From Chaetoderma sp. LZ-2023a (lineage: Eukaryota > Mollusca > Caudofoveata > Chaetodermatida > Chaetodermatidae), in NCBI GenBank assembly GCA_034401795.1, contig CM067373.1:38985669-39049668 (forward strand): a DNA stretch of 64,000 nucleotides, given 5' to 3'. Numbering within the stretch: the stretch's first letter is position 1; every line of letters begins with the position of its first letter. Below are positions 1-64,000 of this stretch, in pieces. Under the pieces are notes generated by a model. It made no database searches. It worked only from the letters and a program-made list of their open reading frames with translations, and was not told the DNA's origin. The translations under genes and the position numbers were made by a program.

Positions 1-735
1 AGCAGAGCTTGAAAGAACCTGGATGAACCACTAGCCAGCAGAGCTTGAAATTAATCTGCTTGAACCACTAGCCAGCAGAGCTTGAAATAAACCTGGAAGA
101 ACCACTAGCCAGCAAAGCTTGAAATGAACCTGGATGAACCACTAGCCTGCAGAACTTGAAATTAACCTGGATGACCCACTAGCCAGCAGAATATTATTAG
201 TCACTAGCCAGTAGAGCTTGATATTAGGTCAGGATGAGGCACTAGCCAGTAGAGCTTTAAATTAACCTTGATAAGCCACTAGTCAGTGAGATTTGACATT
301 AACCTGGATGAGCCACTAGTCAGCAGAGCTTGAAATTAACCTTGATGGAACACTAGTCAGCAGAGATTGAAATTAACCTTGATGGAAAACTAGCCGATAG
401 AGCTTTAAATTAACCTTGATAATTTACTAGTCAGTGAGGCTTGACATTAACCTGGATGAGCCACTAGTCAGCAGAGCTTGAAATTAACCTTGATGGAACA
501 CTAGTCAGCAGAGCTTGAAATTAACCTTGATGGAACACTAGTCAGCAGAGCTTGAAATTAACCTTGATGGAACATTAGCCAGTAGAGCTTTAAATTAACC
601 TTGATAAGTCACTAGTCAGTGAGGCTTGACATTAACCTGATTGAATCACTAACCAGCAGAGCATCAAATTAACCTTGATGGACCACTAGGCGAGGCTTGA
701 CATTAACTGGGATGGACCACTAACCAGCAGGACTT
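1..735. repeat. 37-bp minisatellite array
   Basis: About twenty head-to-tail units of roughly 37 bp built on the phrase CACTAGTCAGCAGAGCTTGA followed by AATTAACCTTGATGGAA. The units around 475-575 are nearly identical; those at both ends are more diverged (CTAGCCAG versus CTAGTCAG, GGATGAAC versus TGATGGAA). The array begins at or before the window edge. No coding frame is conserved. Confidence 0.9.
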
Positions 736-1169
736 GTGACAAATTAATTCGGTTATGTCTTTTTGCTATATACACATGCTCAAAATTTAAGCACCACGAA
801 CTTCCTTCAGCCACATGGACAGGCCATCTTGTGCTACGAGAATACCAATAATATCTAATATGTTGTACGCATGCGCGAAGAGAGAGGACGTAGTTTTCAT
901 TTCTCTGTAATAAGATAGTAAAAAACCCATTCTCATAAATATTTAGATCAGAATTATAGCTTATTTGTTATATACAATTGCTAACAGACCCAACAAACAG
1001 GAGAGTATGATCCAATTCACCAGGAAATAATAACGCACCAATTTTTGTGTAAACACATACAACAAAAATAGAATATGGCAGCAACTATGGTGATTACCAT
1101 GACGACGGTGTGGTAAACACAAACCTAGCTAGCATATGCATCACTTGTTAAATACTACTACTGGCAAGG
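736..1169. other. unassigned intergenic DNA
   Basis: AT-rich sequence between the minisatellite and DIRS copy A. I see no open frame of note, no RNA gene and no terminal repeats. It is the left flank of copy A. Confidence 0.5.
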
Positions 1170-1212
1170 AATAAACGAAATCAAGGATTTCTTTTTTCAC
1201 GAGAGAGTTGAT

Positions 1213-1386
1213 ACTTACCTCCCTAATACTTTTGATATTGCTAAATATTGGCTTTCACTCAATAAACACTCAGATTAAAACAGTTAGGTGCCCCTACTGG
1301 GCAGGGAGTCAGAGCGTAGTCTGGCGGATGCCAGCCCCACCACCGCGCATGCGCAGACTAGCACTTCCTCTGACTAATTTATTGGC
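1213..1386. repeat. DIRS A left inverted terminal repeat
   Basis: From ACTTACCTCCCTAATAC to ATTTATTGGC, this is the inverted counterpart of 7994-8168. It contains the palindromic block TGCCCCTACTGGGCA and the palindrome GCGCATGCGC. Confidence 0.9.
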
Positions 1387-1456
1387 TGATACACATGCAA
1401 CTATTAAGAGCCTGAAGACCGAGCCTCTGTGGGGTGGAGAGGCCGGGTCCGTATCT

Positions 1457-1556
1457 AGGGAGGTAAGTATCAACTCTCTCATGAAAAAAGAAATCCTTGA
1501 TTTCGTTTATTTCACATCAAGAGTATACTTACCTCCCTAATACTTTTGATATTGCC
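1457..1556. repeat. DIRS A internal complementary region (ICR)
   Basis: The left half is the reverse complement of the element's left tip; the right half is the reverse complement of its right tip. Together they equal a head-to-tail circle junction, the template that the DIRS replication model requires. The centre (1481-1515) is an imperfect palindrome around GAAATC-CTT-GATTTC. Confidence 0.88.
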
Positions 1557-2083
1557 AGAATTCGACAGTGAATTCGGCGGGAGGGAGGCGAGGTCAAAAG
1601 ACCAGCTCATCCCTATACGCTTTTCTGCGTTTAAGGCACTTAAACTTCTGAAACTGTATGAAAAAACAGTCAGGATTTGACTAACCATCGGATAACACCA
1701 CCGATGTATGAGAGATGACCGAATGTCATATGCGCTCCCCCCCCCCTTCCTGGGAGGAAGAGTCGAATGACCTCAATGTCCTATACGCTCTCTACGTACA
1801 AGTGCCATGTACTACAGGACAGAGACGAAAAAACTCCATTTTCGTATACTCTCAACAATGAACCACATAAATACACAAAACCATCATCATATTAATAACG
1901 GGTAACGTGACAAGACAAACAACAATGGACAACCCATACACAAGACTGACCTTGTTGAAATGGCTGCTGACATCCTCTTCCCATTGGTGAAGAACGATGC
2001 AGTCCCAAAAAAGTGGTTGTTTCCATAAATTAATTGTGAAATATATAAGCAATGAGGAAACCCCATCAAAAATATATGCCGAG

Positions 2084-3150
2084 TTATCTTTTCAAAATCG
2101 ACAAGGCGAGAGGATTAGAGGTGTCACGGAGATAATGGTCTGTAAAACTTGACTCACAGTGCCACTGAGCCACCGACATAATATCATCCACAGGGACCCC
2201 ATTAAATAGGGCCGTGGATGTCACTACGCCGCGGACACTGTGAGCCTTGGCCACGTCAACCTGCTTCCCGGTGGCGGATTTATGACAAAACTGAATGCAT
2301 TCTACAATCCACCTGGAAATGGTGTCCTTAGAAGCCCTGCCATGGGGTTCAATATATGACAACCATAACGCCGACTGGTCGGTGCGCCACTCCGATGTAC
2401 GTTGTTTGTACCGGAGAAGCGTCCGGACGGGACACCATGCTTTAGAATTAGGATCATATCTAGTTAAAGCAGGCAAAACAATAGGTTGACCTGGATATTT
2501 CAACGACTGATTCTTAGCCAAGAAATTAATCCTAGGTAGCAGCTTAAGGCCTTCCCCTGAAACCACAAAACGGTCATCCTCGGCTGATAAGGCATGAATT
2601 TCACTTCTACGCCTAGCCGAGGCCGCAGCAATTAAAACCACAGTCTTCAGTGTTAATAGTTTCATAGAAATGGAACCAAGTGGTTCAAACGGCTTATCAC
2701 CTAGTACTTGAAGCACTAGCGATAAACTCCAAGACGGAATCACAGGGGGATTCCTTGGTCTTAGATTGCCCATGCCTTTAATTAATACATTTAATGTATT
2801 TACTTCATCACTTCCCCTCTTAGCCAAGCAAGGAATAACAGACATTAAAGCTGACTTATAACCAGCAATAGAGTTAGGCTTGAGGCTATAGGCATCATAC
2901 AGGTGACAGAGGAAATCAGCTACTACCTGAATAGATGAATCCATTGGATCAATACATCTTTTTGAGCACCATTCTGCAAATCTGTTGATTTTATAATTAT
3001 ATGCTCTGGAGGTTGCCCCCTCCTGGCTTTGGCCATAAACATGGCTGCTTGCTCAGAAAAGCCCTCCTTAATTCTAGATTCCTTGACAACATCCACGCAG
3101 TCAATCTGAACATTGACGGATTGTTGTGAAGGGCCTTGCCCTGGAAGATA
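2084..3150 (-). pseudogene. DIRS A tyrosine recombinase, frameshifted
   Basis: Tyrosine recombinase (YR) of the lambda-integrase fold that would join the circular DIRS cDNA to the genome. The open part (from 2944) carries the catalytic arginine context ARRRSEIHAL, then AHSVRG (the HxxR box), then QWHCESSFTDHYLRD with the nucleophile tyrosine. The SAM-like N-terminal part (FSEQAAMFMAKARRGSTSRAYNY in other copies) lies upstream in another frame, because one base is missing near 3015 (TTGCCCCC here, TTGACCCCC in copies B and D). All catalytic residues visible in copy E are kept here; only the frame is broken. Confidence 0.88.
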
Positions 3151-5200
3151 ATATCATCCATCAGAGGCAGAGGAACCAGATTGCAGACCAGAAGGTCCAG
3201 CAGATCCGTATACCATGATCGGCTTGGCCAATCCGGGGCGATCAGAAGCACTTGGCATTCCTCTTGTCTGATTTTCTGAAGAATTTTTGGAATCAGGATT
3301 GCTGGAGGGAATGCGTATGCATACATTCTCCCCCAGCTGATAGCTAACGCATCTGTTGCGAAAGCGCTTGGATCCGGAATCGGAGAGACGTACGTCGTCA
3401 TCTTCGCATTCCTCTTCGTTGCGAACAAATCGATGTTGGGTTTCCCCCAATGGTCGAACAGACAATCCGCCACACATTGATTTAGTTGCCATTCCATGGG
3501 TAAAACACTCATCCTTCAGCTCAATGAGTCTGCTAGCAGATTTAACCTTCCCGGAATATGAACTGCTTTCAAGGTAATCTGGTGATCCAGGCACCAACAA
3601 AGCAGTCTCCATGTCATCATACAGAGACTGGGCGACTTCGTTCCGCCCTGGCGGTTTATGTAAGTCACAACTGTTGAGTTGTCTGAACGAATAAGAACAA
3701 TCTTGCCCTGAACTTTCTGTAAGAAATGTTCCAGGCCCAGGACTACTGCTCTTAGCTCCAGTAGATTTATATGTTCCTTTGACTGTTCCGGATTCCACAG
3801 CCCTGATATCATGGATTCTTCCAGGCAAGCCCCCCCAGCCCTCCATCGATGCATCTGTATACACAGTCCCCTGAGGGTGGGGAGGGGTTAGCATAACCCC
3901 CACCAAGAGATTCTCTGTGTCCAACCACCATTGCAGGTGATGAATCAGAGGCGCCAACACTGACACGTTCGAGTCCAGCGAACCTGTACTCTGGGTCCAT
4001 TGTGTCATGAGAAATAACTGGATCGGCCGCCTGCGTAAGGCAGCCTGAGGAATGACTGGTTCCAATGAAACCATCAACCCCAGCATTCTCAAGTAAACCC
4101 GTGCCAGGACATGACGACTGTCGCACACTGACTGAATTAATGAGATGAGTTTCTGAACTCTCTCCTGAGTAGGAAAAACATATCCTGTCTCTAGATCGAA
4201 GAACATCCCCAGGTAAACAAACTTCTGGGATGGAGTCAGCTCTGATTTTTGGAAATTGATCATCCAGCCCAAGTCTGTGAGAGTCTTTAAAACAATCTCC
4301 AGACTGGCCGATAAACTTTCCTGGGTGTGCGCTTTCAACAGCCAGTCGTCTATGTACGTGTGGACTGCTATGCTTCTCCTGCGGAGGTATGCGGTGATCG
4401 CAAGAACCCCACAGGTGAAAACCCGAGGAGCCGTGGAAATTCCGAAGGGTAACACCCTGAATTCCCACTGTCTGCCCTGGAATGCAAATCTCAGGAAGCG
4501 ACGGAAACTCCTGTGTATGGGGATGTGGAAATAAGCGTCCTTCAAATCTATCGACGCTGTCCACATTCCCCTCTCTAACCCCGCCAACACCGAGCGCACA
4601 GTCTCCATCTTGAAACTGGGCGTCTCTATGAACTTGTTCAATGGCTTGAGGTTGAGAATTGGTCTCCACCCTCCGGTGTTTTTTGTTACTAAGAACAGGG
4701 TTGAATAGAAGCCCGGACACCTCTGTGCCGGCTGAATAGCTCCTTTTTGTATGAGGGAATTTATTTCCTCCTCGATACACAACCATTGCTCTGGATCTCT
4801 CGGATTCGGAGTCCAGATCGGCACTAGAGACAGTCGCGATGGCGGGCCTGTCATCCAATCGGGATGATACCCGACTGAAAGCCATCGCAAGACTAAACGG
4901 TCCTGAGTTAACCGTTCCCACTCTTGCATGTGGTCGGCTAGCCGGCCTCCCACCGGTCCACCTAGGGATAGAGGTGGACATAAGAAGTGCAAGAGCGGCA
5001 CTGTCTCCTTTGCCAGAAACACCGGCGCGGTTCTCACCGTGGTAACCGTCCCATCAGGAACGATTACCCCGCCCATATCCTCGCGCGCCACGACCAGCAC
5101 CGCGCGCACCTCGGTGCGTGGGCGGCTGCCTGGCTGACTGCGCCTGAGGAGCCTGCGCCCCCCTCGCTGCTGGCCGAATCGCACGCGGCCGAGGCCGACG
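2997..5200 (-). pseudogene. DIRS A reverse transcriptase/RNase H/methyltransferase-like, broken
   Basis: Polyprotein that would copy element RNA into DNA. The RT part is intact, with DLKDAYFHIPI and YIDDWLL (YxDD). One extra C in the run at 3830-3836 (seven C here, CTCCCC in copies B and D) shifts the frame at the start of RNase H. The RNase H residues then continue in 3516-3854. A TGA at 3516-3518 replaces an arginine codon present in copy B, just after LLADSLS. The methyltransferase-like tail (IDLFAT..., DALAISW, YAFPPAILIPKIL) runs at 2997-3512. So one frameshift and one nonsense codon inactivate this gene. Confidence 0.9.
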
Positions 5201-7084
5201 CTGCGATGGTGGTTGGCCTCTGACCTGGCCACCACCACCTCGAGCCTGCAGGGGACGATACGCAGGGGGTGCGGCGCGAACGTTAGCACGACGAAGCACC
5301 TCAAACTGCTCGCGCAGCGCCCTCTGGTTATTGACCAGAGTAACCGTCTCCTGGAGGTGCCTACATCCCTCACCTCCAAAGAGACCAGGACCTGTCATAG
5401 GCGTATGGAGTAGCCTATTGTACAGGTCCTGGGACGGGCACAGATTGTCCAAGGCAAATGTGCGCCTTGCCCAGACACTCCTGGTCACCGCCCGCGTCAT
5501 ACAGTCCAGAGCCAGGTTGATACCATCCTGGATGGCTCGCTGGACTGTGACCGGACTTGGCTGGCGTGATGCGGATGCTGTTACTACCCCTTGTAACAGC
5601 TGGGAGACGTGGGACAGAGCGGCAATCGAAGCCCTCCCACTCTCCTCCGCATCACGCAACGCGGTATTTGCTGAACGCAATGCGTTCGAACACAAGACTC
5701 CCGTGTCAGAACGGGAGCCTGGCCGCGCATCCTCACCTAAAGCTGCGCAGTCATCCACGCTCGGCTTAGGTACCACACCGTACCGCTGGTAATCCAGGGG
5801 CACGATGCGGCAACGCCTGGCCACCTCGCGCGGGGCCTTAGCGAGACGTCCACTCGACTTAATGGACGTCTCCGCCGCCTCGAACATGTCGAAGGCATAG
5901 CGTTAGCAGTAGGCTTACCAGCTAACCACGGCCTGTGATCACGCTGGCTAGCCGACTGCTCCACGGGCAGATCTGGTCTAACACTCACCAACCACTGGCA
6001 AGTGTCAGACCAATCCTCCTCCGTGGCTAGCTGTGAGCGCTCTACAAGACGGGGGCCTTCATCTTCCTCCTGAGCGCAAGCAACAGAGCTTGACGGCGGA
6101 TACGCTGATATCCCTGGCAAGCCAGGGAGAGCATGCGGGCCTGATAACACCGGCATGCTAATCTCACTGGCTTGACCAGGAGCAGGCGCCGCGGTAGAGC
6201 GCGGGGCATATACCGCCCCACCACGGCCCCGGCCAGCACCAGCGACACTCTCGGCAAGCCGAGGTATGCGGTAACGCTGGCCCTCAGCGCCCAGGGCCAC
6301 AGTCTGAACCGTGGATTCTACCCCTGGGAGAGTAGAACCGTGGAATAAGTCGCCTGTATTCCCTGCGAGGGGTGCACCGGCGTCATAATCCATGGCCACG
6401 TCCTCAGACGGCGACCCCAACAGGTAATCCTCATCCTCCTGGCCAGACAGATTAGACTCCGGGTCAGCAAAGAGAGCTAACCCGGACTGGCCAGGGAAGG
6501 TGCCATACGAGGTACTGGCACCTGCGGCGTGCGGATACCCCTGGACTGATAAGCAGCCCGCGGGTTCCAGCGACAACCGTCCACGGTCCCTATTCGGCGC
6601 GGCACTAAGCCTGCTGCCAGGGTCGTGGAACGCCCCCTCTAATGGCGCCACCTCTGAATCTTCGAACAACGGAAGCGTACTAATGAAAGGTGATTCAGAG
6701 GTGGGGATTACCTGCTCCGAAGCAGATGATGAGGCCAGCAAAGGATTTGGTCCAGGAAGCATGCCACGAAGCAACTCTGGAACCAAATCCTTTATTGTCC
6801 TCCTCATCTCTCCCAACATCTCGGTCCGGAAGGCCTCCATGTCCACCGCGGACGAGGCCTTCCTCTTACCCTTCTTACTCACAACCTCTCTTTTCTGCTT
6901 CTTCTTGTCCTCCTCCACCACCTTGTCCTTCGCCTGCAAGCACAAGAATTTGGACATTAGCTCGCCCCCCCCAGTGCTTACATATCTCGCAATTAAGCAA
7001 GGGACCACAGGGGCTACACTGATAACAGAGATGAGGCAAAAACTTGTCCTTCAAAAATCGTCCACAGGACGCACAACCAGGTCT
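5054..7084 (-). pseudogene. DIRS A gag, second exon, frameshifted
   Basis: Gag-like structural protein. The N-terminal cysteine cluster lies just after the splice acceptor at 7085-7087 (TTTCAG on the minus strand). It is followed by a lysine-rich stretch, a helix (AFRTEMLGEMRRTIKDLVPELLRGM) and an arginine/glycine-rich C-terminus that would bind nucleic acid. Two lesions are seen by comparison with copy B: eight G instead of seven near 6965, and a 25-nt deletion at about 5890 (GAACATGTC joined directly to GAAGGCATAG). The two surviving frames are 5737-7008 and 5054-5887. Confidence 0.85.
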
Positions 7085-7850
7085 CTGAAACAGGGCAAAG
7101 GACGAGGAGTACCAGCAATCTAGTTAAGCTCAGAAACTCACCAACTCAAGAGAAGGAAATGATCATAAAGATCAATATTAAACAGATAACCAGCTTCGGA
7201 CAACTTTAATTTTTAATAAAGAGCAAGGCTGATTATGACGTCATTAATCCTATGACAGGAAAAAATCGATCCCCAACAAACATCCAAGTGCAAGGACGAA
7301 TTGTATCTCTAACCAGAACATGTGCAGAATGGACATTTCGACTACACAACCATCATATATATACTGATAACAATGGCAAATACTGTTAATTATCTCCCTT
7401 TCCTCTAAATAATTAACATCACCTCATATCAATAATTAGATACCTGACACCTTGTATAGACAAACCATCCAACGTGATGAACTGGAGCACTCCACCAACT
7501 GAACGGCTCTTAACTCTCTCCACCTCTAGGGGTAGGAATTGGATCAAGAGGGCAAAGTGAGAAGACCTTTATACTAGGCCTCCGACTCACTGGACATAAA
7601 ATTTTTGGTTAGATAACCTAACAGTATTAGTAGGAAATGGAACCATGGTGGAGAGAAACAACCTCTCTGCTGATGTGATGTCCATTACATGTCGTTACAC
7701 AAACCTGTGGACATAAACACAAAGAGAGATTAGTATGATATAGCACCTGGTTGAAATAAACCAACTAAACAAGGCGCCTATCACGGTAAGCGCGAGTCCC
7801 GGAAACACATTACACCGGGGACAAAACTCGCTAATTTTACTAGAAGTCAC
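7085..7850 (-). other. DIRS A gag intron (predicted)
   Basis: 766 nt with donor CAG|GTGACTTC at 7851/7850 and acceptor CCCTGTTTCAG|AGACC at 7085/7084 on the minus strand. It has a pyrimidine-rich tract and CTTAAC upstream as a possible branch site. The same borders appear in copies B, C and D. Confidence 0.75.
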
Positions 7851-7901
7851 CTGATTTAAAGGTCCTGGGCCCTCCTCTGGCGAAGTCATCCTTCCTGCCA
7901 T
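7851..7901 (-). CDS. DIRS A gag leader exon (17 codons)
   Basis: ATG at 7901 followed by 17 codons (MAGRMTSPEEGPGPLNQ) ending in CAG exactly at a GTGACT donor. The exon length of 51 nt and the pattern SP-E-G-P/S-x-x-Q are shared with copies B, C and D, so this is very probably the true start of gag. It lies about 285 nt from the right end of the element. Confidence 0.75.
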
Positions 7902-7993
7902 CTTTATCAGGGATAAACACTTCCAAATTTTCACAAAAACACTAAGAATTGAGCCAAGAAAAGCACTAGCACAAAAACATGTGTAGACTCTCT

Positions 7994-8168
7994 GCCAATA
8001 AATTAGCAAAGAGGAAGTGCTAGTCTGCGCATGCGCGGTGGTGGGGCTGGCATCCGCCAGACTACGCTCTGACTCCTTGCCCAGTAGGGGCACCTACGTG
8101 TTTTAATCTGAGTGTTTATTGAGTGAAAGCCAATATTTAGCAATATCAAAAGTATTAGGGAGGTAAGT
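7994..8168. repeat. DIRS A right inverted terminal repeat
   Basis: Inverted match of 1213-1386 at the 5' end of the minus-strand element, so it probably contains the promoter. It carries TGCGCATGCGCG (8026-8037), which fits the NRF-1/Ewg recognition pattern. Confidence 0.88.
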
Positions 8169-8185
8169 ATACTCTTGATGTGAAA

Positions 8186-8291
8186 AAGGTCTGTATGAGC
8201 TTTGTCATTACTTCTAATATCATTTCACTGCTACTGTAGATTCTATTGATTGGTACTGCGCAATGCCGTTCAATTATGGCACCGGGTGATT
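8186..8291. other. 106-bp spacer between DIRS A and B
   Basis: Unique-looking DNA separating two same-orientation DIRS copies. It has no ORF or repeat structure that I can see. Confidence 0.6.
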
Positions 8292-8332
8292 TAAACGAAA
8301 TCTAGGATTTCTTTTTTCACGAGAGAGTTGAT

Positions 8333-8507
8333 ACTTACCTCCCTAATACTTTTGATATTGCTAAATATTGGCTTTCACTCAATAAACACTCAGATTTAAA
8401 ACAGTTAGGTGCCCCTACTGGGCAGGGAGTCAGAGCGTAGTCTGGCGGATGCCAGCCCCACCACCGCGCATGCGCAGACTAGCACTCCCTCTGACTAGAT
8501 TATTGGC
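8333..8507. repeat. DIRS B left inverted terminal repeat
   Basis: Inverted match of 15144-15319, with the same internal palindromes as in copy A. Confidence 0.9.
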
Positions 8508-8576
8508 TGACACACATGCAACTATTAAGAGCCTGAAGACCGAGCCTCTGTGGGGTGGAGAGGCCGGGTCCGTATC

Positions 8577-8677
8577 TAGGGAGGTAAGTATCAACTCTCT
8601 CGTGAAAAAAGAAATCCTAGATTTCGTTTATTTCACTTCAAGAGTATACTTACCTCCCTAATACTTTTGATATTGCC
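8577..8677. repeat. DIRS B internal complementary region
   Basis: Complement of the two element tips in circle-junction order. The central imperfect palindrome is at 8602-8636: left arm GTGAAAAAAGAAATC, centre CTA, right arm GATTTCGTTTATTTCAC. Confidence 0.9.
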
Positions 8678-9208
8678 AGAATTCGAAAGTGAATCTGGCG
8701 GGAGGGAGGCGAGGTCAAAAGACCAGCTCATCCCTATACGCTTTTCTGCGTTTAAGGCACTTAAACTTCTGAAACTGTAAGAAAAAACAGTCAGGATTTG
8801 ACTAACCATCGGATAACACCACCGATGTATGAGAGATGACCGAATGTCATATGCGCTCCCCCCCCCTCCTTCCTGGGAGGAAGAGTCGACTGACCTCAAT
8901 GTCCTATACGCTCTCTACGTACAAGTGCCATGTACTACAGGACAGAGACGAAAAAACTCCATTTTCGTAACTCTCAACAATGAACCACACAAATACACAA
9001 ACCATCACCATATTAATAACGGGTAATCGTGACAATACAATCAACAACGGACAACACATGAACAAGACTGAGCTTGTTGAAAATGGCTGCTGACATCATC
9101 TTCCCCTTGGCAAAGACTGATGCAGGCCCAAAAAGTGGGTGTTTCCATAAATTAATTGTGAAATATATAAGTAATGAGGAAAAACCTCCTCAAAAAATAT
9201 AAACCGAT
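8678..9208. other. DIRS B 3' noncoding region
   Basis: About 530 bp between the ICR and the YR stop codon, with a C-rich run near 8860. No ORF is conserved between copies. The same region exists in copies A, C, D and E. Confidence 0.6.
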
Positions 9209-12145
9209 TTATTTTTTCAAAACCGACAAGGCGAGAGGATTAGAGGTGTCACGGAGATAATGGTCTGTAAAACTTGACTCACAGTGCCACTGAGCCACCG
9301 ACATAATATCATCCACCGGGACCCCATTAAATAGGGCCGTGGATGTCACTACGCCGCGGACACTGTGAGCCTTGGCCACGTCAACCTGCTTCCCGGTAGC
9401 GGATTTATGGCAAAACTGAATGCATTCCACAATCCACCTGGAAATGGTGTCCTTAGAAGCCCTCCCATGGGGTTCAATATATGACAACCATAACGCTGAC
9501 TGGTCGGTGCGCCATGCCGCCGTACGTTGTTTGTACCGGCGCAGCGCCCGGACGGGACACCATGCTTTAGAATTAGGATCATATCTAGTTAAAGCAGGCA
9601 AAATAATAGGTTGACCTGGATATTTCAACGACTGATTTTTAGCCAAGAAATTAATCCTAGGTAGCAGCTTAAGGCCTTCCCCTGAAACCACAAAACGGTC
9701 ATCCTCGGCTGATAAGGCATGAATTTCACTCCTACGCCTAGCCGAGGCCGCAGCAATTAAAAACACAGTCTTCAGTGTTAATAGTTTCATAGAAATGGAA
9801 CTAAGTGGTTCAAAAGGCTTATCACCTAGTACTTGAAGCACTAGCGATAAACTCCAAGACGGAATCACAGGTGGATTCCTTGGTCTTAGATTGCCCATGC
9901 CTTTAATTAATACATTCAATGTATTTACTTCATCACTTCCCCTCTTAGCCAAGCAAGGAATAACAGACATTAATGCTGACTTATAACCAGCAATAGAGTT
10001 AGGCTTGAGGCTATAGGCATCATAGAGGTGACAGAGGAAATCAGCTACTACTTGAATAGATGAATCCATTGGATCAATACATCTTTTTGAGCACCATTCT
10101 GCAAATCTGTTGATTTTATAATTATATGCTCTGGAGGTTGACCCCCTCCTGGCTTTGGCCATAAACATGGCTGCTTGCTCAGAAAAGCCCTCCTTAATTC
10201 TAGATTCCTTGACAACATCCACGCAGTCAATCTGAACATTGACGGATTGTTGTGAAGGGCCTTGCCCTGGAAGATAATATCGTCCATCAGAGGCAGAGGA
10301 ACCGGATTGCAGACCAGAAGGTCCAGCAGATCCGTATACCATGATCGGCTTGGCCAATCCGGGGCGATCAGAAGCACTTGGCATTCCTCTTGTCTGATTT
10401 TCTGAAGAATTTTTGGAATCAGGATTGCTGGAGGGAATGCGTATGCATACATTCTCCCCCAGCTGATAGCTAACGCATCTGTTGCGAAAGCGCTTGGATC
10501 CGGAATCGGAGAGACGTACGTCGTCATCTTCGCATTCTCCTTCGTTGCGAACAAATCGATGTTGGGTTTCCCCCAATGGTCGAACAGACGATCCGCCACA
10601 CATTGATTTAGTTGCCATTCCGTGGGTAAAACACTCATCCTTCGGCTCAATGAGTCTGCTAGCAGGTTTAACCTTCCCGGAATATGAACTGCTTTCAAGG
10701 TAATCTGGTGATCCAGACACCAACAAAGCAGTTTCCATGTCATCATACAGAGACTGGGCGACTTCGTTCCGCCCTGGCGGTTTATGTAAGTCACAACTGT
10801 TGAGTTGTCTGAACGAATAAGAACAATCTTGCCCTGAACTTTCTGTAAGAAATGTTCCAGGCCCAGGACTACTGCTCTTAGCTCCAGTAGATTTATATGT
10901 TCCTTTGACTGTTCCAGATTCCAAAGCCCTGATATCGTGGATTCTTCCAGGCAAGCTCCCCAGCCCTCCATCGATGCATCTGTATACACAGTCACCTGAG
11001 GGTGGGGAGGGGTTAGCAAAACCCCCGGCAAGAGATTCTCTGTATTCAACCACCATTGCAGGTGGTGAATCAGAGGCGCCAACACTGACACATTCGAGTC
11101 CAGCGAACCTGTACTCTGGGTCCATTGTGTCATGAGAAACAACTGGATCGGCCGCCTGCGTAAGGCGGCCTGAGGAATGACTGGTTCCAACGAAACCATC
11201 AACCCCAGCATTCTCAAGTAAACCCGTGCCAGGACATGACGACTGTCGCACACTGACTGAATCAACGAGATGAGTTTTTGAACTCTCTCCTGAGTAGGAT
11301 AAACATATCCCGTCTCTAGATCGAAGAACATCCCCAGGTAAACAAACTTCTGGGATGGAGTCAGCTCTGATTTTGGGAAATTGATTATCCAGCCCAAGTC
11401 TGTGAGAATTTTCAAAACAATCTCCAGATTGGCGGACAAACTTTCCCGGGTGTGCGCTTTCAACAGCCAGTCGTGTATGTACGTGTGGACTGCTATGCTT
11501 CTCCTGCGGAGGTGTGCTGTGATCGCAAGAACCACACGGGTGAAAACCCGAGGAGCCGTGGAAATTCCGAAGGGCAACACCCTGAATTCCCACTGTCTGC
11601 CCTGGAATGCAAATCTCAGGAAGCGACAGAAACTCCCGTGGATGGGGATGTGGAAATAAGCGTCCTTCAAATCTATCGACGCCGTCCACATCCCCCTCTC
11701 CAACCCCGCCAACACCGAGCGCACCGTTTCCATCTTGAAACTGGGCGTCTCGATGAACTTGTTCAGTGGCTTGAGGTTGAGAATCGGTCTCCACCCTCCG
11801 GTGCGTTTTGTTACTAAGAACAGGGTTGAATAGAAGCCCGGACACCTTTGTGCCGGCTGAATAGCTCCTTTTTGTACGAGGGAATTTATCTCCTCCTCGA
11901 TACACAACCTTTGCTCTGGATCTCTCGGAACGGGAGTCCAGACTGGCACCAGAGACAGTCGCGACGGCGGGCCTGTCACCCACTCTGGATGATACCCGAC
12001 GGAAAGCCATCGCAAGACTAAACGGTCCTGAGTTAACCGTTCCCACTCTTGCATGTGGCCGGCTAGCCGGCCTCCCACCGGCCCACCTAGGGACCGCGGT
12101 GGACACGAGGCATGCAAGAGCGGCACTGTCTCCGTCGCCATACAC
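9209..12145 (-). CDS. DIRS B tyrosine recombinase with long N-terminal overlapping frame
   Basis: 978 codons open. The last ~320 residues are the tyrosine recombinase: a SAM-like N-terminal region (EGFSEQAAMFMAKARR), the catalytic arginine in ARRRSEIHAL, AHSVRG (HxxR), and WHCESSFTDHYLRD with the nucleophile Tyr. The first ~640 codons lie wholly within the RT/RNase H gene in a second frame. They are rich in Ser, Gly, Arg and His and resemble no domain that I know. The true translation start is uncertain; it may be an internal ATG near the YR domain or a spliced or frameshifted product. Long RT/YR overlaps are a known feature of DIRS elements. Confidence 0.85.
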   Translation of the reverse strand: MYGDGDSAALACLVSTAVPRWAGGRPASRPHARVGTVNSGPFSLAMAFRRVSSRVGDRPAVATVSGASLDSRSERSRAKVVYRGGDKFPRTKRSYSAGTKVSGLLFNPVLSNKTHRRVETDSQPQATEQVHRDAQFQDGNGALGVGGVGEGDVDGVDRFEGRLFPHPHPREFLSLPEICIPGQTVGIQGVALRNFHGSSGFHPCGSCDHSTPPQEKHSSPHVHTRLAVESAHPGKFVRQSGDCFENSHRLGLDNQFPKIRADSIPEVCLPGDVLRSRDGICLSYSGESSKTHLVDSVSVRQSSCPGTGLLENAGVDGFVGTSHSSGRLTQAADPVVSHDTMDPEYRFAGLECVSVGASDSPPAMVVEYRESLAGGFANPSPPSGDCVYRCIDGGLGSLPGRIHDIRALESGTVKGTYKSTGAKSSSPGPGTFLTESSGQDCSYSFRQLNSCDLHKPPGRNEVAQSLYDDMETALLVSGSPDYLESSSYSGKVKPASRLIEPKDECFTHGMATKSMCGGSSVRPLGETQHRFVRNEGECEDDDVRLSDSGSKRFRNRCVSYQLGENVCIRIPSSNPDSKNSSENQTRGMPSASDRPGLAKPIMVYGSAGPSGLQSGSSASDGRYYLPGQGPSQQSVNVQIDCVDVVKESRIKEGFSEQAAMFMAKARRGSTSRAYNYKINRFAEWCSKRCIDPMDSSIQVVADFLCHLYDAYSLKPNSIAGYKSALMSVIPCLAKRGSDEVNTLNVLIKGMGNLRPRNPPVIPSWSLSLVLQVLGDKPFEPLSSISMKLLTLKTVFLIAAASARRRSEIHALSAEDDRFVVSGEGLKLLPRINFLAKNQSLKYPGQPIILPALTRYDPNSKAWCPVRALRRYKQRTAAWRTDQSALWLSYIEPHGRASKDTISRWIVECIQFCHKSATGKQVDVAKAHSVRGVVTSTALFNGVPVDDIMSVAQWHCESSFTDHYLRDTSNPLALSVLKK

Positions 12146-12381
12146 ACCGGAGTGGTTCTTACTGCGGTAAGCGTCCTGTCAGGACCGATAACCACGCCCA
12201 GATCCTCGCGCTCCCCGCCCCGCGCGCACCTCGGTGCGCGGGCGGCTGCCTGGCTGACGGCGCCTGAGGAACCTGCGCCCCCCTCGCTGCTGGCCGAATC
12301 GCACGCGGCCGAGGCCGACGCTGCGACGGTGGCTGGCCACTGACCTGGCCAGCACCACCTCGAGCCTGCAGGGGACGACAC
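10048..12381 (-). CDS. DIRS B reverse transcriptase/RNase H/methyltransferase-like polyprotein (active site altered)
   Basis: 777 codons open, start uncertain. Order: a linker; RT with DLKDAYFHIPI and a YxDD box; RNase H with YTDAS, LLELRAV, RSDNS and LADSLSR (the four acidic positions are present); then a C-terminal block with IDLFATKENAK, DALAISW and AFPPAILIPKIL, in the place of the DAM-like methyltransferase domain of DIRS elements. The YxDD box reads YIHD: the codon at 11473-11475 encodes His where copies A, C, D and E encode Asp. Losing this metal-binding Asp should abolish polymerase activity even though the frame is intact. The 5' end overlaps gag and the whole 3' two-thirds overlaps the YR frame. 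Confidence 0.9.
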   Translation of the reverse strand: MSSPAGSRWCWPGQWPATVAASASAACDSASSEGGAGSSGAVSQAAARAPRCARGGEREDLGVVIGPDRTLTAVRTTPVCMATETVPLLHASCPPRSLGGPVGGRLAGHMQEWERLTQDRLVLRWLSVGYHPEWVTGPPSRLSLVPVWTPVPRDPEQRLCIEEEINSLVQKGAIQPAQRCPGFYSTLFLVTKRTGGWRPILNLKPLNKFIETPSFKMETVRSVLAGLERGMWTASIDLKDAYFHIPIHGSFCRFLRFAFQGRQWEFRVLPFGISTAPRVFTRVVLAITAHLRRRSIAVHTYIHDWLLKAHTRESLSANLEIVLKILTDLGWIINFPKSELTPSQKFVYLGMFFDLETGYVYPTQERVQKLISLIQSVCDSRHVLARVYLRMLGLMVSLEPVIPQAALRRRPIQLFLMTQWTQSTGSLDSNVSVLAPLIHHLQWWLNTENLLPGVLLTPPHPQVTVYTDASMEGWGACLEESTISGLWNLEQSKEHINLLELRAVVLGLEHFLQKVQGKIVLIRSDNSTVVTYINRQGGTKSPSLCMMTWKLLCWCLDHQITLKAVHIPGRLNLLADSLSRRMSVLPTEWQLNQCVADRLFDHWGKPNIDLFATKENAKMTTYVSPIPDPSAFATDALAISWGRMYAYAFPPAILIPKILQKIRQEECQVLLIAPDWPSRSWYTDLLDLLVCNPVPLPLMDDIIFQGKALHNNPSMFRLTAWMLSRNLELRRAFLSKQPCLWPKPGGGQPPEHIIIKSTDLQNGAQKDVLIQWIHLFK

Positions 12382-14236
12382 GCTGGGGCCGCGGCGCGAG
12401 CGTTAGCACGACGCAGCACATCAAACTGCTCGCGCAGCGCCCTCTGGTTATTCACCAGGGTGACCGTCTCTTGGAGGTGGCGACATCCCTCACCTCCAAA
12501 AAGACCAGGGCCCGTCATAGGCGTACGCAGTAGCCTATTGTACAGGTCCTGAGACGGGCACAGATTGTCCAGGGCAAACGTGCGTCTTGCCCTGACACTC
12601 CTGGTCACCGCCCGAGTCATACAGTCCAGCGCCAGGTTAATACCATCCTGGATGGTTCGCTGGACAGTGACCGGACTTGGCTGGCGCGATGCGGATGCCG
12701 TTACTACCCCCTGTAACAGCTGGGAGACGTGGGACAGAGCGGCAATCGAAGCCCTCCCACTCTCCTCCGCATCACGCAACGCGGTATTCGCCGAACGCAA
12801 CGCGTTCGCGCACAGGACACCCGTGTCAGAACGGGAGCCTGGCCGCGCATCCTCACCCAAAGCCGCGCGGTCATCCACGCTAGGCTTGGGCACCACACCG
12901 TACCGCTGGTAATCCAGGGGCACGATGCGACAACGCCTGGCCACCTCGCGAGGGGCCTTCGCGAGACGTCCACTCGACTTAATGGACGACTCCGCCGCCT
13001 TGAACATGTCAACGACATGCTCCGCCAGCGGCAGAGAAGGCATAGCGTTAGCAGTCGGTTTCCCAGCTAACCACGGCGTGTGAACACGCTGGCTAGCCGA
13101 CTGCTCCACGGGCAGATCAGGCCTAACACTCACCAACCACTGGCAAGCGTCATACCAATCCTCCTCCGTGGCTAACTGCGAGCGCTCTACAAGACGGGGT
13201 CCTTCGTCTTCCTCCTGAGCGCAAGCAGTAGAGCTTGACGGCGGGTATGCTGATACACCTGGCAAGCCAGGGAAAACATGCGGGCCTGACAGCACCGGCA
13301 TGAGAATATCACTGGTTTGACCAGGAGCAGGCACCGTGGCAGAGCGCGGGGTATATATAGTCTCACCACGGGCCCGGCCAGCACCAGCAACACCCTCGGC
13401 AAGCCGAGGTATGCGGTATCGCTGGCCATCAGCAGCGCCCTGGGCCACCACCTGAGCCGCGGACTTTACTCCAGGGTGAGGAAAACCGTGGAATAAGGCG
13501 CCTGTATTCCCCGCGAGGGGTGCACAAACGTCTTCATCCATGTCCACGTCGTCAGACGGCGACCCTAGCAGGTAATCCTCATTACCCTGGTCAGAAAGAT
13601 TAGACCCCGGGTCAGCAAAGAGAGCTAACCCGGGCTGACCAGGAACGGTGCCATAGGAGGTACTGGCCACCGCGGCGTGCGGATACCCCTGGACTGATAA
13701 GCAGCCGCGGGTTCCAGCGACAACCGTCCACGGTCCCCTATCGGCGCGGCAATAAGCCTGCTGCCAGGGCCGTGGAACGCCCCCTCTAATGGGGCCACCT
13801 CTGAATCGTCGAACAACGGAAGCGGACTAAGGAAAATCGATCCAGAGGCGGGGATTACCTGCTCCGAAGCCGATGATGAGGACAGTAAAGGATTTGGTCC
13901 AGGAAGCATGCCACGAAGCAACCCTGGAACCAAATCCTTTACTGCCCTCTTCATCTCTCCCAACATCTCGGTCCGGAAGGCCTCCATATCCACCGCGGAC
14001 GAGACCTTCCCCTTACCCTTCCTACTTACAACCTCTCGTTTCCGCTTCTTCTTCTTCTCCTCCTCTACCACCTTGTCCGTCGCCTGTAAGCAGCACAAGA
14101 ATTCGGACATTAACTCGCCCCCCCAGTGCTTACATATGTCACAATTAACCAATGGACCACAAGGGCTACATTGATAGCACAGATGCGGCCAGAACGTTTC
14201 AAGAATAAAACGACCACAGGACGCGCAACTCGGTCC
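12159..14236 (-). pseudogene. DIRS B gag, second exon, frameshifted
   Basis: Begins right after the acceptor at 14237-14239 with GPSCASCGRF and the cysteine cluster. It reads to about 13700, where one C is missing (CAGCCGCGGG versus CAGCCCGCGGG in copy A), then continues in the frame ending at 12159. The C-terminal R/G-rich tail is also out of register with other copies because of a small deletion near 12215. Domains: cysteine cluster, lysine-rich segment (EEEKKKKRKREVV), helix, central proline/serine-rich region, conserved core (SLPLAEHVVDMFKAAESSIK), R/G-rich tail. Confidence 0.85.
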
Positions 14237-15000
14237 CTGAAACAGGGCAAAGGACAAGGAGTATGAGCAACTAGTTAAGCTTAGAAACTCAATCCAACTC
14301 AAAGAGAAGGAAATGATCATAAAGATCAATATACATCAGAAACCAGCATAGCGCTTAAATCGCTGATAAATACATAGCCAGGCTGATTATGACGTCATTA
14401 ATCCCGTGACAGGAAAAAAATTCGATCCCAACAAAACATCCAAGTGCAAGGACGAATTGTATGCTGAATGGATAAGTCGACTACACAACCATCAGATACA
14501 TATAGATAACTCTTTTCTGGCAAAAATGTTAATTATCTCCCTTTGTTTGTTTACAATAATTAACATCACCACATTATCAATAACTAGATACCTGACACTT
14601 TGTATAGACAAACCATCCAACGTGACGAACCGGAGAACTCCACCATCTGCACGCCTCTTAACTCTCTCCACCTCATGGGGAAGGAATTGGATCAAGAGGG
14701 CAAAGTGAGAAGACCTTTATACTAGGCCTCCAACTCACTGGACATATTTTTCATTTGGTTAGATAACCTAACAGTGTTAGTAGGAAATGGAACCATGGTG
14801 GAGAGAAAACTAACTCTCTGCTGCTGTGAAGTCACCACCTAGCGTCATACAGACCTGTGGACATAAACAGAAAGAGAAATTAGTCCTAGGTAGCACCGAG
14901 TTGACATAAACCAACTAACCAAGGCGCTTATCACGGTAAACGCGAGTCCCGGAAACACAATACACCGGGAAGAAAACTCGCTAATTTTACTAGAAGTCAC
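14237..15000 (-). other. DIRS B gag intron (predicted)
   Basis: 764 nt, the same length as in copy D. Donor CAG|GTGACTTC at 15001/15000; acceptor CCCTGTTTCAG|GGACC at 14237/14236. The frame of exon 1 joins exon 2 without a phase change. Confidence 0.75.
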
Positions 15001-15051
15001 CTGATTTAAAGGTCCTAAGTCCTTCCGTGGCGAAGTGTATCCTCCCGCCAT
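15001..15051 (-). CDS. DIRS B gag leader exon (17 codons)
   Basis: ATG at 15051; MAGGYTSPRKDLGPLNQ, then a GTGACT donor. Same 51-nt length as in A, C and D. Confidence 0.75.
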
Positions 15052-15143
15052 CTAAATCAGACACTAACACTCCAAAATAACACTAATAAAACAGTTTAAG
15101 AGTAGAAAATCTTATGACAGAAAAAGACATGTGTGTTCTCTTT

Positions 15144-15319
15144 GCCAATAATCTAGCAAAGAGGAAGTGCTAGTCTGCGCATGCGCGGTGGTGGGGCTGG
15201 CATCCGCCAGACTACGCTCTGACTCCCTGCCCAGTAGGGGCACCTAACCGTTTTAAATCTGAGTGTTTATTGAGTGAAAGCCAATATTTAGCAATATCAA
15301 AAGTATTAGGGAGGTAAGT
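15144..15319. repeat. DIRS B right inverted terminal repeat
   Basis: Inverted match of 8333-8507, containing TGCGCATGCGCG. The element ends at GTGAAA (15336). Confidence 0.88.
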
Positions 15320-15394
15320 ATACTCTTGAAGTGAAACAAGGAAGGAGTCAACAAGCTCCTTTCCAGGAGGCAATGACAGGAGGGCATCAAACAG

Positions 15395-16190
15395 TGTTTC
15401 ACCTTGCGATATATGCACATATGATGTAAAGATGACTGACAGCTGCAATTCTTGGTACCATACAAAAATGCCAGGATATAACCAACACTGACTACAAAGT
15501 TCTACAGAAGAAAAACCTGGGCTTGACCTGGCACTGCACACTTTGCAGATGTGGGGCAACGAGTAAGGTGAGGGACGATGACAGATTGAGCAAATTAGGG
15601 CAAAAAATTGATCAAATGTTAGCAATAATGGAGCAGCAAATTTCACTAAAAATGAGCAAGTCAAAAGGATAGACGAGCAAATAGAAAAGACAATCGAGAA
15701 TAACGTTAAGGAAAGCTTTGAAGAATTACTCGATCAACAGAGTAGAAAAAGAAATGTCATCATCATCAATATTGATGAGAGCGAGCAGAGTGATGACACG
15801 ACGAAGAGATTTGACGATAAAATTAAAATTGATCAGGTAGTGCAGGAAATGGCTGATGTGGATCCTAGTGAAGTATAATCATTCTATCGCCTGGGAAAAC
15901 GAACTGATAGATCAAGGCCTATCAAGGTCATTTTGAAAACCGAAGAAGGTAGAGACAAGTTACTGCATGGCGAGATCAAGCACAACAAAGCTAAAAAAGA
16001 CAGTGGTAAGCGGATTTACATAACCCCAGATCGTACACTGCAAGAGTAAGAATTACACAGTAAACTAAGGAAACAACTGACAGAGCAAAGAGAAGCCAAC
16101 CCACAGGATATAATATTTATCCAGGATGGGAAAATTATTAAAATTTACCCGAACGAGAGAGGATTGAGGCAATGGCAAGGTCAGAAGCCT
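15395..16190 (+). pseudogene. LINE ORF1-like gene, broken
   Basis: The first part has CDIC... and WYHTKMPGY followed by WHCTLCRCG in shifted frames, which resembles a PHD-type zinc finger. Next come an acidic/basic coiled region and a conserved block (FYRLGKR, RPIKVIL, KRIYITPDRT, IIFIQDGKIIKIYP) like ORF1 proteins of invertebrate LINEs. In-frame stops occur at several points (for example before FYRLGK). Its role would be nucleic-acid binding in the retrotransposition particle. Confidence 0.65.
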
Positions 16191-16289
16191 CGTGACATAC
16201 ATGTATATAGACACTCTTCATCTTACACCTCAACCTGTACATATAATACATTTGGAAATGATTTCACCTCTGGAGATAACCCATTATAC

Positions 16290-16600
16290 AACCCTTCTTG
16301 CCTATACACAAACAGTGACAGTCTCATTAATAAAAGGCAGGAACTTGAGGTTCTAGTAGAAGACATTCATCTAGCTGTAATTTGTATAACTGAAGTGATG
16401 CCAAAAAAAAACAAACCCAGTCATCTGTTAAGGAAAGTGAACTGCAACTAAAAAACTATGATCTCTGTGAATACCAGAATTAACAGAGGAACAATCATAT
16501 AGTCACACAAATTTCTCAGTGCACAGGCATGTGATTCCCTTAACAACTCTGACTTCAACGAATCAGTATGGTGTCACTGGATAACAGGAAACTGTGGCAT
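16290..16600 (+). pseudogene. LINE ORF2 endonuclease N-terminus, fragment
   Basis: YTNSDSLINKRQELEVLVEDIHLAVICITEV matches in style the first strand and helix of apurinic-type LINE endonucleases (the YTNADSL...ICITE pattern). It breaks down within about 100 codons; the catalytic core is not present. Confidence 0.65.
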
Positions 16601-17139
16601 ATGAAATATACATGTAAATAAATTTTGATATTGATTTTTGATTATGTTGTATATAGACATTAATTATTGATATATTTTTATTTTGAGATGGCTTGTAAAC
16701 AGATAGTAATTATAACTTTACTGTTTAAATTTTTTGTTTGAAAAGCAAACAGAAATGATTCAAGATTCTTAAAATTTTGTATATCTATAACAGCCTATTG
16801 GCAATGGCTTAGATTCTTTTAGGCACATGCATTTTGTTAAGATAGCCCCTTTGTTTAGATTCTTTTGATTGTGGTTATTAGTAAACAGTGTTCAGTTTAT
16901 GACACAAACACTGCCAACATGTCTACCTATTATCTGAAATAAGCACATCTTAACAGTACTTAGAAGTCTTTCACTAAATTCCTGAGTCGCTCATGCACAC
17001 ATCTAATGTTATTTATTATACAGGGCAGCGTTTTACTAACACATGGCTTATTCAATACATTGTCCATTTTATTACATGAATCTGGATAACTTTGATATTC
17101 CTATCAATTATAAGTAATAAAATCCATTCCCTACATTTA
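16601..17139. other. AT-rich filler inside the LINE
   Basis: AT-rich, no frame recognised. It occupies the place where the rest of the endonuclease and most of the RT should be, so it is either a replacement by deletion plus insertion or highly decayed sequence. Confidence 0.4.
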
Positions 17140-17830
17140 GGAAACACAATCCTAAGTTAGAATACATCATGACAGATACTGACAATCATCTAAAAATTCT
17201 TCATACCGAATGTGAAAAGGACCTTGGCATAAACATTGATGAAAAGCTGAACTTTGACAAACATATCAACACAATCGTAAACAAAGAAAATTGAATAATT
17301 GGTGTCATAAGGAGAACATTCACCTATACGGATCCCACTATGTTCCTGTCACTGTATAAAACCTTGGTTAGACCTGTAATAGAGTACTGTAACACTGTGT
17401 GGTGACGACATCTACTGAAGCAATCAACGGCAATCGAGTGTTCAGCGTTGAGCCACCAGAATAGTCCCTGAGATAAAGCACCTCAGCTATGAGGACAGAC
17501 TGAGATCATTAAAACTTTTCTCACTAAAGTATCGTAGAACCTGGGGAGATTTAATCAAAGTATATAAATTCATGAACAACATCTATAACGTAGACAAACA
17601 AAACCTCTTCAGCAAACCATCAACAAGCATTACCCGTGGACACAATCTTAAAATAGGAATTCAGCACTGAAACACGAACAAAAGAAAATTCTTCTTCACA
17701 AAGTGTACTCTGAAAACCTGGAATGCTCTACCTATACACATAGTCGAGGCAGAGAATATTGACAACTTCAAGAGCAGACTGGATTGCTATCTGAGTGATA
17801 TTATATACCACTTCGCCTAGTACCTAGAAG
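17140..17830 (+). pseudogene. LINE reverse transcriptase C-terminal fragment
   Basis: DLGINIDEKLNFDKHINTIV, YKTLVRPVIEYCNTVW and downstream KLF..LKYRR-like and TTRGH..KI-like segments are the usual thumb/C-terminal region of CR1/RTE-type RTs, spread over several frames with stop codons. Confidence 0.75.
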
Positions 17831-17934
17831 CAGATTGTAATAGCACTGACTAAGGGATAAAGTATAAATTAAATGTAAATAGTCACTGACCTAAAGACAT
17901 ACTGTACAAGAAAGTGCTGATATATGTAACTAAG

Positions 17935-18300
17935 TTTAGCGGGGGTGTAATCTGTTTTTTAAGCATAAGCGGCACACCCCAGCTGACTCTTGAACCAGCT
18001 TCTAGTAGCTGTAGGCAGGATACCGCGGCTGACAGCTCTTAGGCATACGCTTAGTTTATTGGTTAAACCTGTATAATAGATGTTGATGCATAAACAACTA
18101 CATGTAAGCATATATGTGTATAGTGTACAAGTAAAGGAACTGTGTATATATTGTACCTAAATCATAAATCATATAATGGGTGCGTAAACGGGTTTCAAGT
18201 GTAGGCGGCACACACCGCAGCTAACTTTTGAGACAATGTCTAGCAGCTGTAGGCGGCACACCGCAGCTAGCGGCCGTTGGGCATGCACACCCTAAATTGT
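17935..18300. repeat. duplicated LINE 3' UTR segment
   Basis: Two related ~110-bp blocks (about 17935-18055 and 18185-18290) share GGCGGCACACC...CAGCT, TCTAG(T/C)AGCTGTAGGC and GGCAT(A/G)C. No coding frame. Confidence 0.6.
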
Positions 18301-18459
18301 AAGTAACACAAAAATTGTACTATTTGAAGTAAAACTAAGAATAAACTAAGAGTAGAATTAAAATTAGGCTACAACCTTTCTTTTCCGTATAGCACAAAGT
18401 AAAATTGAAATAATTTTCGGGACTTGAAGAAAAGCCTAAAGGCTTCTGTCTTGAGAAAG

Positions 18460-18460
<1 letters not shown>

Positions 18461-18497
<37 letters not shown>
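18461..18497. repeat. (GAT)n microsatellite, LINE tail
   Basis: Twelve GAT units. It follows the LINE 3' hairpin directly, so I read it as the element's tail. Confidence 0.85.
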
Positions 18498-18579
18498 GTA
18501 TATCTGGTTGCAATAGATAACAAGAACAACAATCAGAGACTGGTAAAGTATGCCACCCATTCCACCAAGCAGAACCACC

Positions 18580-19319
18580 CACCCAAGATTGTCACCATGA
18601 CCTTGACCGTTGACACCAAAATCAATAGGGTTCTTCAAAACACCAAGGACAACCGCCCACCCAAGATTAGCAATGATCCCTTCAATCGAACTTGAGTTAT
18701 CATCCGGAAACACAATATTACATCATTAATTAGGTCACAGTGACCACGACCGTTGACTTGAAATTCGAGGGGGTTCTTTGGAAAACCAAGGAAAAAGCTC
18801 CCATGCCAGATTGGTAAAGATCCCTTCAATAGAACTTGAGTTATCATCTGGAAACGCAAAATTACGAGATTAATTAGGTCACTGTGACCTTGACCGTTGA
18901 TCTCAAAATCAATTGGATTCTTCAGACCACCAAGGAAAAAGCTACCACGTCAAATTGGCAATGATCCCTTGGATAAAACTCAAGTTAGCATACGGAAACG
19001 CAAGATTACGTCATTAATTAGGTCACCGTCCAAGGTCCCAAGCTAGATTGGTAACGATCGCCTTCAAGAAAACTTTAGTTAGGATCCGGAAACACAATAT
19101 TTCCTCATTAATTAGGTCACCATGACCTCAACCGTTGACCCCAAAATTGATAGGGCTTTTGGAGTACCAAGGAAAAAGCTTGCACACCAGATTCGTAAAG
19201 ATCCCTTCAATAGAACTCGAGTGATCATCTGGAAACAAAATATTATGCAATTAATTAGGTTACCATGACCTTGACCTTTGATCGTTTGGCGCAAAAATTG
19301 ATAGGGTTCTTCGGACAAC
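18580..19319. repeat. ~140-bp tandem repeat array, left part
   Basis: Five diverged units anchored on TGACCTTGACCGTTGA (about 18598, 18742, 18887, 19127 and 19267). They share ATAGGGTTCTTC, CACCAAGGA, GATCCCTTCAATAGAACT, ATC(C/T)GGAAAC and ATTAATTAGGTCA. One unit near 19030 has a deletion. The array stops exactly at the Polinton and resumes at 43831. Confidence 0.88.
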
Positions 19320-19709
19320 AGTAGTTATAAAATAAGGGTTTCAGAACAGAGGGTGGTGGGAGCTGTGGATCACGGATCGGCGGCTACAGGAGGGAGGCGG
19401 GCTGTCAGAACAGAGACGTGATAACATTGCAGCAGCTTATGACTTACATACGTTCCACACATTCTAACTTGGGATTGTGTCCTGAGAAAATATGCGATGC
19501 ACCTAAGCACACAAAATAGCTAATGCTTAAAACACTATCTCGCTATTGTTATCTGTTAGATGTAATATGCCAGTTATCAGTAGGTCTGTGGCTAATAACT
19601 AGGAAATAACATCTTATCTAGTCGGTGTTATAGCATACCACACTAGTGATTGAATGTCAGTCTGTCTGTCTGTCTGTCTTCTGTCTGTTTAGTGGTCTGT
19701 CTGTCTGTA
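19320..19709 (+). repeat. Polinton left terminal inverted repeat
   Basis: Inverted match of 43465-43830 over most of its length, including GAACAGAGGG, CACACATTCTAACT, ATATGCGATGC, AAACACTATCTCGCT, AGATGTAATATGCCAGTTATC and CACTAGTGATTGAATGTCAG. The inner end is a CTGT-rich microsatellite that is also mirrored on the right. Confidence 0.92.
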
Positions 19710-19780
19710 TATAATCTTCTGCCCCCCCCCCCCCCCCCAGGTCGGCCCCCACCAGCATGTGATACCATCAAAATCCCCTT

Positions 19781-19885
19781 ATTAGAGAAATGCAACTGGA
19801 TAGGTATACACGTCTGCGGTGTTGACATGAACATAAAAAACCCATATTAGAGAAACGCAACTGGATAGGTACACACATCTGTTAT
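19781..19885. repeat. short direct repeat upstream of the polymerase gene
   Basis: ATTAGAGAAATGCAACTGGA at 19781 recurs with one change at 19845, 64 bp apart, directly before the first ATG of the polymerase region. It may be a leader duplication. Confidence 0.6.
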
Positions 19886-22800
19886 GGACATTGATGAAGT
19901 ACTTCAAAATTTGGTGAGATTGTTGCAGCAGGGACTTAATAGCCGTACCACTTATGCCGAGAACCTGGCAGCTCTCCTTCCAGAGAAGCCAACCCCAGCC
20001 CCACGCAGGAAGCTGCCAACCACTCCCGAGAAGCCAACCCCAGGCCCATGCAGGAAGCGGCCAACCACTCCCGAGAAGCAAACCCCCGCCCTCTGTTCCA
20101 AGAAGCCCCCTCCACCCAGAGCTAGAAACCCCACCCAAGTTCACAGATGAGGAGATTGACAGGTTTCTTGATGCTATATTCCAGGAAATGAGAGACATAC
20201 TCCCAGGATTTGTGAAGGTCCCACATGCAATCCAGAACTATCTGCGGGGATAGGAATTTCCTGGACATGGGGGGAAAAGATCCAACAGCTTTCCTGGATA
20301 AAAACCTGGACAAGATCGAGAGGAAGTTGGTGGAAGAGGTCCTCGACCTGAAGGGGGTGAAGTTCTGGCTTGCTCTCAAGATCACCCTCCACAAGAAGAA
20401 GAACGACGGGACAGAGGTCACCACAAATCCCCTGTTCTGGTCTAAGCAGCATGCCATCCTGAAGGCAAGCGATATTAGCGAGGCTGTGAAGGAGGCCAAA
20501 GATAAGGTGCTGCAAAGCTTTAAGAATTACAACCGTGAGGGGTCTGGCTGGGAAGTCGACCAGGTCCATGCATTGTACCTCAACATCGCCAGATATCAAC
20601 CACAACGTGGTGGGTCATACATTGATCTCCCCCCCCCCCTTCGATTAAGCGAAAACGTGCCATGATTAATGTCCAGAACAAAGATGATGACCACTGTCTT
20701 CGCTGGTCTCTCTTGGCTGCTGCTTATCCTGCAGAGAGTAATTCCCAGCGGACATCGAAGTATTTAGGGCACTGGGACATGCTTGACTTCAGCGGTGTAG
20801 ACTCTCCAACCCCTCTCCACCAGCTTAAGCATGTTGAGCGGCAGAATGGCCTAGCCATTAATGTATTCAGGCATGACAAGGGTGTCTACCCACTGCATCT
20901 GAGTGAGGCTGATCCCGTCATTCCAAGGACAAATCTGCTGCTTATCGAGAAGGGTGGCAAGCAACACTATACCTGGATTAAGGACCTGAATCATCTGCTC
21001 TATGATCAGAGTCAGTATAAAGGGAGAAAGCGCTTCTGCGAGCGGTGTCTCCACTGTTATTCTCGCGAAGACCTTCTCATCAAGCACAAACCAGAGTGCT
21101 GCGGCATCAGTGACAGACCAATGTGCATAAGAATGCCTACAGAGGACAGGAAGATGCTACAGTTCACCAACCACCGCAAGCAACTCAAGGTGCCAGTCAT
21201 CATCTATGCCCACTTTGAAGCCCTAACAAACACGATTGAGGGGACAGAGGTGAATCCGGCTCAGAGCAGCACAGAGAAAACGCAACACCATGAGATCTGT
21301 GGGTTCTCATACATTGTGGTCCACTGTGAGGGTGTCAGTGAACCACCAGTGCTGTATCGAGGAGAAGATGCAGCTAAGCACTTCTTGGATCGATTGGCAT
21401 GGGAAGAGAAGATAACAGCCATGCTTGCCCACCCTAGGCTGATGGAGATGGCTAGAGAGGACTGGCAAGCTCATAAAACTGTGGTTAGTTGCCATGTGTG
21501 CGACAGACCATAAGATGGGGACAGTGTCAGAGATCACTGCCACATCACTGGTCTCTACCAATGCACACAATGTGTGTAATCTAAAGCTGAACCTCAACCC
21601 TAAAACCACCACCATCCTGGTTGTGTTCCACAACCTGCATGGGTACGATTCCCACCTCATCATGCAGGCCATCTCCCAAACAGAGAGACAGATCAACTGC
21701 ATCACCAACAATATGGAGAAGTACATCTCCTTCAGCCTCCGTCGGTTGCGGTTCATCGACTCGGCCCAGTTCCTCCCAGCATCACTTGACAAGCTGGTTG
21801 CCAGTCTCACAACGTTCCCACTTACAAAACAGTATGAGCCTAACACTGCCAAGTATGAGCTCCTGCTCCGCAAGGGAGACTATCATGACCTCTATCTGCG
21901 GTCTGACACTCTGCTCCTTGCAGATGTGTTTGAGAACTTCCGTATCACATGCCTCCAGCAGTAGCGTCTGGACCCAGCACACTATTACACAAGCCCAGGG
22001 TTGAGCTGGGATGCACTTCTAAGGAAGACAGGTGTGGAGCTGTAGCTCCTCACTGCCTACGACATGCATCTCTTCATAGAGAAAGGACTCAGGGGTGGTG
22101 TATCAATGGTCAGCAAATTCTATGCTAAGGCAAACAACCCATACATAGCTGGCTATAATCCACAACAACTGACAAGCCACATCATGTATCTGGATGCTAA
22201 CAATCTCTATAGCTGGGCAATGAGCCAACACCTGCCGAATGGGGTGTTTGAGTGGGTAGAGGACAATGATGTCAAAAAGATTACACAACACCCCAATCAT
22301 GATGAAAAGGGCTATGTCTTAGATGTTGACCTTGAGTACCCACAAGAGCTGCATGACATGCACAATGCCTACCTGCTGATGCCTGAATGGATGCAGGTGA
22401 AGGGAGAGTGGCTCTCAGAGTATCAGTGTGCATTGGGCAAGTCGATAGTGAAGACGGCAGCAGAAAAACTGGTGCCTAGCCTGAGAGACAAAGAACAGTA
22501 TGTTCTTCACTACCGCAACCTGAAGTTCTACCTTAGCCTGAGTATGAGGTTGAAGAAGGTGCACAGGGTTCTACGCTTCAATCAGTCACCGTGGATGGAG
22601 CCTTACATCCGACTAAACACAGAGCTCCATAAGAAGGCCAACAGCGACTTTGAGAAGGATCTCTACAAGCTGATGAATAACGCTGTCTTCGGTAAGACCA
22701 TGGAGAACTTGCACAAGTGAGTGGATGTCAAGTTAGTGTGGTTATCCGAGGAGGACAAGCTGCGCAGCCTAATAGCCAAGCCCAACTTCTCCCGGGCGAA

Positions 22801-23478
22801 GGTGTTCGATGATGATCTAGCTGCTCTCCACATGTGCAAGACGAGCCTGCTGCTGAACTGCCCTGTCTATGTGGGAATGTCCTCCTGGACCTCTTGAAGC
22901 ACCTCATGTATGACTTGTACTACAATGAGGTGAAGCGACTATATGGTGCTCACTGTGAGCTCCTGTAGACAGACACTGACAGCCTCCTGCTGGAGGTTCA
23001 GACAGAGGATGTCTTTGCTGATATGGCTGTGAGGAGCGACCTCTATGACACAAGCGACTACCCAGTAACACACCTGCTGCACAGTACTGCCAACAAGAAG
23101 GTCCAGGGCAAGATGAAGGATGAGTGTGCCGGGGTGCCAATCCAGATGTTTGTTGGCCTGCATCCGAAAATGTACTCCATCAAGCGGTTGGATGAACAGG
23201 AAGTCAAGACGGCAAAGGGTGTGCGCAGGGCTGTGGTTAGACAGATTCACCATGAGCAGTACAAGGAATGCCTCTTCGAGTGAAAGGTCTTCCACCATAG
23301 TATGAACATGCTGTGAAGTGAGGGTCACCACCTCTATGTTGTCTACCAAAACAAGACAAGCCTCAGCCCCTCAGACACAAAGCGATGGATCACTCCCAAT
23401 GGTATTCACACCCTGGCTTATGCTCACAAGGATGCCATCACTCCAATGGATGTCGAAGAGCTGCTGGGTAACGTATGA
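19884..23478 (+). pseudogene. pPolB: Polinton protein-primed DNA polymerase B, multiply broken
   Basis: Family B polymerase that would replicate the element. Order seen: proline-rich N-terminus; an N-terminal domain (20225-20665, KGVKFWLALKI, RGGSYIDLP); a zinc-knuckle-like CERCLHCYSREDLLIKH near 21040; the exonuclease I region at about 21200 (IYAHFEAL, with His where the family has Asp); exonuclease II (FHNLHGYDSHL); exonuclease III (YLRSDTLLLADVFE); palm motif A (YLDANNLYSWAM); motif B (KLMNNAVFGKTMENL); motif C (TDTDSLLLE). Stops or frame changes occur near 20149, 21513, 21962, 22045, 22718 and 22895, and a TAG at 22966-22968 replaces the residue just before TDTDS. The end (TGA at 23476) is tail-to-tail with the integrase. 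Confidence 0.9.
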
Positions 23479-23502
23479 GCATCATGTGACATCAACCAAC
23501 AG

Positions 23503-24812
23503 TCAAGGCTCGGTGTGGACACCATCTGGAGGATGTCTACTAAATGTAAGCACTCCTGGTGGAGGTAGCTGGATGTCTGTAGGGATAAGCTGGAGCGCCT
23601 CTCGTACAAACGGCCACCTAGGACTGCTCTTCGACTGTGCCATGTAGTATAGCGTAGGCTGTCCAGCTGTATCCACATACCTGTCAATCTTGTGTACATA
23701 TATCGACCAGTTGGGGTCAGTCGCCCGCCTACGTTCACCCTCCAACTCGCCAGACTCATACAAATACCAAACCAGGGAAGCGAACGGAAGTCTGTCCTCC
23801 GAGCACAGATCTTGAACAGAGCATAGTCATTCCGACTGTTGGGTCACAGAGGATCGCTGAATGGCATTGACTGGCTTCTGTCCTATCAGCCTAGTAACCT
23901 TAGCATTGGATCTCTCCAGCACAATGGGCAACCCTCTCATACATCATACTGATGTGGGAACAGCCTCTCTGCCAGCAGTGTCCGGTTCCACCGCTCGACA
24001 ATAGCCTGGGCATGGTGATGTCCCACCACCGCTCGACAATAGCCTAGGCACGGTGATGTCCCACCTCACCTCGCATAATCGGCACACCATGTTTCCGCAT
24101 GATGGCTGCAGTTTCACCTCTGAACCCCTTACCCTCATCCACTTGCAGCAACTCTGGCCACTAGAGGGGATTTTGTGGGTCCTCATAAGTACTCTGGAAC
24201 CCGGCCACCACCTGACCCGCAGACTTATCCGTGAGAGGCACTGTCGCTTTGTACCTGCTGGCTACATCGATGATGGTGATGGCGTACTTATAGGGTTTGC
24301 ATGTTCCTCTGGAACAGACCCGATCATGTGGAAGGAACAGCACATCAGCCTTATGGACTCTGTTCGGGATAAGTTCATCGAAGTGTGCATACTGAATGTG
24401 TCGTGGACGAGGTCTGTATATCTGCCACATCGCCTGCCTGGTGAGCCACTGGCTACCCATCTCCAAGGTGAATCTATGACCCTTGCGACGTGCAGCCTCG
24501 AGCAGCTGGTGAGGCTCACAGTAATATCCACCAGGTTGGTAGTACAGGGTCTCAAGAGGGGCGGTTGATGAACTCTCGGACTTCATCTCTGATGTCGACA
24601 CCTGTCCTCTCCTGTACAGCTCTGGCAAACTCTACACAGATGAACAGATGAACGTCAATCATCCGACAGTGGTCCCCGCGGCTGAACACCTCTTTGAATC
24701 CCTGTGAACACTGCTGTCTAATCTCTACAGCGCTGGCGTCATCACTGAAAGGAAGCTTATCGACAAAGGCTTGCCAGTTATGGGACTTGACCAGGTCATA
24801 GAGAGAAGCCAT
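23503..24812 (-). pseudogene. INT: Polinton integrase (retroviral type, DDE), broken
   Basis: Would insert the element by DDE strand transfer. ATG at 24812 follows a TTTAAG/TATA signal. The N-terminal part reads to about 24560, then shifts frame into HKADVLFLPHD (first Asp), a TIIDVASRYK strand and KSAGQVVAGF. At about 24160 it shifts again, and the segments for the second Asp and the Glu helix (IVERW-like) lie at 23990-24130. A 38-bp tandem duplication (23988-24063) repeats the Glu-helix segment. The C-terminal region (23503-23763: GELEGERRRATDPNWS, YYMAQ) matches the C-terminal, chromodomain-like part of Polinton integrases. It is inactive by frameshifts and the duplication. Confidence 0.88.
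23988..24063. repeat. 38-bp tandem duplication inside the integrase
   Basis: CCACCGCTCGACAATAGCCT begins at 23988 and again at 24026; the two 38-bp units differ at a few positions (GGGCATGG versus AGGCACGG). Confidence 0.88.
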
Positions 24813-24814
24813 CT

Positions 24815-24832
24815 TATATAGCACGTCTTAAA
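24815..24832 (-). promoter_or_regulatory. TTTAAG/TATA signal before the integrase
   Basis: On the minus strand: TTTAAG (24832-24827), then ACGTG, then CTATATA, two bases before the AGATGG that holds the start codon (24812). This is one of a repeated set in this element. Confidence 0.6.
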
Positions 24833-24879
24833 TGTTCGGCAGCCCAGATGACTGCGAGTGCTATCGCAACATACATGAG

Positions 24880-25296
24880 CTATGGACCGGCAACGCCAAA
24901 GAATGTGCTTACCACTGAGGCAATGGCTGGGATAACCTCAGAGATCTTCTCAACTCCGTGGAGAGCATTGTTGGCGATTTTGTGGAGCGTCTCGCCAGCC
25001 TTCATCGTGAACAGAGCAATCAGAGCCCCAACTGCCACTAGTGGGCCAAGAGAGCCCTTCACATATGTACGATAAATTCCCTTGGCTCGGTGGATTAGTC
25101 AGTGGGATTCCAGCTCTACATCTTCACCATAATAGTCCTCATCATAGGTGTCCTCACCACAGTCGTCATCATTGTCCTCGTCTTCATCAGTCATCCTCAT
25201 CATAGTCCTCAACTGGATCCTCAAATGCTTCCAGTTCATACCTTGCTTGTAGTTCCTGCTGACTATATGGTGAATTTAAATCACCTGTATAGACAT
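24880..25296 (-). pseudogene. Polinton small acidic/hydrophobic protein, broken
   Basis: The ATG at 25296 overlaps the opposite gene's ATG as CATG. A short conserved segment (NSPYSQQELQARYELEAFE) in a second frame is followed by a strongly acidic Asp/Glu stretch. After an in-frame TGA near 25105 comes a hydrophobic, alanine/valine-rich segment (GPLVAVGALIALFTMKAGETL) ending in IPAIASVVSTFFGVAGP. The layout suggests an acidic soluble part and one or two membrane helices. I recognise similar small proteins in Polintons but cannot name the function. At least one frameshift and one stop are present. Confidence 0.6.
25275..25292 (+). promoter_or_regulatory. TTTAAA/GTATAG signal before the 25295 gene
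   Basis: TTTAAA (25275-25280), six bases (TCACCT), GTATAG (25287-25292), then AC and ATG at 25295. The spacing is the same as at 34819-34836 on the other strand. Confidence 0.65.
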
Positions 25297-25690
25297 GGCA
25301 TCTGCAATCTTGAATGCAGGCGTCTTTGCATTGACAAACTGGGGTTTCAGCTTCGCTGACCATAAGGTGGCGGAGGTAGAGAGAAAACGCCCTAAGCAGG
25401 CAATGGAGAAGCTGTCTAAGGAGAAGATTGAGTACAGCAAGGCACTCAAGTATATGCACCAAAAGGAGGCACGCCGATGGCAACAAAGGGCTCAAACCAC
25501 ACAGAACATCTAAGATGCTGATGCGAGTCTCGATGAGTACTACGAGGTTGTAAAGCTCTATGAGCCAACACTGGACTATGAGGCATTAGGAGGTCAGGAG
25601 ATGGCCGAGGTCATAGTAGTAGTGGCTGCTGTAGCAGCAGTGGTAGCTGGGGCAGCTGCTGGAGTTATGCTCTATGTTCGTTTAAGCTGA
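25295..25690 (+). pseudogene. Polinton small protein with C-terminal membrane helix, one nonsense codon
   Basis: 131 codons in one frame, with a single TAA at 25511-25513 (after TTQNI). The N-terminus is MASAILNAGVFALTNWGFSF, the middle is charged and helical (VERKRPKQAMEKLSKEKIEYSKALKYMH), and the C-terminus is a long Val/Ala membrane helix (VIVVVAAVAAVVAGAAAG) before TGA at 25688. Similar NAGVFALTN proteins occur in Polintons; the function is unknown to me, perhaps a virion membrane or accessory protein. Confidence 0.7.
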
Positions 25691-28213
25691 ATACCAGTGG
25701 TGTGTGATACACTAACCTTTGCATATCCAAAGTACAGCACCGTTACTCCGACCAGGCGAGTGCCCCCTCGCTCTCCGAAGAGGTTCCCAATATGAAAGCT
25801 GAGTTGGTTGCCATGGTTAGGCGGGATGTCCCTTCCTCCGAGGTGGCACTGACCTTCGAGTGCCAACTCGAGATCCTCGTGGTCACTGGTCAGGCGGAGT
25901 AGGGCATATGGCTTTGTTTTCTGTCAACAGAGACAGCAATCATTGGTCCCAGCCACCACAAGCTTGAAGTCGTCTAGCTCCCCCACCTCCTGGACCACCC
26001 CTCCTTTCTGAACCAAGACTGCTACAGCTATGCAGGCTGAGGGACCTCGTTGCAATGTCAACTCTAGACGCTGGTTAGCCGTGGCCTGGGCCTGCTGATG
26101 CTCTTGCTCTACATGTAGGATTCGTTGACTAGAGCCCGCACGTTTTAGTTCCTGGTCATTCTCCTTAGGGCTGGGCGGTTCGGCCTAAAAGCAAACAGGT
26201 GATGGTATCACTAATAAAACCGGTATTAACAAAATACCGGTTTAAGGGGTTAGAATGATCGAAAATAATTTGAAATATGAAAATATGCCGTTTTCATTAG
26301 CTACAGTACATGTATTTTGTGATGTGACAACTGACGTAAATTGCCATGAAATTAGAATGGTAACTACGTACGACTGCTCACTTCAACGCTATCTATCTCA
26401 AAATAGTAGTTAAAATAAATAAAATAAATAAAATAAATAAAGTCTGGTTCATGTGATGTCGTGAAAATAACACTCTAACTACTAAAATGTTGATTTTCAA
26501 CACTGTTAGTATTTTGGAAAGCATAGTAAAATCTAACACGTGTAAGTAGGAACTCGGATATGAGAGCGAGCTTAGGCTCCTAGTAGAGTACCGTACATAT
26601 GGTTAGAGTTCGTATAACCACCTACAGTATGATCTAGTCTAGTAAGTCATGTGTTTGTATTCGAGTACTCGGTATTTAGTAATACTCCTCAATAAACTGT
26701 CGTTCAAGCGGGTGAATGTCATTCAGCACATAACTAAAGAGTAGTCATTTCCCGGAAATTATGCCCCAAGAATTCTCACAAAAAATGTGTTTGACTATTT
26801 TTCGTATAATAAAGAGATTATGATAATTTGACAACATAAACGCAATGATTCGTGAATCTAACTTAAATCTACTTAAATCAACACTCCGTACTTGAAGATA
26901 TACAAAGACGAAAAAGACCGGGCCATAAAACAAAACGAGGTGATTCTAACGCCTATCAAGCAGAAAAGTCATGTGATAAAAATACTACAAATTTCACTCA
27001 TAAAATTGATAGTAGCGAATATCCCGCCGGAAGAATTTATTAACAACCAATCACATTACGCCTGCTTGTATTTGAGAGGTTAAGAGGTGTATTTTACTTG
27101 TAACTACTCTGCCAACGTAAGAAGCGACTTAATCGTTTTCATTTCTCGGGCATTCAAGCAATTTGTCTCATATGTCTTACTCCGTGATGGATCATTTTAT
27201 GTTTGTCGAAATCAATGATTTGTTTGGATTGGGAGTTCATTGTATAGCGTCGTTGTTTTCGCAGCGCGTTTCTTGATTTTCTTTGTATCATGTCAGATTT
27301 GGAATCCCAATTAAACATAGTACAAACTCGAATTTAAAAAAGGATTATTTGTTGCAAAGAAGAAATTTAGATTTTCAAATTATTCAATCTTACATTGAAC
27401 CCACAGAGCTTACGTTATGGAAAATTCATTGCTGGCAAATCAAATCATATTTGCCGAGGGTCGTCCTCGGCTGATTTGTTGGGATTTCACCTACACCCTT
27501 GCTTTCCCACGGTTAATAGTTATAGATGACTGTACTTTATGTCTAGTAACAAATGGTTACACTAGATGATACTATTAAACTGCAAGTCAAGAACAAACTA
27601 GTTTAGGACAGTCACCAGATTTTGCGCATTGGCGATCTTACGGACGGTTTTTCGTTTTTTTATTTTCGTAATGGTTTTTAAACCATCCCCATAAAAATCC
27701 GTGAGACAGTGTGAAACCGGTATACTGCCCAGCCCTAATTCTCATCATGCCAGACCTGAAGTCACGGAGAGGTCATCATTATATCTGTAAGATATTCAGT
27801 GTACACCCGAAGGAACAGTTTGTCCTGCATCAAGGCCGGGTTCATGTGTGTGTTCTCGAGGAGGGAGAAGAGTGGCACCGCGACAGGTATTTCTACATCT
27901 GGTTGTAAGTCGAATTCTGTGAAGCCGTTATTACATCTGACGGCATAGTATACTTTTCCGTTCAAATAGGTGGTGTCCAGGGTGTTATTGCTCTGCATAA
28001 TCTCCCACCTGCGGGAGCTCTACCTTCTTGGCCTCTGTGCTCTTGAGCTTGAACTTGAGCGTCATGCTCCTAATCTCATGGATCTGTCCCAAGAGGGTGA
28101 AGTTGATGAACTTCCCCGGTGTGGATAGAGGGTTTGCATCATGGATACTAGGACTGTCAAACAGTCCTTCCAAGAATCAGTGTGGTGTGAGGCCACACGT
28201 TCAACTGCCCCAT
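25672..28213 (-). pseudogene. Polinton capsid-like (possible minor capsid) gene, split by an hAT-like element
   Basis: The frame segments at 27985-28173 (FINFTLLGQIHEIRSMTLKF), 27762-27998 (YYAVRCNNGFTEFDLQPDV, HMNPALMQDKLFLRVYTEYL), the stretch to 26166 and 25672-26166 are collinear and of one character once the insertion is left out, about 300 codons in all. The beta-strand-rich sequence and size suit a single-jelly-roll minor capsid protein of Polintons, but I infer this from position and style rather than a diagnostic motif. Lesions: a 1.57-kb insertion, TGA stops near 27762 and 25916, and a frame change near 28160. Confidence 0.6.
26166..27737. mobile_element. non-autonomous hAT-like DNA transposon
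   Basis: The left tip TAGGGCTGGGCGGT and right tip (reverse complement) TAGGGCTGGGCAGT differ at one base. They are flanked by the 8-bp ATTCTCCT (26158-26165) and ATTCTCAT (27738-27745), an 8-bp duplication with one mismatch, as in hAT elements. The 1572-bp interior is AT-rich, has no transposase frame, and contains AAATA repeats (26415-26440) and subterminal ACCGGT motifs. It lies inside a Polinton gene. Confidence 0.88.
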
Positions 28214-28239
28214 CTGGATGCTGTACATACTGCTGCATG

Positions 28240-28256
28240 TTTAAACATCTGTATAT
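28240..28256 (+). promoter_or_regulatory. TTTAAA/GTATAT signal before the 28269 gene
   Basis: TTTAAA (28240-28245), five bases (CATCT), then GTATATAC. The first ATG (28269) is about 12 bases downstream. Confidence 0.55.
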
Positions 28257-28268
28257 ACAGGTTTTTAA

Positions 28269-29104
28269 ATGGTGATGTTTGGTAAAGTTCTCCAGCAGAT
28301 CATCTTTGGAGAGCAGAAGAAACCTGTATCACCATCCAAGAAGAAACCAGTATAGCTGCGCATTGACAGGGTCTGACAACTACTTCGTGACATCAACATT
28401 ATCCACGAGGGAGCCAAGGTCCAACCTCCATTTGATGCGGAGATACTGACTACTGTAGAGGAAACGACACCCGCCCATAGTACGAATGAATTATTGACTC
28501 AGATGCTCTACCAGAAGCTTGACAGCGCCCAGGGCAGGTCACTAGACATCTCCCCAGGACACCCACTAAGAGTTCTGTAATTCTAGCTCTCCAGATCTCC
28601 TAATAGTAGGGAAGTGGGCTGGCGTATTCAGCCTCCACACTGATGATGAACACTGGATGTTGGATGCTGGATGCTATACACTATACAGGCTGGGGCCACA
28701 GATTACGTCTGAGAGGAGATCGGTGCAGCCGTGACTGAGGGCCATGAGGCTGGGCATGCCACTGGTCACACCGAAGGTAGAGAGGAGGGGTTGGCCGCCG
28801 GCCACAAGGAGGCCATTGAGCACATCTTCAACGAAAGAGGTGCGAGCGGCTCACGAGAAACGAGGCAGCATTTAGAATATTCCCTGCTGAGAACTATCAG
28901 GACTACCTCATCAAAACTGTTCTCAAGGCAGATGCTAAGAAGTCATGGCTGAAGTGGGTCTTCCGCGAGAGGTTTCAGAAGAAGAGAGTCATAGCATCTG
29001 ATCCTCAGTGGATAAAGTTTCAGAAACATTCTCAAGAAGCTCATGAAGTTCCTCAAGCTTCTGACGAAGTTCCTCAAGCTTCTGATGAAGTTCCTCGACC
29101 CTGA
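28269..29104 (+). pseudogene. Polinton gene of unknown function, degenerate
   Basis: Starts MVMFGKVLQQIIFGEQKKP, then stops within 30 codons. Open segments in other frames follow (FDAEILTTVEE..LLTQMLYQKL; EGHEAGHATGHTEGREEG near 28731; KKSWLKWVFRERFQKKRV near 28945). The end encodes three EVPQASD-type repeats and a TGA near 29102. The charged EG/AGH repeat and the C-terminal heptads look like a structural or scaffold protein, but I do not recognise the family. Confidence 0.45.
29043..29099 (+). repeat. 21-nt tandem repeats (EVPQASD)
   Basis: GAAGTTCCTCAAGCTTCTGA units every 21 nt, at least two full and one partial, in frame with the degenerate gene. Confidence 0.75.
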
Positions 29105-29149
29105 AAAAGCGTCACCACCACTACTACTGTCGCGGCTCAGCTTCCTGGG

Positions 29150-30070
29150 CTAACGCTTTTGCTTTAGCTTCCTGGCTGGATCCAGCTTGTAGCTGAAGTT
29201 TTCTGCTTTCTCCAGAGAAGGCTTGAAGCGGGACAGCTCACCTGTCTCCTTGTTGCTGAAGATGAAGAGGTATAGAGCTGCGACATTCTGCACACCTGCG
29301 ATGAAGTCTTGCTTGGTCTCCTTGAGGGTCAGGCTGTCATATATTGTCTCAGGAAGGGCACGAGCACTCTTCGAGCTAAAGTACAGGAGCCTCGCATTGT
29401 GCCGGATATCTGCCGATATCTCACGGGTGCACTTCTGAAAGCAGATGAAGACAGTGATCTTGGTGTGCCGAATGCATCTGGTGATGTTGCTGAGGTATGT
29501 GACTGTCTTCTGGTCCATCGCGGGGTCGTCGATAACTATAACAAGTGGTTCAGTTAGTCGAGCCACGAGCAGCTTTTCCATCAGCGCTTGCAGGTTGTGC
29601 GTCTTGGTGATTGGACCACTGTACCACTGATTGTTATTGTTGACCGCCTCAGCGGTGGAGTCGGACACCAGGAGGATGTAGCGAGACTGAAGATGTTCGG
29701 CGAGCAGGGCCCACAGCAAGATGTTTTTCCCATGTCCTGATGGGGCAATGATCAGCACCACCTGACTGGCATCATCTGGTCTACTGCTGTATGGCACTGA
29801 CATGTTGCCTGTGTGTGTGTGAAGGATGGTCAGCAGCTCTTCAGCCGTAGCCTCGTCTATATCTGGGAGACTAAATTACAGTACTTCCTGTACCAGCACA
29901 TTTGCCTGCTGTGTGGGTAGCATTGTACCACCGGCGGCTATGAAGGATGCGATAGAGGCATCAAGCATGAAATCCCAACAAAAGCTGAGAAGGTAACGCA
30001 GAGGGCCTGTTTCAGTGCCCTCAGTGTCTAGTACCTTGAGTGTCCATATGATGCAAGCTTGAGCAGCCAT
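29150..30070 (-). pseudogene. ATP: Polinton packaging ATPase (FtsK/HerA superfamily), one nonsense codon
   Basis: Would pump element DNA into capsids. One frame of 306 codons from ATG 30070 to 29150, interrupted once by TAA at 29876-29878. The P-loop reads VVLIIAPSGHGKN (Walker A, with Asn in the usual Thr/Ser place), Walker B is PLVIVIDDP, followed by ITVFICFQKCTREI (sensor-like strand) and a C-terminal basic tail. The N-terminal 64 codons are hydrophobic and may not belong to the core ATPase; translation could restart at MSVPYSSRP (29803), which would give a 217-residue ATPase. The Lys-Asn P-loop change could reduce activity. Confidence 0.82.
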
Positions 30071-30072
30071 GC

Positions 30073-30090
30073 TTATTGTGTGATCTTAAA
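30073..30090 (-). promoter_or_regulatory. TTTAAG signal before the ATPase
   Basis: TTTAAG (30090-30085), ATCACA, then CAATAA, two bases before ATG 30070. It is a weaker match in the TATA-like box. Confidence 0.5.
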
Positions 30091-30105
30091 CAGCAGGACA
30101 AAGAA

Positions 30106-30577
30106 TCACGACTTCTTCACCTCGGGTAGTTGGAGCTTTGCTGTTGCATTCGCTTGGCCATCCACCGTGATATGGCTCAGGCCGATGGTGCCTACCTTGA
30201 GATTCTCCCCATCTTGTTGGTATGAGCTCTGTGGTTTCAGGAGATCCTTAACCAGGTACTATGCGTAGCACTCGATCATAACCTTGATGGCACCAGCCTC
30301 ACCGACTCCGAGTATACGTCGCATCACTGCCCTGTCTTTGATGCCAATCCCCGTGTATACAGTCTTGGCCTTGTTTATGGCTGATTGTCTTACCGTGTCT
30401 GTTTCCGATGAGATCTCTGGCTGGGATGGTACCTCGGATCTCTCCAGGTTCTCCATTCTCATCGAAGTCTAGGAAGGAGATGGGGGCAACAGTCTCATCT
30501 GAACCGAGGCATGCCTTGCCCAAGTGAGCGAGATCACCCAGCTCTTTGCTCTCTAGGTCTGTGAGTGACAGACACAT
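30106..30577 (-). pseudogene. Polinton gene of unknown function, broken
   Basis: ATG at 30577 (MCLSLTDLESKELGDLAHLG) follows a TTTAAG/GTATAC signal. There is one frameshift near 30465 into VPSQPEISSETDTVRQSAIN...GEAGAIKVMIECYA, an in-frame TAG at 30259, then YLVKDLLKP to a TGA at 30106-30108. It is about 157 residues, soluble and mixed alpha/beta in appearance. It ends 16 bp before the ATPase signal. No family recognised. Confidence 0.55.
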
Positions 30578-30584
30578 TGTTGGT

Positions 30585-30602
30585 GTATACATATGTCTTA
30601 AA
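30585..30602 (-). promoter_or_regulatory. TTTAAG/GTATAC signal
   Basis: TTTAAG (30602-30597), six bases (ACATAT), GTATAC (30590-30585), then seven bases to ATG 30577. Confidence 0.65.
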
Positions 30603-30603
30603 C

Positions 30604-31260
30604 CTAGTCATATCCCCAGTGGAATAGGTGGGCATAGGTAGACCATGCGGTGGGCCAAAGAAATAGGTAGCAGTACTCAGGATACTGGCCCTCCCTGCAG
30701 GGGCATGCCTTGTAGGCTGACCACCATTTCTGGGAATTGCAAAACCTCAGTCCATGTGATCGACTATGCGCTACCGACTCTGGCATAGCCCGCCATGCCT
30801 CATAGGCTACTGTTGTGTCATGGACCTGCCAAGCTTCCATTATATATAGCATCTTAAAGCTGACCTGGGCCGTGATGATCTCGGCCATAGCACTCGTCGC
30901 TAGCCCTAGAACCGTGGCTTCCATTAGAGGGATGCGTTCGCCCATGATCTTGGCGGCAACAGTATAGGAGGCGCCACTGATGACGATCTTTGGAATTGAA
31001 CATGTTATTCCTAGAGAGTGGTCGACAACCATACTCGCCACTGTAGCGAGGACAGCGGCTCTAGCGGGAGGAATAACCTCATCAACACCCGTCATCTTCA
31101 CCACGGCCACATTCGTCACCATGTTACTGGCGACATGAATGGCCAGGGGCATAGCCTCTGTCAGTAGCTACTGGGTCTTGCTTTTGAGCAGGTTCTCCAC
31201 CTTCTGGAGATTCGCCTGGCTCCCCGGGAGTTGCTTTACAATCTGTACCGTTGACGTCAT
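30604..31260 (-). pseudogene. Polinton alanine/valine-rich membrane-like protein, one nonsense codon
   Basis: 218 codons from ATG 31260 (MTSTVQIVKQLPGSQANLQK) with a TAG at 31168-31170. The part downstream of the stop (from 31152) is a 182-codon open frame with hydrophobic stretches (ARAAVLATVASMVVDHSLGI, MEATVLGLATSAMAEIITA) and an aromatic, cysteine-containing C-terminus (CPCREGQYPEYCYLF). It could be a capsid-associated or membrane-active protein; no known domain recognised. It is preceded by a strong TTTAAA/GTATAC signal. Confidence 0.6.
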
Positions 31261-31378
31261 CGTTTAAGCTCTGAGTATACAATGCGTTTAAACGTATACG
31301 TTCTACCTCGAGAGCACTAAGCAGCTCTAACCAGTCTGCATCTGTCAGCTGCTTAGATTGGTACTCGGGAATATCCAT
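31124..31378 (-). CDS. small Polinton ORF, unknown
   Basis: Starts MDIPEYQSKQLTDADWLELL at 31378 (a second ATG is at 31390), helical for ~45 residues, then low-complexity PGEPGESPEGGEP. The 3' half overlaps the next gene in another frame and covers its promoter-like signal, so the natural end is doubtful. Confidence 0.45.
   Translation of the reverse strand: MDIPEYQSKQLTDADWLELLSALEVERIRLNALYTQSLNDDVNGTDCKATPGEPGESPEGGEPAQKQDPVATDRGYAPGHSCRQ
31275..31292 (-). promoter_or_regulatory. TTTAAA/GTATAC signal before the 31260 gene
   Basis: TTTAAA (31292-31287), six bases (CGCATT), GTATAC (31280-31275), then 14 bases to ATG 31260. Confidence 0.65.
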
Positions 31379-31382
31379 AACA

Positions 31383-31401
31383 GTATACATAGCAGCTTAA
31401 A
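31383..31401 (-). promoter_or_regulatory. TTTAAG/GTATAC signal before the 31378 gene
   Basis: TTTAAG (31401-31396), seven bases (CTGCTAT), GTATAC (31388-31383), ATG at 31378. It lies in the 14-26 bp gap between two divergent genes. Confidence 0.6.
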
Positions 31402-31404
31402 ACC

Positions 31405-31879
31405 ATGGACCTATGCCTCAGGTACTATGATGTCTTCCGCACCGAATTGAAGGGCTACAAGAAGAAGTCACCAGATGAGCTCGCCCAGCTCTCTAGCGCT
31501 GAGGTAACAGAGGAGCTGACAGCTGTAAAGCTCTACCTAGGATTTGGTAAGGGGCATATCTGTTTCGTTAAATACCTCATTATGGGCGGCAGTATCGTCG
31601 AGCAGCTCCTGCATCCTAAGGGATTCTACAAGGATCGGCAGTATCTGTCGGATGTGTTCCAGCAGTTGCAGGCATCCATGGCATCCCCTGAATGAGTTGA
31701 ATAAGGCTCTGCGCTACTACAAGCTTGAAAATGGCTGTACCACTGAACCATACAGTCCTTGGGTATGTATGCTGACAGCGTGTTTGGGTGCTGTCAGGCA
31801 GGCCAAGCTAGTTCAGGCAATCTCATTTGCCATGACCCCGCACCGGAAGATCTATTGCTCGAAGAGCTTGAACTACTAG
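31405..31879 (+). pseudogene. small Polinton gene, frameshifted
   Basis: MDLCLRYYDVFRTELKGYKK... is helical and charged (KKSPDELAQLSSAEVTEELT, MGGSIVEQLLHPKGFYKDRQ). It runs to a stop at 31695, then a second frame (ELNKALRYYKLENGCT...FAMTPHR) continues to 31879. It is divergent from the 31378 gene and ends against the convergent 31876-32259 gene. Function unknown. Confidence 0.5.
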
Positions 31880-32259
31880 TGGCGGAGAAGACGGGTGATG
31901 AGCACAGCAATAGCCAAACCTGACACCACTCGTAGGGCTATCATCCTGCTAGAACTGCCAGGCGGGGTGGTGGGTGTCAGCACGGGTCGCCGTTTGTCGT
32001 CCAGCACTCCTGCTGTTCCAGCGGTCGGAACGATGTTAGCACTGGCCCTCGTAGTAGACCATGGGGACCTAGGTGTCATGGGCATAGGGATGACATGCAC
32101 AGCTGCGTTGATGTCAGTGTTAAACCCAAGGTGCACACCTGGGAAATTCCCCTCAACTATCATGTTATTGTAGTCCCTGACCTTTAGATCCTCAACATTC
32201 ATGATCATATTGCTCGGAATAAGTCGTAGGTGTGGTGATATAGCAAAATCGAGCCTCAA
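31876..32259 (-). CDS. Polinton protein with C-terminal membrane helix
   Basis: 127 codons, intact. The first half is polar (IMNVEDLKVRDYNN), a proline-rich middle (MPMTPRSPWS, TPTTPPGSSS), then a probable membrane helix (IALRVVSGLAIAVLITRLL) at the C-terminus. Its ATG overlaps the stop of the capsid-like gene as ATGA, the tight coupling usual in viral gene blocks. Family not recognised. Confidence 0.6.
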   Translation of the reverse strand: MRLDFAISPHLRLIPSNMIMNVEDLKVRDYNNMIVEGNFPGVHLGFNTDINAAVHVIPMPMTPRSPWSTTRASANIVPTAGTAGVLDDKRRPVLTPTTPPGSSSRMIALRVVSGLAIAVLITRLLRH

Positions 32260-33224
32260 CGGGCCTTCTGTAAGGCTTGCTGGAACTTGGCAATGAGGCT
32301 ACTGGGATCTGCAACAATGATCATGTCCTCAACGAGACTGCTAAACATGGCCTGCACCTCTTTTCCGCTCACCCCATCTATGGAGTGGTGCAGCTTGGTC
32401 TGGGCTGTCAGGAGACAATACCATAAGGACTGGTTGATATGAACGAGCCCTGCTGGTGTGAGCCCTGAGGTTGTGTATGTGACAAAGTATTTCCACGCCT
32501 CTGGATGGTCCTGCCTGATTCCAGTGATATGCATATTCTGCACCCTCGCTCCGGGCTCTGAGTCTGGATTGAATGAGAATGTCGCTGTCTTCCAACGACC
32601 AATTATTTGGGGTGTTTGATAGGGGAAGCCTGAGTAGTCTCATCTTGGGTCGCCCTACATAATGCCTAGACCGCTGTTGTCTTCACCATGGAAACGATAG
32701 TCTGAGTGGGCGTTGAACTCTCGCTGGAGTCTACTGGCTGCTGAGAGGCTGTAGCTAGCGGTGCCAACCGGCTGCGGCTCAAAATCATTCATATCAGGCA
32801 GGCTTGCGCCCAGCTCGTGGAGGATTCATCTCACTGTGTAGTACACATGGAATCTGAGACACCTGGCAATGAGCACAGCTTCGGGGGTACCAGAATACAA
32901 GTGCAGCAAACCAGCGCCGATGCCGCATCCCGCTGTGGCACACCACACAGCAAAGTTCAGCTGTTGGTTCCACAACGAGAGATTCGGGCCTGCCATCCAC
33001 GTAAGAGCTTTCTTCGCATCCTTGATGGTGATTGCAAGGTTGGTCAGTGGTCGTGGATTGATGGAGCTGATGCAGGAATGCCCGTCGACTGTGATCGAAA
33101 TAGGTGTTAGGTCCGGTATGTCATCCAGGAGACCACGTGGTCCAGCTCTTGAGCGGGTCCAGAGTGTACCCAGGAGGGGCGGTTGGCTCTGGTCGATTGT
33201 CGTGAGGTTCATCGGGGATGCCAT
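32256..33224 (-). pseudogene. Polinton capsid-like gene, frameshifted
   Basis: ATG at 33224 follows a TTTAAG/CTATAG signal. The open segment to 32826 has ISITVDGHSCISSINPRPL, NFAVWCATAGCGIG and RFHVYYTVR, phrases I associate with Polinton/adintovirus hexon-like capsid proteins. It then breaks and continues in other frames (about 32640-32826) and as 32256-32543 (WKYFVTYTTSGLTPAGLVHI, a C-terminal helix). The total length of ~323 codons is shorter than a full double-jelly-roll major capsid protein, so the assignment to major or another capsid-related protein is open. Confidence 0.6.
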
Positions 33225-33243
33225 CTATAGTAGTCATCTTAAA
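33225..33243 (-). promoter_or_regulatory. TTTAAG/CTATAG signal before the capsid-like gene
   Basis: TTTAAG (33243-33238), seven bases (ATGACTA), CTATAG (33230-33225), immediately followed by ATG 33224. Confidence 0.62.
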
Positions 33244-33272
33244 GTCACTGTTCCAGCCGCAGACGCAACATA

Positions 33273-33891
33273 CTATTTGACACCGTAGAGAACTTCGTTG
33301 CGGCCCCGCCGCAGCATCTCGTTTTTTAACTCCTCCATGTCCACCCACCTGCTGGAGCCTTTGAGGTATAGCTGGCCAACTTTGGGTTTCTCTGTGCGGT
33401 ACAGGGTTTGGAGCTTCAATATATGGTGGTACTCATCATCACTGACCTGCCCATCCTCGAGAGTTTTGCTGACAGACTTGTCGATAGCCCATTGGCTGCT
33501 CTGTGCCAGTGTTACACACTTAGCATGTGTCTCTAGCTTCCTGGTGATCTGATGCTGTCCAACTGCCAAGCCGGTGGCCAGGACAGTACCAGAAAATGGT
33601 CACACCACCCTGTGGGATAGCGACGATAGCACCCACCCCTGTAGCAAGGGTGGCAATGGCAGCCACACCAGCACTGTCTCCAATCACACCTGCAGTTGTG
33701 GTTGTGCGTGCTAGACTGTTGTGGACTGTTTTAGATCGCCTGCGTGTTCTGCTGTACTTTTCTGTCTCATGAACAAGATTCTGTCTGATGATGTCAATCT
33801 GGTGGAGCCGCCACCCGTGTACTGTACCACCCTCCTCAGCTGCCAGAGCGGGATATAGTTCAGACTGCTTCCACCACTCCGATTTAGCCAT
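33273..33891 (-). pseudogene. Polinton protein with glycine/alanine hydrophobic core, frameshifted
   Basis: MAKSEWWKQSELYPAL at 33891, a basic stretch (KYSRTRRRSKTVHNSLAR), a hydrophobic glycine/alanine core (VIGDSAGVAAIATLATGVGA), one frameshift near 33590, then a second frame with TRKLETHAKCVTLAQS and SVSKTLEDGQVSDDEYHHIL to a TGA/TAG at 33273. The order (basic tail, paired hydrophobic segments, 'KHExxxxLAxxK...SDxEF'-style helix pair) is one I have seen in proteins of Polinton-like elements; the function is unknown. Confidence 0.6.
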
Positions 33892-33892
33892 G

Positions 33893-33910
33893 GTATACCT
33901 AGTTCTTAAA
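33893..33910 (-). promoter_or_regulatory. TTTAAG/GTATAC signal
   Basis: TTTAAG (33910-33905), six bases (AACTAG), GTATAC (33898-33893), C, ATG (33891). Confidence 0.68.
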
Positions 33911-34055
33911 CTTGTACCATCACCTGTAGGATCTGACTATGAGTCATTGTGGGATTCATCTTGGAGAGCCTGGCGAACCGAACCAGCTTATTCGTGTGGA
34001 GACATACCTCCCTCAAACACCCCTCATCCAGCATAATGTCAGGGGCCAGTTGCTT

Positions 34056-34445
34056 TCACAGCCATGACATCTGGAACTTCACCTTGTCACGCTGATAGTA
34101 AGCTCGCCGTTGGTAGGCTTTCTTGGATTTATACTCCACCCTCTCCTCTTCCAATTGCAAGACTTCTATAGACTCATCACACTCGTCATCCGAGAAAGCA
34201 TACAAGTTTGGCCCTATGATGCCTTCCTGCCGGATGAGGCTCTCCCATTCTTGGCCAGAGCTGTAGTCCCTTCGTCTCCTTGCCTCTTTGGCATTCTGTT
34301 CATACCAGCTCACCTGCTGCAGTCGCTCGCCCTCTTGTCGACAACGCATTTCCTGTACCGCTATATCTACCATCCCTGAGAAGGTGTGTGGCAGCTCCTT
34401 TTTCAACATCTCGGTGAAGGCTTGATAGGTCTGATATGATGTCAT
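34056..34445 (-). CDS. Polinton charged helical protein, unknown
   Basis: 129 codons, intact: MTSYQTYQAFTEMLKKELPH, a long charged helix (AVQEMRCRQEGERLQQVSWY), EQNAKEARRRRD, an acidic patch (SDDECDESIEVLQLEEERVE) and a basic end (KSKKAYQRRAYYQRDKVKF). It looks like a DNA- or capsid-binding scaffold. A degenerate TTTATG...CTACTT sequence sits upstream. No family recognised. Confidence 0.55.
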   Translation of the reverse strand: MTSYQTYQAFTEMLKKELPHTFSGMVDIAVQEMRCRQEGERLQQVSWYEQNAKEARRRRDYSSGQEWESLIRQEGIIGPNLYAFSDDECDESIEVLQLEEERVEYKSKKAYQRRAYYQRDKVKFQMSWL

Positions 34446-34531
34446 GATGGGGATAGGTCAATAAGTAGCAGCACCATAAACTCTAATTAGGCATCCGACA
34501 AACCATCCTTGTTGGCATATAGGTGGATCTG

Positions 34532-34816
34532 TCAAACAGGTGATTTATGTGGGTGAACATGTTGGGGCTGATCGCTTTCCACAGGTTGCTGGTGGCTCCT
34601 GGCAGATATACTATCACGCTCTAACCCAACTTCAGTCAGTGAGCTGTGGTAGGTACTCTCGGGTGGCGGATGTAACACATCGGCATGTACGTACGTGGTG
34701 GAATGCTGAGCTACCTTGAAGAGAACCCATTCTATGCGATACTGAACTAGTCTACCAACTAGAGATGGTCTGATGACATTGTCCCCATTTTGGAGTAGCA
34801 ATCGGACAATCGGCAT
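34532..34816 (-). CDS. small Polinton protein, unknown
   Basis: 94 codons, intact: MPIVRLLLQNGDNVIRPSLV, VQYRIEWVLFKVAQ, then a polar, histidine-rich end. It is preceded by a strong TTTAAA/GTATAG signal shared with the divergent gene at 34855. Confidence 0.55.
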   Translation of the reverse strand: MPIVRLLLQNGDNVIRPSLVGRLVQYRIEWVLFKVAQHSTTYVHADVLHPPPESTYHSSLTEVGLERDSISARSHQQPVESDQPQHVHPHKSPV

Positions 34817-34818
34817 GG

Positions 34819-34846
34819 CTATACATCCCGTTTAAACCCCTATATA
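34819..34846. promoter_or_regulatory. bidirectional TTTAAA signal between divergent Polinton genes
   Basis: The palindrome TTTAAA (34831-34836) serves both sides. Minus strand: TTTAAA, six bases (CGGGAT), GTATAG (34824-34819), ATG 34816. Plus strand: TTTAAA, CCCC, TATATAGATATA, ATG 34855. Confidence 0.62.
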
Positions 34847-35587
34847 GATATACAATGGAGCCTATAGTTGCTCACTAGACAGGTCTGGCCGATCTCGTGG
34901 ACGTGTACGATGTTGATGCTGCCAAGGTTAAGAAAAGTGATGGCAAGTCGTTTGTCCTCCAATATGGAGCAGAATCCAAGACATTCTCCCTCCATCCTGT
35001 CGGTGGAGATGGTGTAGAGGATGTCTTGAAGGAACGTCTGGGTCGAGAGAGGGATGGGGACAAAATAGTGTTCCGTTATGACTTCCCGTAGAAGAAGCTC
35101 ATCCTCAACCCCCTGATAGAACAGTCACTAGACAAGGTTAAGGATGTTAACACCTTGGATGCTGACCTCAGCTTTCATGTCTTAGAGCCGACTGTGAAGC
35201 ATGCCCCACTGATGTCAAATGATGGTGTGGTGTTGACCCTGGCAAAACAGCTGCAGGTAGTCTTCGAAAAGAATGTGGTGTGGTATCGCGTTGAACCTGA
35301 TAGTAACTGCCGAATGTGGGTGCCACTATATAGACCTCCAGCGGTTATTGACCTGGAGGTCAACCCACTCTCCACCACTGTGAAGAAGGATGGCATGGTC
35401 CGAAAGCAATATAACCGGGGGACATCTTTCCTGACCTATATAGGACAGGGCACAACCCTAGTTGCAGTTGGTCCTAGGATTGGGGTCACTGGAGGAAAGC
35501 TCTTGCTGCATCGCCCCATGAGGAAGCCATCAATATTCAGGATGCTATCCTGCGGATTAAATTTCTTTTTTCACGAGAGAGTTGATT

Positions 35588-35764
35588 CTTACCTCCCTAA
35601 TACTCTTTGATATTGCCAAATATCGACTTTCACTCAATAAACACTCAGATTTAAAAAAAGTAAGGTGCCCCTACTGGGCAGGTAGTCAGATGTCAGTCTG
35701 GCGGATGCCAGCCCCAACCTCGTGCATGCACAGACTAGTACTTCCTCTGACTAAATTTATTGGC
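35588..35764. repeat. DIRS C left inverted terminal repeat
   Basis: Inverted match of 42110-42263; the GCGCATGCGC palindrome is eroded to GTGCATGCAC here. Confidence 0.85.
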
Positions 35765-35834
35765 TGACACTATGAAACTTTAAGAAAGCCTGAAGACCGA
35801 GTCTCTGTGGGGCAGAGAGGTCGGGTCCGTATTA

Positions 35835-35934
35835 GCGAGGTAAGTATCAACTCTCTCGTGAAAAAAGAAAACCGTGATTTCATTTATTTCACTTCAAAAG
35901 TATACTTACCTCCCTAATACGCTTTGATATTGCC
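35835..35934. repeat. DIRS C internal complementary region
   Basis: Circle-junction arrangement as in A and B. The central palindrome (35858-35892) has the centre CGT instead of CTA and one arm mismatch. Confidence 0.85.
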
Positions 35935-36489
35935 AGAATTCGTCAGAGAATTCGGCGGGAGGGAGGCGAGGTCAAAAGACCAGCTCTTCCCTATGCGCTT
36001 TTCTGCGTTTAAGGCACTTAAACTTCTGAAATTGTGTGAAAACACAACCAGGGATAGATTTGAACATCGGCTAACACAACCGATGGCTGGGAGATGACCA
36101 TAAGTCATATGCGCTCCACCCCCCCCCCCCCCCCCCCACCCCTCCTCTTGGGAGGAAGACTGAATGACCTCAATGTACCATACGCTCTCTACGTACAAGT
36201 GCCATGTACTATAGGACATTAAACGAAAAGGCTTCATTTTCGTATACTCTCAATAATGAACCACATAAAACACGTACCATTACCATATTAATAATGAAGG
36301 GTCATGTGAAAATACAATTAACAATGAACAACACATAAACAAGACTGACCTTGTGGAAGTTGGCTGCTGTCATCATCTCCCCATAGGTGAAGACTGATGC
36401 AGTCCAAATAAGTGGTTGTTTCCATTGATTAATTGTGAAAATATATAAAAAATGAGGATACCTCATCAAAATATGTACACCTAGATTAG

Positions 36490-37520
36490 CTTTTCAAAAT
36501 CGATAAGGCAAGAGGATTCGAGGTGTCACGCATATAATGGTCGGTAAAATTGACTCACAGTGCCACTGATATAATGTCATTCACAGGGACACCATTAAAC
36601 AGGGCAGTGGAAGCCACTACGGCCCGGATACTGTGAGCCTTGGCCATGTCAACCTGTTTACCTGTGGCGGATTTATGACAAAATTGAATACACTCTACAA
36701 TCCACCTGGAAATGGTGTCCTTTGACGCTCTGCCGTGGGGTTCAATATACGACAATCATAATGCTGTTGGGGGCCATCCGCCATTCCTGAGTACCTTGTT
36801 TGTACCGGTTTAATGCTCGGACCGGACACCATGCTTTTGAACTAGGATCATATCTAGTCAAAACTGGCGAAAATATGGGTTGACCTGGATATTTCAGACT
36901 GATTTTTAGCCATGAAATTTATCCTAGGTAGAAGCTTAAGGCCTTCCCCTGTAACCACAAAATGGTCTGCCTCGGCTGATAAGACATGAATTTTACTTCT
37001 ACGCCTAGCCGAGGCTACAGCAATTAAAAAACAGTTTTAAATGTCAACATTTTCATAGAAATGGAACTAAGTGGTTCAAAAGGCTTATCACCTAGTACTT
37101 GAAGCACTAGAAATAAACTCCAAGACGGAATCACTGGGGGATTCCTTGGTCTTAGATTGCCCATGCCTTTAATTAAAGTATTTAATGTACTTACTTCATC
37201 ACTTCCCCTATTAGCCAAGCAAGGGATAACTGTCATTAAAGCTGACTTATAGCCAGCAATAGAGTTAGGCTTGAGGCTATAGGCATCATACAGGTGACAG
37301 AGGAAATCGGCTACTACCTGAATAGATGAATCCATTGGATTAATACATCTTTTGGAGCAGCATTCGGCAAATCTGTTGATTTTATAATTATATGCTCTGG
37401 AGGTTGACCCCCTTCTGGCTTGTGCCATGAACATGGCTGCTTGCTCAGAAAAGCCCTCCTTAATTCTAGATTCCTTGACAACATCCATGCAGTCAATCAG
37501 AACATTGACAGATTGTTGTG
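36490..37520 (-). pseudogene. DIRS C tyrosine recombinase, broken
   Basis: Homologous over its full length to copy E's YR. The HxxR box survives as AHSIRA (in 36555-36755). A short deletion near 36568 removes residues just before WHCESS and shifts the frame. Another frame break occurs near 37035 (ending LTFKTVF) and in the region 36760-37020. The N-terminal part (FSEQAAMFMAQARRGSTSRA) is intact. Confidence 0.82.
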
Positions 37521-39190
37521 AAGGGCCTTGCCCTGGAAGATAATATTGTCCATCAGAGGCAGAGGAACCGGATTGCAGACCAGAAGGTCCAGCAGATCCG
37601 TATACCATGATCGGCCAATTTGGGGAGATCAGAAGCACTTGGCCCTCCTGTCTGATTTTCTGAAGAATTTTTTGAATCAGGATTGCTGGAGGGAATGCGT
37701 ATGCATACATTCCCATCCAGCTGATAGTTAACGCATCTGTTGCAATGGTGCTCGGATCTGGAATTGGAGAAACGTACGTTGTCATCTTGTCATTCTTCTT
37801 CGTTGCGAATAAATCTATGTTGGGTTTCCCCAATGGTTGAACAGACGATCCGCCACACATTGATTTAGCTGCCATTCCATAAGTAAAACACTCATCCTTC
37901 GGCTCAATGAGTCTGCTATCAGATTTAACCTTCCCGGAATATGAACTGCTTTCAAGGTAATCCTGTGATTCAGGCACCAGCAAAGTAGTTTCCATGTCAT
38001 CATACAGAAACTGGGCGACTTCAATCCACCCTGGCGGTTTATGTAAGTCACTACTGTTGAGTTGTCTGATCGAACTAGAACACTCTTGCCCTGAACTTTC
38101 TCTAAGAAATGTTCCAGGCCCAGGACTACTGCTCGTAATTCCAGTAGATTTATATGTTCTTGTGACTGATCCAGATTCCAAAGCCCTGATATTGTGGATT
38201 CTTCCAGGCAAGCTCCCCAACCCTCCATCGATGCATCTGTATACATTGTTAACTGAGGTTGAGGAGGGGTTAGCATCACCTCCACCAGGAGATTCTCTGT
38301 CTTCAACCACCATTGCAGGTGGTGAATTAGAGGCTCCAGCACTGACATATTTGAGTCAGGTGAACCTGTACTCTGGGTCCATTGAGTCATGAGAAATAAC
38401 TGGATCGGCCGCTTGCGCAAGGCTGCCTGAGGGATGACTGGTTCCAGAGAAACCATCAACCCCAGCATTCTCAGGTAAACCCGTGCCAGGACATGACGAC
38501 TGTTGAACACTGACTGTATTAATGAGATGAGTACCTGTACCCTCTGCTGAGTAGGATAAACATATCCTATCTCCAGATCGAAGAACATTCCAAGGTAAAC
38601 AAACTTCTGGGATGGAGTCAGCTCTGATTTTTGAAAATTGATTATCCAGCCCAAGTCTGTGAGAGTTTTAAAACTATCTCCAGATTTGCTGATAAACTTT
38701 TCTGATTGTGTGCTTTTAACAGCCAGTCGTATATGTACAGTCGTCTATGTACGTGTGGACTGCTATGCTTCTCCTGCGGAGGTATGCTGTTATCGCAAGA
38801 ACCACTCTGGTGAAGACCTGAGGAGCCGTAGAAGTTCTGAAGGGTTTTCCCTGAATTCCCACTGTCTGCCCTGGAATGCGAACCTCACGAACCGACGAAA
38901 ACTCCTCGCTATTGGAATGTGGAAAAAAGCATCCTTCAAATCTATTGAAGCCGTCCACATTCCCTTCTCCAACCCTGCCAATACTGATTTCACTGTCTCC
39001 ATTTTGAAACTGGGTGTGTCTATGAACTTGTTCAATGGCTTGAGGTTGAGAGTTGGTCTCCACCCTCCAGTGCTCTTCGTTACCAGGAACACGGTTGAAT
39101 AGAAGACAGGGCACTTTTGTGCCGGTTGAATTGCTCCTTTTAGTATGAGGGAATTTATTTACTCCTCTATATACAACCGTTGATATGGAT
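37500..39190 (-). pseudogene. DIRS C reverse transcriptase/RNase H/methyltransferase-like, broken
   Basis: RNase H and the end of RT are in 37815-38654 (YTDASMEGWG, LLELRAV, RSDNSTVV, LIADSLSR). The RT core is in 38790-39092 (DLKDAFFHIPI), and the YxDD region (TYIDD) is near 38745 after a ~13-bp local duplication (GTATATGTACAGTCGTCTATGTACGTG). The methyltransferase-like part is in the next frame (37590-37860). Several frameshifts make it inactive. Confidence 0.82.
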
Positions 39191-39597
39191 CTCTTGGAAT
39201 TTGAGTCCAGACTGGCACCAGAGACAGTCGTGATGGTGGGCCTGATATCCAGTCGGGATAATATCCGACTGAAAGCCATCGCAAGATTAAACGGTCCTGA
39301 GTCACCGTCCCCACTCTTGCATGTGGTTAGCCAATCGGCCTCCTACTGGTCCACCTAGGGAGAGGTGGACATAAGAAGCACAAGAATGGCACTGTCTCTT
39401 GGTGCAGATGCACTGGAGTGGCTCTTATTATGGTAATCGATCCTTCAGGTACGATTACCATGACCAGATCCTCGCGCGCCATGGCCCACACCGCGCACAC
39501 CTCGGTGTGCGGGTGGCTGCCTGCGCCCCCCCCCCCCCGCTGCTGGCTGAAGCGCACGTAGCCATGGCCGGCGCTGCACTGGTGGCTGGCCTCTGAA

Positions 39598-41168
39598 CTA
39601 TCCACCACCACCTCGAGCCTGCAGGGGATGATATGCAGGGGGTGATGCGCGAACGCGCTCAATGTGGAGCACTTCAAATTGCTCGCGCAACGCCCTCTGG
39701 TTATTGACCCGGGTAACCATCTCTTGGAGGTGCTTACATCCCTCACCTCCAAAGAGACCAGGACCTGTCATAGGCGTATGCAGTAGGCTATTGTACAGGT
39801 CCTGGGATGGGCACAAGTTGTCAAGAGCAAATGTGCGCCTCGCCCGGACACTCCTGGTCACCGACTGCGTTAAACAGTCCAGAGCCAAGTTAATTCCATC
39901 TTCGATGGCTCTCTGGACAGTCACCAGACTAGGCTGGCACGATGTGGATGCTGTTACTATCCCCTGTAACAGCTGGGAGATGTCGGCTTACCTGCCAACC
40001 CCGGGTGCTGGTCCCGTTAGCTGGCCGACTGATCGACAGCGAGACCGGGCCTGACGTTTATTAGCCACTGACAAGCGTCAGACCAGTCTTCCTCTGTGGC
40101 TACCTGTGAATGTTCTACAAGACGAGGGCCTTCGTAATCCTCCTGAGCAATCGCAGGCGTGTGTGTGCCTGGAGGAACTGATACGCCTGGCCAGCCAGAG
40201 AAAGCATGCAGGCCTGAAAGAACAGGCATGCTAAACTGACTGGCTTGACCTGGAGAAGGCGCTGTGGTATTGCGTGGGGAAAAGTTTGCCACACCACGGC
40301 CCTGGCCAGCACCAACTACACCATCGGCAAGCTGAGGTATGCGTTAATACTGGCCATCAGATCCAGTCCGGGCTACCCTCTGTGCCGTGAACGCTACTCC
40401 TGTGTGAGTAGTTCCATGGACAATGTCGCCCGTATTCCCTGCGAGGGATGCACGAATGTCAATGTCCATGACCACGGCGTCAGAAGGAGAACCCAGCAGA
40501 TAACCCTCTTCTTCCTGGCCAGAAAGATTAGACTCCAGGTCAGCGAAGAATGCTAACCCGGACTGGCCAGGAAAGGTACCATAGGAGGAAGTGGTACCTA
40601 CAGGGTGCGGATATTCCTGGCCTGATAAGCAGGCACCAGGCTCCAGCGACACCTGTCCACGAACAACCGGCGTGGCAAGCCTGCTACCAGTGTTCTCATA
40701 GTGGATTTCGCCCTCTAGTAGGGCCACCTCTGAATCACGGACGAAAACTGGTAGGTCCCTAGGTAGCACCGATTCAGAGGCAGGGATTATTTGCTCCGAA
40801 GCAGACGAAGAGGACAACAAAGTATTTGCAGGAAGCATGCCACAAATCAACTCTGGGACAAAATCCTTAATTGTCCTCTTCATCTCTCCCATCATCTCAA
40901 TGCGGAAGGCCTCCATATCCATAGTGGATGAGGCCTTCCTCTTACCCTTCTTACCAGAACCCTCCTTCTTCAACTTCCTCTCCTCCTCTAGAACCTTCTC
41001 TTTGGTCTGTAAAGATAGAAACTCAGACATTAGCTCTCCACCCCCCCCCCCACCACACTTTTTACAGATCTCGCAATTAAGCAATGGCCCACATGGGCTG
41101 CGCTGGAAACATAAGTGGGGGGCGAATCTATCCTCTAAATACCTTCCACAAGAAGGACAACCAGGTTT
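39598..41168 (-). pseudogene. DIRS C gag, second exon, degenerate
   Basis: After the acceptor at 41169-41171 it reads KPGCPSCGRYLEDRFAPHLC with the cysteine cluster, then the lysine-rich region and ETMDMEAFRIEMMGEMKRTI-like helix to about 40344. The middle (40017-40292) and the conserved core (39598-39924) are in other frames, with a large deletion around 39980 that removes the AEHVVDMF...SNALRSAN region seen in copies B and D. Confidence 0.8.
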
Positions 41169-41959
41169 CTGAAACAAGCCAGAAGACGAAGACAATGAGT
41201 ATTTTAGTTAATTGAATTAGTAACTCACAACCAAAATAAAAAAGGAGGGTGGGGCCATAAAGACCCCAGCTAATAATCGACCAGCGTTGGACAAAACTTG
41301 ATAAATGTTAGTAAAGTGCAAGGCTGATTATGATGTCATAACTTCAAAAATAAGAAGTTAAATCAATCCGAAACAAACATCCAGGTGTAAGGACAAATTG
41401 TATTCATATCCAGAACATCCTAACTGGAAAGGATAGTATATACAGACTATACAAACATCAGATAAACAATGATAAAATGGCAGCAGATTTCATAAATATT
41501 TTCAAATATAATTGAAGTGCCTCATATCATAACTAGAATACCTGAGTCTTTAGCATAGACAAACCATCTGATCTGATGAACTGGAAGGTCCACCAACACT
41601 ATGACCTCTTAACTCTCTCAACCTATAAAGGGAAGGAAGTGGACCAAGAGGGCAAAGTGAGAAGGCCTTCTTCCGAGGTCTCCTACTCACTGGGCATAGA
41701 TTTTGGTTAGATAACCTAACAATGTTAGTAGGAAATGGAACCTTGGTGGAGAGAAAAACAAACCCTCTGACGATGTGCTGTCCTGTTCAATCATATATAG
41801 ATACCTGTGGACATAAACACAAAGAGGGATTAGTATTTCATAGCGCCATTTTGAAATAAACCCGTTTTCTAGGCGCTGATCACGTCTAATCGCGAGTCCC
41901 GGAAACACATTACATCGAAACTAAAACGCTAAATTAGACAAACATTTAATAGAAATCAC
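41169..41959 (-). other. DIRS C gag intron (predicted)
   Basis: 791 nt, donor CAG|GTGATTTC at 41960/41959, acceptor GGCTTGTTTCAG|AAACC at 41169/41168. The phase is preserved between exons even in this old copy. Confidence 0.7.
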
Positions 41960-42010
41960 CTGATAACGTGATTCTGGTCCTTCCTCAGAGGTTTTGGGAT
42001 GATCAGACAT
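41960..42010 (-). CDS. DIRS C gag leader exon (17 codons)
   Basis: ATG at 42010; MSDHPKTSEEGPESRYQ, ending in CAG at the GTGATT donor. The same 51-nt length and the SEEGP core are kept although the rest of copy C has diverged. Confidence 0.72.
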
Positions 42011-42109
42011 GATTTTTTGATGGATAAAGTATGTATTGCGCGAATGAGCAAAGAGAAATTTTCTTTGCAGATAAAAGCTTAAAGCATATGTCTCTTTGAG
42101 CCAATAAAT

Positions 42110-42263
42110 TGGTAAAGAGGAAGTACTAGTCTGCGCATGCGTGAGGTTGGGACTGACATCTGACTACCTGCCCAGTAGGGGCACCTTACTTTTTTTTAAA
42201 TCTGAGTGTTTATTGAGTGAAAGTCGATATTTGGCAATATCAAAGAGTATTAGGGAGGTAAGT
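42110..42263. repeat. DIRS C right inverted terminal repeat
   Basis: Inverted match of 35588-35764, containing CTGCGCATGCGTG. Confidence 0.85.
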
Positions 42264-42528
42264 ATACTCTTGAAGTGAAAAGAGGGTGTCGCACTCCTCG
42301 AAGGCGAAGGGCTCATAGAAGTTGCTTGAGCGTGTCAGGCTTACAAGTTCGCAAACAGCCCATATTGTGCTAGAGCTGCGGCTTCTAGCCGGTGGTAAAG
42401 TGAAGCAGCTAAGACCTGTCCCTGAAGGCATGAAGATCAGCATCGAGGCCGGCAGAGGGCTTGATCTGACACAGGTATTTCTCGAGGAGTTCACCTTATT
42501 CGGTTTAACCCTCCATGTATAGGATGCT

Positions 42529-42766
42529 GGATATACTACTGCCCATACTTGTGGTGGTTGCCTCACAGACAGCCATGATATTAGATGCCAAGTGGGCCCA
42601 CTTCCAAGACGAGCCTTGGTACAATCCCTTCCACGACCATCTGCGGAAAAATATCGACGACCGAATTCACTCATGTGAGGTCTGTCTGTCACTTCTATGG
42701 TGTAGAAAGGTCTTGATATGGTTGTCTGCAGCCGATGCAGCACCAGATCCTCTGTGTCACCTGTGA
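42529..42766 (+). CDS. possible small Polinton membrane protein
   Basis: MLDILLPILVVVASQTAMIL begins a few bases after the previous gene's stop, with a hydrophobic N-terminal helix, then AKWAHFQDEPWYNPFHDHLR. The coding potential is uncertain because the opposite strand is also open here and no family is recognised. Confidence 0.35.
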
Positions 42767-43464
42767 ACATGCCAGAGTCTGTCATGGTGCAGATGGTAGG
42801 CACTTTAGCATTCTGCCAAGTGCACATTGCCAAGGCAACTGGAAAGGCTTGTGGGTAATCCCATCATGCCGATGTGACACTGGTCATGACTATGTGTTTG
42901 TCTGAGCAGCCTCGTCGAGATGTTCTTGGTCTAACTCGATAGCATCACTGTAGACCACATCATGTAAATACTTCCATAATTCCGTTAATGCCATTTCTGT
43001 CAGTGGTTAGCTTCTTAACTCCTGTATTGTTGGTGGATTGCAGACGAGTAACTTGTCTACTACTGTTGGGATTATTAGGTCAGGAGAAGCGCTCCAGAAC
43101 TGAAGCGATTTATTTGCAGTCGCCCAGGTCATGTAATGATCTTGCCACTTTTTCCCGCCATGCCGCACAGCCTAAACCATGCATGTAACTCCATAGTTCT
43201 TAGGGGTAACCCATGGTACACAACGTTGCTCAGATTCGTCTCTGGAAGAGTAGCCCCTGTAATGTGTGGTTGATCACAGGTGATCAGTATACCATGTAGA
43301 ATGTGTGTCTCTAAATGTGCATTCGAACCATGTAATGTGTGGTTGATCACAGGTGATTGGTATACCACTAAGGATGTGTCTCTAAATGGGTGTTCGAACA
43401 AGCTGCTGCAATATTATCATGCCTCTGTTCTCACAGCCCACCACCCTCGGCCGGCCTGGCTGGC
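42767..43464. other. Polinton right subterminal noncoding region
   Basis: No convincing gene. It holds a ~73-bp tandem duplication at 43260-43405 (AATGTGTGGTTGATCACAGG at 43261 and 43334) and then the CAGA-rich start of the right TIR. Confidence 0.55.
43260..43405. repeat. ~73-bp tandem duplication
   Basis: Two units sharing TGTGGTTGATCACAGGTGAT, GTATACCA and GTGTCTCTAAATG; an older partial copy lies just before (CCCCTGTAATG). Confidence 0.75.
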
Positions 43465-43830
43465 AGACAGACAGACACAGAGAGACAGACCACTGACAGA
43501 CAGACAGACCACTGACATTCAATCACTAGTGTGCTACGCTATAACACAATCTAGATAAGACGTTATGTCCTAGTTATTAGCCGCAGACCTACTGATAACT
43601 GGCATATTACATCTAACAGATAACAACAGCGAGATAGTGTTTTAAGCGCTAGCTATTTTGTCTGCTTAGGCGCATCGCATATTTTCTTGGGACACAATCC
43701 CGAGTTAGAATGTGTGGAATGTATGTGGATAATTACTGTATCCCTCTGTTCTGACAGCCCACCTCCATCCTTTTGCCGCCGATCCGCGGTTCCCACCACC
43801 CCGTTCTGAAACACTTATTTTATAACTACT
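43465..43830 (-). repeat. Polinton right terminal inverted repeat
   Basis: Inverted match of 19320-19709. It ends TTATAACTACT followed by the target copy GACCAC. Confidence 0.92.
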
Positions 43831-44005
43831 GACCACCAAGGATCATCCAGAAACTCAAAATTACATAATTAATTAGGTCTCTGTGACCTTGACCATTTGA
43901 TGCCAAAATCGATAGGGTTCTTCGGATCACGAAGAAGAAGCTCCCACGCCAGATCGGTAATGATCCCTTCAATAGAACTCGAGTCATCATCCGGAAATGA
44001 AAGCC
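43831..44005. repeat. ~140-bp tandem repeat array, right part
   Basis: Continues the unit interrupted at 19319: CACCAAGGATCATCCAG, ATTAATTAGGTC, GTGACCTTGACC, ATAGGGTTCTTCGGA, GATCCCTTCAATAGAACTCG and CATCCGGAAAT. Confidence 0.88.
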
Positions 44006-44383
44006 CGAATGGACGGACAAAGCAAAAGCTATATAACCACATATATTTATATGAATGGCATAATAATGTAAATAAAGAAATGCTGATGCTGATGTTATGT
44101 ACCCACTGAAGGATGCTATTACCACTTGAACAAGTGACATGAAAATGAGCATTTCCTTACACCTATTGCTCCATGCTTTTCGGTGTTCCGGTTAGAGCTC
44201 CTCACAGGCCACAATATTTTTATTCACTACTGATCTGGGTGGTACTTAACTTTTGCGCAGGTGTATAATGTTCCAGGCATTGCTTGGCAGCAACATACAA
44301 GACTTTATACTAAAATTGCAACAGATGCCTACTGTCAAGTATTTTCTGCAGAATAAGACTTTGTTTGGCGGCTAACTAAACAA
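44006..44383. other. unassigned DNA between repeat array and DIRS D
   Basis: AT-rich; a short GATGCT repeat near 44083-44095; no ORF. It is the left flank of copy D and possibly the original left flank of copy F. Confidence 0.45.
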
Positions 44384-44426
44384 AATAAACGAAATCTAGG
44401 ATTTCTTTTTTCACGAGAGAGTTGAT

Positions 44427-44601
44427 ACTTACCTCCCTAATACTTTTGATATTGCTAAATATCGGCTTTCACTCAATAAAACACTCAGATTAAAAACAGT
44501 TAGGTGCCCCTACTGGGCAGGGAGTCAGAGGTAGTCCGGCGGATGCTCGCCCCAGCACCGCGCATGCGCCGACTACTACTTCCTCTGGCTCATTTATTGG
44601 C
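44427..44601. repeat. DIRS D left inverted terminal repeat
   Basis: Inverted match of 51194-51369, containing CGCGCATGCGCC. Confidence 0.9.
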
Positions 44602-44669
44602 TAACACATGCAACTACCAAGAGCCTGAAGACCGAGCCTCTGTGGGGCGGAGAGGCCGGGTCCGTATCT

Positions 44670-44769
44670 AGGGAGGTAAGTATCAACTCTCTCGTGAAAA
44701 AAGAAATCCTAGATTTCGTTTATTTCACATCAAGAGTATACTTACCTCCCTAATACTTTTGATATTGCC
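44670..44769. repeat. DIRS D internal complementary region
   Basis: Circle-junction copy of the two tips; the central palindrome is at 44694-44728. Confidence 0.9.
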
Positions 44770-45292
44770 AGAATTCGAAAGTGAATCTGGCGGGAGGGAG
44801 GCGAGGTCAAAAGACCAGCTCTTCCCTATACGCTTTCAAGCGTTTAAGGCACTTATGACGTCTGAAACTGTGTGAAAACACAGTCAGGATTTGATAAACC
44901 ATCGGATAACACAACCGATGTCTGAGAGATGACCGATTTGTCATATGCGCTCCCCCCCCCCTTGGGAGGAAGATTAAATGACCTCAATGTCCTACACGCT
45001 CTCTTCGTACTAGTGCCAAGTACTATAGGACAGAGACGAAAAGGCTCCATTTTCGTATACTCTCTCTAAAGAACCACAACCCACATAAACCATCACCATA
45101 TTAATAACACTGGGTAACGTGACAATACAACACAATGAACAACACATGAACAAGACTGACCTTGTTGTACTAGGAAACTGTCATCACGATTCCAGTAGAG
45201 AAGGATGATACAGTCCCGACAAGTGGTTGTCACCGTCGCTGAATGGCGAAGTATATAAGCAATGCGGAAGCACTCTTCACAACATAAAGCGG

Positions 45293-46822
45293 TTATTGTT
45301 TCAAAATCGACAAGGCGAGAGGGTTAGAGGTGTCACGGAGGTAATGGTCTGTAAAACTTGACTCACAGTGCCACTGAGCCACTGACATAATATCATCCAC
45401 AGGGACCCCATTAAACAGGGCAGTGGATGTCACGACACCGCGGACACTGTGAGCCTTGGCCACGTCAACCTGTCGCCCGGTGGCGGATTTGTGACAAAAT
45501 TGAATACATTCCACAATCCACCTAGAAATGGTGTCCTTAGACGCCCTACCATGGGGTTCAATATATGACAACCATAACGCTGACTGGTCGGTACGCCACT
45601 CCGAAGTACGCTGTTTGTACCGGAGCAGCGCCCGTACGGGGCACCATACTTTAGAATTAGGATCATATCTAGTTAAAGATGGCAAAAAAATAGGCTGACC
45701 TGGATATTTCAATGACTGATTTTTAGACAAGAAATTAATCCTAGGTAGAAGCTTAAGGCCTTCCCCTGTAACCACAAAACAGTCAACCTCGGCTGATAAG
45801 GCGTGAATTTCACTCCTACGCCTCGCCGAGGCCGCAGCAATTAAAAATACAGTTTTAAGAGTTAACATTTTCATAGAAATGGAACTAAGTGGTTCAAAAG
45901 GCTTATCACCTAGTACCTGGAGCACCAGTGATAAACTCCAAGACGGAATCAGTGGAGGATTCCTTGGTCTTAGATTGCCCATGCCTTTAATTAATACATT
46001 TAATGTACTTACTTCATCACTCCCCCTATTAGCCAAGCAAGGAATAACAGTCATTAAAGCTGATTTATAACCAGCAATAGAGTTAGGCTTGAGGCTATAG
46101 GCATCATATAGGTGACAGAGGAAATCAGCCACTACCTGAATAGATGATTCCATTGGATCAATACATCTTTTTGAGCACCACTCTGCAAATCTGTTGATTT
46201 TATAATTATATGCTCTGGAGGTTGACCCCCTCCTGGCTTTGGCCATAAACATGGCTGCTTGCTCAGAAAAGCCCTCCTTAATTCTAGATTCCTTGACAAC
46301 ATCCACGCAGTCAATCGGAACATTGACGGATTGTCGTGAAGGGCCTTGCCCTGGAAGATAAGGTCGTCCATCAGAGGCAGCGGAACCGGATTGCAGACAA
46401 GAAGGTCCAGCAGATCCGTATACCACGATCGGCTTGGCCAATCCGGGGCGATCAGAAGCACTTGGCACTCCTGCTGCCTGATTTTCTGAAGCACCTTTGG
46501 AATCAGGATTGCTGGGGGGAATGCGTATGCATACATTCCCTCCCAGCTGATAGCTAACGCATCTGTTGCGAAAGCGCTTGGGTCTGGAATCGGAGAGACG
46601 TACGTCGTCATCTTCGCATTCTTCTTCGTTGCGAACAAATCTATGTTGGGTTTCCCCCAATGGTCGAACAGACGATCCGCCACACATTGATTTAGTTGCC
46701 ATTCCGTGGGTAAAACACTCATCCTTCGGCTCAATGAGTCTGCTAGCAGATTTAACCTCCCCGGAATATGAACTGCCTTCAAGGTGATCCCATGATCCAG
46801 GCACCAACAAAGCAGTTTCCAT
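45293..46822 (-). CDS. DIRS D tyrosine recombinase
   Basis: 509 codons from ATG 46822. The YR domain occupies roughly the last 320 residues: FSEQAAMFMAKARRGSTSRA, catalytic Arg in ARRRSEIHAL, AHSVRG, QWHCESSFTDHYLRD with the nucleophile Tyr; it ends LALSILKQ. The same frame upstream is closed by TAA at 46871-46873, unlike copies B and E. That change also turns a Tyr into Asn in the overlapping RNase H frame. The frame then reopens through the RT gene. If YR is made from an ATG near 46822 the stop is harmless; if it needs the long overlap, copy D is defective. Confidence 0.88.
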   Translation of the reverse strand: METALLVPGSWDHLEGSSYSGEVKSASRLIEPKDECFTHGMATKSMCGGSSVRPLGETQHRFVRNEEECEDDDVRLSDSRPKRFRNRCVSYQLGGNVCIRIPPSNPDSKGASENQAAGVPSASDRPGLAKPIVVYGSAGPSCLQSGSAASDGRPYLPGQGPSRQSVNVPIDCVDVVKESRIKEGFSEQAAMFMAKARRGSTSRAYNYKINRFAEWCSKRCIDPMESSIQVVADFLCHLYDAYSLKPNSIAGYKSALMTVIPCLANRGSDEVSTLNVLIKGMGNLRPRNPPLIPSWSLSLVLQVLGDKPFEPLSSISMKMLTLKTVFLIAAASARRRSEIHALSAEVDCFVVTGEGLKLLPRINFLSKNQSLKYPGQPIFLPSLTRYDPNSKVWCPVRALLRYKQRTSEWRTDQSALWLSYIEPHGRASKDTISRWIVECIQFCHKSATGRQVDVAKAHSVRGVVTSTALFNGVPVDDIMSVAQWHCESSFTDHYLRDTSNPLALSILKQ

Positions 46823-48147
46823 GTCATCATACAGAGACTGGGCGACTTCGTTCCGCCCTGGCGGTTTATGTTAGTCACTACTGTCGAGTTGTCTGAACGA
46901 ATTAGAACAATCTTGCCCTGAACTTTCTGTAAGAAATGTTCCAGGCCCAGGACTACTGCTCTTAGCTCTAGTAGATTGATATGTTCCTTGGACTGATCCA
47001 GATCCCAAAGCCCTGATACTGTGGACTCTTCCAGACAAGCTCCCCACCCCTCCATCGATGCATCTGTATACACAGTCACCTGAGGGTGGGGAGGGGTTAG
47101 CAAAACCCCCGGCAAGAGATTCTCTGTATTCAACCACCATTGCAGGTGGTGAATCAGAGGCGCCAACACTGACACGTTCGAGTCCAGCGAACCTGAACTC
47201 TGGGTCCACTGTGTCATGAGAAACAACTGGATCGGGCGCCTGCGCAAGGCGGCCTGCGGAATGACTGGTTCCAAAGAAACCATCAAGCCCAGCATTCTCA
47301 AGTAAACCCGCGCCAGGACATGACGACTGTCGCACACCGACTGTATTACCGAGATGAGTATTTGAACCCTCTCCTGAGTGGGGTACACATACCCCGTCTC
47401 CAGATCGAAGAACATGCCCAGGTAAACAAACTTCTGGGATGGAGTTAGCTCTGATTTCGGGAAATTGATCATCCAGCCCAAGTCCGAGAGAGTTTTCAAA
47501 ACAATCTCCAGATTGGCTGACAACGATTCCCGGGTGTGTGCTTTCAACAGCCAGTCGTCTATGTACGTGTGGACTGCTATGCTTCTCCTGCGGAGGTATG
47601 CAGTGATCGCGAGAACCACACGGGTGAAGACCCGAGGAGCCGTGGAAATCCCGAAGGGTAACACCCTGAATTCCCACTGCCGGCCCTGAAATGCGAATCT
47701 CAGGAAGCGACGGAAACTCCTCTCTATGGGAATGTGGAAATAAGCATCCTTCAAATCTATGGAAGCGGTCCACATTCCTCGCTCCAACCCCGCCAATACT
47801 GAGCGCACAGTCTCCATCTTGAAACTGGGCGTCTCTAAGAACTTGTTCAAAGGCTTGAGGTTGAGAATCGGCCTCCACCCTCCGGTGTTTTTCTTCACTA
47901 AGAAGAGGGTTGAATAGAAGCCCAGGCACCTCTGTGCCGGCTGAATGGCTTCTTTTAGTATGAGGGAATTTATTTCCTCCTCTATACACAACCTCTGATC
48001 CGGATCCCGTGGAATAGGAGTCCAGATCGGCGCGAGAGACAGTCGCGATGGCGGGCCTGTCACCCAGTCGAGACGATACCCGACGGAAAGCCATCGCAAG
48101 ACTAAACGGTCCTGAGTCAACCGCTTCCACCGCTTCCACCGGTCCAC
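46132..48147 (-). CDS. DIRS D reverse transcriptase/RNase H/methyltransferase-like
   Basis: 671 codons with all catalytic boxes: DLKDAYFHIPI, YIDDWLL, YTDAS, LLELRAV, RSDNS, LADSLSR, then IDLFATKKNAK, DALAISW and AFPPAILIPKVL (methyltransferase-like region). Compared with copy E, the first ~65 residues are missing because of a 23-nt net deletion and a CCGCTTCCA duplication at 48121-48142, so this frame no longer continues back over the gag end. If RT is expressed by frameshift or re-initiation from the overlap, that lesion may silence it. Confidence 0.88.
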   Translation of the reverse strand: MDRWKRWKRLTQDRLVLRWLSVGYRLDWVTGPPSRLSLAPIWTPIPRDPDQRLCIEEEINSLILKEAIQPAQRCLGFYSTLFLVKKNTGGWRPILNLKPLNKFLETPSFKMETVRSVLAGLERGMWTASIDLKDAYFHIPIERSFRRFLRFAFQGRQWEFRVLPFGISTAPRVFTRVVLAITAYLRRRSIAVHTYIDDWLLKAHTRESLSANLEIVLKTLSDLGWMINFPKSELTPSQKFVYLGMFFDLETGYVYPTQERVQILISVIQSVCDSRHVLARVYLRMLGLMVSLEPVIPQAALRRRPIQLFLMTQWTQSSGSLDSNVSVLAPLIHHLQWWLNTENLLPGVLLTPPHPQVTVYTDASMEGWGACLEESTVSGLWDLDQSKEHINLLELRAVVLGLEHFLQKVQGKIVLIRSDNSTVVTNINRQGGTKSPSLCMMTWKLLCWCLDHGITLKAVHIPGRLNLLADSLSRRMSVLPTEWQLNQCVADRLFDHWGKPNIDLFATKKNAKMTTYVSPIPDPSAFATDALAISWEGMYAYAFPPAILIPKVLQKIRQQECQVLLIAPDWPSRSWYTDLLDLLVCNPVPLPLMDDLIFQGKALHDNPSMFRLTAWMLSRNLELRRAFLSKQPCLWPKPGGGQPPEHIIIKSTDLQSGAQKDVLIQWNHLFR

Positions 48148-48239
48148 CTAGGGATAGAGGTGGACATAAGGAGTGCCAGAGTGGCACTGTCCTCTCGGCG
48201 TGAAACACCGGAGTGGTTCCCACCGCAGTAACCAGGCCA

Positions 48240-50288
48240 TCAGGCCCGATTGCCGCGACCAGATCCCCGCGCGCCCCGTCCAGCGCCGCGCGCACCACGG
48301 TGCGCGGGCGGCTGTCTGGCTGGGTGCGGCTGGGGAGCCTGCGCCCCCCTCGCTGCTGGCCGAATCGCACGTGGCCTAGGCCTACGTTGCGACGGTGGCT
48401 GGCCTCTGACCTGGCCAGCACCACCTCGAGCCTGCAGAGGACGATACGCAGGGGGAGCCGCGCGAACACACTCCCGCCGGAGCACCTCAAATTGTTCACG
48501 CAGCGCCCTCTGGTTGTTAACCAGAGTGACCGTCTCCTGGAGGTGCCTGCATCCCTCACCTCCAAAGAGACCAGGACCTGTCATAGGCGTCCGCAGCAGC
48601 CTATTATACAGGTCCTGGGACGGGCACAGATTGTCAAGCGCAAACGTGCGCCTCGCCCGGACACTTCTGGTCACCGCCCGCGTCAAACAGTCCAAAGCCA
48701 GGTTGATACCATCCTGGATGGCTCTCTGGACTGTTACCGGGCTTGGCTGGCGTGATGCGGAGGCCGCTACCACCCCCTGTAGCAGCTGGGAGACGTGGGA
48801 CAGAGCGGCAATCGACGCCCTCCCACTCTCCTCCGCATCACGCAGCGCGGCATTCGCCGAACGCAACGCGTTCGAGCACAAGACTCCCGTGTCAGAACGG
48901 GAGCCCGGCCGCGCATCTTCGCCTAAAGCCGCGCGATCATCCACGCTTGGCTTTGGCACCACACCGTACCGCTGGTATTCCAGGGGCACGATGCGGCAAC
49001 GCTTCGCCACCTCGCGAGGGGCCTTCGCGAGACGTCCATTAACCTTAATGGACGCCTCCGCCGCTTCGAACATGTCCACGACATGCTCAGCCAGCGGCAG
49101 AGATGGCATAGCGGTAGCCGCCGGCCTACCAGCTAACCACGGCCTATGGTCACGCTGGCTAGCCGGCAGCTCCACGGGTAGATCGGGCCGAACACTTACC
49201 AGCCACTGGCAAGCGTCCGACCAATCCTCCTCCGTGGCTAACTGCGAGCGCTCTACTAGACGAGGGCCTTCGTCTTCCTCCAGAGCACTCGCAGTTGACG
49301 TCGACGGCGGATAAGCTGTTACCCCTGGCAAGCCCGGAAAAGCATGCGGGCCCGAGAGAGCAGGCATGCTAAACTCCGCGGCTTGACCAGGAGCAGGTGC
49401 CGTGGCAGAGCGTGGGGTAAACACCGCCCTACCGCGGCCCTGACCAGCACCAGCGACACCATCGGCAAGCCGAGGTATGCGGTATCCGTGGTCAACAGCA
49501 CCGCCCGGGGACACCTTCTGGACCGTGAAATCTACTCCTGCGAGAGTAGAACCACGGAACACGTCGTCTGTATTCCCCGCGAGGGGTGCACAGACGTCGT
49601 ATTCCATGGCCACGTCCTCAGAAGGCGACCCTAGCAGGAGATCCTCTTCCTCCTGGCCAGAAAGATTAGACTCCGGGTCAGCAAAGAGAGCTAACTCGGA
49701 CTGGCCAGGAAAGGTGCCATAGGAGGCTTTGACACCCGCGGCGCGCGGATACCCAGGGTCTGATGAGCAGACCGCGGGTCCCAGCAACAACCGTTGTCCA
49801 CGGCCCCTCGGCGCGGCGCCATGCCTGCTGCCAGGGTCTTGGACTGCCCCCAACAAAGGGGCCACCTCTGAATCCACAAACGGACCGGACCTAAAGAGAC
49901 CGGATTCAGAGGCGGGGATCACCTGCTCGTAAGCAGATGCCGAGGACAACAAAGGAGCTGGCCCAGGGAGCATGCTGCGAAGCAACTCTGGGACCAAATC
50001 CTTTATTGTCCTCTGCATCTCTTGCAACATTTCGGACCTGAAGGCCTCCATATCCACCGCGGATGAGGCCTTCTTCTTACCCTTCTTACTACCCTCCTTC
50101 TTCTTCTTCCTCTCTTCCTCCATCACCTTCTCCCTTGCCTGCAATGAGAGAAAATCAGACATTAGATCTCCCCCCCACTGCTTACATACATCGCACTTCA
50201 GCAACGGTCCACAGGGACTGCAGCTGAAGCACAAGTGCGGTACGAATCTATTCTTCAGAAACCTCCCGCAGGACGGGCAACCAGGTCT
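48240..50288 (-). CDS. gag: DIRS D gag, second exon (intact)
   Basis: Joined to the 51-nt leader exon it gives about 699 residues. Residues ~21-52 hold seven cysteines and a histidine (CPSC, HLCFSC, CGPLLKC, C), probably zinc-binding. Then come a Lys/Glu-rich helix (EKVMEEERKKKKEG), a helix (AFRSEMLQEMQRTIKDLVPE), a proline/serine-rich acidic middle, a conserved alpha-helical core (SLPLAEHVVDMFEAAEASIK to ALREQFEVLRR) and an R/G-rich RNA-binding tail. The frame continues 21 codons upstream into the intron (hydrophobic LLIVLVLVLF), which is the pyrimidine tract and not protein. The stop at 48240 lies inside the RT overlap. Confidence 0.88.
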   Translation of the reverse strand, partial: RPGCPSCGRFLKNRFVPHLCFSCSPCGPLLKCDVCKQWGGDLMSDFLSLQAREKVMEEERKKKKEGSKKGKKKASSAVDMEAFRSEMLQEMQRTIKDLVPELLRSMLPGPAPLLSSASAYEQVIPASESGLFRSGPFVDSEVAPLLGAVQDPGSRHGAAPRGRGQRLLLGPAVCSSDPGYPRAAGVKASYGTFPGQSELALFADPESNLSGQEEEDLLLGSPSEDVAMEYDVCAPLAGNTDDVFRGSTLAGVDFTVQKVSPGGAVDHGYRIPRLADGVAGAGQGRGRAVFTPRSATAPAPGQAAEFSMPALSGPHAFPGLPGVTAYPPSTSTASALEEDEGPRLVERSQLATEEDWSDACQWLVSVRPDLPVELPASQRDHRPWLAGRPAATAMPSLPLAEHVVDMFEAAEASIKVNGRLAKAPREVAKRCRIVPLEYQRYGVVPKPSVDDRAALGEDARPGSRSDTGVLCSNALRSANAALRDAEESGRASIAALSHVSQLLQGVVAASASRQPSPVTVQRAIQDGINLALDCLTRAVTRSVRARRTFALDNLCPSQDLYNRLLRTPMTGPGLFGGEGCRHLQETVTLVNNQRALREQFEVLRRECVRAAPPAYRPLQARGGAGQVRGQPPSQRRPRPRAIRPAARGAQAPQPHPARQPPAHRGARGAGRGARGSGRGNRA

Positions 50289-51052
50289 CTGAAACAGGAC
50301 AAGGACAAGGACAATGAGCAAGATAGTTAAGGTTAGCGAACTCAAAACCAACTAAAAAGAGAGGGACAGGATCCTCAAGATCGCAAGTCAAGAAGAACCA
50401 GCCGTGGACAAAACGTTAAATGTTAATAAAGGCCAAGGCCGATTATGACGTCATCAATCCCGTGACCAAAATAATCGATCCGCAACAAGCACCAAGTGCA
50501 AGAACGAATTGTATAAGTAACCGGAACATTTCCGTTGAATTGGCATTTCGAGTACACAACAATCAGATATACAGAGATAACTCCTTCCAATTCTAGCATT
50601 GGCAAAAAAGGAAATTATCTCCCCTTTTGTTTATCAATAATTAGATACCTGACACTTGTACAGACAAACCATCCAACGTGATGAACCGGAGAACTCCACC
50701 ATAGTACGCCTCTACATTCTCTCCACCGAAGGGGAAGGAATTGGATCAAGAGGGCAAAGTGAGAAGACCTTTATAATAGGCCTCCAACTCACTGAATATA
50801 GATTTTTTGGTTAGATAACCTAACAGTATTAGTAGGAAATGGAACCGTGGTGGAGAGAAACATATCCTCTTGTGCCGAGAAGTCCATCAAAGCTTCTACG
50901 TGATACCTGTGGACAAAAACACAAAGAGAAATGAGACTTATGAAGCACCATGTTGTAAAAAACAAACATAAACAGGCGCTAATCACGGTAAGCGCGAGTC
51001 CCGGAAACACATTAAACCGGGACAAAACACGCTAGCATATCAAAGAAGTCAC
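50289..51052 (-). other. DIRS D gag intron (predicted)
   Basis: 764 nt, donor CAG|GTGACTTC at 51053/51052, acceptor TTGTCCTGTTTCAG|AGACC at 50289/50288 with a long pyrimidine tract and TTAACT upstream. Exon 1 joins exon 2 in frame. Confidence 0.78.
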
Positions 51053-51103
51053 CTGATAAAGAGATCCAGCTCCTTCCAAAGGTGAGTCCTCTCTTTCCGA
51101 CAT
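51053..51103 (-). CDS. gag: DIRS D gag leader exon (17 codons)
   Basis: ATG at 51103; MSEREDSPLEGAGSLYQ, then the donor. About 283 nt from the element's right end. Confidence 0.78.
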
Positions 51104-51193
51104 GCCACGAACGTACAACAATCGTCAAATCAGTGAAAAACAAGGTAAACGCGCAGAAAATGTAGAGTAGCACAAAACCGCATGTAACCCTTA

Positions 51194-51369
51194 GCCAATA
51201 AATGAGTAAAGAGGAAGTAGTAGTCGGCGCATGCGCGGTGGTGGGGCGAGCATCCGCCGGACTACCTCTGACTCCCTGCCCAGTAGGGGCACCTAACTGT
51301 TTTTAATCTGAGTGTTTTATTGAGTGAAAGCCGATATTTAGCAATATCAAAAGTATTAGGGAGGTAAGT
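51194..51369. repeat. DIRS D right inverted terminal repeat
   Basis: Inverted match of 44427-44601. It contains GGCGCATGCGCG. Confidence 0.9.
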
Positions 51370-51624
51370 ATACTCTTGATGTGAAATCTAGGATTTATTT
51401 TTTCACGAGAGAGGTGATACTTACCATCATGAATAATCTATGATATATGCCAATATATCTAACTGGCTCAATTCAACACAAAACTAAAATTAAACATGCC
51501 ACTAATAGGCATATAGCCTAACTGTCAAACTGGCACAAGTGGAAGCCGAGCTCTGCATCCGCAATACACAATGAGAATGAACATTGGTTACAATTCAGCA
51601 ACTGTGTAATAAGACGTATTCGTA

Positions 51625-51725
51625 CGGTAAGTATCGACTCTGTCGTGAAAAAAGAAATCCTAGATTTCATTTATTTCCCTTTAAGAGTGTACTTACCATC
51701 AGGAATACTCTATGATATAACTAGA
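51625..51725. repeat. DIRS F internal complementary region
   Basis: Palindromic core at 51645-51679 (GTGAAAAAAGAAATC, CTA, GATTTCATTTATTTCCC) flanked by GGTAAGTATCGACTC and GTGTACTTACCATCAGGAAT. Confidence 0.8.
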
Positions 51726-52233
51726 ATTTGTTGTAAGTGAATTCGTAGGGAGGCAGGTTTGGTCAGATGATGCACTCTTCCCTGATAAGGTTCTCTTATA
51801 TTTGGAGGCACAAGAGTAACTGAAATCGCCGGAACAGCGAAGTAAGCAAACGATCAGTGGATACGGATGCTTAGTGCGAGATCGTCGCTTCGCAAAATGC
51901 ATTCCCCTCCTTTTTAGTAGTGAACATCAAATCGCTATAAAATCTTATACACTCTCCGTACTAGTGCCATAGTACTATACGAAATCGAACAAATTTGCTT
52001 TGCCTTTATCTAAAACTAAAATTAGACCCATATAAAACACAAATCATCACCAGATAGTACGAAAAGCTGGCACGTGACAAAAAACACAATAAATTAGAAC
52101 CTTTTATTTTGTGGATGCTAACATCTAGGGTTATAATGAGGAGCACGAATATGTGAGTGCGCCTTGATCTCAGGTGTAACACATGTGATCAATGGCTATT
52201 ATATACAATATTTACAATTATGATTCATTTTTA
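51726..52233. other. DIRS F 3' noncoding region
   Basis: Counterpart of the 3' noncoding region of the younger copies; no ORF. Confidence 0.5.
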
Positions 52234-53240
52234 TCAAATCACTGAATTAAGATGGTTAATCATGTCACGTAAATAATGGTTGGTAAAACTCGACTCACAG
52301 TGCCACTGGGCTACCGTTATGTCCTCGATGGAAACTCCATTTACTAATGCTGTGGAGGCTACTACGCCATGGACACTGTGAGCCTTGGTCAAATCTACTT
52401 GCCTACCAGTTGCAGATTTGTGACAAAACTGGATACATTCCACAATCCACCTTGAAATGGTATCCCTGGACACCCTGCCCTGGGGTTCAACATAAGATAA
52501 CCATAATAAGCTGGGGTTCAATCGCCATTCTTCAATACGTTCTTTGGAATGGATCAATGCTCGGACCGGATACCAGGCTTTTGAGTTTGGATCAAATCTC
52601 ATTAAAGCAGGCAATATTATGGGCTGACATGGCCAGGGTATTTCAAAGACTGGTTTTTAACCATACAATTTAGTCTAGGTAAAAGCTTAAGGCCTTCCCC
52701 TGTCATCACAAAGCAACCAGATTCAGCTGATAAGATGTGAATTTCACTTCTTCATCTTGCTCAGTCTGCAGCGATAAGAAACACAGTTTTAAGTGTTAAC
52801 AATTTCATAGAAATAGCAGTTAAAGGTTCAAAGGGTTTATCAGCTAATACTTGTAATACAAGTGATAAACTCCAAGATGGAATCACTGGCGGATTCCTCG
52901 GTCTCAAGTTACCCATGATTAAGATATTTAAACTAGATAACTCTTCACTTCCCCTATTAGCCAAGCAAGGGATAACAGTCATTAAAGCTGACTTGTATCC
53001 AGCTATAGAACTAGGCTGAAGGTTATGATTGTCATATAGGTAACAGAGGAAATCAGCTACTACCTGAAAAGATGCTTTCAGTGGATTAATACATCTTGTT
53101 CTGTAGCATTCTGAAAATCTATTGATTTTATAATTATATGCCCTGGTGGTTAACCCCCTTCTGGCATGGACCATGAAATTGACTGCTTGCTCAGAAAAGC
53201 CCTATTTAATTGCAGATTCCTTGACAACATCCATGCAGTC
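52234..53240 (-). pseudogene. DIRS F tyrosine recombinase, broken
   Basis: 52234-52614 holds the catalytic end (KAHSVHG, AQWHCESSFTNHYLRD). The HxxR box reads HSVH, so the second catalytic arginine is lost. 52761-53174 holds the N-terminal part (RAYNYKINRFSECY, VADFLCYLYDNHN). A frame break separates the two near 52640-52760, where the first catalytic arginine region is scrambled. Confidence 0.82.
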
Positions 53241-54400
53241 AATTGGAACATTGACGGATTGCTGTGAAGGGGCTTGCCCTAGAACATTATATTGTCCATC
53301 AGTGTCCACTCTACTGCTCTCATTTCCAGCAGGTTGATGTGTTCTTGAGACTAGTCCAGATTCCAAAGCTCTGATAATTTGGCTTCTTCCAGGCAAGCTC
53401 CCTAGCCCTCAATCGATGCATCTGTATACATCGTGACTTGAGGGTGGGGAGGGGACAACATCAACCCCGCTAGCAGATTTTCTCTTATCGTCCACCATTG
53501 AAGGTGCTGAATAAGAGGTTCCAACACTGATGCTCCCGAGTACAGAGATCCTGTACTCTGGATCCACTGTATCATGATACACAACTGAATAGGCCGCCTG
53601 CGCAAGGCTGCCTGAGGAATGACTGAACCCATCAAGTCCAGCATTCTCAAATAACCCCCTACCAGGAGATAGCGACTATTGCATACTGACTGTATTACAG
53701 AAAGGAGTGATTGCACACTTTCCTGAGATGGATGGACATATCCTATCTCCAGATTGAAGTACATGCCCCGGTAAACAAATATCTGGGATGGTGTCAGCTC
53801 TGATTTCTGAGTTTATTATCCAGCCTAAATCTGTCAGTAGTTTGACAACTATCTTCAGATTGGCTGATAGACGTTCTTGGTTGTGTGCTTTTAACAGCCT
53901 GTTGTCTATGTACATGTGGAATGTTTCTCCTGTGGAGGTATGCTGTAATAGCAAAGACCACTCTGGTGAAGACCCAAGGAGCCGTCGAAATAGCGAATGG
54001 GAGAACTTTGAATTCTCATTGGTGACCCTGGAACGCAAATCTCATATACCGACGGAAGCTCTTCGCTATTAGAATGTGGAAATATGCATCTTTTAAGTCT
54101 ATTGATGCTGTCTACATTCCTTTGCTCAACCCTGTCAACACCATTCTTACTGTTTCCATCTTGAAACTCAGTGTGTAAATAAACCTGTTTAGAAGTTTGA
54201 GGTTGAGAATTGGTCTCCATCCTCCAATGCTGTTCGTTACTAGGAAAATGGTTGAATAGAAGACCAAATAATTCTGAGCCGGCTGAATTGCCTGTTTTAG
54301 TATGAGGAAATTTACTTCCTCCTCTATCCACAACCGCTAATCTGGATCTTTTGGATCGTGAGTCCAGATCGGTACCAGAAACAGGAGCGATGGTGGATTG
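53241..54400 (-). pseudogene. DIRS F reverse transcriptase, fragmentary
   Basis: Segments: 53402-53764 (RT connection up to YTDASIEG, the start of RNase H), 53676-54038 (YIDNRLLKAH, YxDD changed to YIDN) and 54112-54333 (VTNSIGGWRPILNLKLLNRF). RNase H is cut off after YTDAS, and the rest up to the YR N-terminus is missing. Confidence 0.8.
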
Positions 54401-54655
54401 TTTATCCAATCGGGACAGTATCCGACTGAAAGCCATCGCGAGACTAAGCCATCCTGTCATCCGCTTCCATTCTTGGACGAATGAGGCCAAGCGGCCTCCC
54501 ACTGGACCACTTCGGGCAATGTTCCTCATTTGCATCCCTTTGCGTGTATAGACACATAAAATCTTCCCTGGGACACATAATGTTGGACCCCATGCATCCC
54601 AGGGAACATACAGAAAATTTGGCATGAAAATTGATAATACTACAGTCCACCGCAA

Positions 54656-55219
54656 GTTTCTAACATTTTTCCGGGAGTTGTGTACGAATTATAAAATTAG
54701 AATAATTATCGACAATTTTCGTCAATTGGCTACCGGTTGAAGGCTATACTAAAGTAGTTAGTATCAGGAACCAGCTACTACTTGGTAATTTTTATCAGTG
54801 ATTCCGATCAATTTTATTCCACACTTTGTGTAATACCAAGAATCAGGAACTGGGAACTCACTATACTGAACATAGAACTTGTGACCTACTCGGTAAGTCT
54901 CATCGCTAAAAGAATTTGTCATGCGATGTATGTTAAAAGGACTAGTTGGCATTAGAATAACATGATTTTATCTTGACCACAAGATATTTTAATGTTTCAC
55001 AACGTCTACAGTACAGGCCATGTTTTTACGCATTGGCGAGTGTGCCATTCTTTTGTTGTAGATCATATATTTGTCCTGTAATCTCGCTATTCTGCAGATC
55101 TCACTGCTTTGGTGGTTTGCAAAAAGTAAAATGCGAAAGCAACCATTTATGAAGGATCACATGTCCTCGGGGAATTCCCTTAGCACAATCATATGAGAAA
55201 CTCTTATTTTTACCAGCTA
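54656..55219. other. unassigned part of DIRS F
   Basis: No similarity to gag or RT of the other copies is evident; AT-rich. It may be an old insertion or unrecognisably decayed gag/RT junction. Confidence 0.35.
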
Positions 55220-56100
55220 TTAGCAAGCGTCAAGCCAGTCCTCCTCAGTAGCCAGCTGGGAATGTTTGACGACCTAGTGCCTTCATCGTCTTCTGTAATA
55301 TTCTCAAGTGGATACCCCTGGATATCCAGGCAAGCCATATGGACTTGCTAATGTCGGCATGGCTTCAGCCATGGCTACACCATGAGCCGGAGCCGTGGCA
55401 CCATGCGGGGTGCAATGCATGTTACTGCAGTTCATGTCTTCCACACCGAACCCGTTTGCAAGCCGAGGCATTCTATATGGCCAACCATCCGCACCAACTA
55501 GGCCAATCTGCTGGGGCGAGAATTTTATCCCTGAATGGGTAACTCCATGGAAACAGTCACCTGTATGGCCCGAGGGAGGCCATCGGCTCATCACATTGGC
55601 GTAACAAGAATTCCTCTTATTTCTGATCAGACAGACTAGACACCAGATTACCAAAGGGAGACAAACCAGCCTGAGCAGGAAAGACGATTTTTGGGTCTTG
55701 ATGCTGAAGAATGGCTGATCAGCGGGCACTCTTAGCCACAGAACACCGTCCCCGGGCATGAAACATGAAGCATGCTGTGAAGCATTTCTTAAACCATGTA
55801 TTTCAGGGTCTTCTTCATCTTCCCCATCATTTCCAAATGGAAGGCTTCCATGTCTGGCATGGTAGCCTTGTATTTACCAAAATCCTTCTTACAGCTTCTT
55901 CTTTCACCTTCTCTAACTCTTGTAATCTCAAGAACTCAAGGAATAGATCATCTGACCCACGCTCACAGATATGACATCTATAAACCTGGTCACATGTGCC
56001 ACACCTTGTGCACTCATGTCGGGCAAACTTAATCTTGGTGTAACGATGACACACTGGACAGTCCACCACTGACTTGTGAAATGACACATACGACCACAAT
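55220..56100 (-). pseudogene. DIRS F gag, degenerate
   Basis: The N-terminal cysteine cluster survives (CPVCHRYTKIKFARHECTRC, then RCHIC) at 55827-56099, followed by the LRLQELEKVKEEAV helix. The middle is at 55304-55759 (MPTLASPYGLPGYPGVST resembles MPVLSGPHALPGLPGIS of copy A). The conserved gag core is missing. Confidence 0.75.
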
Positions 56101-56604
56101 TAGTTTTTAGTCGCTTAGAGTAATAATAAATTTTGAGAAAACAAGGCAACTAAGAAACTTTGAAACCTTATGAAAGGAAGCTGCATAGAAAATAATAAAA
56201 AAACAATTATCTAAGAAAATCAACTAGCAAGGGTCGATTATGATGTCATTTTCTTGAGCGGGGACATAGCGTTAATGAATAACAATGTAATATAGTTTCC
56301 TTTCCAACAAATTGGAAAATAATCAGATTGTATCCAGCACTCTCATGCATACATACATTCCCTCTGAATGATTTTGCATAGACCAATACTTTACCATCAG
56401 AGAAAACAGGAAAAAAGGCTAAGCAGTACAAAAATTGTGAAAATAAAAATAAAAATTGAGAGCCACGTGCCATTGGGTTAGATGTCAGATGTATAACCTG
56501 CCTATTGGGGGCAGTTTCCTTTTAAAGTCTGTGTAATACTGAAGCAAGCATATTTAGGAAATATCAATGAGTATCAGGATGGAAAGTATACTCTTAAAGT
56601 GAAA

Positions 56605-57013
56605 ACATAATTTCTATGTCCAACATCTAATTTGTGATAGAGGAATATCTGTTGCAAGCAGAAAATTGAGTGGCCCAGAAGCTTTCTCAGAAACAATATC
56701 TTAGACCCCATGAAAAATAAAACTAGTAGCATCCTGGACTCAATGCATTATTGATTATCTGACTGCTGAGTTTTTGCAGATGACACATTTCATGGGTTAT
56801 AGCTCTGGACTTGCGTAATATTTTGAAAACAATTTGACTGCATGTAACAACATTCCTTTCAGGCAAATTGTTTTCACAATATTCAACAAGTTAAAAGTTT
56901 TTGCTCATTGAAATTATTGTCTGGTGGCTTGCAGCAGTGAGATGACAAAATCCAGTTAAATGGAGAACTACGTCACCACAAATGACAACTGTTTATCAAT
57001 TAATATGTCTATC
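56605..57013. other. unassigned AT-rich DNA
   Basis: Right flank of DIRS F up to the piggyBac-type MITE. No ORF or repeat recognised. Confidence 0.45.
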
Positions 57014-57226
57014 TTAACCCTTTAACCCTCGAATTTATTCAAGAAAATTAAAATTTTCTCATAGAAAATGTCCATTTGTAGACCAAGAGAAGACTATTTT
57101 TGAAAATTGACCACTGGAATTCCAGTGGTAAATTTTCAAAAATAGTCTTCTTTTGGTTTGCAAATGGACATGTCTCAAGACCACTGCAAAAGCTGTTTTT
57201 GAGTGATATGAGTGTTAAAGGGTTAA
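57014..57226. mobile_element. 205-bp piggyBac-type MITE with giant palindrome
   Basis: TTAA (57014-57017) and TTAA (57223-57226) flank 57018-57222. The tips are CCCTTTAACCCTC and, inverted, CCCTTTAACACTC. TTAA target duplications with CCC-starting inverted tips mark piggyBac-type elements. The interior 57068-57171 is a near-perfect inverted repeat centred on GGAATTCC. No coding capacity. Confidence 0.85.
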
Positions 57227-57734
57227 ACAGAGACTACTTTTATATCGCACAATGCCTCTCACCGAAATGTCTCACATCTTTTAGTGTTGCATTGTCGCTT
57301 GTGACGTGGCTTATTAAAGCTGCTACAGCGATGCTGCTTCACCACGCTGTCTACACGCGTATTGAAACAACTGACATGCCGTCTTTGTGAACCTGGAAAA
57401 TAAATATATATGGACATAATTATATGACCAAATATTGAAACATATATTGAAACGTAGGTATATCAGGTAAATACAATGAGAAATGCAGGTCTATGGCTTA
57501 TAGCTTTGATTCTTAGTGGAACACAGAATGAAAATAACGTCATCAATGAAATAACCTAACACATAATCCTGCTCAGTCGCAGTAGATAGGGATCCACATC
57601 CTTATAGTAAACAAGAGGCACAAGGGGCCTGTATCATTCACCTGGATCAAAGGCATTTCAACTAGAAAGACAATCAGCTATAAGTAAAACCCTAAGGAGT
57701 TGAGCAGAATTGTAAGAAGTTTGTTTATATATCA
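57227..57734. other. unassigned DNA between MITE and tandem repeat
   Basis: No gene. A short ORF at 57241-57390 has no recognisable content. Confidence 0.4.
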
Positions 57735-59457
57735 ACTTCTCTTGAACAAACTTTAATGGCTCTTAGTCACTAATCATATATCCCAAATTTCAGCCCAATC
57801 TATTCAGCGGTTCTGGAAATGAAGTAATTTTCCTGAAAAGCAGGTCATCCAAGATGATTGCTAAATCATTAGGCCAAGTTAGTCCAAGTAAGCTACCTTG
57901 AACAAACATGGTTCAGCTGTTGCCCTAGATACCAGTCATGAGTTTTGAATCGACGGCCCCCCCCCCCCCCCCCCAACGCAGATTCGGAAAAGAAAACTTT
58001 TAAAGGCATTTAAAAAAAAATCAGCCAAAATCCAAAATTAACCTAAGGATGCTTTCTGCCAAATATACTTGAAATCGGCCCAGTGCTTCTTGAGAAGAGA
58101 TTGTAAATTTCCTATTGCTCTAGTACATGGGAGTTTCTGGTTGGAAATTGATCCATGATGGGCGTTAAACTGTTTATCTGACAGTTTCAAAAATGGCAAA
58201 TTTGAAATCATAATACCCATAAAAACAAATTTGGCTTCAGAATCTATCAAATAAAAGAAATCCAATATGCCAGCCAAACACGTCACATTTTAATTGGCAG
58301 ATGGTGGCCATGTTTTTTTACTTCCCTTGAATAAACTTTAATGACCCTTAGTCCCTAATTATATCTCCCAAAATTTTGGCCTGATCCATTCAGTGGTTCT
58401 GAAGAAGTCGTTTTGGCAAAAAAATACATCATCCAAGATGGCCGCCGAAACATCTGACCAATCAAGTTCCCTTGAACAAACTTGGTTCAACACTTGCCCT
58501 AATGATATTTTATGAGTTTTAAATCAATCCTCCAAATGGTATCGGAGATTTTTATTGACATTTATAAAAATCAGGCAAAAATCCTAGTTGGCTGTTGGCC
58601 AATCGTCTTTGCTCGAGAACATATTTAAATTTCACATTGCTTTAGTATGAGAGCTTCAGGTGGGAAAACGATCCAAGATGGCAACCAAACCGTTTATCCG
58701 ACAGTTTCGAAAATGGCAGTTTTAAATCTGAATACCCAAAAACTTATATAAAAACAATTTCGGCTTAAAAATCCATCAAATAAAAAAACCAATATGGCAA
58801 ACAAACATGCTACATTTTAATTGTTGGATGGCAGCCACGTTTTTTGACGTATCAATTTCCCATGAGCAAATTTTAATGACCCTTAATCGCTAATCATATC
58901 TCCCTTGAACAAACTTTAATGACCCTTAGTCCCTCATCATCTCCCAAATTTTGGCCCTATCTGTTCAGCGATTCTGGAGAAGTTGTTTTCGCAAAAAATA
59001 GGTCATCCAAGATGGCCGCCGAACCATTTGGCTAATCAAGTTCCCTTGAACTAACTTCAGCTCCTGCCCAGAATAATATTTCATGAGTTTTAAATCAATC
59101 CCCCAAACGGTTTTGGAGAAGATTTTTAGACGTTTATAAAAATGGACCAAAATCCAAGATGGCCACTGGCCAAATTGGCCGATCAGCTTCATTTGAACAA
59201 ACTTGGCTCTTTATACCATATGCATGCATCCTGCCAAATATAATTGAAATCAGCCCAGTGGTTCTTGAGAAGACATTTTAAATTTCCCATTGCTTTAATA
59301 TGGGAGCTTTTGGCGGGAAAATGATCCAAGATGTCTACCAAACCGCTTATCCGACGGGTTCGAAAATGGCAAATTTGAAAACAGAATACCCAAAAACCTA
59401 TATAAAACAAATTTCGCCATCAAAACCCATTAAATAAAAAATCCAATATGGCCGCCA
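57735..59457. repeat. ~580-bp tandem repeat, three units
   Basis: Units begin at about 57740, 58322 and 58900 with CTTGAACAAACTTTAATG and CCTTAGTC. They share CATTCAGCGGTTCTGG, CATCCAAGATGGCCGCCGAA, TTTATAAAAAT, CAGCCCAGTGGTTCTTGAGAAG, CCGACAGTTTCGAAAATGGC and CCAATATGGC. A short duplicate of the first segment occurs at 58850-58905. A long C-run is at 57957-57974. The third unit is cut by DIRS copy E. Confidence 0.82.
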
Positions 59458-59500
59458 AATAAACGAAATCTAGGATTTCTTTTTTCACGAGAGAGTTGAT

Positions 59501-59674
59501 ACTTACCTCCCTAATACTTTTGATATTGCTAAATATCGGCTTTCACTCAATAAACACTCAGATTAAAAACAGTTAGGTGCCCCTACTGGGCAGGGAGTCA
59601 GAGGTAGTCCGGCGGATGCTCGCCCCACCACCGCGCATGCGCCGACTACTACTTCCTCTGGCTCATTTATTGGC
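59501..59674. repeat. DIRS E left inverted terminal repeat
   Basis: Nearly identical to 44427-44601 of copy D; the partner is outside the window. Confidence 0.88.
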
Positions 59675-59742
59675 TAACACATGCAACTACCAAGAGCCTG
59701 AAGACCGAGCCTCTGTGGGGCGGAGAGGCCGGGTCAGTATCT

Positions 59743-59842
59743 AGGGAGGTAAGTATCAACTCTCTCGTGAAAAAAGAAATCCTAGATTTCGTTTATTTCA
59801 CATCAAGAGTATACTTACCTCCCTAATACTTTTGATATTGCC
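59743..59842. repeat. DIRS E internal complementary region
   Basis: Same as copy D; the central palindrome is at 59767-59801. Confidence 0.9.
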
Positions 59843-60369
59843 AGAATTCGAAAGTGAATCTGGCGGGAGGGAGGCGAGGTCAAAAGACCAGCTCTTCCCT
59901 ATACGCTTTCAAGCGTTTTAAGGCACTTATGACGTCTGAAACTGTGTGAAAACACAGTCAGGATTTGATAAACCATCGGATAACACAACCGATGCCTGAG
60001 AGATGACCGATTTGTCATATGCGCTCCCCCCCCCTCCCTTGGGAGGAAGATTAAATGACCTCAATGTCCTACACGCTCTCTTCGTACTAGTGCTAAGTAC
60101 TATAGGACAGAGACGAAAAGGCTCCATTTTCGTATACTCTCTATAAAGAACCACAACCCACATAAACCATCACCATATTAATAACACTGGGTAACGTGAC
60201 AATACAAACAATGAACAACACATGAACAAGACTGACCTTGTTGTCCTAGGAAGCTGTCATCATGACTCCAGCAGAGAAGGATGATACAGTCCCGACAAGT
60301 GGTTGTCACCGTCGCTGAATGGCGAAGTATATAAGCAATGCGGAGGCACTCTTCACAAACATAAAGCGG

Positions 60370-63267
60370 TTATTGTTTCAAAATCGACAAGGCGAGAGGG
60401 TTAGAGGTGTCACGGAGGTAATGGTCTGTAAAACTAGACTCACAGTGCCACTGAGCCACTGACATAATATCATCCACAGGGACCCCATTAAAAAGGGCAG
60501 TGGATGTCACGACACCGCGGACACTGTGAGCCTTGGCCACGTCAACCTGTCGCCCGGTGGCGGATTTGTGACAAAATTGAATACATTCCACAATCCACCT
60601 AGAAATGGTGTCCTTAGACGCCCTACCATGGGGTTCAATATATGACAACCATAACGCTGACTGGTCGGTACGCCACTCCGAAGTACGCTGTTTGTACCGG
60701 AGCAGCGCCCGTACGGGGCACCATACTTTAGAATTAGGATCATATCTAGTTAAAGATGGCAAAAAAATAGGTTGACCTGGATATTTCAATGACTGATTTT
60801 TAGACAAGAAATTAATCCTAGGTAGAAGCTTAAGGCCTTCCCCTGTAACCACAAAACGGTCAACCTCGGCTGATAAGGCGTGAATTTCACTCCTACGCCT
60901 AGCCGAGGCCGCAGCAATTAAAAATACAGTTTTAAGAGTTAACATTTTCATAGAAATGGAACTAAGTGGTTCAAAAGGCTTATCACCTAGTACCTGGAGC
61001 ACCAGTGATAAACTCCAAGACGGAATCAGTGGAGGATTCCTTGGTCTTAGATTGCCCATGCCTTTAATTAATACATTTAATGTACTTACTTCATCACTCC
61101 CCCTATTAGCCAAGCAAGGAATAACAGTCATTAAAGCTGACTTATAACCAGCAATAGAGTTAGGCTTGAGGCTATAGGCATCATATAGGTGACAGAGGAA
61201 ATCAGCCACTACCTGAATAGATGATTCCATTGGATCAATACATCTTTTTGAGCACCATTCTGCAAATCTGTTGATTTTATAATTATATGCTCTGGAGGTT
61301 GACCCCCTCCTGGCTTTGGCCATAAACATGGCCGCTTGCTCAGAAAAGCCCTCCTTAATTCTAGATTCCTTGACAACATCCACGCAGTCAATCGGAACAT
61401 TGACGGATTGTCGTGAAGGGCCTTGCCCTGGAAGATAAGGTTGTCCATCAGAGGCAGCGGAACCGGATTGCAGACCAGAAGGTCCAGCAGATCCGTATAC
61501 CACGATCGGCTTGGCCAATCCGGGGCGATCAGAAGCACTTGGCACTCCTGCTGCCTGATTTTCTGAAGCACCTTTGGAATCAGGATTGCCGGGGGGAATG
61601 CGTATGCATACATTCCCTCCCAGCTGATAGCTAACGCATCTGTTGCGAAAGCGCTTGGGTCTGGAATCGGAGAGACGTACGTCGTCATCTTCGCATTCTT
61701 CTTCATCGCGAACAAATCTATGTTGGGTTTCCCCCAATGGTCGAACAGACGATCCGCCACACATTGATTTAGTTGCCATTCCGTGGGTAAAACACTCATC
61801 CTTCGGCTCAATGAGTCTGCTAGCAGATTTAACCTCCCCGGAATATGAACTGCTTTCAAGGTGATCCCATGATCCAGGCACCAACAAAGCAGTCCCCATG
61901 TCATCATACAGAGACTGGGCGACTTCGTTCCGCCCTGGCGGTTTATGTAAGTCACTACTGTTGAGTTGTCTGAACGAATTAGAACAATCTTGCCCTGAAC
62001 TTTCTGTAAGAAATGTTCCAGGCCCAGGACTACTGCTCTTAGCTCTAGTAGATTGATATGTTCCTTGGACTGATCCAGATCCCAAAGCCCTGATACTGTG
62101 GACTCTTCCAGACAAGCTCCCCACCCCTCCATCGATGCATCTGTATACACAGTCACCTGAGGGTGGGGAGGGGTTAGCAAAACCCCCAGCAAGAGATTCT
62201 CTGTATTCAACCACCATTGCAGGTGGTGAATCAGAGGCGCCAACACCGGCACGTTCGAGTCCAGCGAACCTGAACTCTGGGTCCACTGTGTCATGAGAAA
62301 CAACTGGATCGGACGCCTGCGCAAGGCGGCCTGTGGAATGACTGGTTCCAAAGAAACCATCAAGCCCAGCATTCTCAAGTAAACCCGTGCCAGGACATGA
62401 CGACTGTCGCACACCGACTGAATTACCGAGATGAGTACTTGAACCCTCTCCTGAGTGGGGTACACATACCCCGTCTCCAGATCGAAGAACATGCCCAGGT
62501 AAACAAACTTCTGGGATGGAGTTAGCTCTGATTTCGGGAAATTGATTATCCAGCCCAAGTCCGAGAGAGTTTTCAAAACAATCACCAGATTGGCGGACAA
62601 CGCTTCCCGGGTGTGTGCTTTCAATAGCCAGTCGTCTATGTACGTGTGGACTGCTATGCTTCTCCTGCGGAGGTATGCAGTGATCGCGAGAACCACACGG
62701 GTGAAGACCCGAGGAGCCGTGGAAATTCCGAAGGGTAACACCCTGAATTCCCACCGCCGGCCCTGAAATGCAAATCTCAGGAATCGACGGAAACTCCTCT
62801 CTATGGGAATGTGGAAATAAGCATCCTTCAAATCTATCGATGCTGTCCACATCCCTCGCTCTAACCCCGCCAACACCGAGCGCACAGTCTCCATCTTGAA
62901 ACTGGGTGTCTCGATGAACTTGTTCAACGGCTTGAGGTTGAGAATCGGCCTCCACCCTCCGGTGTTTTTTGTTACTAAGAACAGGGTTGAATAGAAGCCC
63001 GGGCACCTCTGTGCCGGCTGAATGGCTTCTTTTAGTATGAGGGAATTTATTTCCTCCTCTATACACAACCTCTGATCCGGATCCCGTGGAATGGGAGTCC
63101 AGATCGGCGCGAGAGACAGTCGCGATGGCGGGCCTGTCACCCAGTCGGGACGATACCCGACCGAAAGCCATCGCAAGACTAAACGGTCCTGAGTCAACCG
63201 CTTCCACTCTGGCAAGCGGGCGGCCAAACGGCCGCCCACCGGTCCACCTAGGGATAGAGGTGGACAT
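60370..63267 (-). CDS. DIRS E tyrosine recombinase with long overlapping N-terminal frame
   Basis: 965 codons open. The YR domain is about residues 645-965: FSEQAAMFMAKARRGSTSRA, VADFLCHLYDAYSLKPNSIA, catalytic Arg in ARRRSEIHAL, AHSVRG, WHCESSFTDHYLRD, end LALSILKQ. Residues 1-640 are encoded opposite the RT reading in another frame. This frame is the same phase as gag: the gag stop at 63340 is the only thing that separates them, about 70 nt before this frame's first ATG. That leaves stop-codon suppression, re-initiation or splicing as possible expression routes. The Ser/Gly/Arg-rich overlap has no recognisable domain. Confidence 0.87.
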   Translation of the reverse strand: MSTSIPRWTGGRPFGRPLARVEAVDSGPFSLAMAFGRVSSRLGDRPAIATVSRADLDSHSTGSGSEVVYRGGNKFPHTKRSHSAGTEVPGLLFNPVLSNKKHRRVEADSQPQAVEQVHRDTQFQDGDCALGVGGVRARDVDSIDRFEGCLFPHSHREEFPSIPEICISGPAVGIQGVTLRNFHGSSGLHPCGSRDHCIPPQEKHSSPHVHRRLAIESTHPGSVVRQSGDCFENSLGLGLDNQFPEIRANSIPEVCLPGHVLRSGDGVCVPHSGEGSSTHLGNSVGVRQSSCPGTGLLENAGLDGFFGTSHSTGRLAQASDPVVSHDTVDPEFRFAGLERAGVGASDSPPAMVVEYRESLAGGFANPSPPSGDCVYRCIDGGVGSLSGRVHSIRALGSGSVQGTYQSTRAKSSSPGPGTFLTESSGQDCSNSFRQLNSSDLHKPPGRNEVAQSLYDDMGTALLVPGSWDHLESSSYSGEVKSASRLIEPKDECFTHGMATKSMCGGSSVRPLGETQHRFVRDEEECEDDDVRLSDSRPKRFRNRCVSYQLGGNVCIRIPPGNPDSKGASENQAAGVPSASDRPGLAKPIVVYGSAGPSGLQSGSAASDGQPYLPGQGPSRQSVNVPIDCVDVVKESRIKEGFSEQAAMFMAKARRGSTSRAYNYKINRFAEWCSKRCIDPMESSIQVVADFLCHLYDAYSLKPNSIAGYKSALMTVIPCLANRGSDEVSTLNVLIKGMGNLRPRNPPLIPSWSLSLVLQVLGDKPFEPLSSISMKMLTLKTVFLIAAASARRRSEIHALSAEVDRFVVTGEGLKLLPRINFLSKNQSLKYPGQPIFLPSLTRYDPNSKVWCPVRALLRYKQRTSEWRTDQSALWLSYIEPHGRASKDTISRWIVECIQFCHKSATGRQVDVAKAHSVRGVVTSTALFNGVPVDDIMSVAQWHCESSFTDHYLRDTSNPLALSILKQ

Positions 63268-63398
63268 AAGGAGGGCCAGAGTGGCACTGTTCTCTCGGCC
63301 TGTAACACCGGAGTGGTTCCCACCGCGGTAACCAGGCCATCAGGCCCGATTACCGCGACCAGATCCCCGCGCGCCCCGCCCAGCGCCGCGCGCACCAC
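61209..63398 (-). CDS. DIRS E reverse transcriptase/RNase H/methyltransferase-like polyprotein
   Basis: 729 codons. RT: DLKDAYFHI at residues 189-197 and YIDD at 253-256. RNase H: Asp420 (YTDAS), Glu452 (LLELRAV), Asp477 (RSDNS), Asp528 (LADSLSR). The methyltransferase-like tail is residues ~535-690 (IDLFAMKKN, DALAISW, AFPPAILIPKV). It would make cDNA of the element in the cell nucleus or capsid-like particle. The start overlaps the gag end by 59 nt in the +1 frame, so expression by frameshifting or re-initiation is likely. No lesion seen. Confidence 0.9.
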   Translation of the reverse strand: MVRAALGGARGDLVAVIGPDGLVTAVGTTPVLQAERTVPLWPSLCPPLSLGGPVGGRLAARLPEWKRLTQDRLVLRWLSVGYRPDWVTGPPSRLSLAPIWTPIPRDPDQRLCIEEEINSLILKEAIQPAQRCPGFYSTLFLVTKNTGGWRPILNLKPLNKFIETPSFKMETVRSVLAGLERGMWTASIDLKDAYFHIPIERSFRRFLRFAFQGRRWEFRVLPFGISTAPRVFTRVVLAITAYLRRRSIAVHTYIDDWLLKAHTREALSANLVIVLKTLSDLGWIINFPKSELTPSQKFVYLGMFFDLETGYVYPTQERVQVLISVIQSVCDSRHVLARVYLRMLGLMVSLEPVIPQAALRRRPIQLFLMTQWTQSSGSLDSNVPVLAPLIHHLQWWLNTENLLLGVLLTPPHPQVTVYTDASMEGWGACLEESTVSGLWDLDQSKEHINLLELRAVVLGLEHFLQKVQGKIVLIRSDNSTVVTYINRQGGTKSPSLCMMTWGLLCWCLDHGITLKAVHIPGRLNLLADSLSRRMSVLPTEWQLNQCVADRLFDHWGKPNIDLFAMKKNAKMTTYVSPIPDPSAFATDALAISWEGMYAYAFPPAILIPKVLQKIRQQECQVLLIAPDWPSRSWYTDLLDLLVCNPVPLPLMDNLIFQGKALHDNPSMFRLTAWMLSRNLELRRAFLSKRPCLWPKPGGGQPPEHIIIKSTDLQNGAQKDVLIQWNHLFR

Positions 63399-64000
63399 GG
63401 TGCGCGGGCTGCTGTCTGGCTGGGTGCGGCTGGGGAGCCTGCGCCCCCCTCACTGCTGGCCGAATCGCCCGTGGCCTAGGCCTACGTTGCGACGGTGGCT
63501 GGCCCCTGACCTGGCCAGCACCACCTCGAGCCTGCAGAGGACGATACGCAGGGGGTGCCGCGCGAACACGCTCCCGCCGGAGCACCTCAAACTGTTCCCG
63601 CAGCGCCCTCTGGTTATTAACCAGAGTGACCGTCTCCTGGAGGTGCCTGCATCCCTCACCTCCAAAGAGACCAGGACCTGTCATAGGCGTCCGCAGCAGC
63701 CTATTATACAGGTCCTGGGACGGGCACAGATTGTCAAGTGCAAACGTGCGCCTCGCCCGGACACTTCTGGTTACCGCCCGCGTCAAACAGTCCAAAGCCA
63801 GGTTGATACCATCCTGAATGGCTCTCTGGACTGTCACCGGGCTAGGTTGGCGTGATGCGGAAGCCGCTACCACCCCTTGTAGCAGCTGGGAAACGTGGGA
63901 TAGAGCGGCAATCGACGCTCTCCCACTCTCCTCCGCATCCCGCAGCGCGGCATTTGCCGAACGCAACGCGTTCGAGCACAAGACTCCCGTGTCAGAACGG
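63340..64000 (-). CDS. gag: DIRS E gag, C-terminal part (cut by window edge)
   Basis: Open from the window edge to TGA/TAA at 63340. It holds the end of the conserved helical core (ALRDAEESGRASIAALSHVS, VQRAIQDGINLALDCLTRAV, LFGGEGCRHLQETVTLVNNQ) and the R/G-rich tail (RGARGAGRGARGSGRGNRA), nearly identical to copy D. Confidence 0.88.
   Translation of the reverse strand, partial: RSDTGVLCSNALRSANAALRDAEESGRASIAALSHVSQLLQGVVAASASRQPSPVTVQRAIQDGINLALDCLTRAVTRSVRARRTFALDNLCPSQDLYNRLLRTPMTGPGLFGGEGCRHLQETVTLVNNQRALREQFEVLRRERVRAAPPAYRPLQARGGAGQVRGQPPSQRRPRPRAIRPAVRGAQAPQPHPARQQPAHRGARGAGRGARGSGRGNRA

Follow-up and report, generated by a model that had tools for sequence, protein, structure and literature searches.

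A recurrent two-box signal near gene starts in a Polinton family of the mollusc Chaetoderma

What marks the beginnings of genes in a Polinton, and could a short repeated sequence serve as their promoter? Polintons are virus-like elements widespread in animals, and a search of the open PubMed Central literature returned nothing on the control of their gene expression; titles and abstract openings there mention no start signal of the kind described below in animal Polintons. We analyzed a window of 64,000 nt from Chaetoderma sp. LZ-2023a (Caudofoveata; GCA_034401795.1, CM067373.1, 38,985,669-39,049,668, forward strand), in which two short boxes, TTTAA and TATA, recur ahead of Polinton genes. The signal is described here for the Polinton family of this window, in one genome.

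The element has the long terminal inverted repeats of a Polinton/Maverick (arms 19446-19661 and 43511-43726, 92% complementary). It spans 24.4 kb from outer arm to outer arm and about 16 kb, within the Polinton range of 15-20 kb, once two inserts are removed (35585-42265 and, judging from alignment gaps against other copies, 26164-27737). A fragment at 22064-22717(+) matches family B DNA polymerases of the protein-primed type (PF03175, 31.2 bits against a cut-off of 25.8). A candidate retrovirus-type (rve) integrase scores 14.8 bits with PF00665 in the window and in copy L136, under the cut-off of 32.6, and a candidate A32/FtsK-type packaging ATPase in the window scores 14.7 bits with PF04665, under the cut-off of 22.8; a 54% identical relative of the latter, P0002, bears PF04665. 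A Pfam search of 10 ORFs matched no double jelly-roll capsid, the predicted structure of one gene product, with a pLDDT of 30, was too poor for use, and the homolog search with the product of ORF 34816 was empty. The search for VLTF3 (PF04947) gave zero matches, as did its control. Neither viral contigs queried with the polymerase, integrase, and ATPase nor GTDB genomes and plasmids queried with the ATPase contained relatives. With the distant P0002 as the query, all 150 scored matches belong to the window Polinton's own family, so that a second Polinton lineage was not reached.

Frequency and layout of the two-box signal

TTTAA and TATA, 7-9 nt apart, occur at 15 sites in the Polinton parts of the window, against a mean of 0.13 and a maximum of 2 in 300 dinucleotide shuffles, and at one site in the window's other 46,237 bases. 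The spacing, originally proposed to be constant, thus varies around a center of 8 nt; between 20000 and 35300, each of the remaining spacings from 0 to 24 yields 0-2 matches. A weight matrix trained on 13 sites placed all 16 of its top matches in the window inside the Polinton, although the sixteenth (27949), which none of 7 copies retains, was dismissed as chance. When spaced word pairs were ranked, the two-box pair was outscored only by G/C runs in the window Polinton and came first in copy L131 (12 versus 0.15). The palindromic form of the motif was found in at least 120 stretches, which we judged to be AT-rich chance because none of those listed exceeds three sites with an ATG.

The 17- to 18-bp signal adopts three layouts. 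One-way sites lie on the minus strand at 24815..24832 (TTTAAG; ATG 24812, 20 nt from the first T and altered in copy L131; site conserved in 8/8 aligned copies), 30586..30602 (ATG 30577; 4/8), 30841..30858 (ATG 30840; 4/8, one within a TA repeat), 31384..31401 (ATG 31378; 5/7, one within a TA repeat), 33226..33243 (ATG 33224; 4/8), and 33894..33910 (ATG 33891; 7/11). Divergent pairs share a palindromic TTTAAA: 25264..25280(-), with its next ATG at 25239 (7/9), is paired with 25275..25291(+) (ATG 25295; 8/9), and 34820..34836(-) (ATG 34816) with 34831..34846(+) (ATG 34855, in a frame broken early in the window copy), both kept in 11/13. In dyads the TATA is common. The first joins 28240..28257(+) (ATG 28269) and 28252..28269(-) (ATG 28248, or 28238 in the longer frames of the copies) through TATATA, each kept in 6/7; the second joins 31263..31279(+) and 31276..31292(-) through GTATAC. 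The plus side of the latter is kept in 2/7 copies, is present in many of the ATPase loci, and is not directly followed by a long plus-strand ORF. Its minus side (4/7), at one stage regarded as gene internal, precedes the gene starting at ATG 31260, 32 nt from the first T; this gene overlaps ORF 31378 in a different frame. Beyond a retrotransposon-like insert, a TTTAAC variant occupies 42504..42521(+) (ATG 42524; 4/10).

The original prediction listed 11 sites, and both boxes are present at 10 of them. The exception, 30073..30090(-), reads AATA(A) in place of TATA; it overlaps the stop of one gene and precedes the ATG (30070) of the next, which is the gene before the ATPase. A full TATA is present in one of eight copies (L131). 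Absent from that list were 25264-25280(-), 28252-28269(-), 30841-30858(-), 31263-31279(+), and 42504-42521(+).

The proposal that the motif directly precedes start codons holds for most sites. The next ATG follows the first T by 18-20 nt at 8 of the 15 sites (6.5% of positions under the null) and by 16-25 nt at 12 of them (21% under the null), although 28240(+) and 31276(-) lie 29-32 nt ahead of theirs, and the ORFs opened behind 31263 and 34831 have only 12 and 7 codons in the window copy. Among 136 distinct sites in the copies, an ATG lies at 18-20 nt in 38 and at 26-34 nt in 42, with none within 34 nt in 37. Since TTTAA lacking TATA is also followed by an ATG at 18-20 nt in 44 of 256 cases in the copies, the contrast with full sites is modest. 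For gene 33891, a start methionine common to four homologs that are 30-35% identical identifies the ATG beside the motif as the true start.

The expected absence of the signal from the polymerase region was borne out, with no two-box site in 19358-24800. A different conserved sequence, 19843..19886(+), stands there just upstream of the region's first ATG (19884) and aligns in two of four pieces. The pattern would fit a distinction between early and late genes. Common use of the motif by the ATPase and integrase genes, also part of the prediction, did not hold up as worded. The ATPase has no two-box site of its own at its ATG, which lies within the end of the gene before it; inside that gene, a similar stretch roughly 55-85 nt ahead of this ATG is a full match in 5 of 29 loci. 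Site 24815 precedes a small ORF in a frame other than that of the integrase fragment, leaving its link to the integrase unclear. Tandem genes of the element are tightly packed, some of them overlapping.

Conservation among genomic copies

Copies of the Polinton elsewhere in the 2.44-Gb genome, some of them largely 65-75% identical to the window, are related by descent. Copies L121 to L143 were each chosen by one exact motif match, a choice that favors the matching site, while the ATPase loci were not chosen in this way. Both boxes are kept in 91 of 132 site-by-copy comparisons and missing in 41. With the window as reference, which favors its own boxes, divergent copies are identical to it at 123/135 positions of TTTAA, 82/108 (76%) of TATA, 93/184 of the spacer, 1,021/1,359 (75%) of coding sequence, and 1,092/1,620 of the upstream 60 nt. 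Box 1 is therefore the most conserved part and the spacer the most variable; TATA is kept better than the spacer only, and no better than coding sequence.

The copies also carry the signal in excess. Observed sites against the mean of 100 shuffles were 10/0.02 in L131, 4/0.18 in L132, 5/0.27 in L133, 7/0.21 in L137, 3/0.04 in L139, 3/0.14 in L129, and 7/0.07 in L143, all seven exceeding their own shuffle maximum. The 8-nt spacing leads in 29 ATPase loci (101 matches; next, 30), in five divergent copies (21; next, 6), and in six nearer copies (29; next, 19). Genome-wide, the pattern followed by an ATG was found 371+387 times, against 78+109 for the reversed pattern; at a spacing of N10-12, the counts were 162+150 and 118+102, inflated by an unrelated repeat.

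A candidate compact promoter and its alternatives

We propose, with a probability of about 0.7, that the signal is the compact core promoter of most nonpolymerase genes in this Polinton family, with transcription starting at the TATA-like box or immediately downstream. Box 1 (TTTAAR) would be the recognition element, located some 12-17 nt ahead of the predicted start, and box 2 (S-TATA-S) would be the point of DNA opening, transcription beginning there or a few bases beyond. Leaders would be very short, roughly 1-8 nt, with dyads giving about 11-15 nt. Since TTTAAA, GTATAC, and TATATA are palindromic, box 1 could serve two promoters at divergent genes, as could box 2 at dyads, and divergent start codons would fit within about 20-55 bp. 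The different sequence upstream of the polymerase gene would allow two expression classes. The virus-style promoter originally suggested is supported in part, by a box 1 that outlasts spacer drift, by the symmetric double site between ATGs 34816(-) and 34855(+), which diverge 38 bp apart, and by the true start of gene 33891; we infer the transcription starts themselves.

The boxes might instead be operators, binding an element-encoded or host regulator beside separate, weaker Pol II start elements and controlling timing rather than forming the core promoter. Palindromic boxes and dyads are indeed typical of sites for dimeric proteins, but the 38 bp between divergent start codons leave little space for a second core promoter, and the box-to-ATG distance of most one-way sites is narrow; we consider this reading improbable. 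We give slightly less credence to a signal acting in the mRNA, in translation start, re-initiation in long transcripts, or trans-splicing. The packing of tandem genes would suit it, as would the count of AATAAA plus ATTAAA in the window interior (0 versus 5.2 expected), a depletion that is unclear in other copies; against it, one box is common to divergent genes and is used in both orientations, and no site lies at the ATG of the ATPase, which is probably a downstream cistron.

TTTAA and TATA each resemble a TATA box, and a further reading, which we regard as very improbable, is a classical Pol II element placed about 30 nt ahead of the transcription start, translation using a later ATG. A whole ORF would then have to follow such a start site, and the ATG is too near at 12 of 15 sites, 18-25 nt from the first T (the start methionine being confirmed for gene 33891 only). 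The TATA of gene 33891 cannot be a classical -30 box, since its distant homologs begin at the methionine beside the motif, and ORFs 31378, 33891, and 34816 contain no later in-frame methionine in the window copy, unlike their counterparts in some other copies. A chance origin, or a side effect of the spread of repeats, would be in keeping with the common descent of the copies but is hardly credible, given that the ORFs behind the sites differ, that spacers differ from site to site within one element, and that shuffles never reached the observed counts in the window or the seven copies.

Relation to known start signals

The pGKL virus-like elements of yeast cytoplasm are linear and replicate by protein priming. 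Their upstream conserved sequence (UCS), ATNTGA, is described in PMC6211774 as standing ahead of each ORF, at a usual distance of 20-40 nt from the ATG, and as being read by an element-encoded RNA polymerase, possibly of poxvirus-like origin. The Polinton signal resembles it as one short candidate promoter element ahead of ORFs, on an element that would likewise be linear and protein primed; it differs in sequence, and the Polinton polymerase start has none, whereas the UCS is said to precede every ORF.

EMALE types other than the mavirus type have other motifs. In mavirus-type elements, TCTA in AT-rich flanks lies upstream of genes and is thought to be recognized by giant-virus transcription factors, according to PMC8547959. 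These relatives of Polintons likewise carry a short upstream motif, but it is TCTA and their hosts are protists, whereas the Polinton sites read TTTAAR...TATA and do not have that core.

In promoters of phage-type single-subunit RNA polymerases (T7/SP6 class), one compact block combines a recognition part with a TATA immediately ahead of the transcription start. The Polinton boxes are similarly arranged at about equal distance from the predicted start, while the spacing in the T7/SP6 class is rigid and the polymerase is a dedicated one. The vaccinia initiator lies near the ATG. In the intermediate/late form TAAAT, transcription starts inside a short AT-rich box (PMC6211774). A short AT-rich box at the start, predicted for the Polinton, is the point of likeness; the sequence differs, and the vaccinia polymerase is virus encoded.

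A bolder reading, which we hold tentatively and think unlikely, is that transcription of this Polinton family does not follow the pattern of host genes. A helper virus, the element's own factors, or an organelle/phage-type enzyme would provide a polymerase that starts directly at the TATA-like box; the polymerase gene would be host driven and early, and the other genes would form a late regulon read in trans. In that case, the element's behavior would be that of an animal-virus virophage.

The signal, present at most genes of the element, offers a handle on what machinery switches such elements on. With a 17- to 18-bp signal, transcription starts would become predictable to a few bases, annotation of gene starts would be possible, and one could look for the polymerase responsible for reading it. 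Because the polymerase gene stands apart from the others in this respect, an early/late program becomes testable.

Occurrence of the two-box signal

The Polinton/Maverick of the window (about 19358-43801) is decayed, with inverted repeats at its ends; its polymerase fragment scores above the Pfam cut-off, and the matches for integrase and ATPase fall below it. A 1.6-kb insert (26164-27737) appears as a gap on aligning other copies, and a 6.7-kb repeat element (35585-42265) splits the Polinton. The latter has inverted terminal repeats and is retrotransposon-like, perhaps of the DIRS type; it occurs several times, including around 10-14 kb and 45-50 kb and once inside the Polinton. Neither AATAAA nor ATTAAA is found on either strand of 14.2 kb of the Polinton (19741-26163 plus 27738-35540), against 5.2 expected, which is not clearly so in other copies.

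On both strands, TTTAA (box 1) followed after 7 to 9 nt by TATA (box 2) occurs at 15 sites in the Polinton and at 1 in the remainder of the window. When the Polinton parts were dinucleotide-shuffled 300 times, sites averaged 0.13 and never exceeded 2. Other spacings gave 0 to 2 matches each, and the two-box pair ranks first in an enumeration of 5-mer/4-mer pairs once G/C runs are set aside. The original prediction of a repeated two-box signal holds on these counts and on those of other copies, all seven of those tested exceeding 100 shuffles; the signal is genuine in this Polinton family. Both boxes and the spacer could be read at 10 of the 11 coordinates first listed, 30073 lacking the TATA, and five further sites had gone unlisted. 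Across the genome, the motif followed by an ATG was counted 758 times versus 187 reversed; a wrong-spacing control gave 312 versus 220, with many contributed by an unrelated repeat, TTTAAAGGTTATTGGGTGTATACAGATG, which recurs often at the control spacing.

Conservation in other copies

The 2.44-Gb genome contains many copies of this family. We scored 150 ATPase matches among 6884 first-look candidates; 120 of the 150 (window included) have stop-free ATPase frames, 79-86% identical to the window, and these numbers and intact frames suggest a large, perhaps recent expansion. Copies L121-L143 were selected by holding at least one exact motif match and are therefore biased at the site of that match. 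Selection of the ATPase loci L149-L177 was independent of motif matches, and at least one two-box site is present in 28 of these 29 non-window loci. Identity to the window is mostly 67-75% for L131 and L132, and 65-72% for L139. The two-box pair is the most overrepresented spaced pair in L131; the ranking is headed by a simple repeat in L139 and by other pairs in L133.

The 15 window sites allowed 132 aligned comparisons, of which 91 retain both boxes with a spacer of 6-10; the extremes are 8/8 at 24815 and 2/7 at 31263(+), and many copies are decayed. A spacing of 8 is commonest in all three sets counted, and spacings of 6 and 10 partly reflect these same sites when read in a TATATA register. 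Box by box, we compared ten promoters in five divergent copies, dropping rows below 60% identity, with the window as reference, which biases the comparison in favor of its own boxes. Retained positions were 123/135 for TTTAA, 82/108 for TATA, 93/184 for the spacer, 1021/1359 for coding sequence, and 1092/1620 for the upstream 60 nt. Box 1 thus clearly stands out, while TATA exceeds the spacer but not coding sequence. At position 937 of L130 and positions 5475 and 5868 of L134, a long TA microsatellite continues directly from the TATA-like box, which may have seeded the growth of the repeat.

Site geometry and start codons

Three arrangements occur. In single, one-way sites the sixth base is G in six of seven cases (C at 42504), and the first T lies 18-25 nt before the ATG. 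In the divergent pairs 25264/25275 and 34820/34831, a single palindromic TTTAAA is shared and the TATA boxes point outward; start codons 34816 and 34855 are separated by 38 bp. The dyads 28240/28252 and 31263/31276 share TATATA or GTATAC instead. At the former, long frames in copies open 28-31 nt from the first T; at 31276(-), the ATG lies at 32 nt, immediately past the opposite box, and the gene starts at 31260, overlapping the 31378 ORF out of frame. Behind 31263(+) there is no long plus-strand ORF, so an obvious gene is not present for every dyad half.

An intact version of the 33891 protein from copy L136, used as the query, has four homologues from other sources (30-35% identical). All four, as predicted there, start at the same Met and have nearby following residues in common; judged by this alignment, the ATG beside the site is the true start. 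This ATG is fixed a few bases behind TATA and transcription must start ahead of it, so TATA cannot sit 30 nt before the start site. On the simplest reading, transcription would start at the TATA-like box or immediately behind it, placing box 1 about 17 nt ahead of the start.

Exceptions and candidate readers

The predicted absence ahead of the polymerase is borne out (0 sites in 19358-24800). Of four fetched pieces, two align ahead of the first polymerase-region ATG (19884), and both conserve another sequence there, which may represent a second promoter class; one of the two, L146, has a TTTAA-N8-TATA match at 1618, outside its aligned portion. In the window and two other copies this sequence reads CATATTAGAGAAACGCAACT...ATAGGTA (19843-19886), and it is partly duplicated directly upstream in the window. 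The signal assigned to the ATPase start fell away: this ATG overlaps the tail of the preceding gene. The latter retains box 1 of its own site, with a variable box 2 (TAATAG, AATAAG, or GTATAG) where the site overlaps the stop codon of the next gene ahead. Within the gene preceding the ATPase, roughly 55-85 nt ahead of the ATPase start codon, a TTTAG/TTTAA-N9-TATAG stretch (full motif in 5/29 loci; the sole site in L174) may reflect coding constraint or a weak site. At 24815, the proposed integrase promoter is present as a site, but the small ORF behind it does not share the frame of the integrase fragment, leaving that assignment unproven.

The two-box layout resembles that of phage-type polymerase promoters. 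Host Pol II may also read the signal via a start-site element. Published work describes short gene-start motifs of related systems read by dedicated machinery (PMC8547959, PMC6211774), among them the UCS of yeast linear elements, read by their own polymerase (PMC6211774); mavirus-like elements are thought to have motifs in common with giant viruses (PMC8547959). A study of an animal relative reports a genome that carries giant-virus insertions alongside VLTF3-bearing adintovirus-like elements (PMC11244446). Searches of the open PubMed Central library gave no title or abstract opening on such a signal in animal Polintons. In this family, the two-box signal holds as a family-wide, promoter-like element with shared-box geometry.
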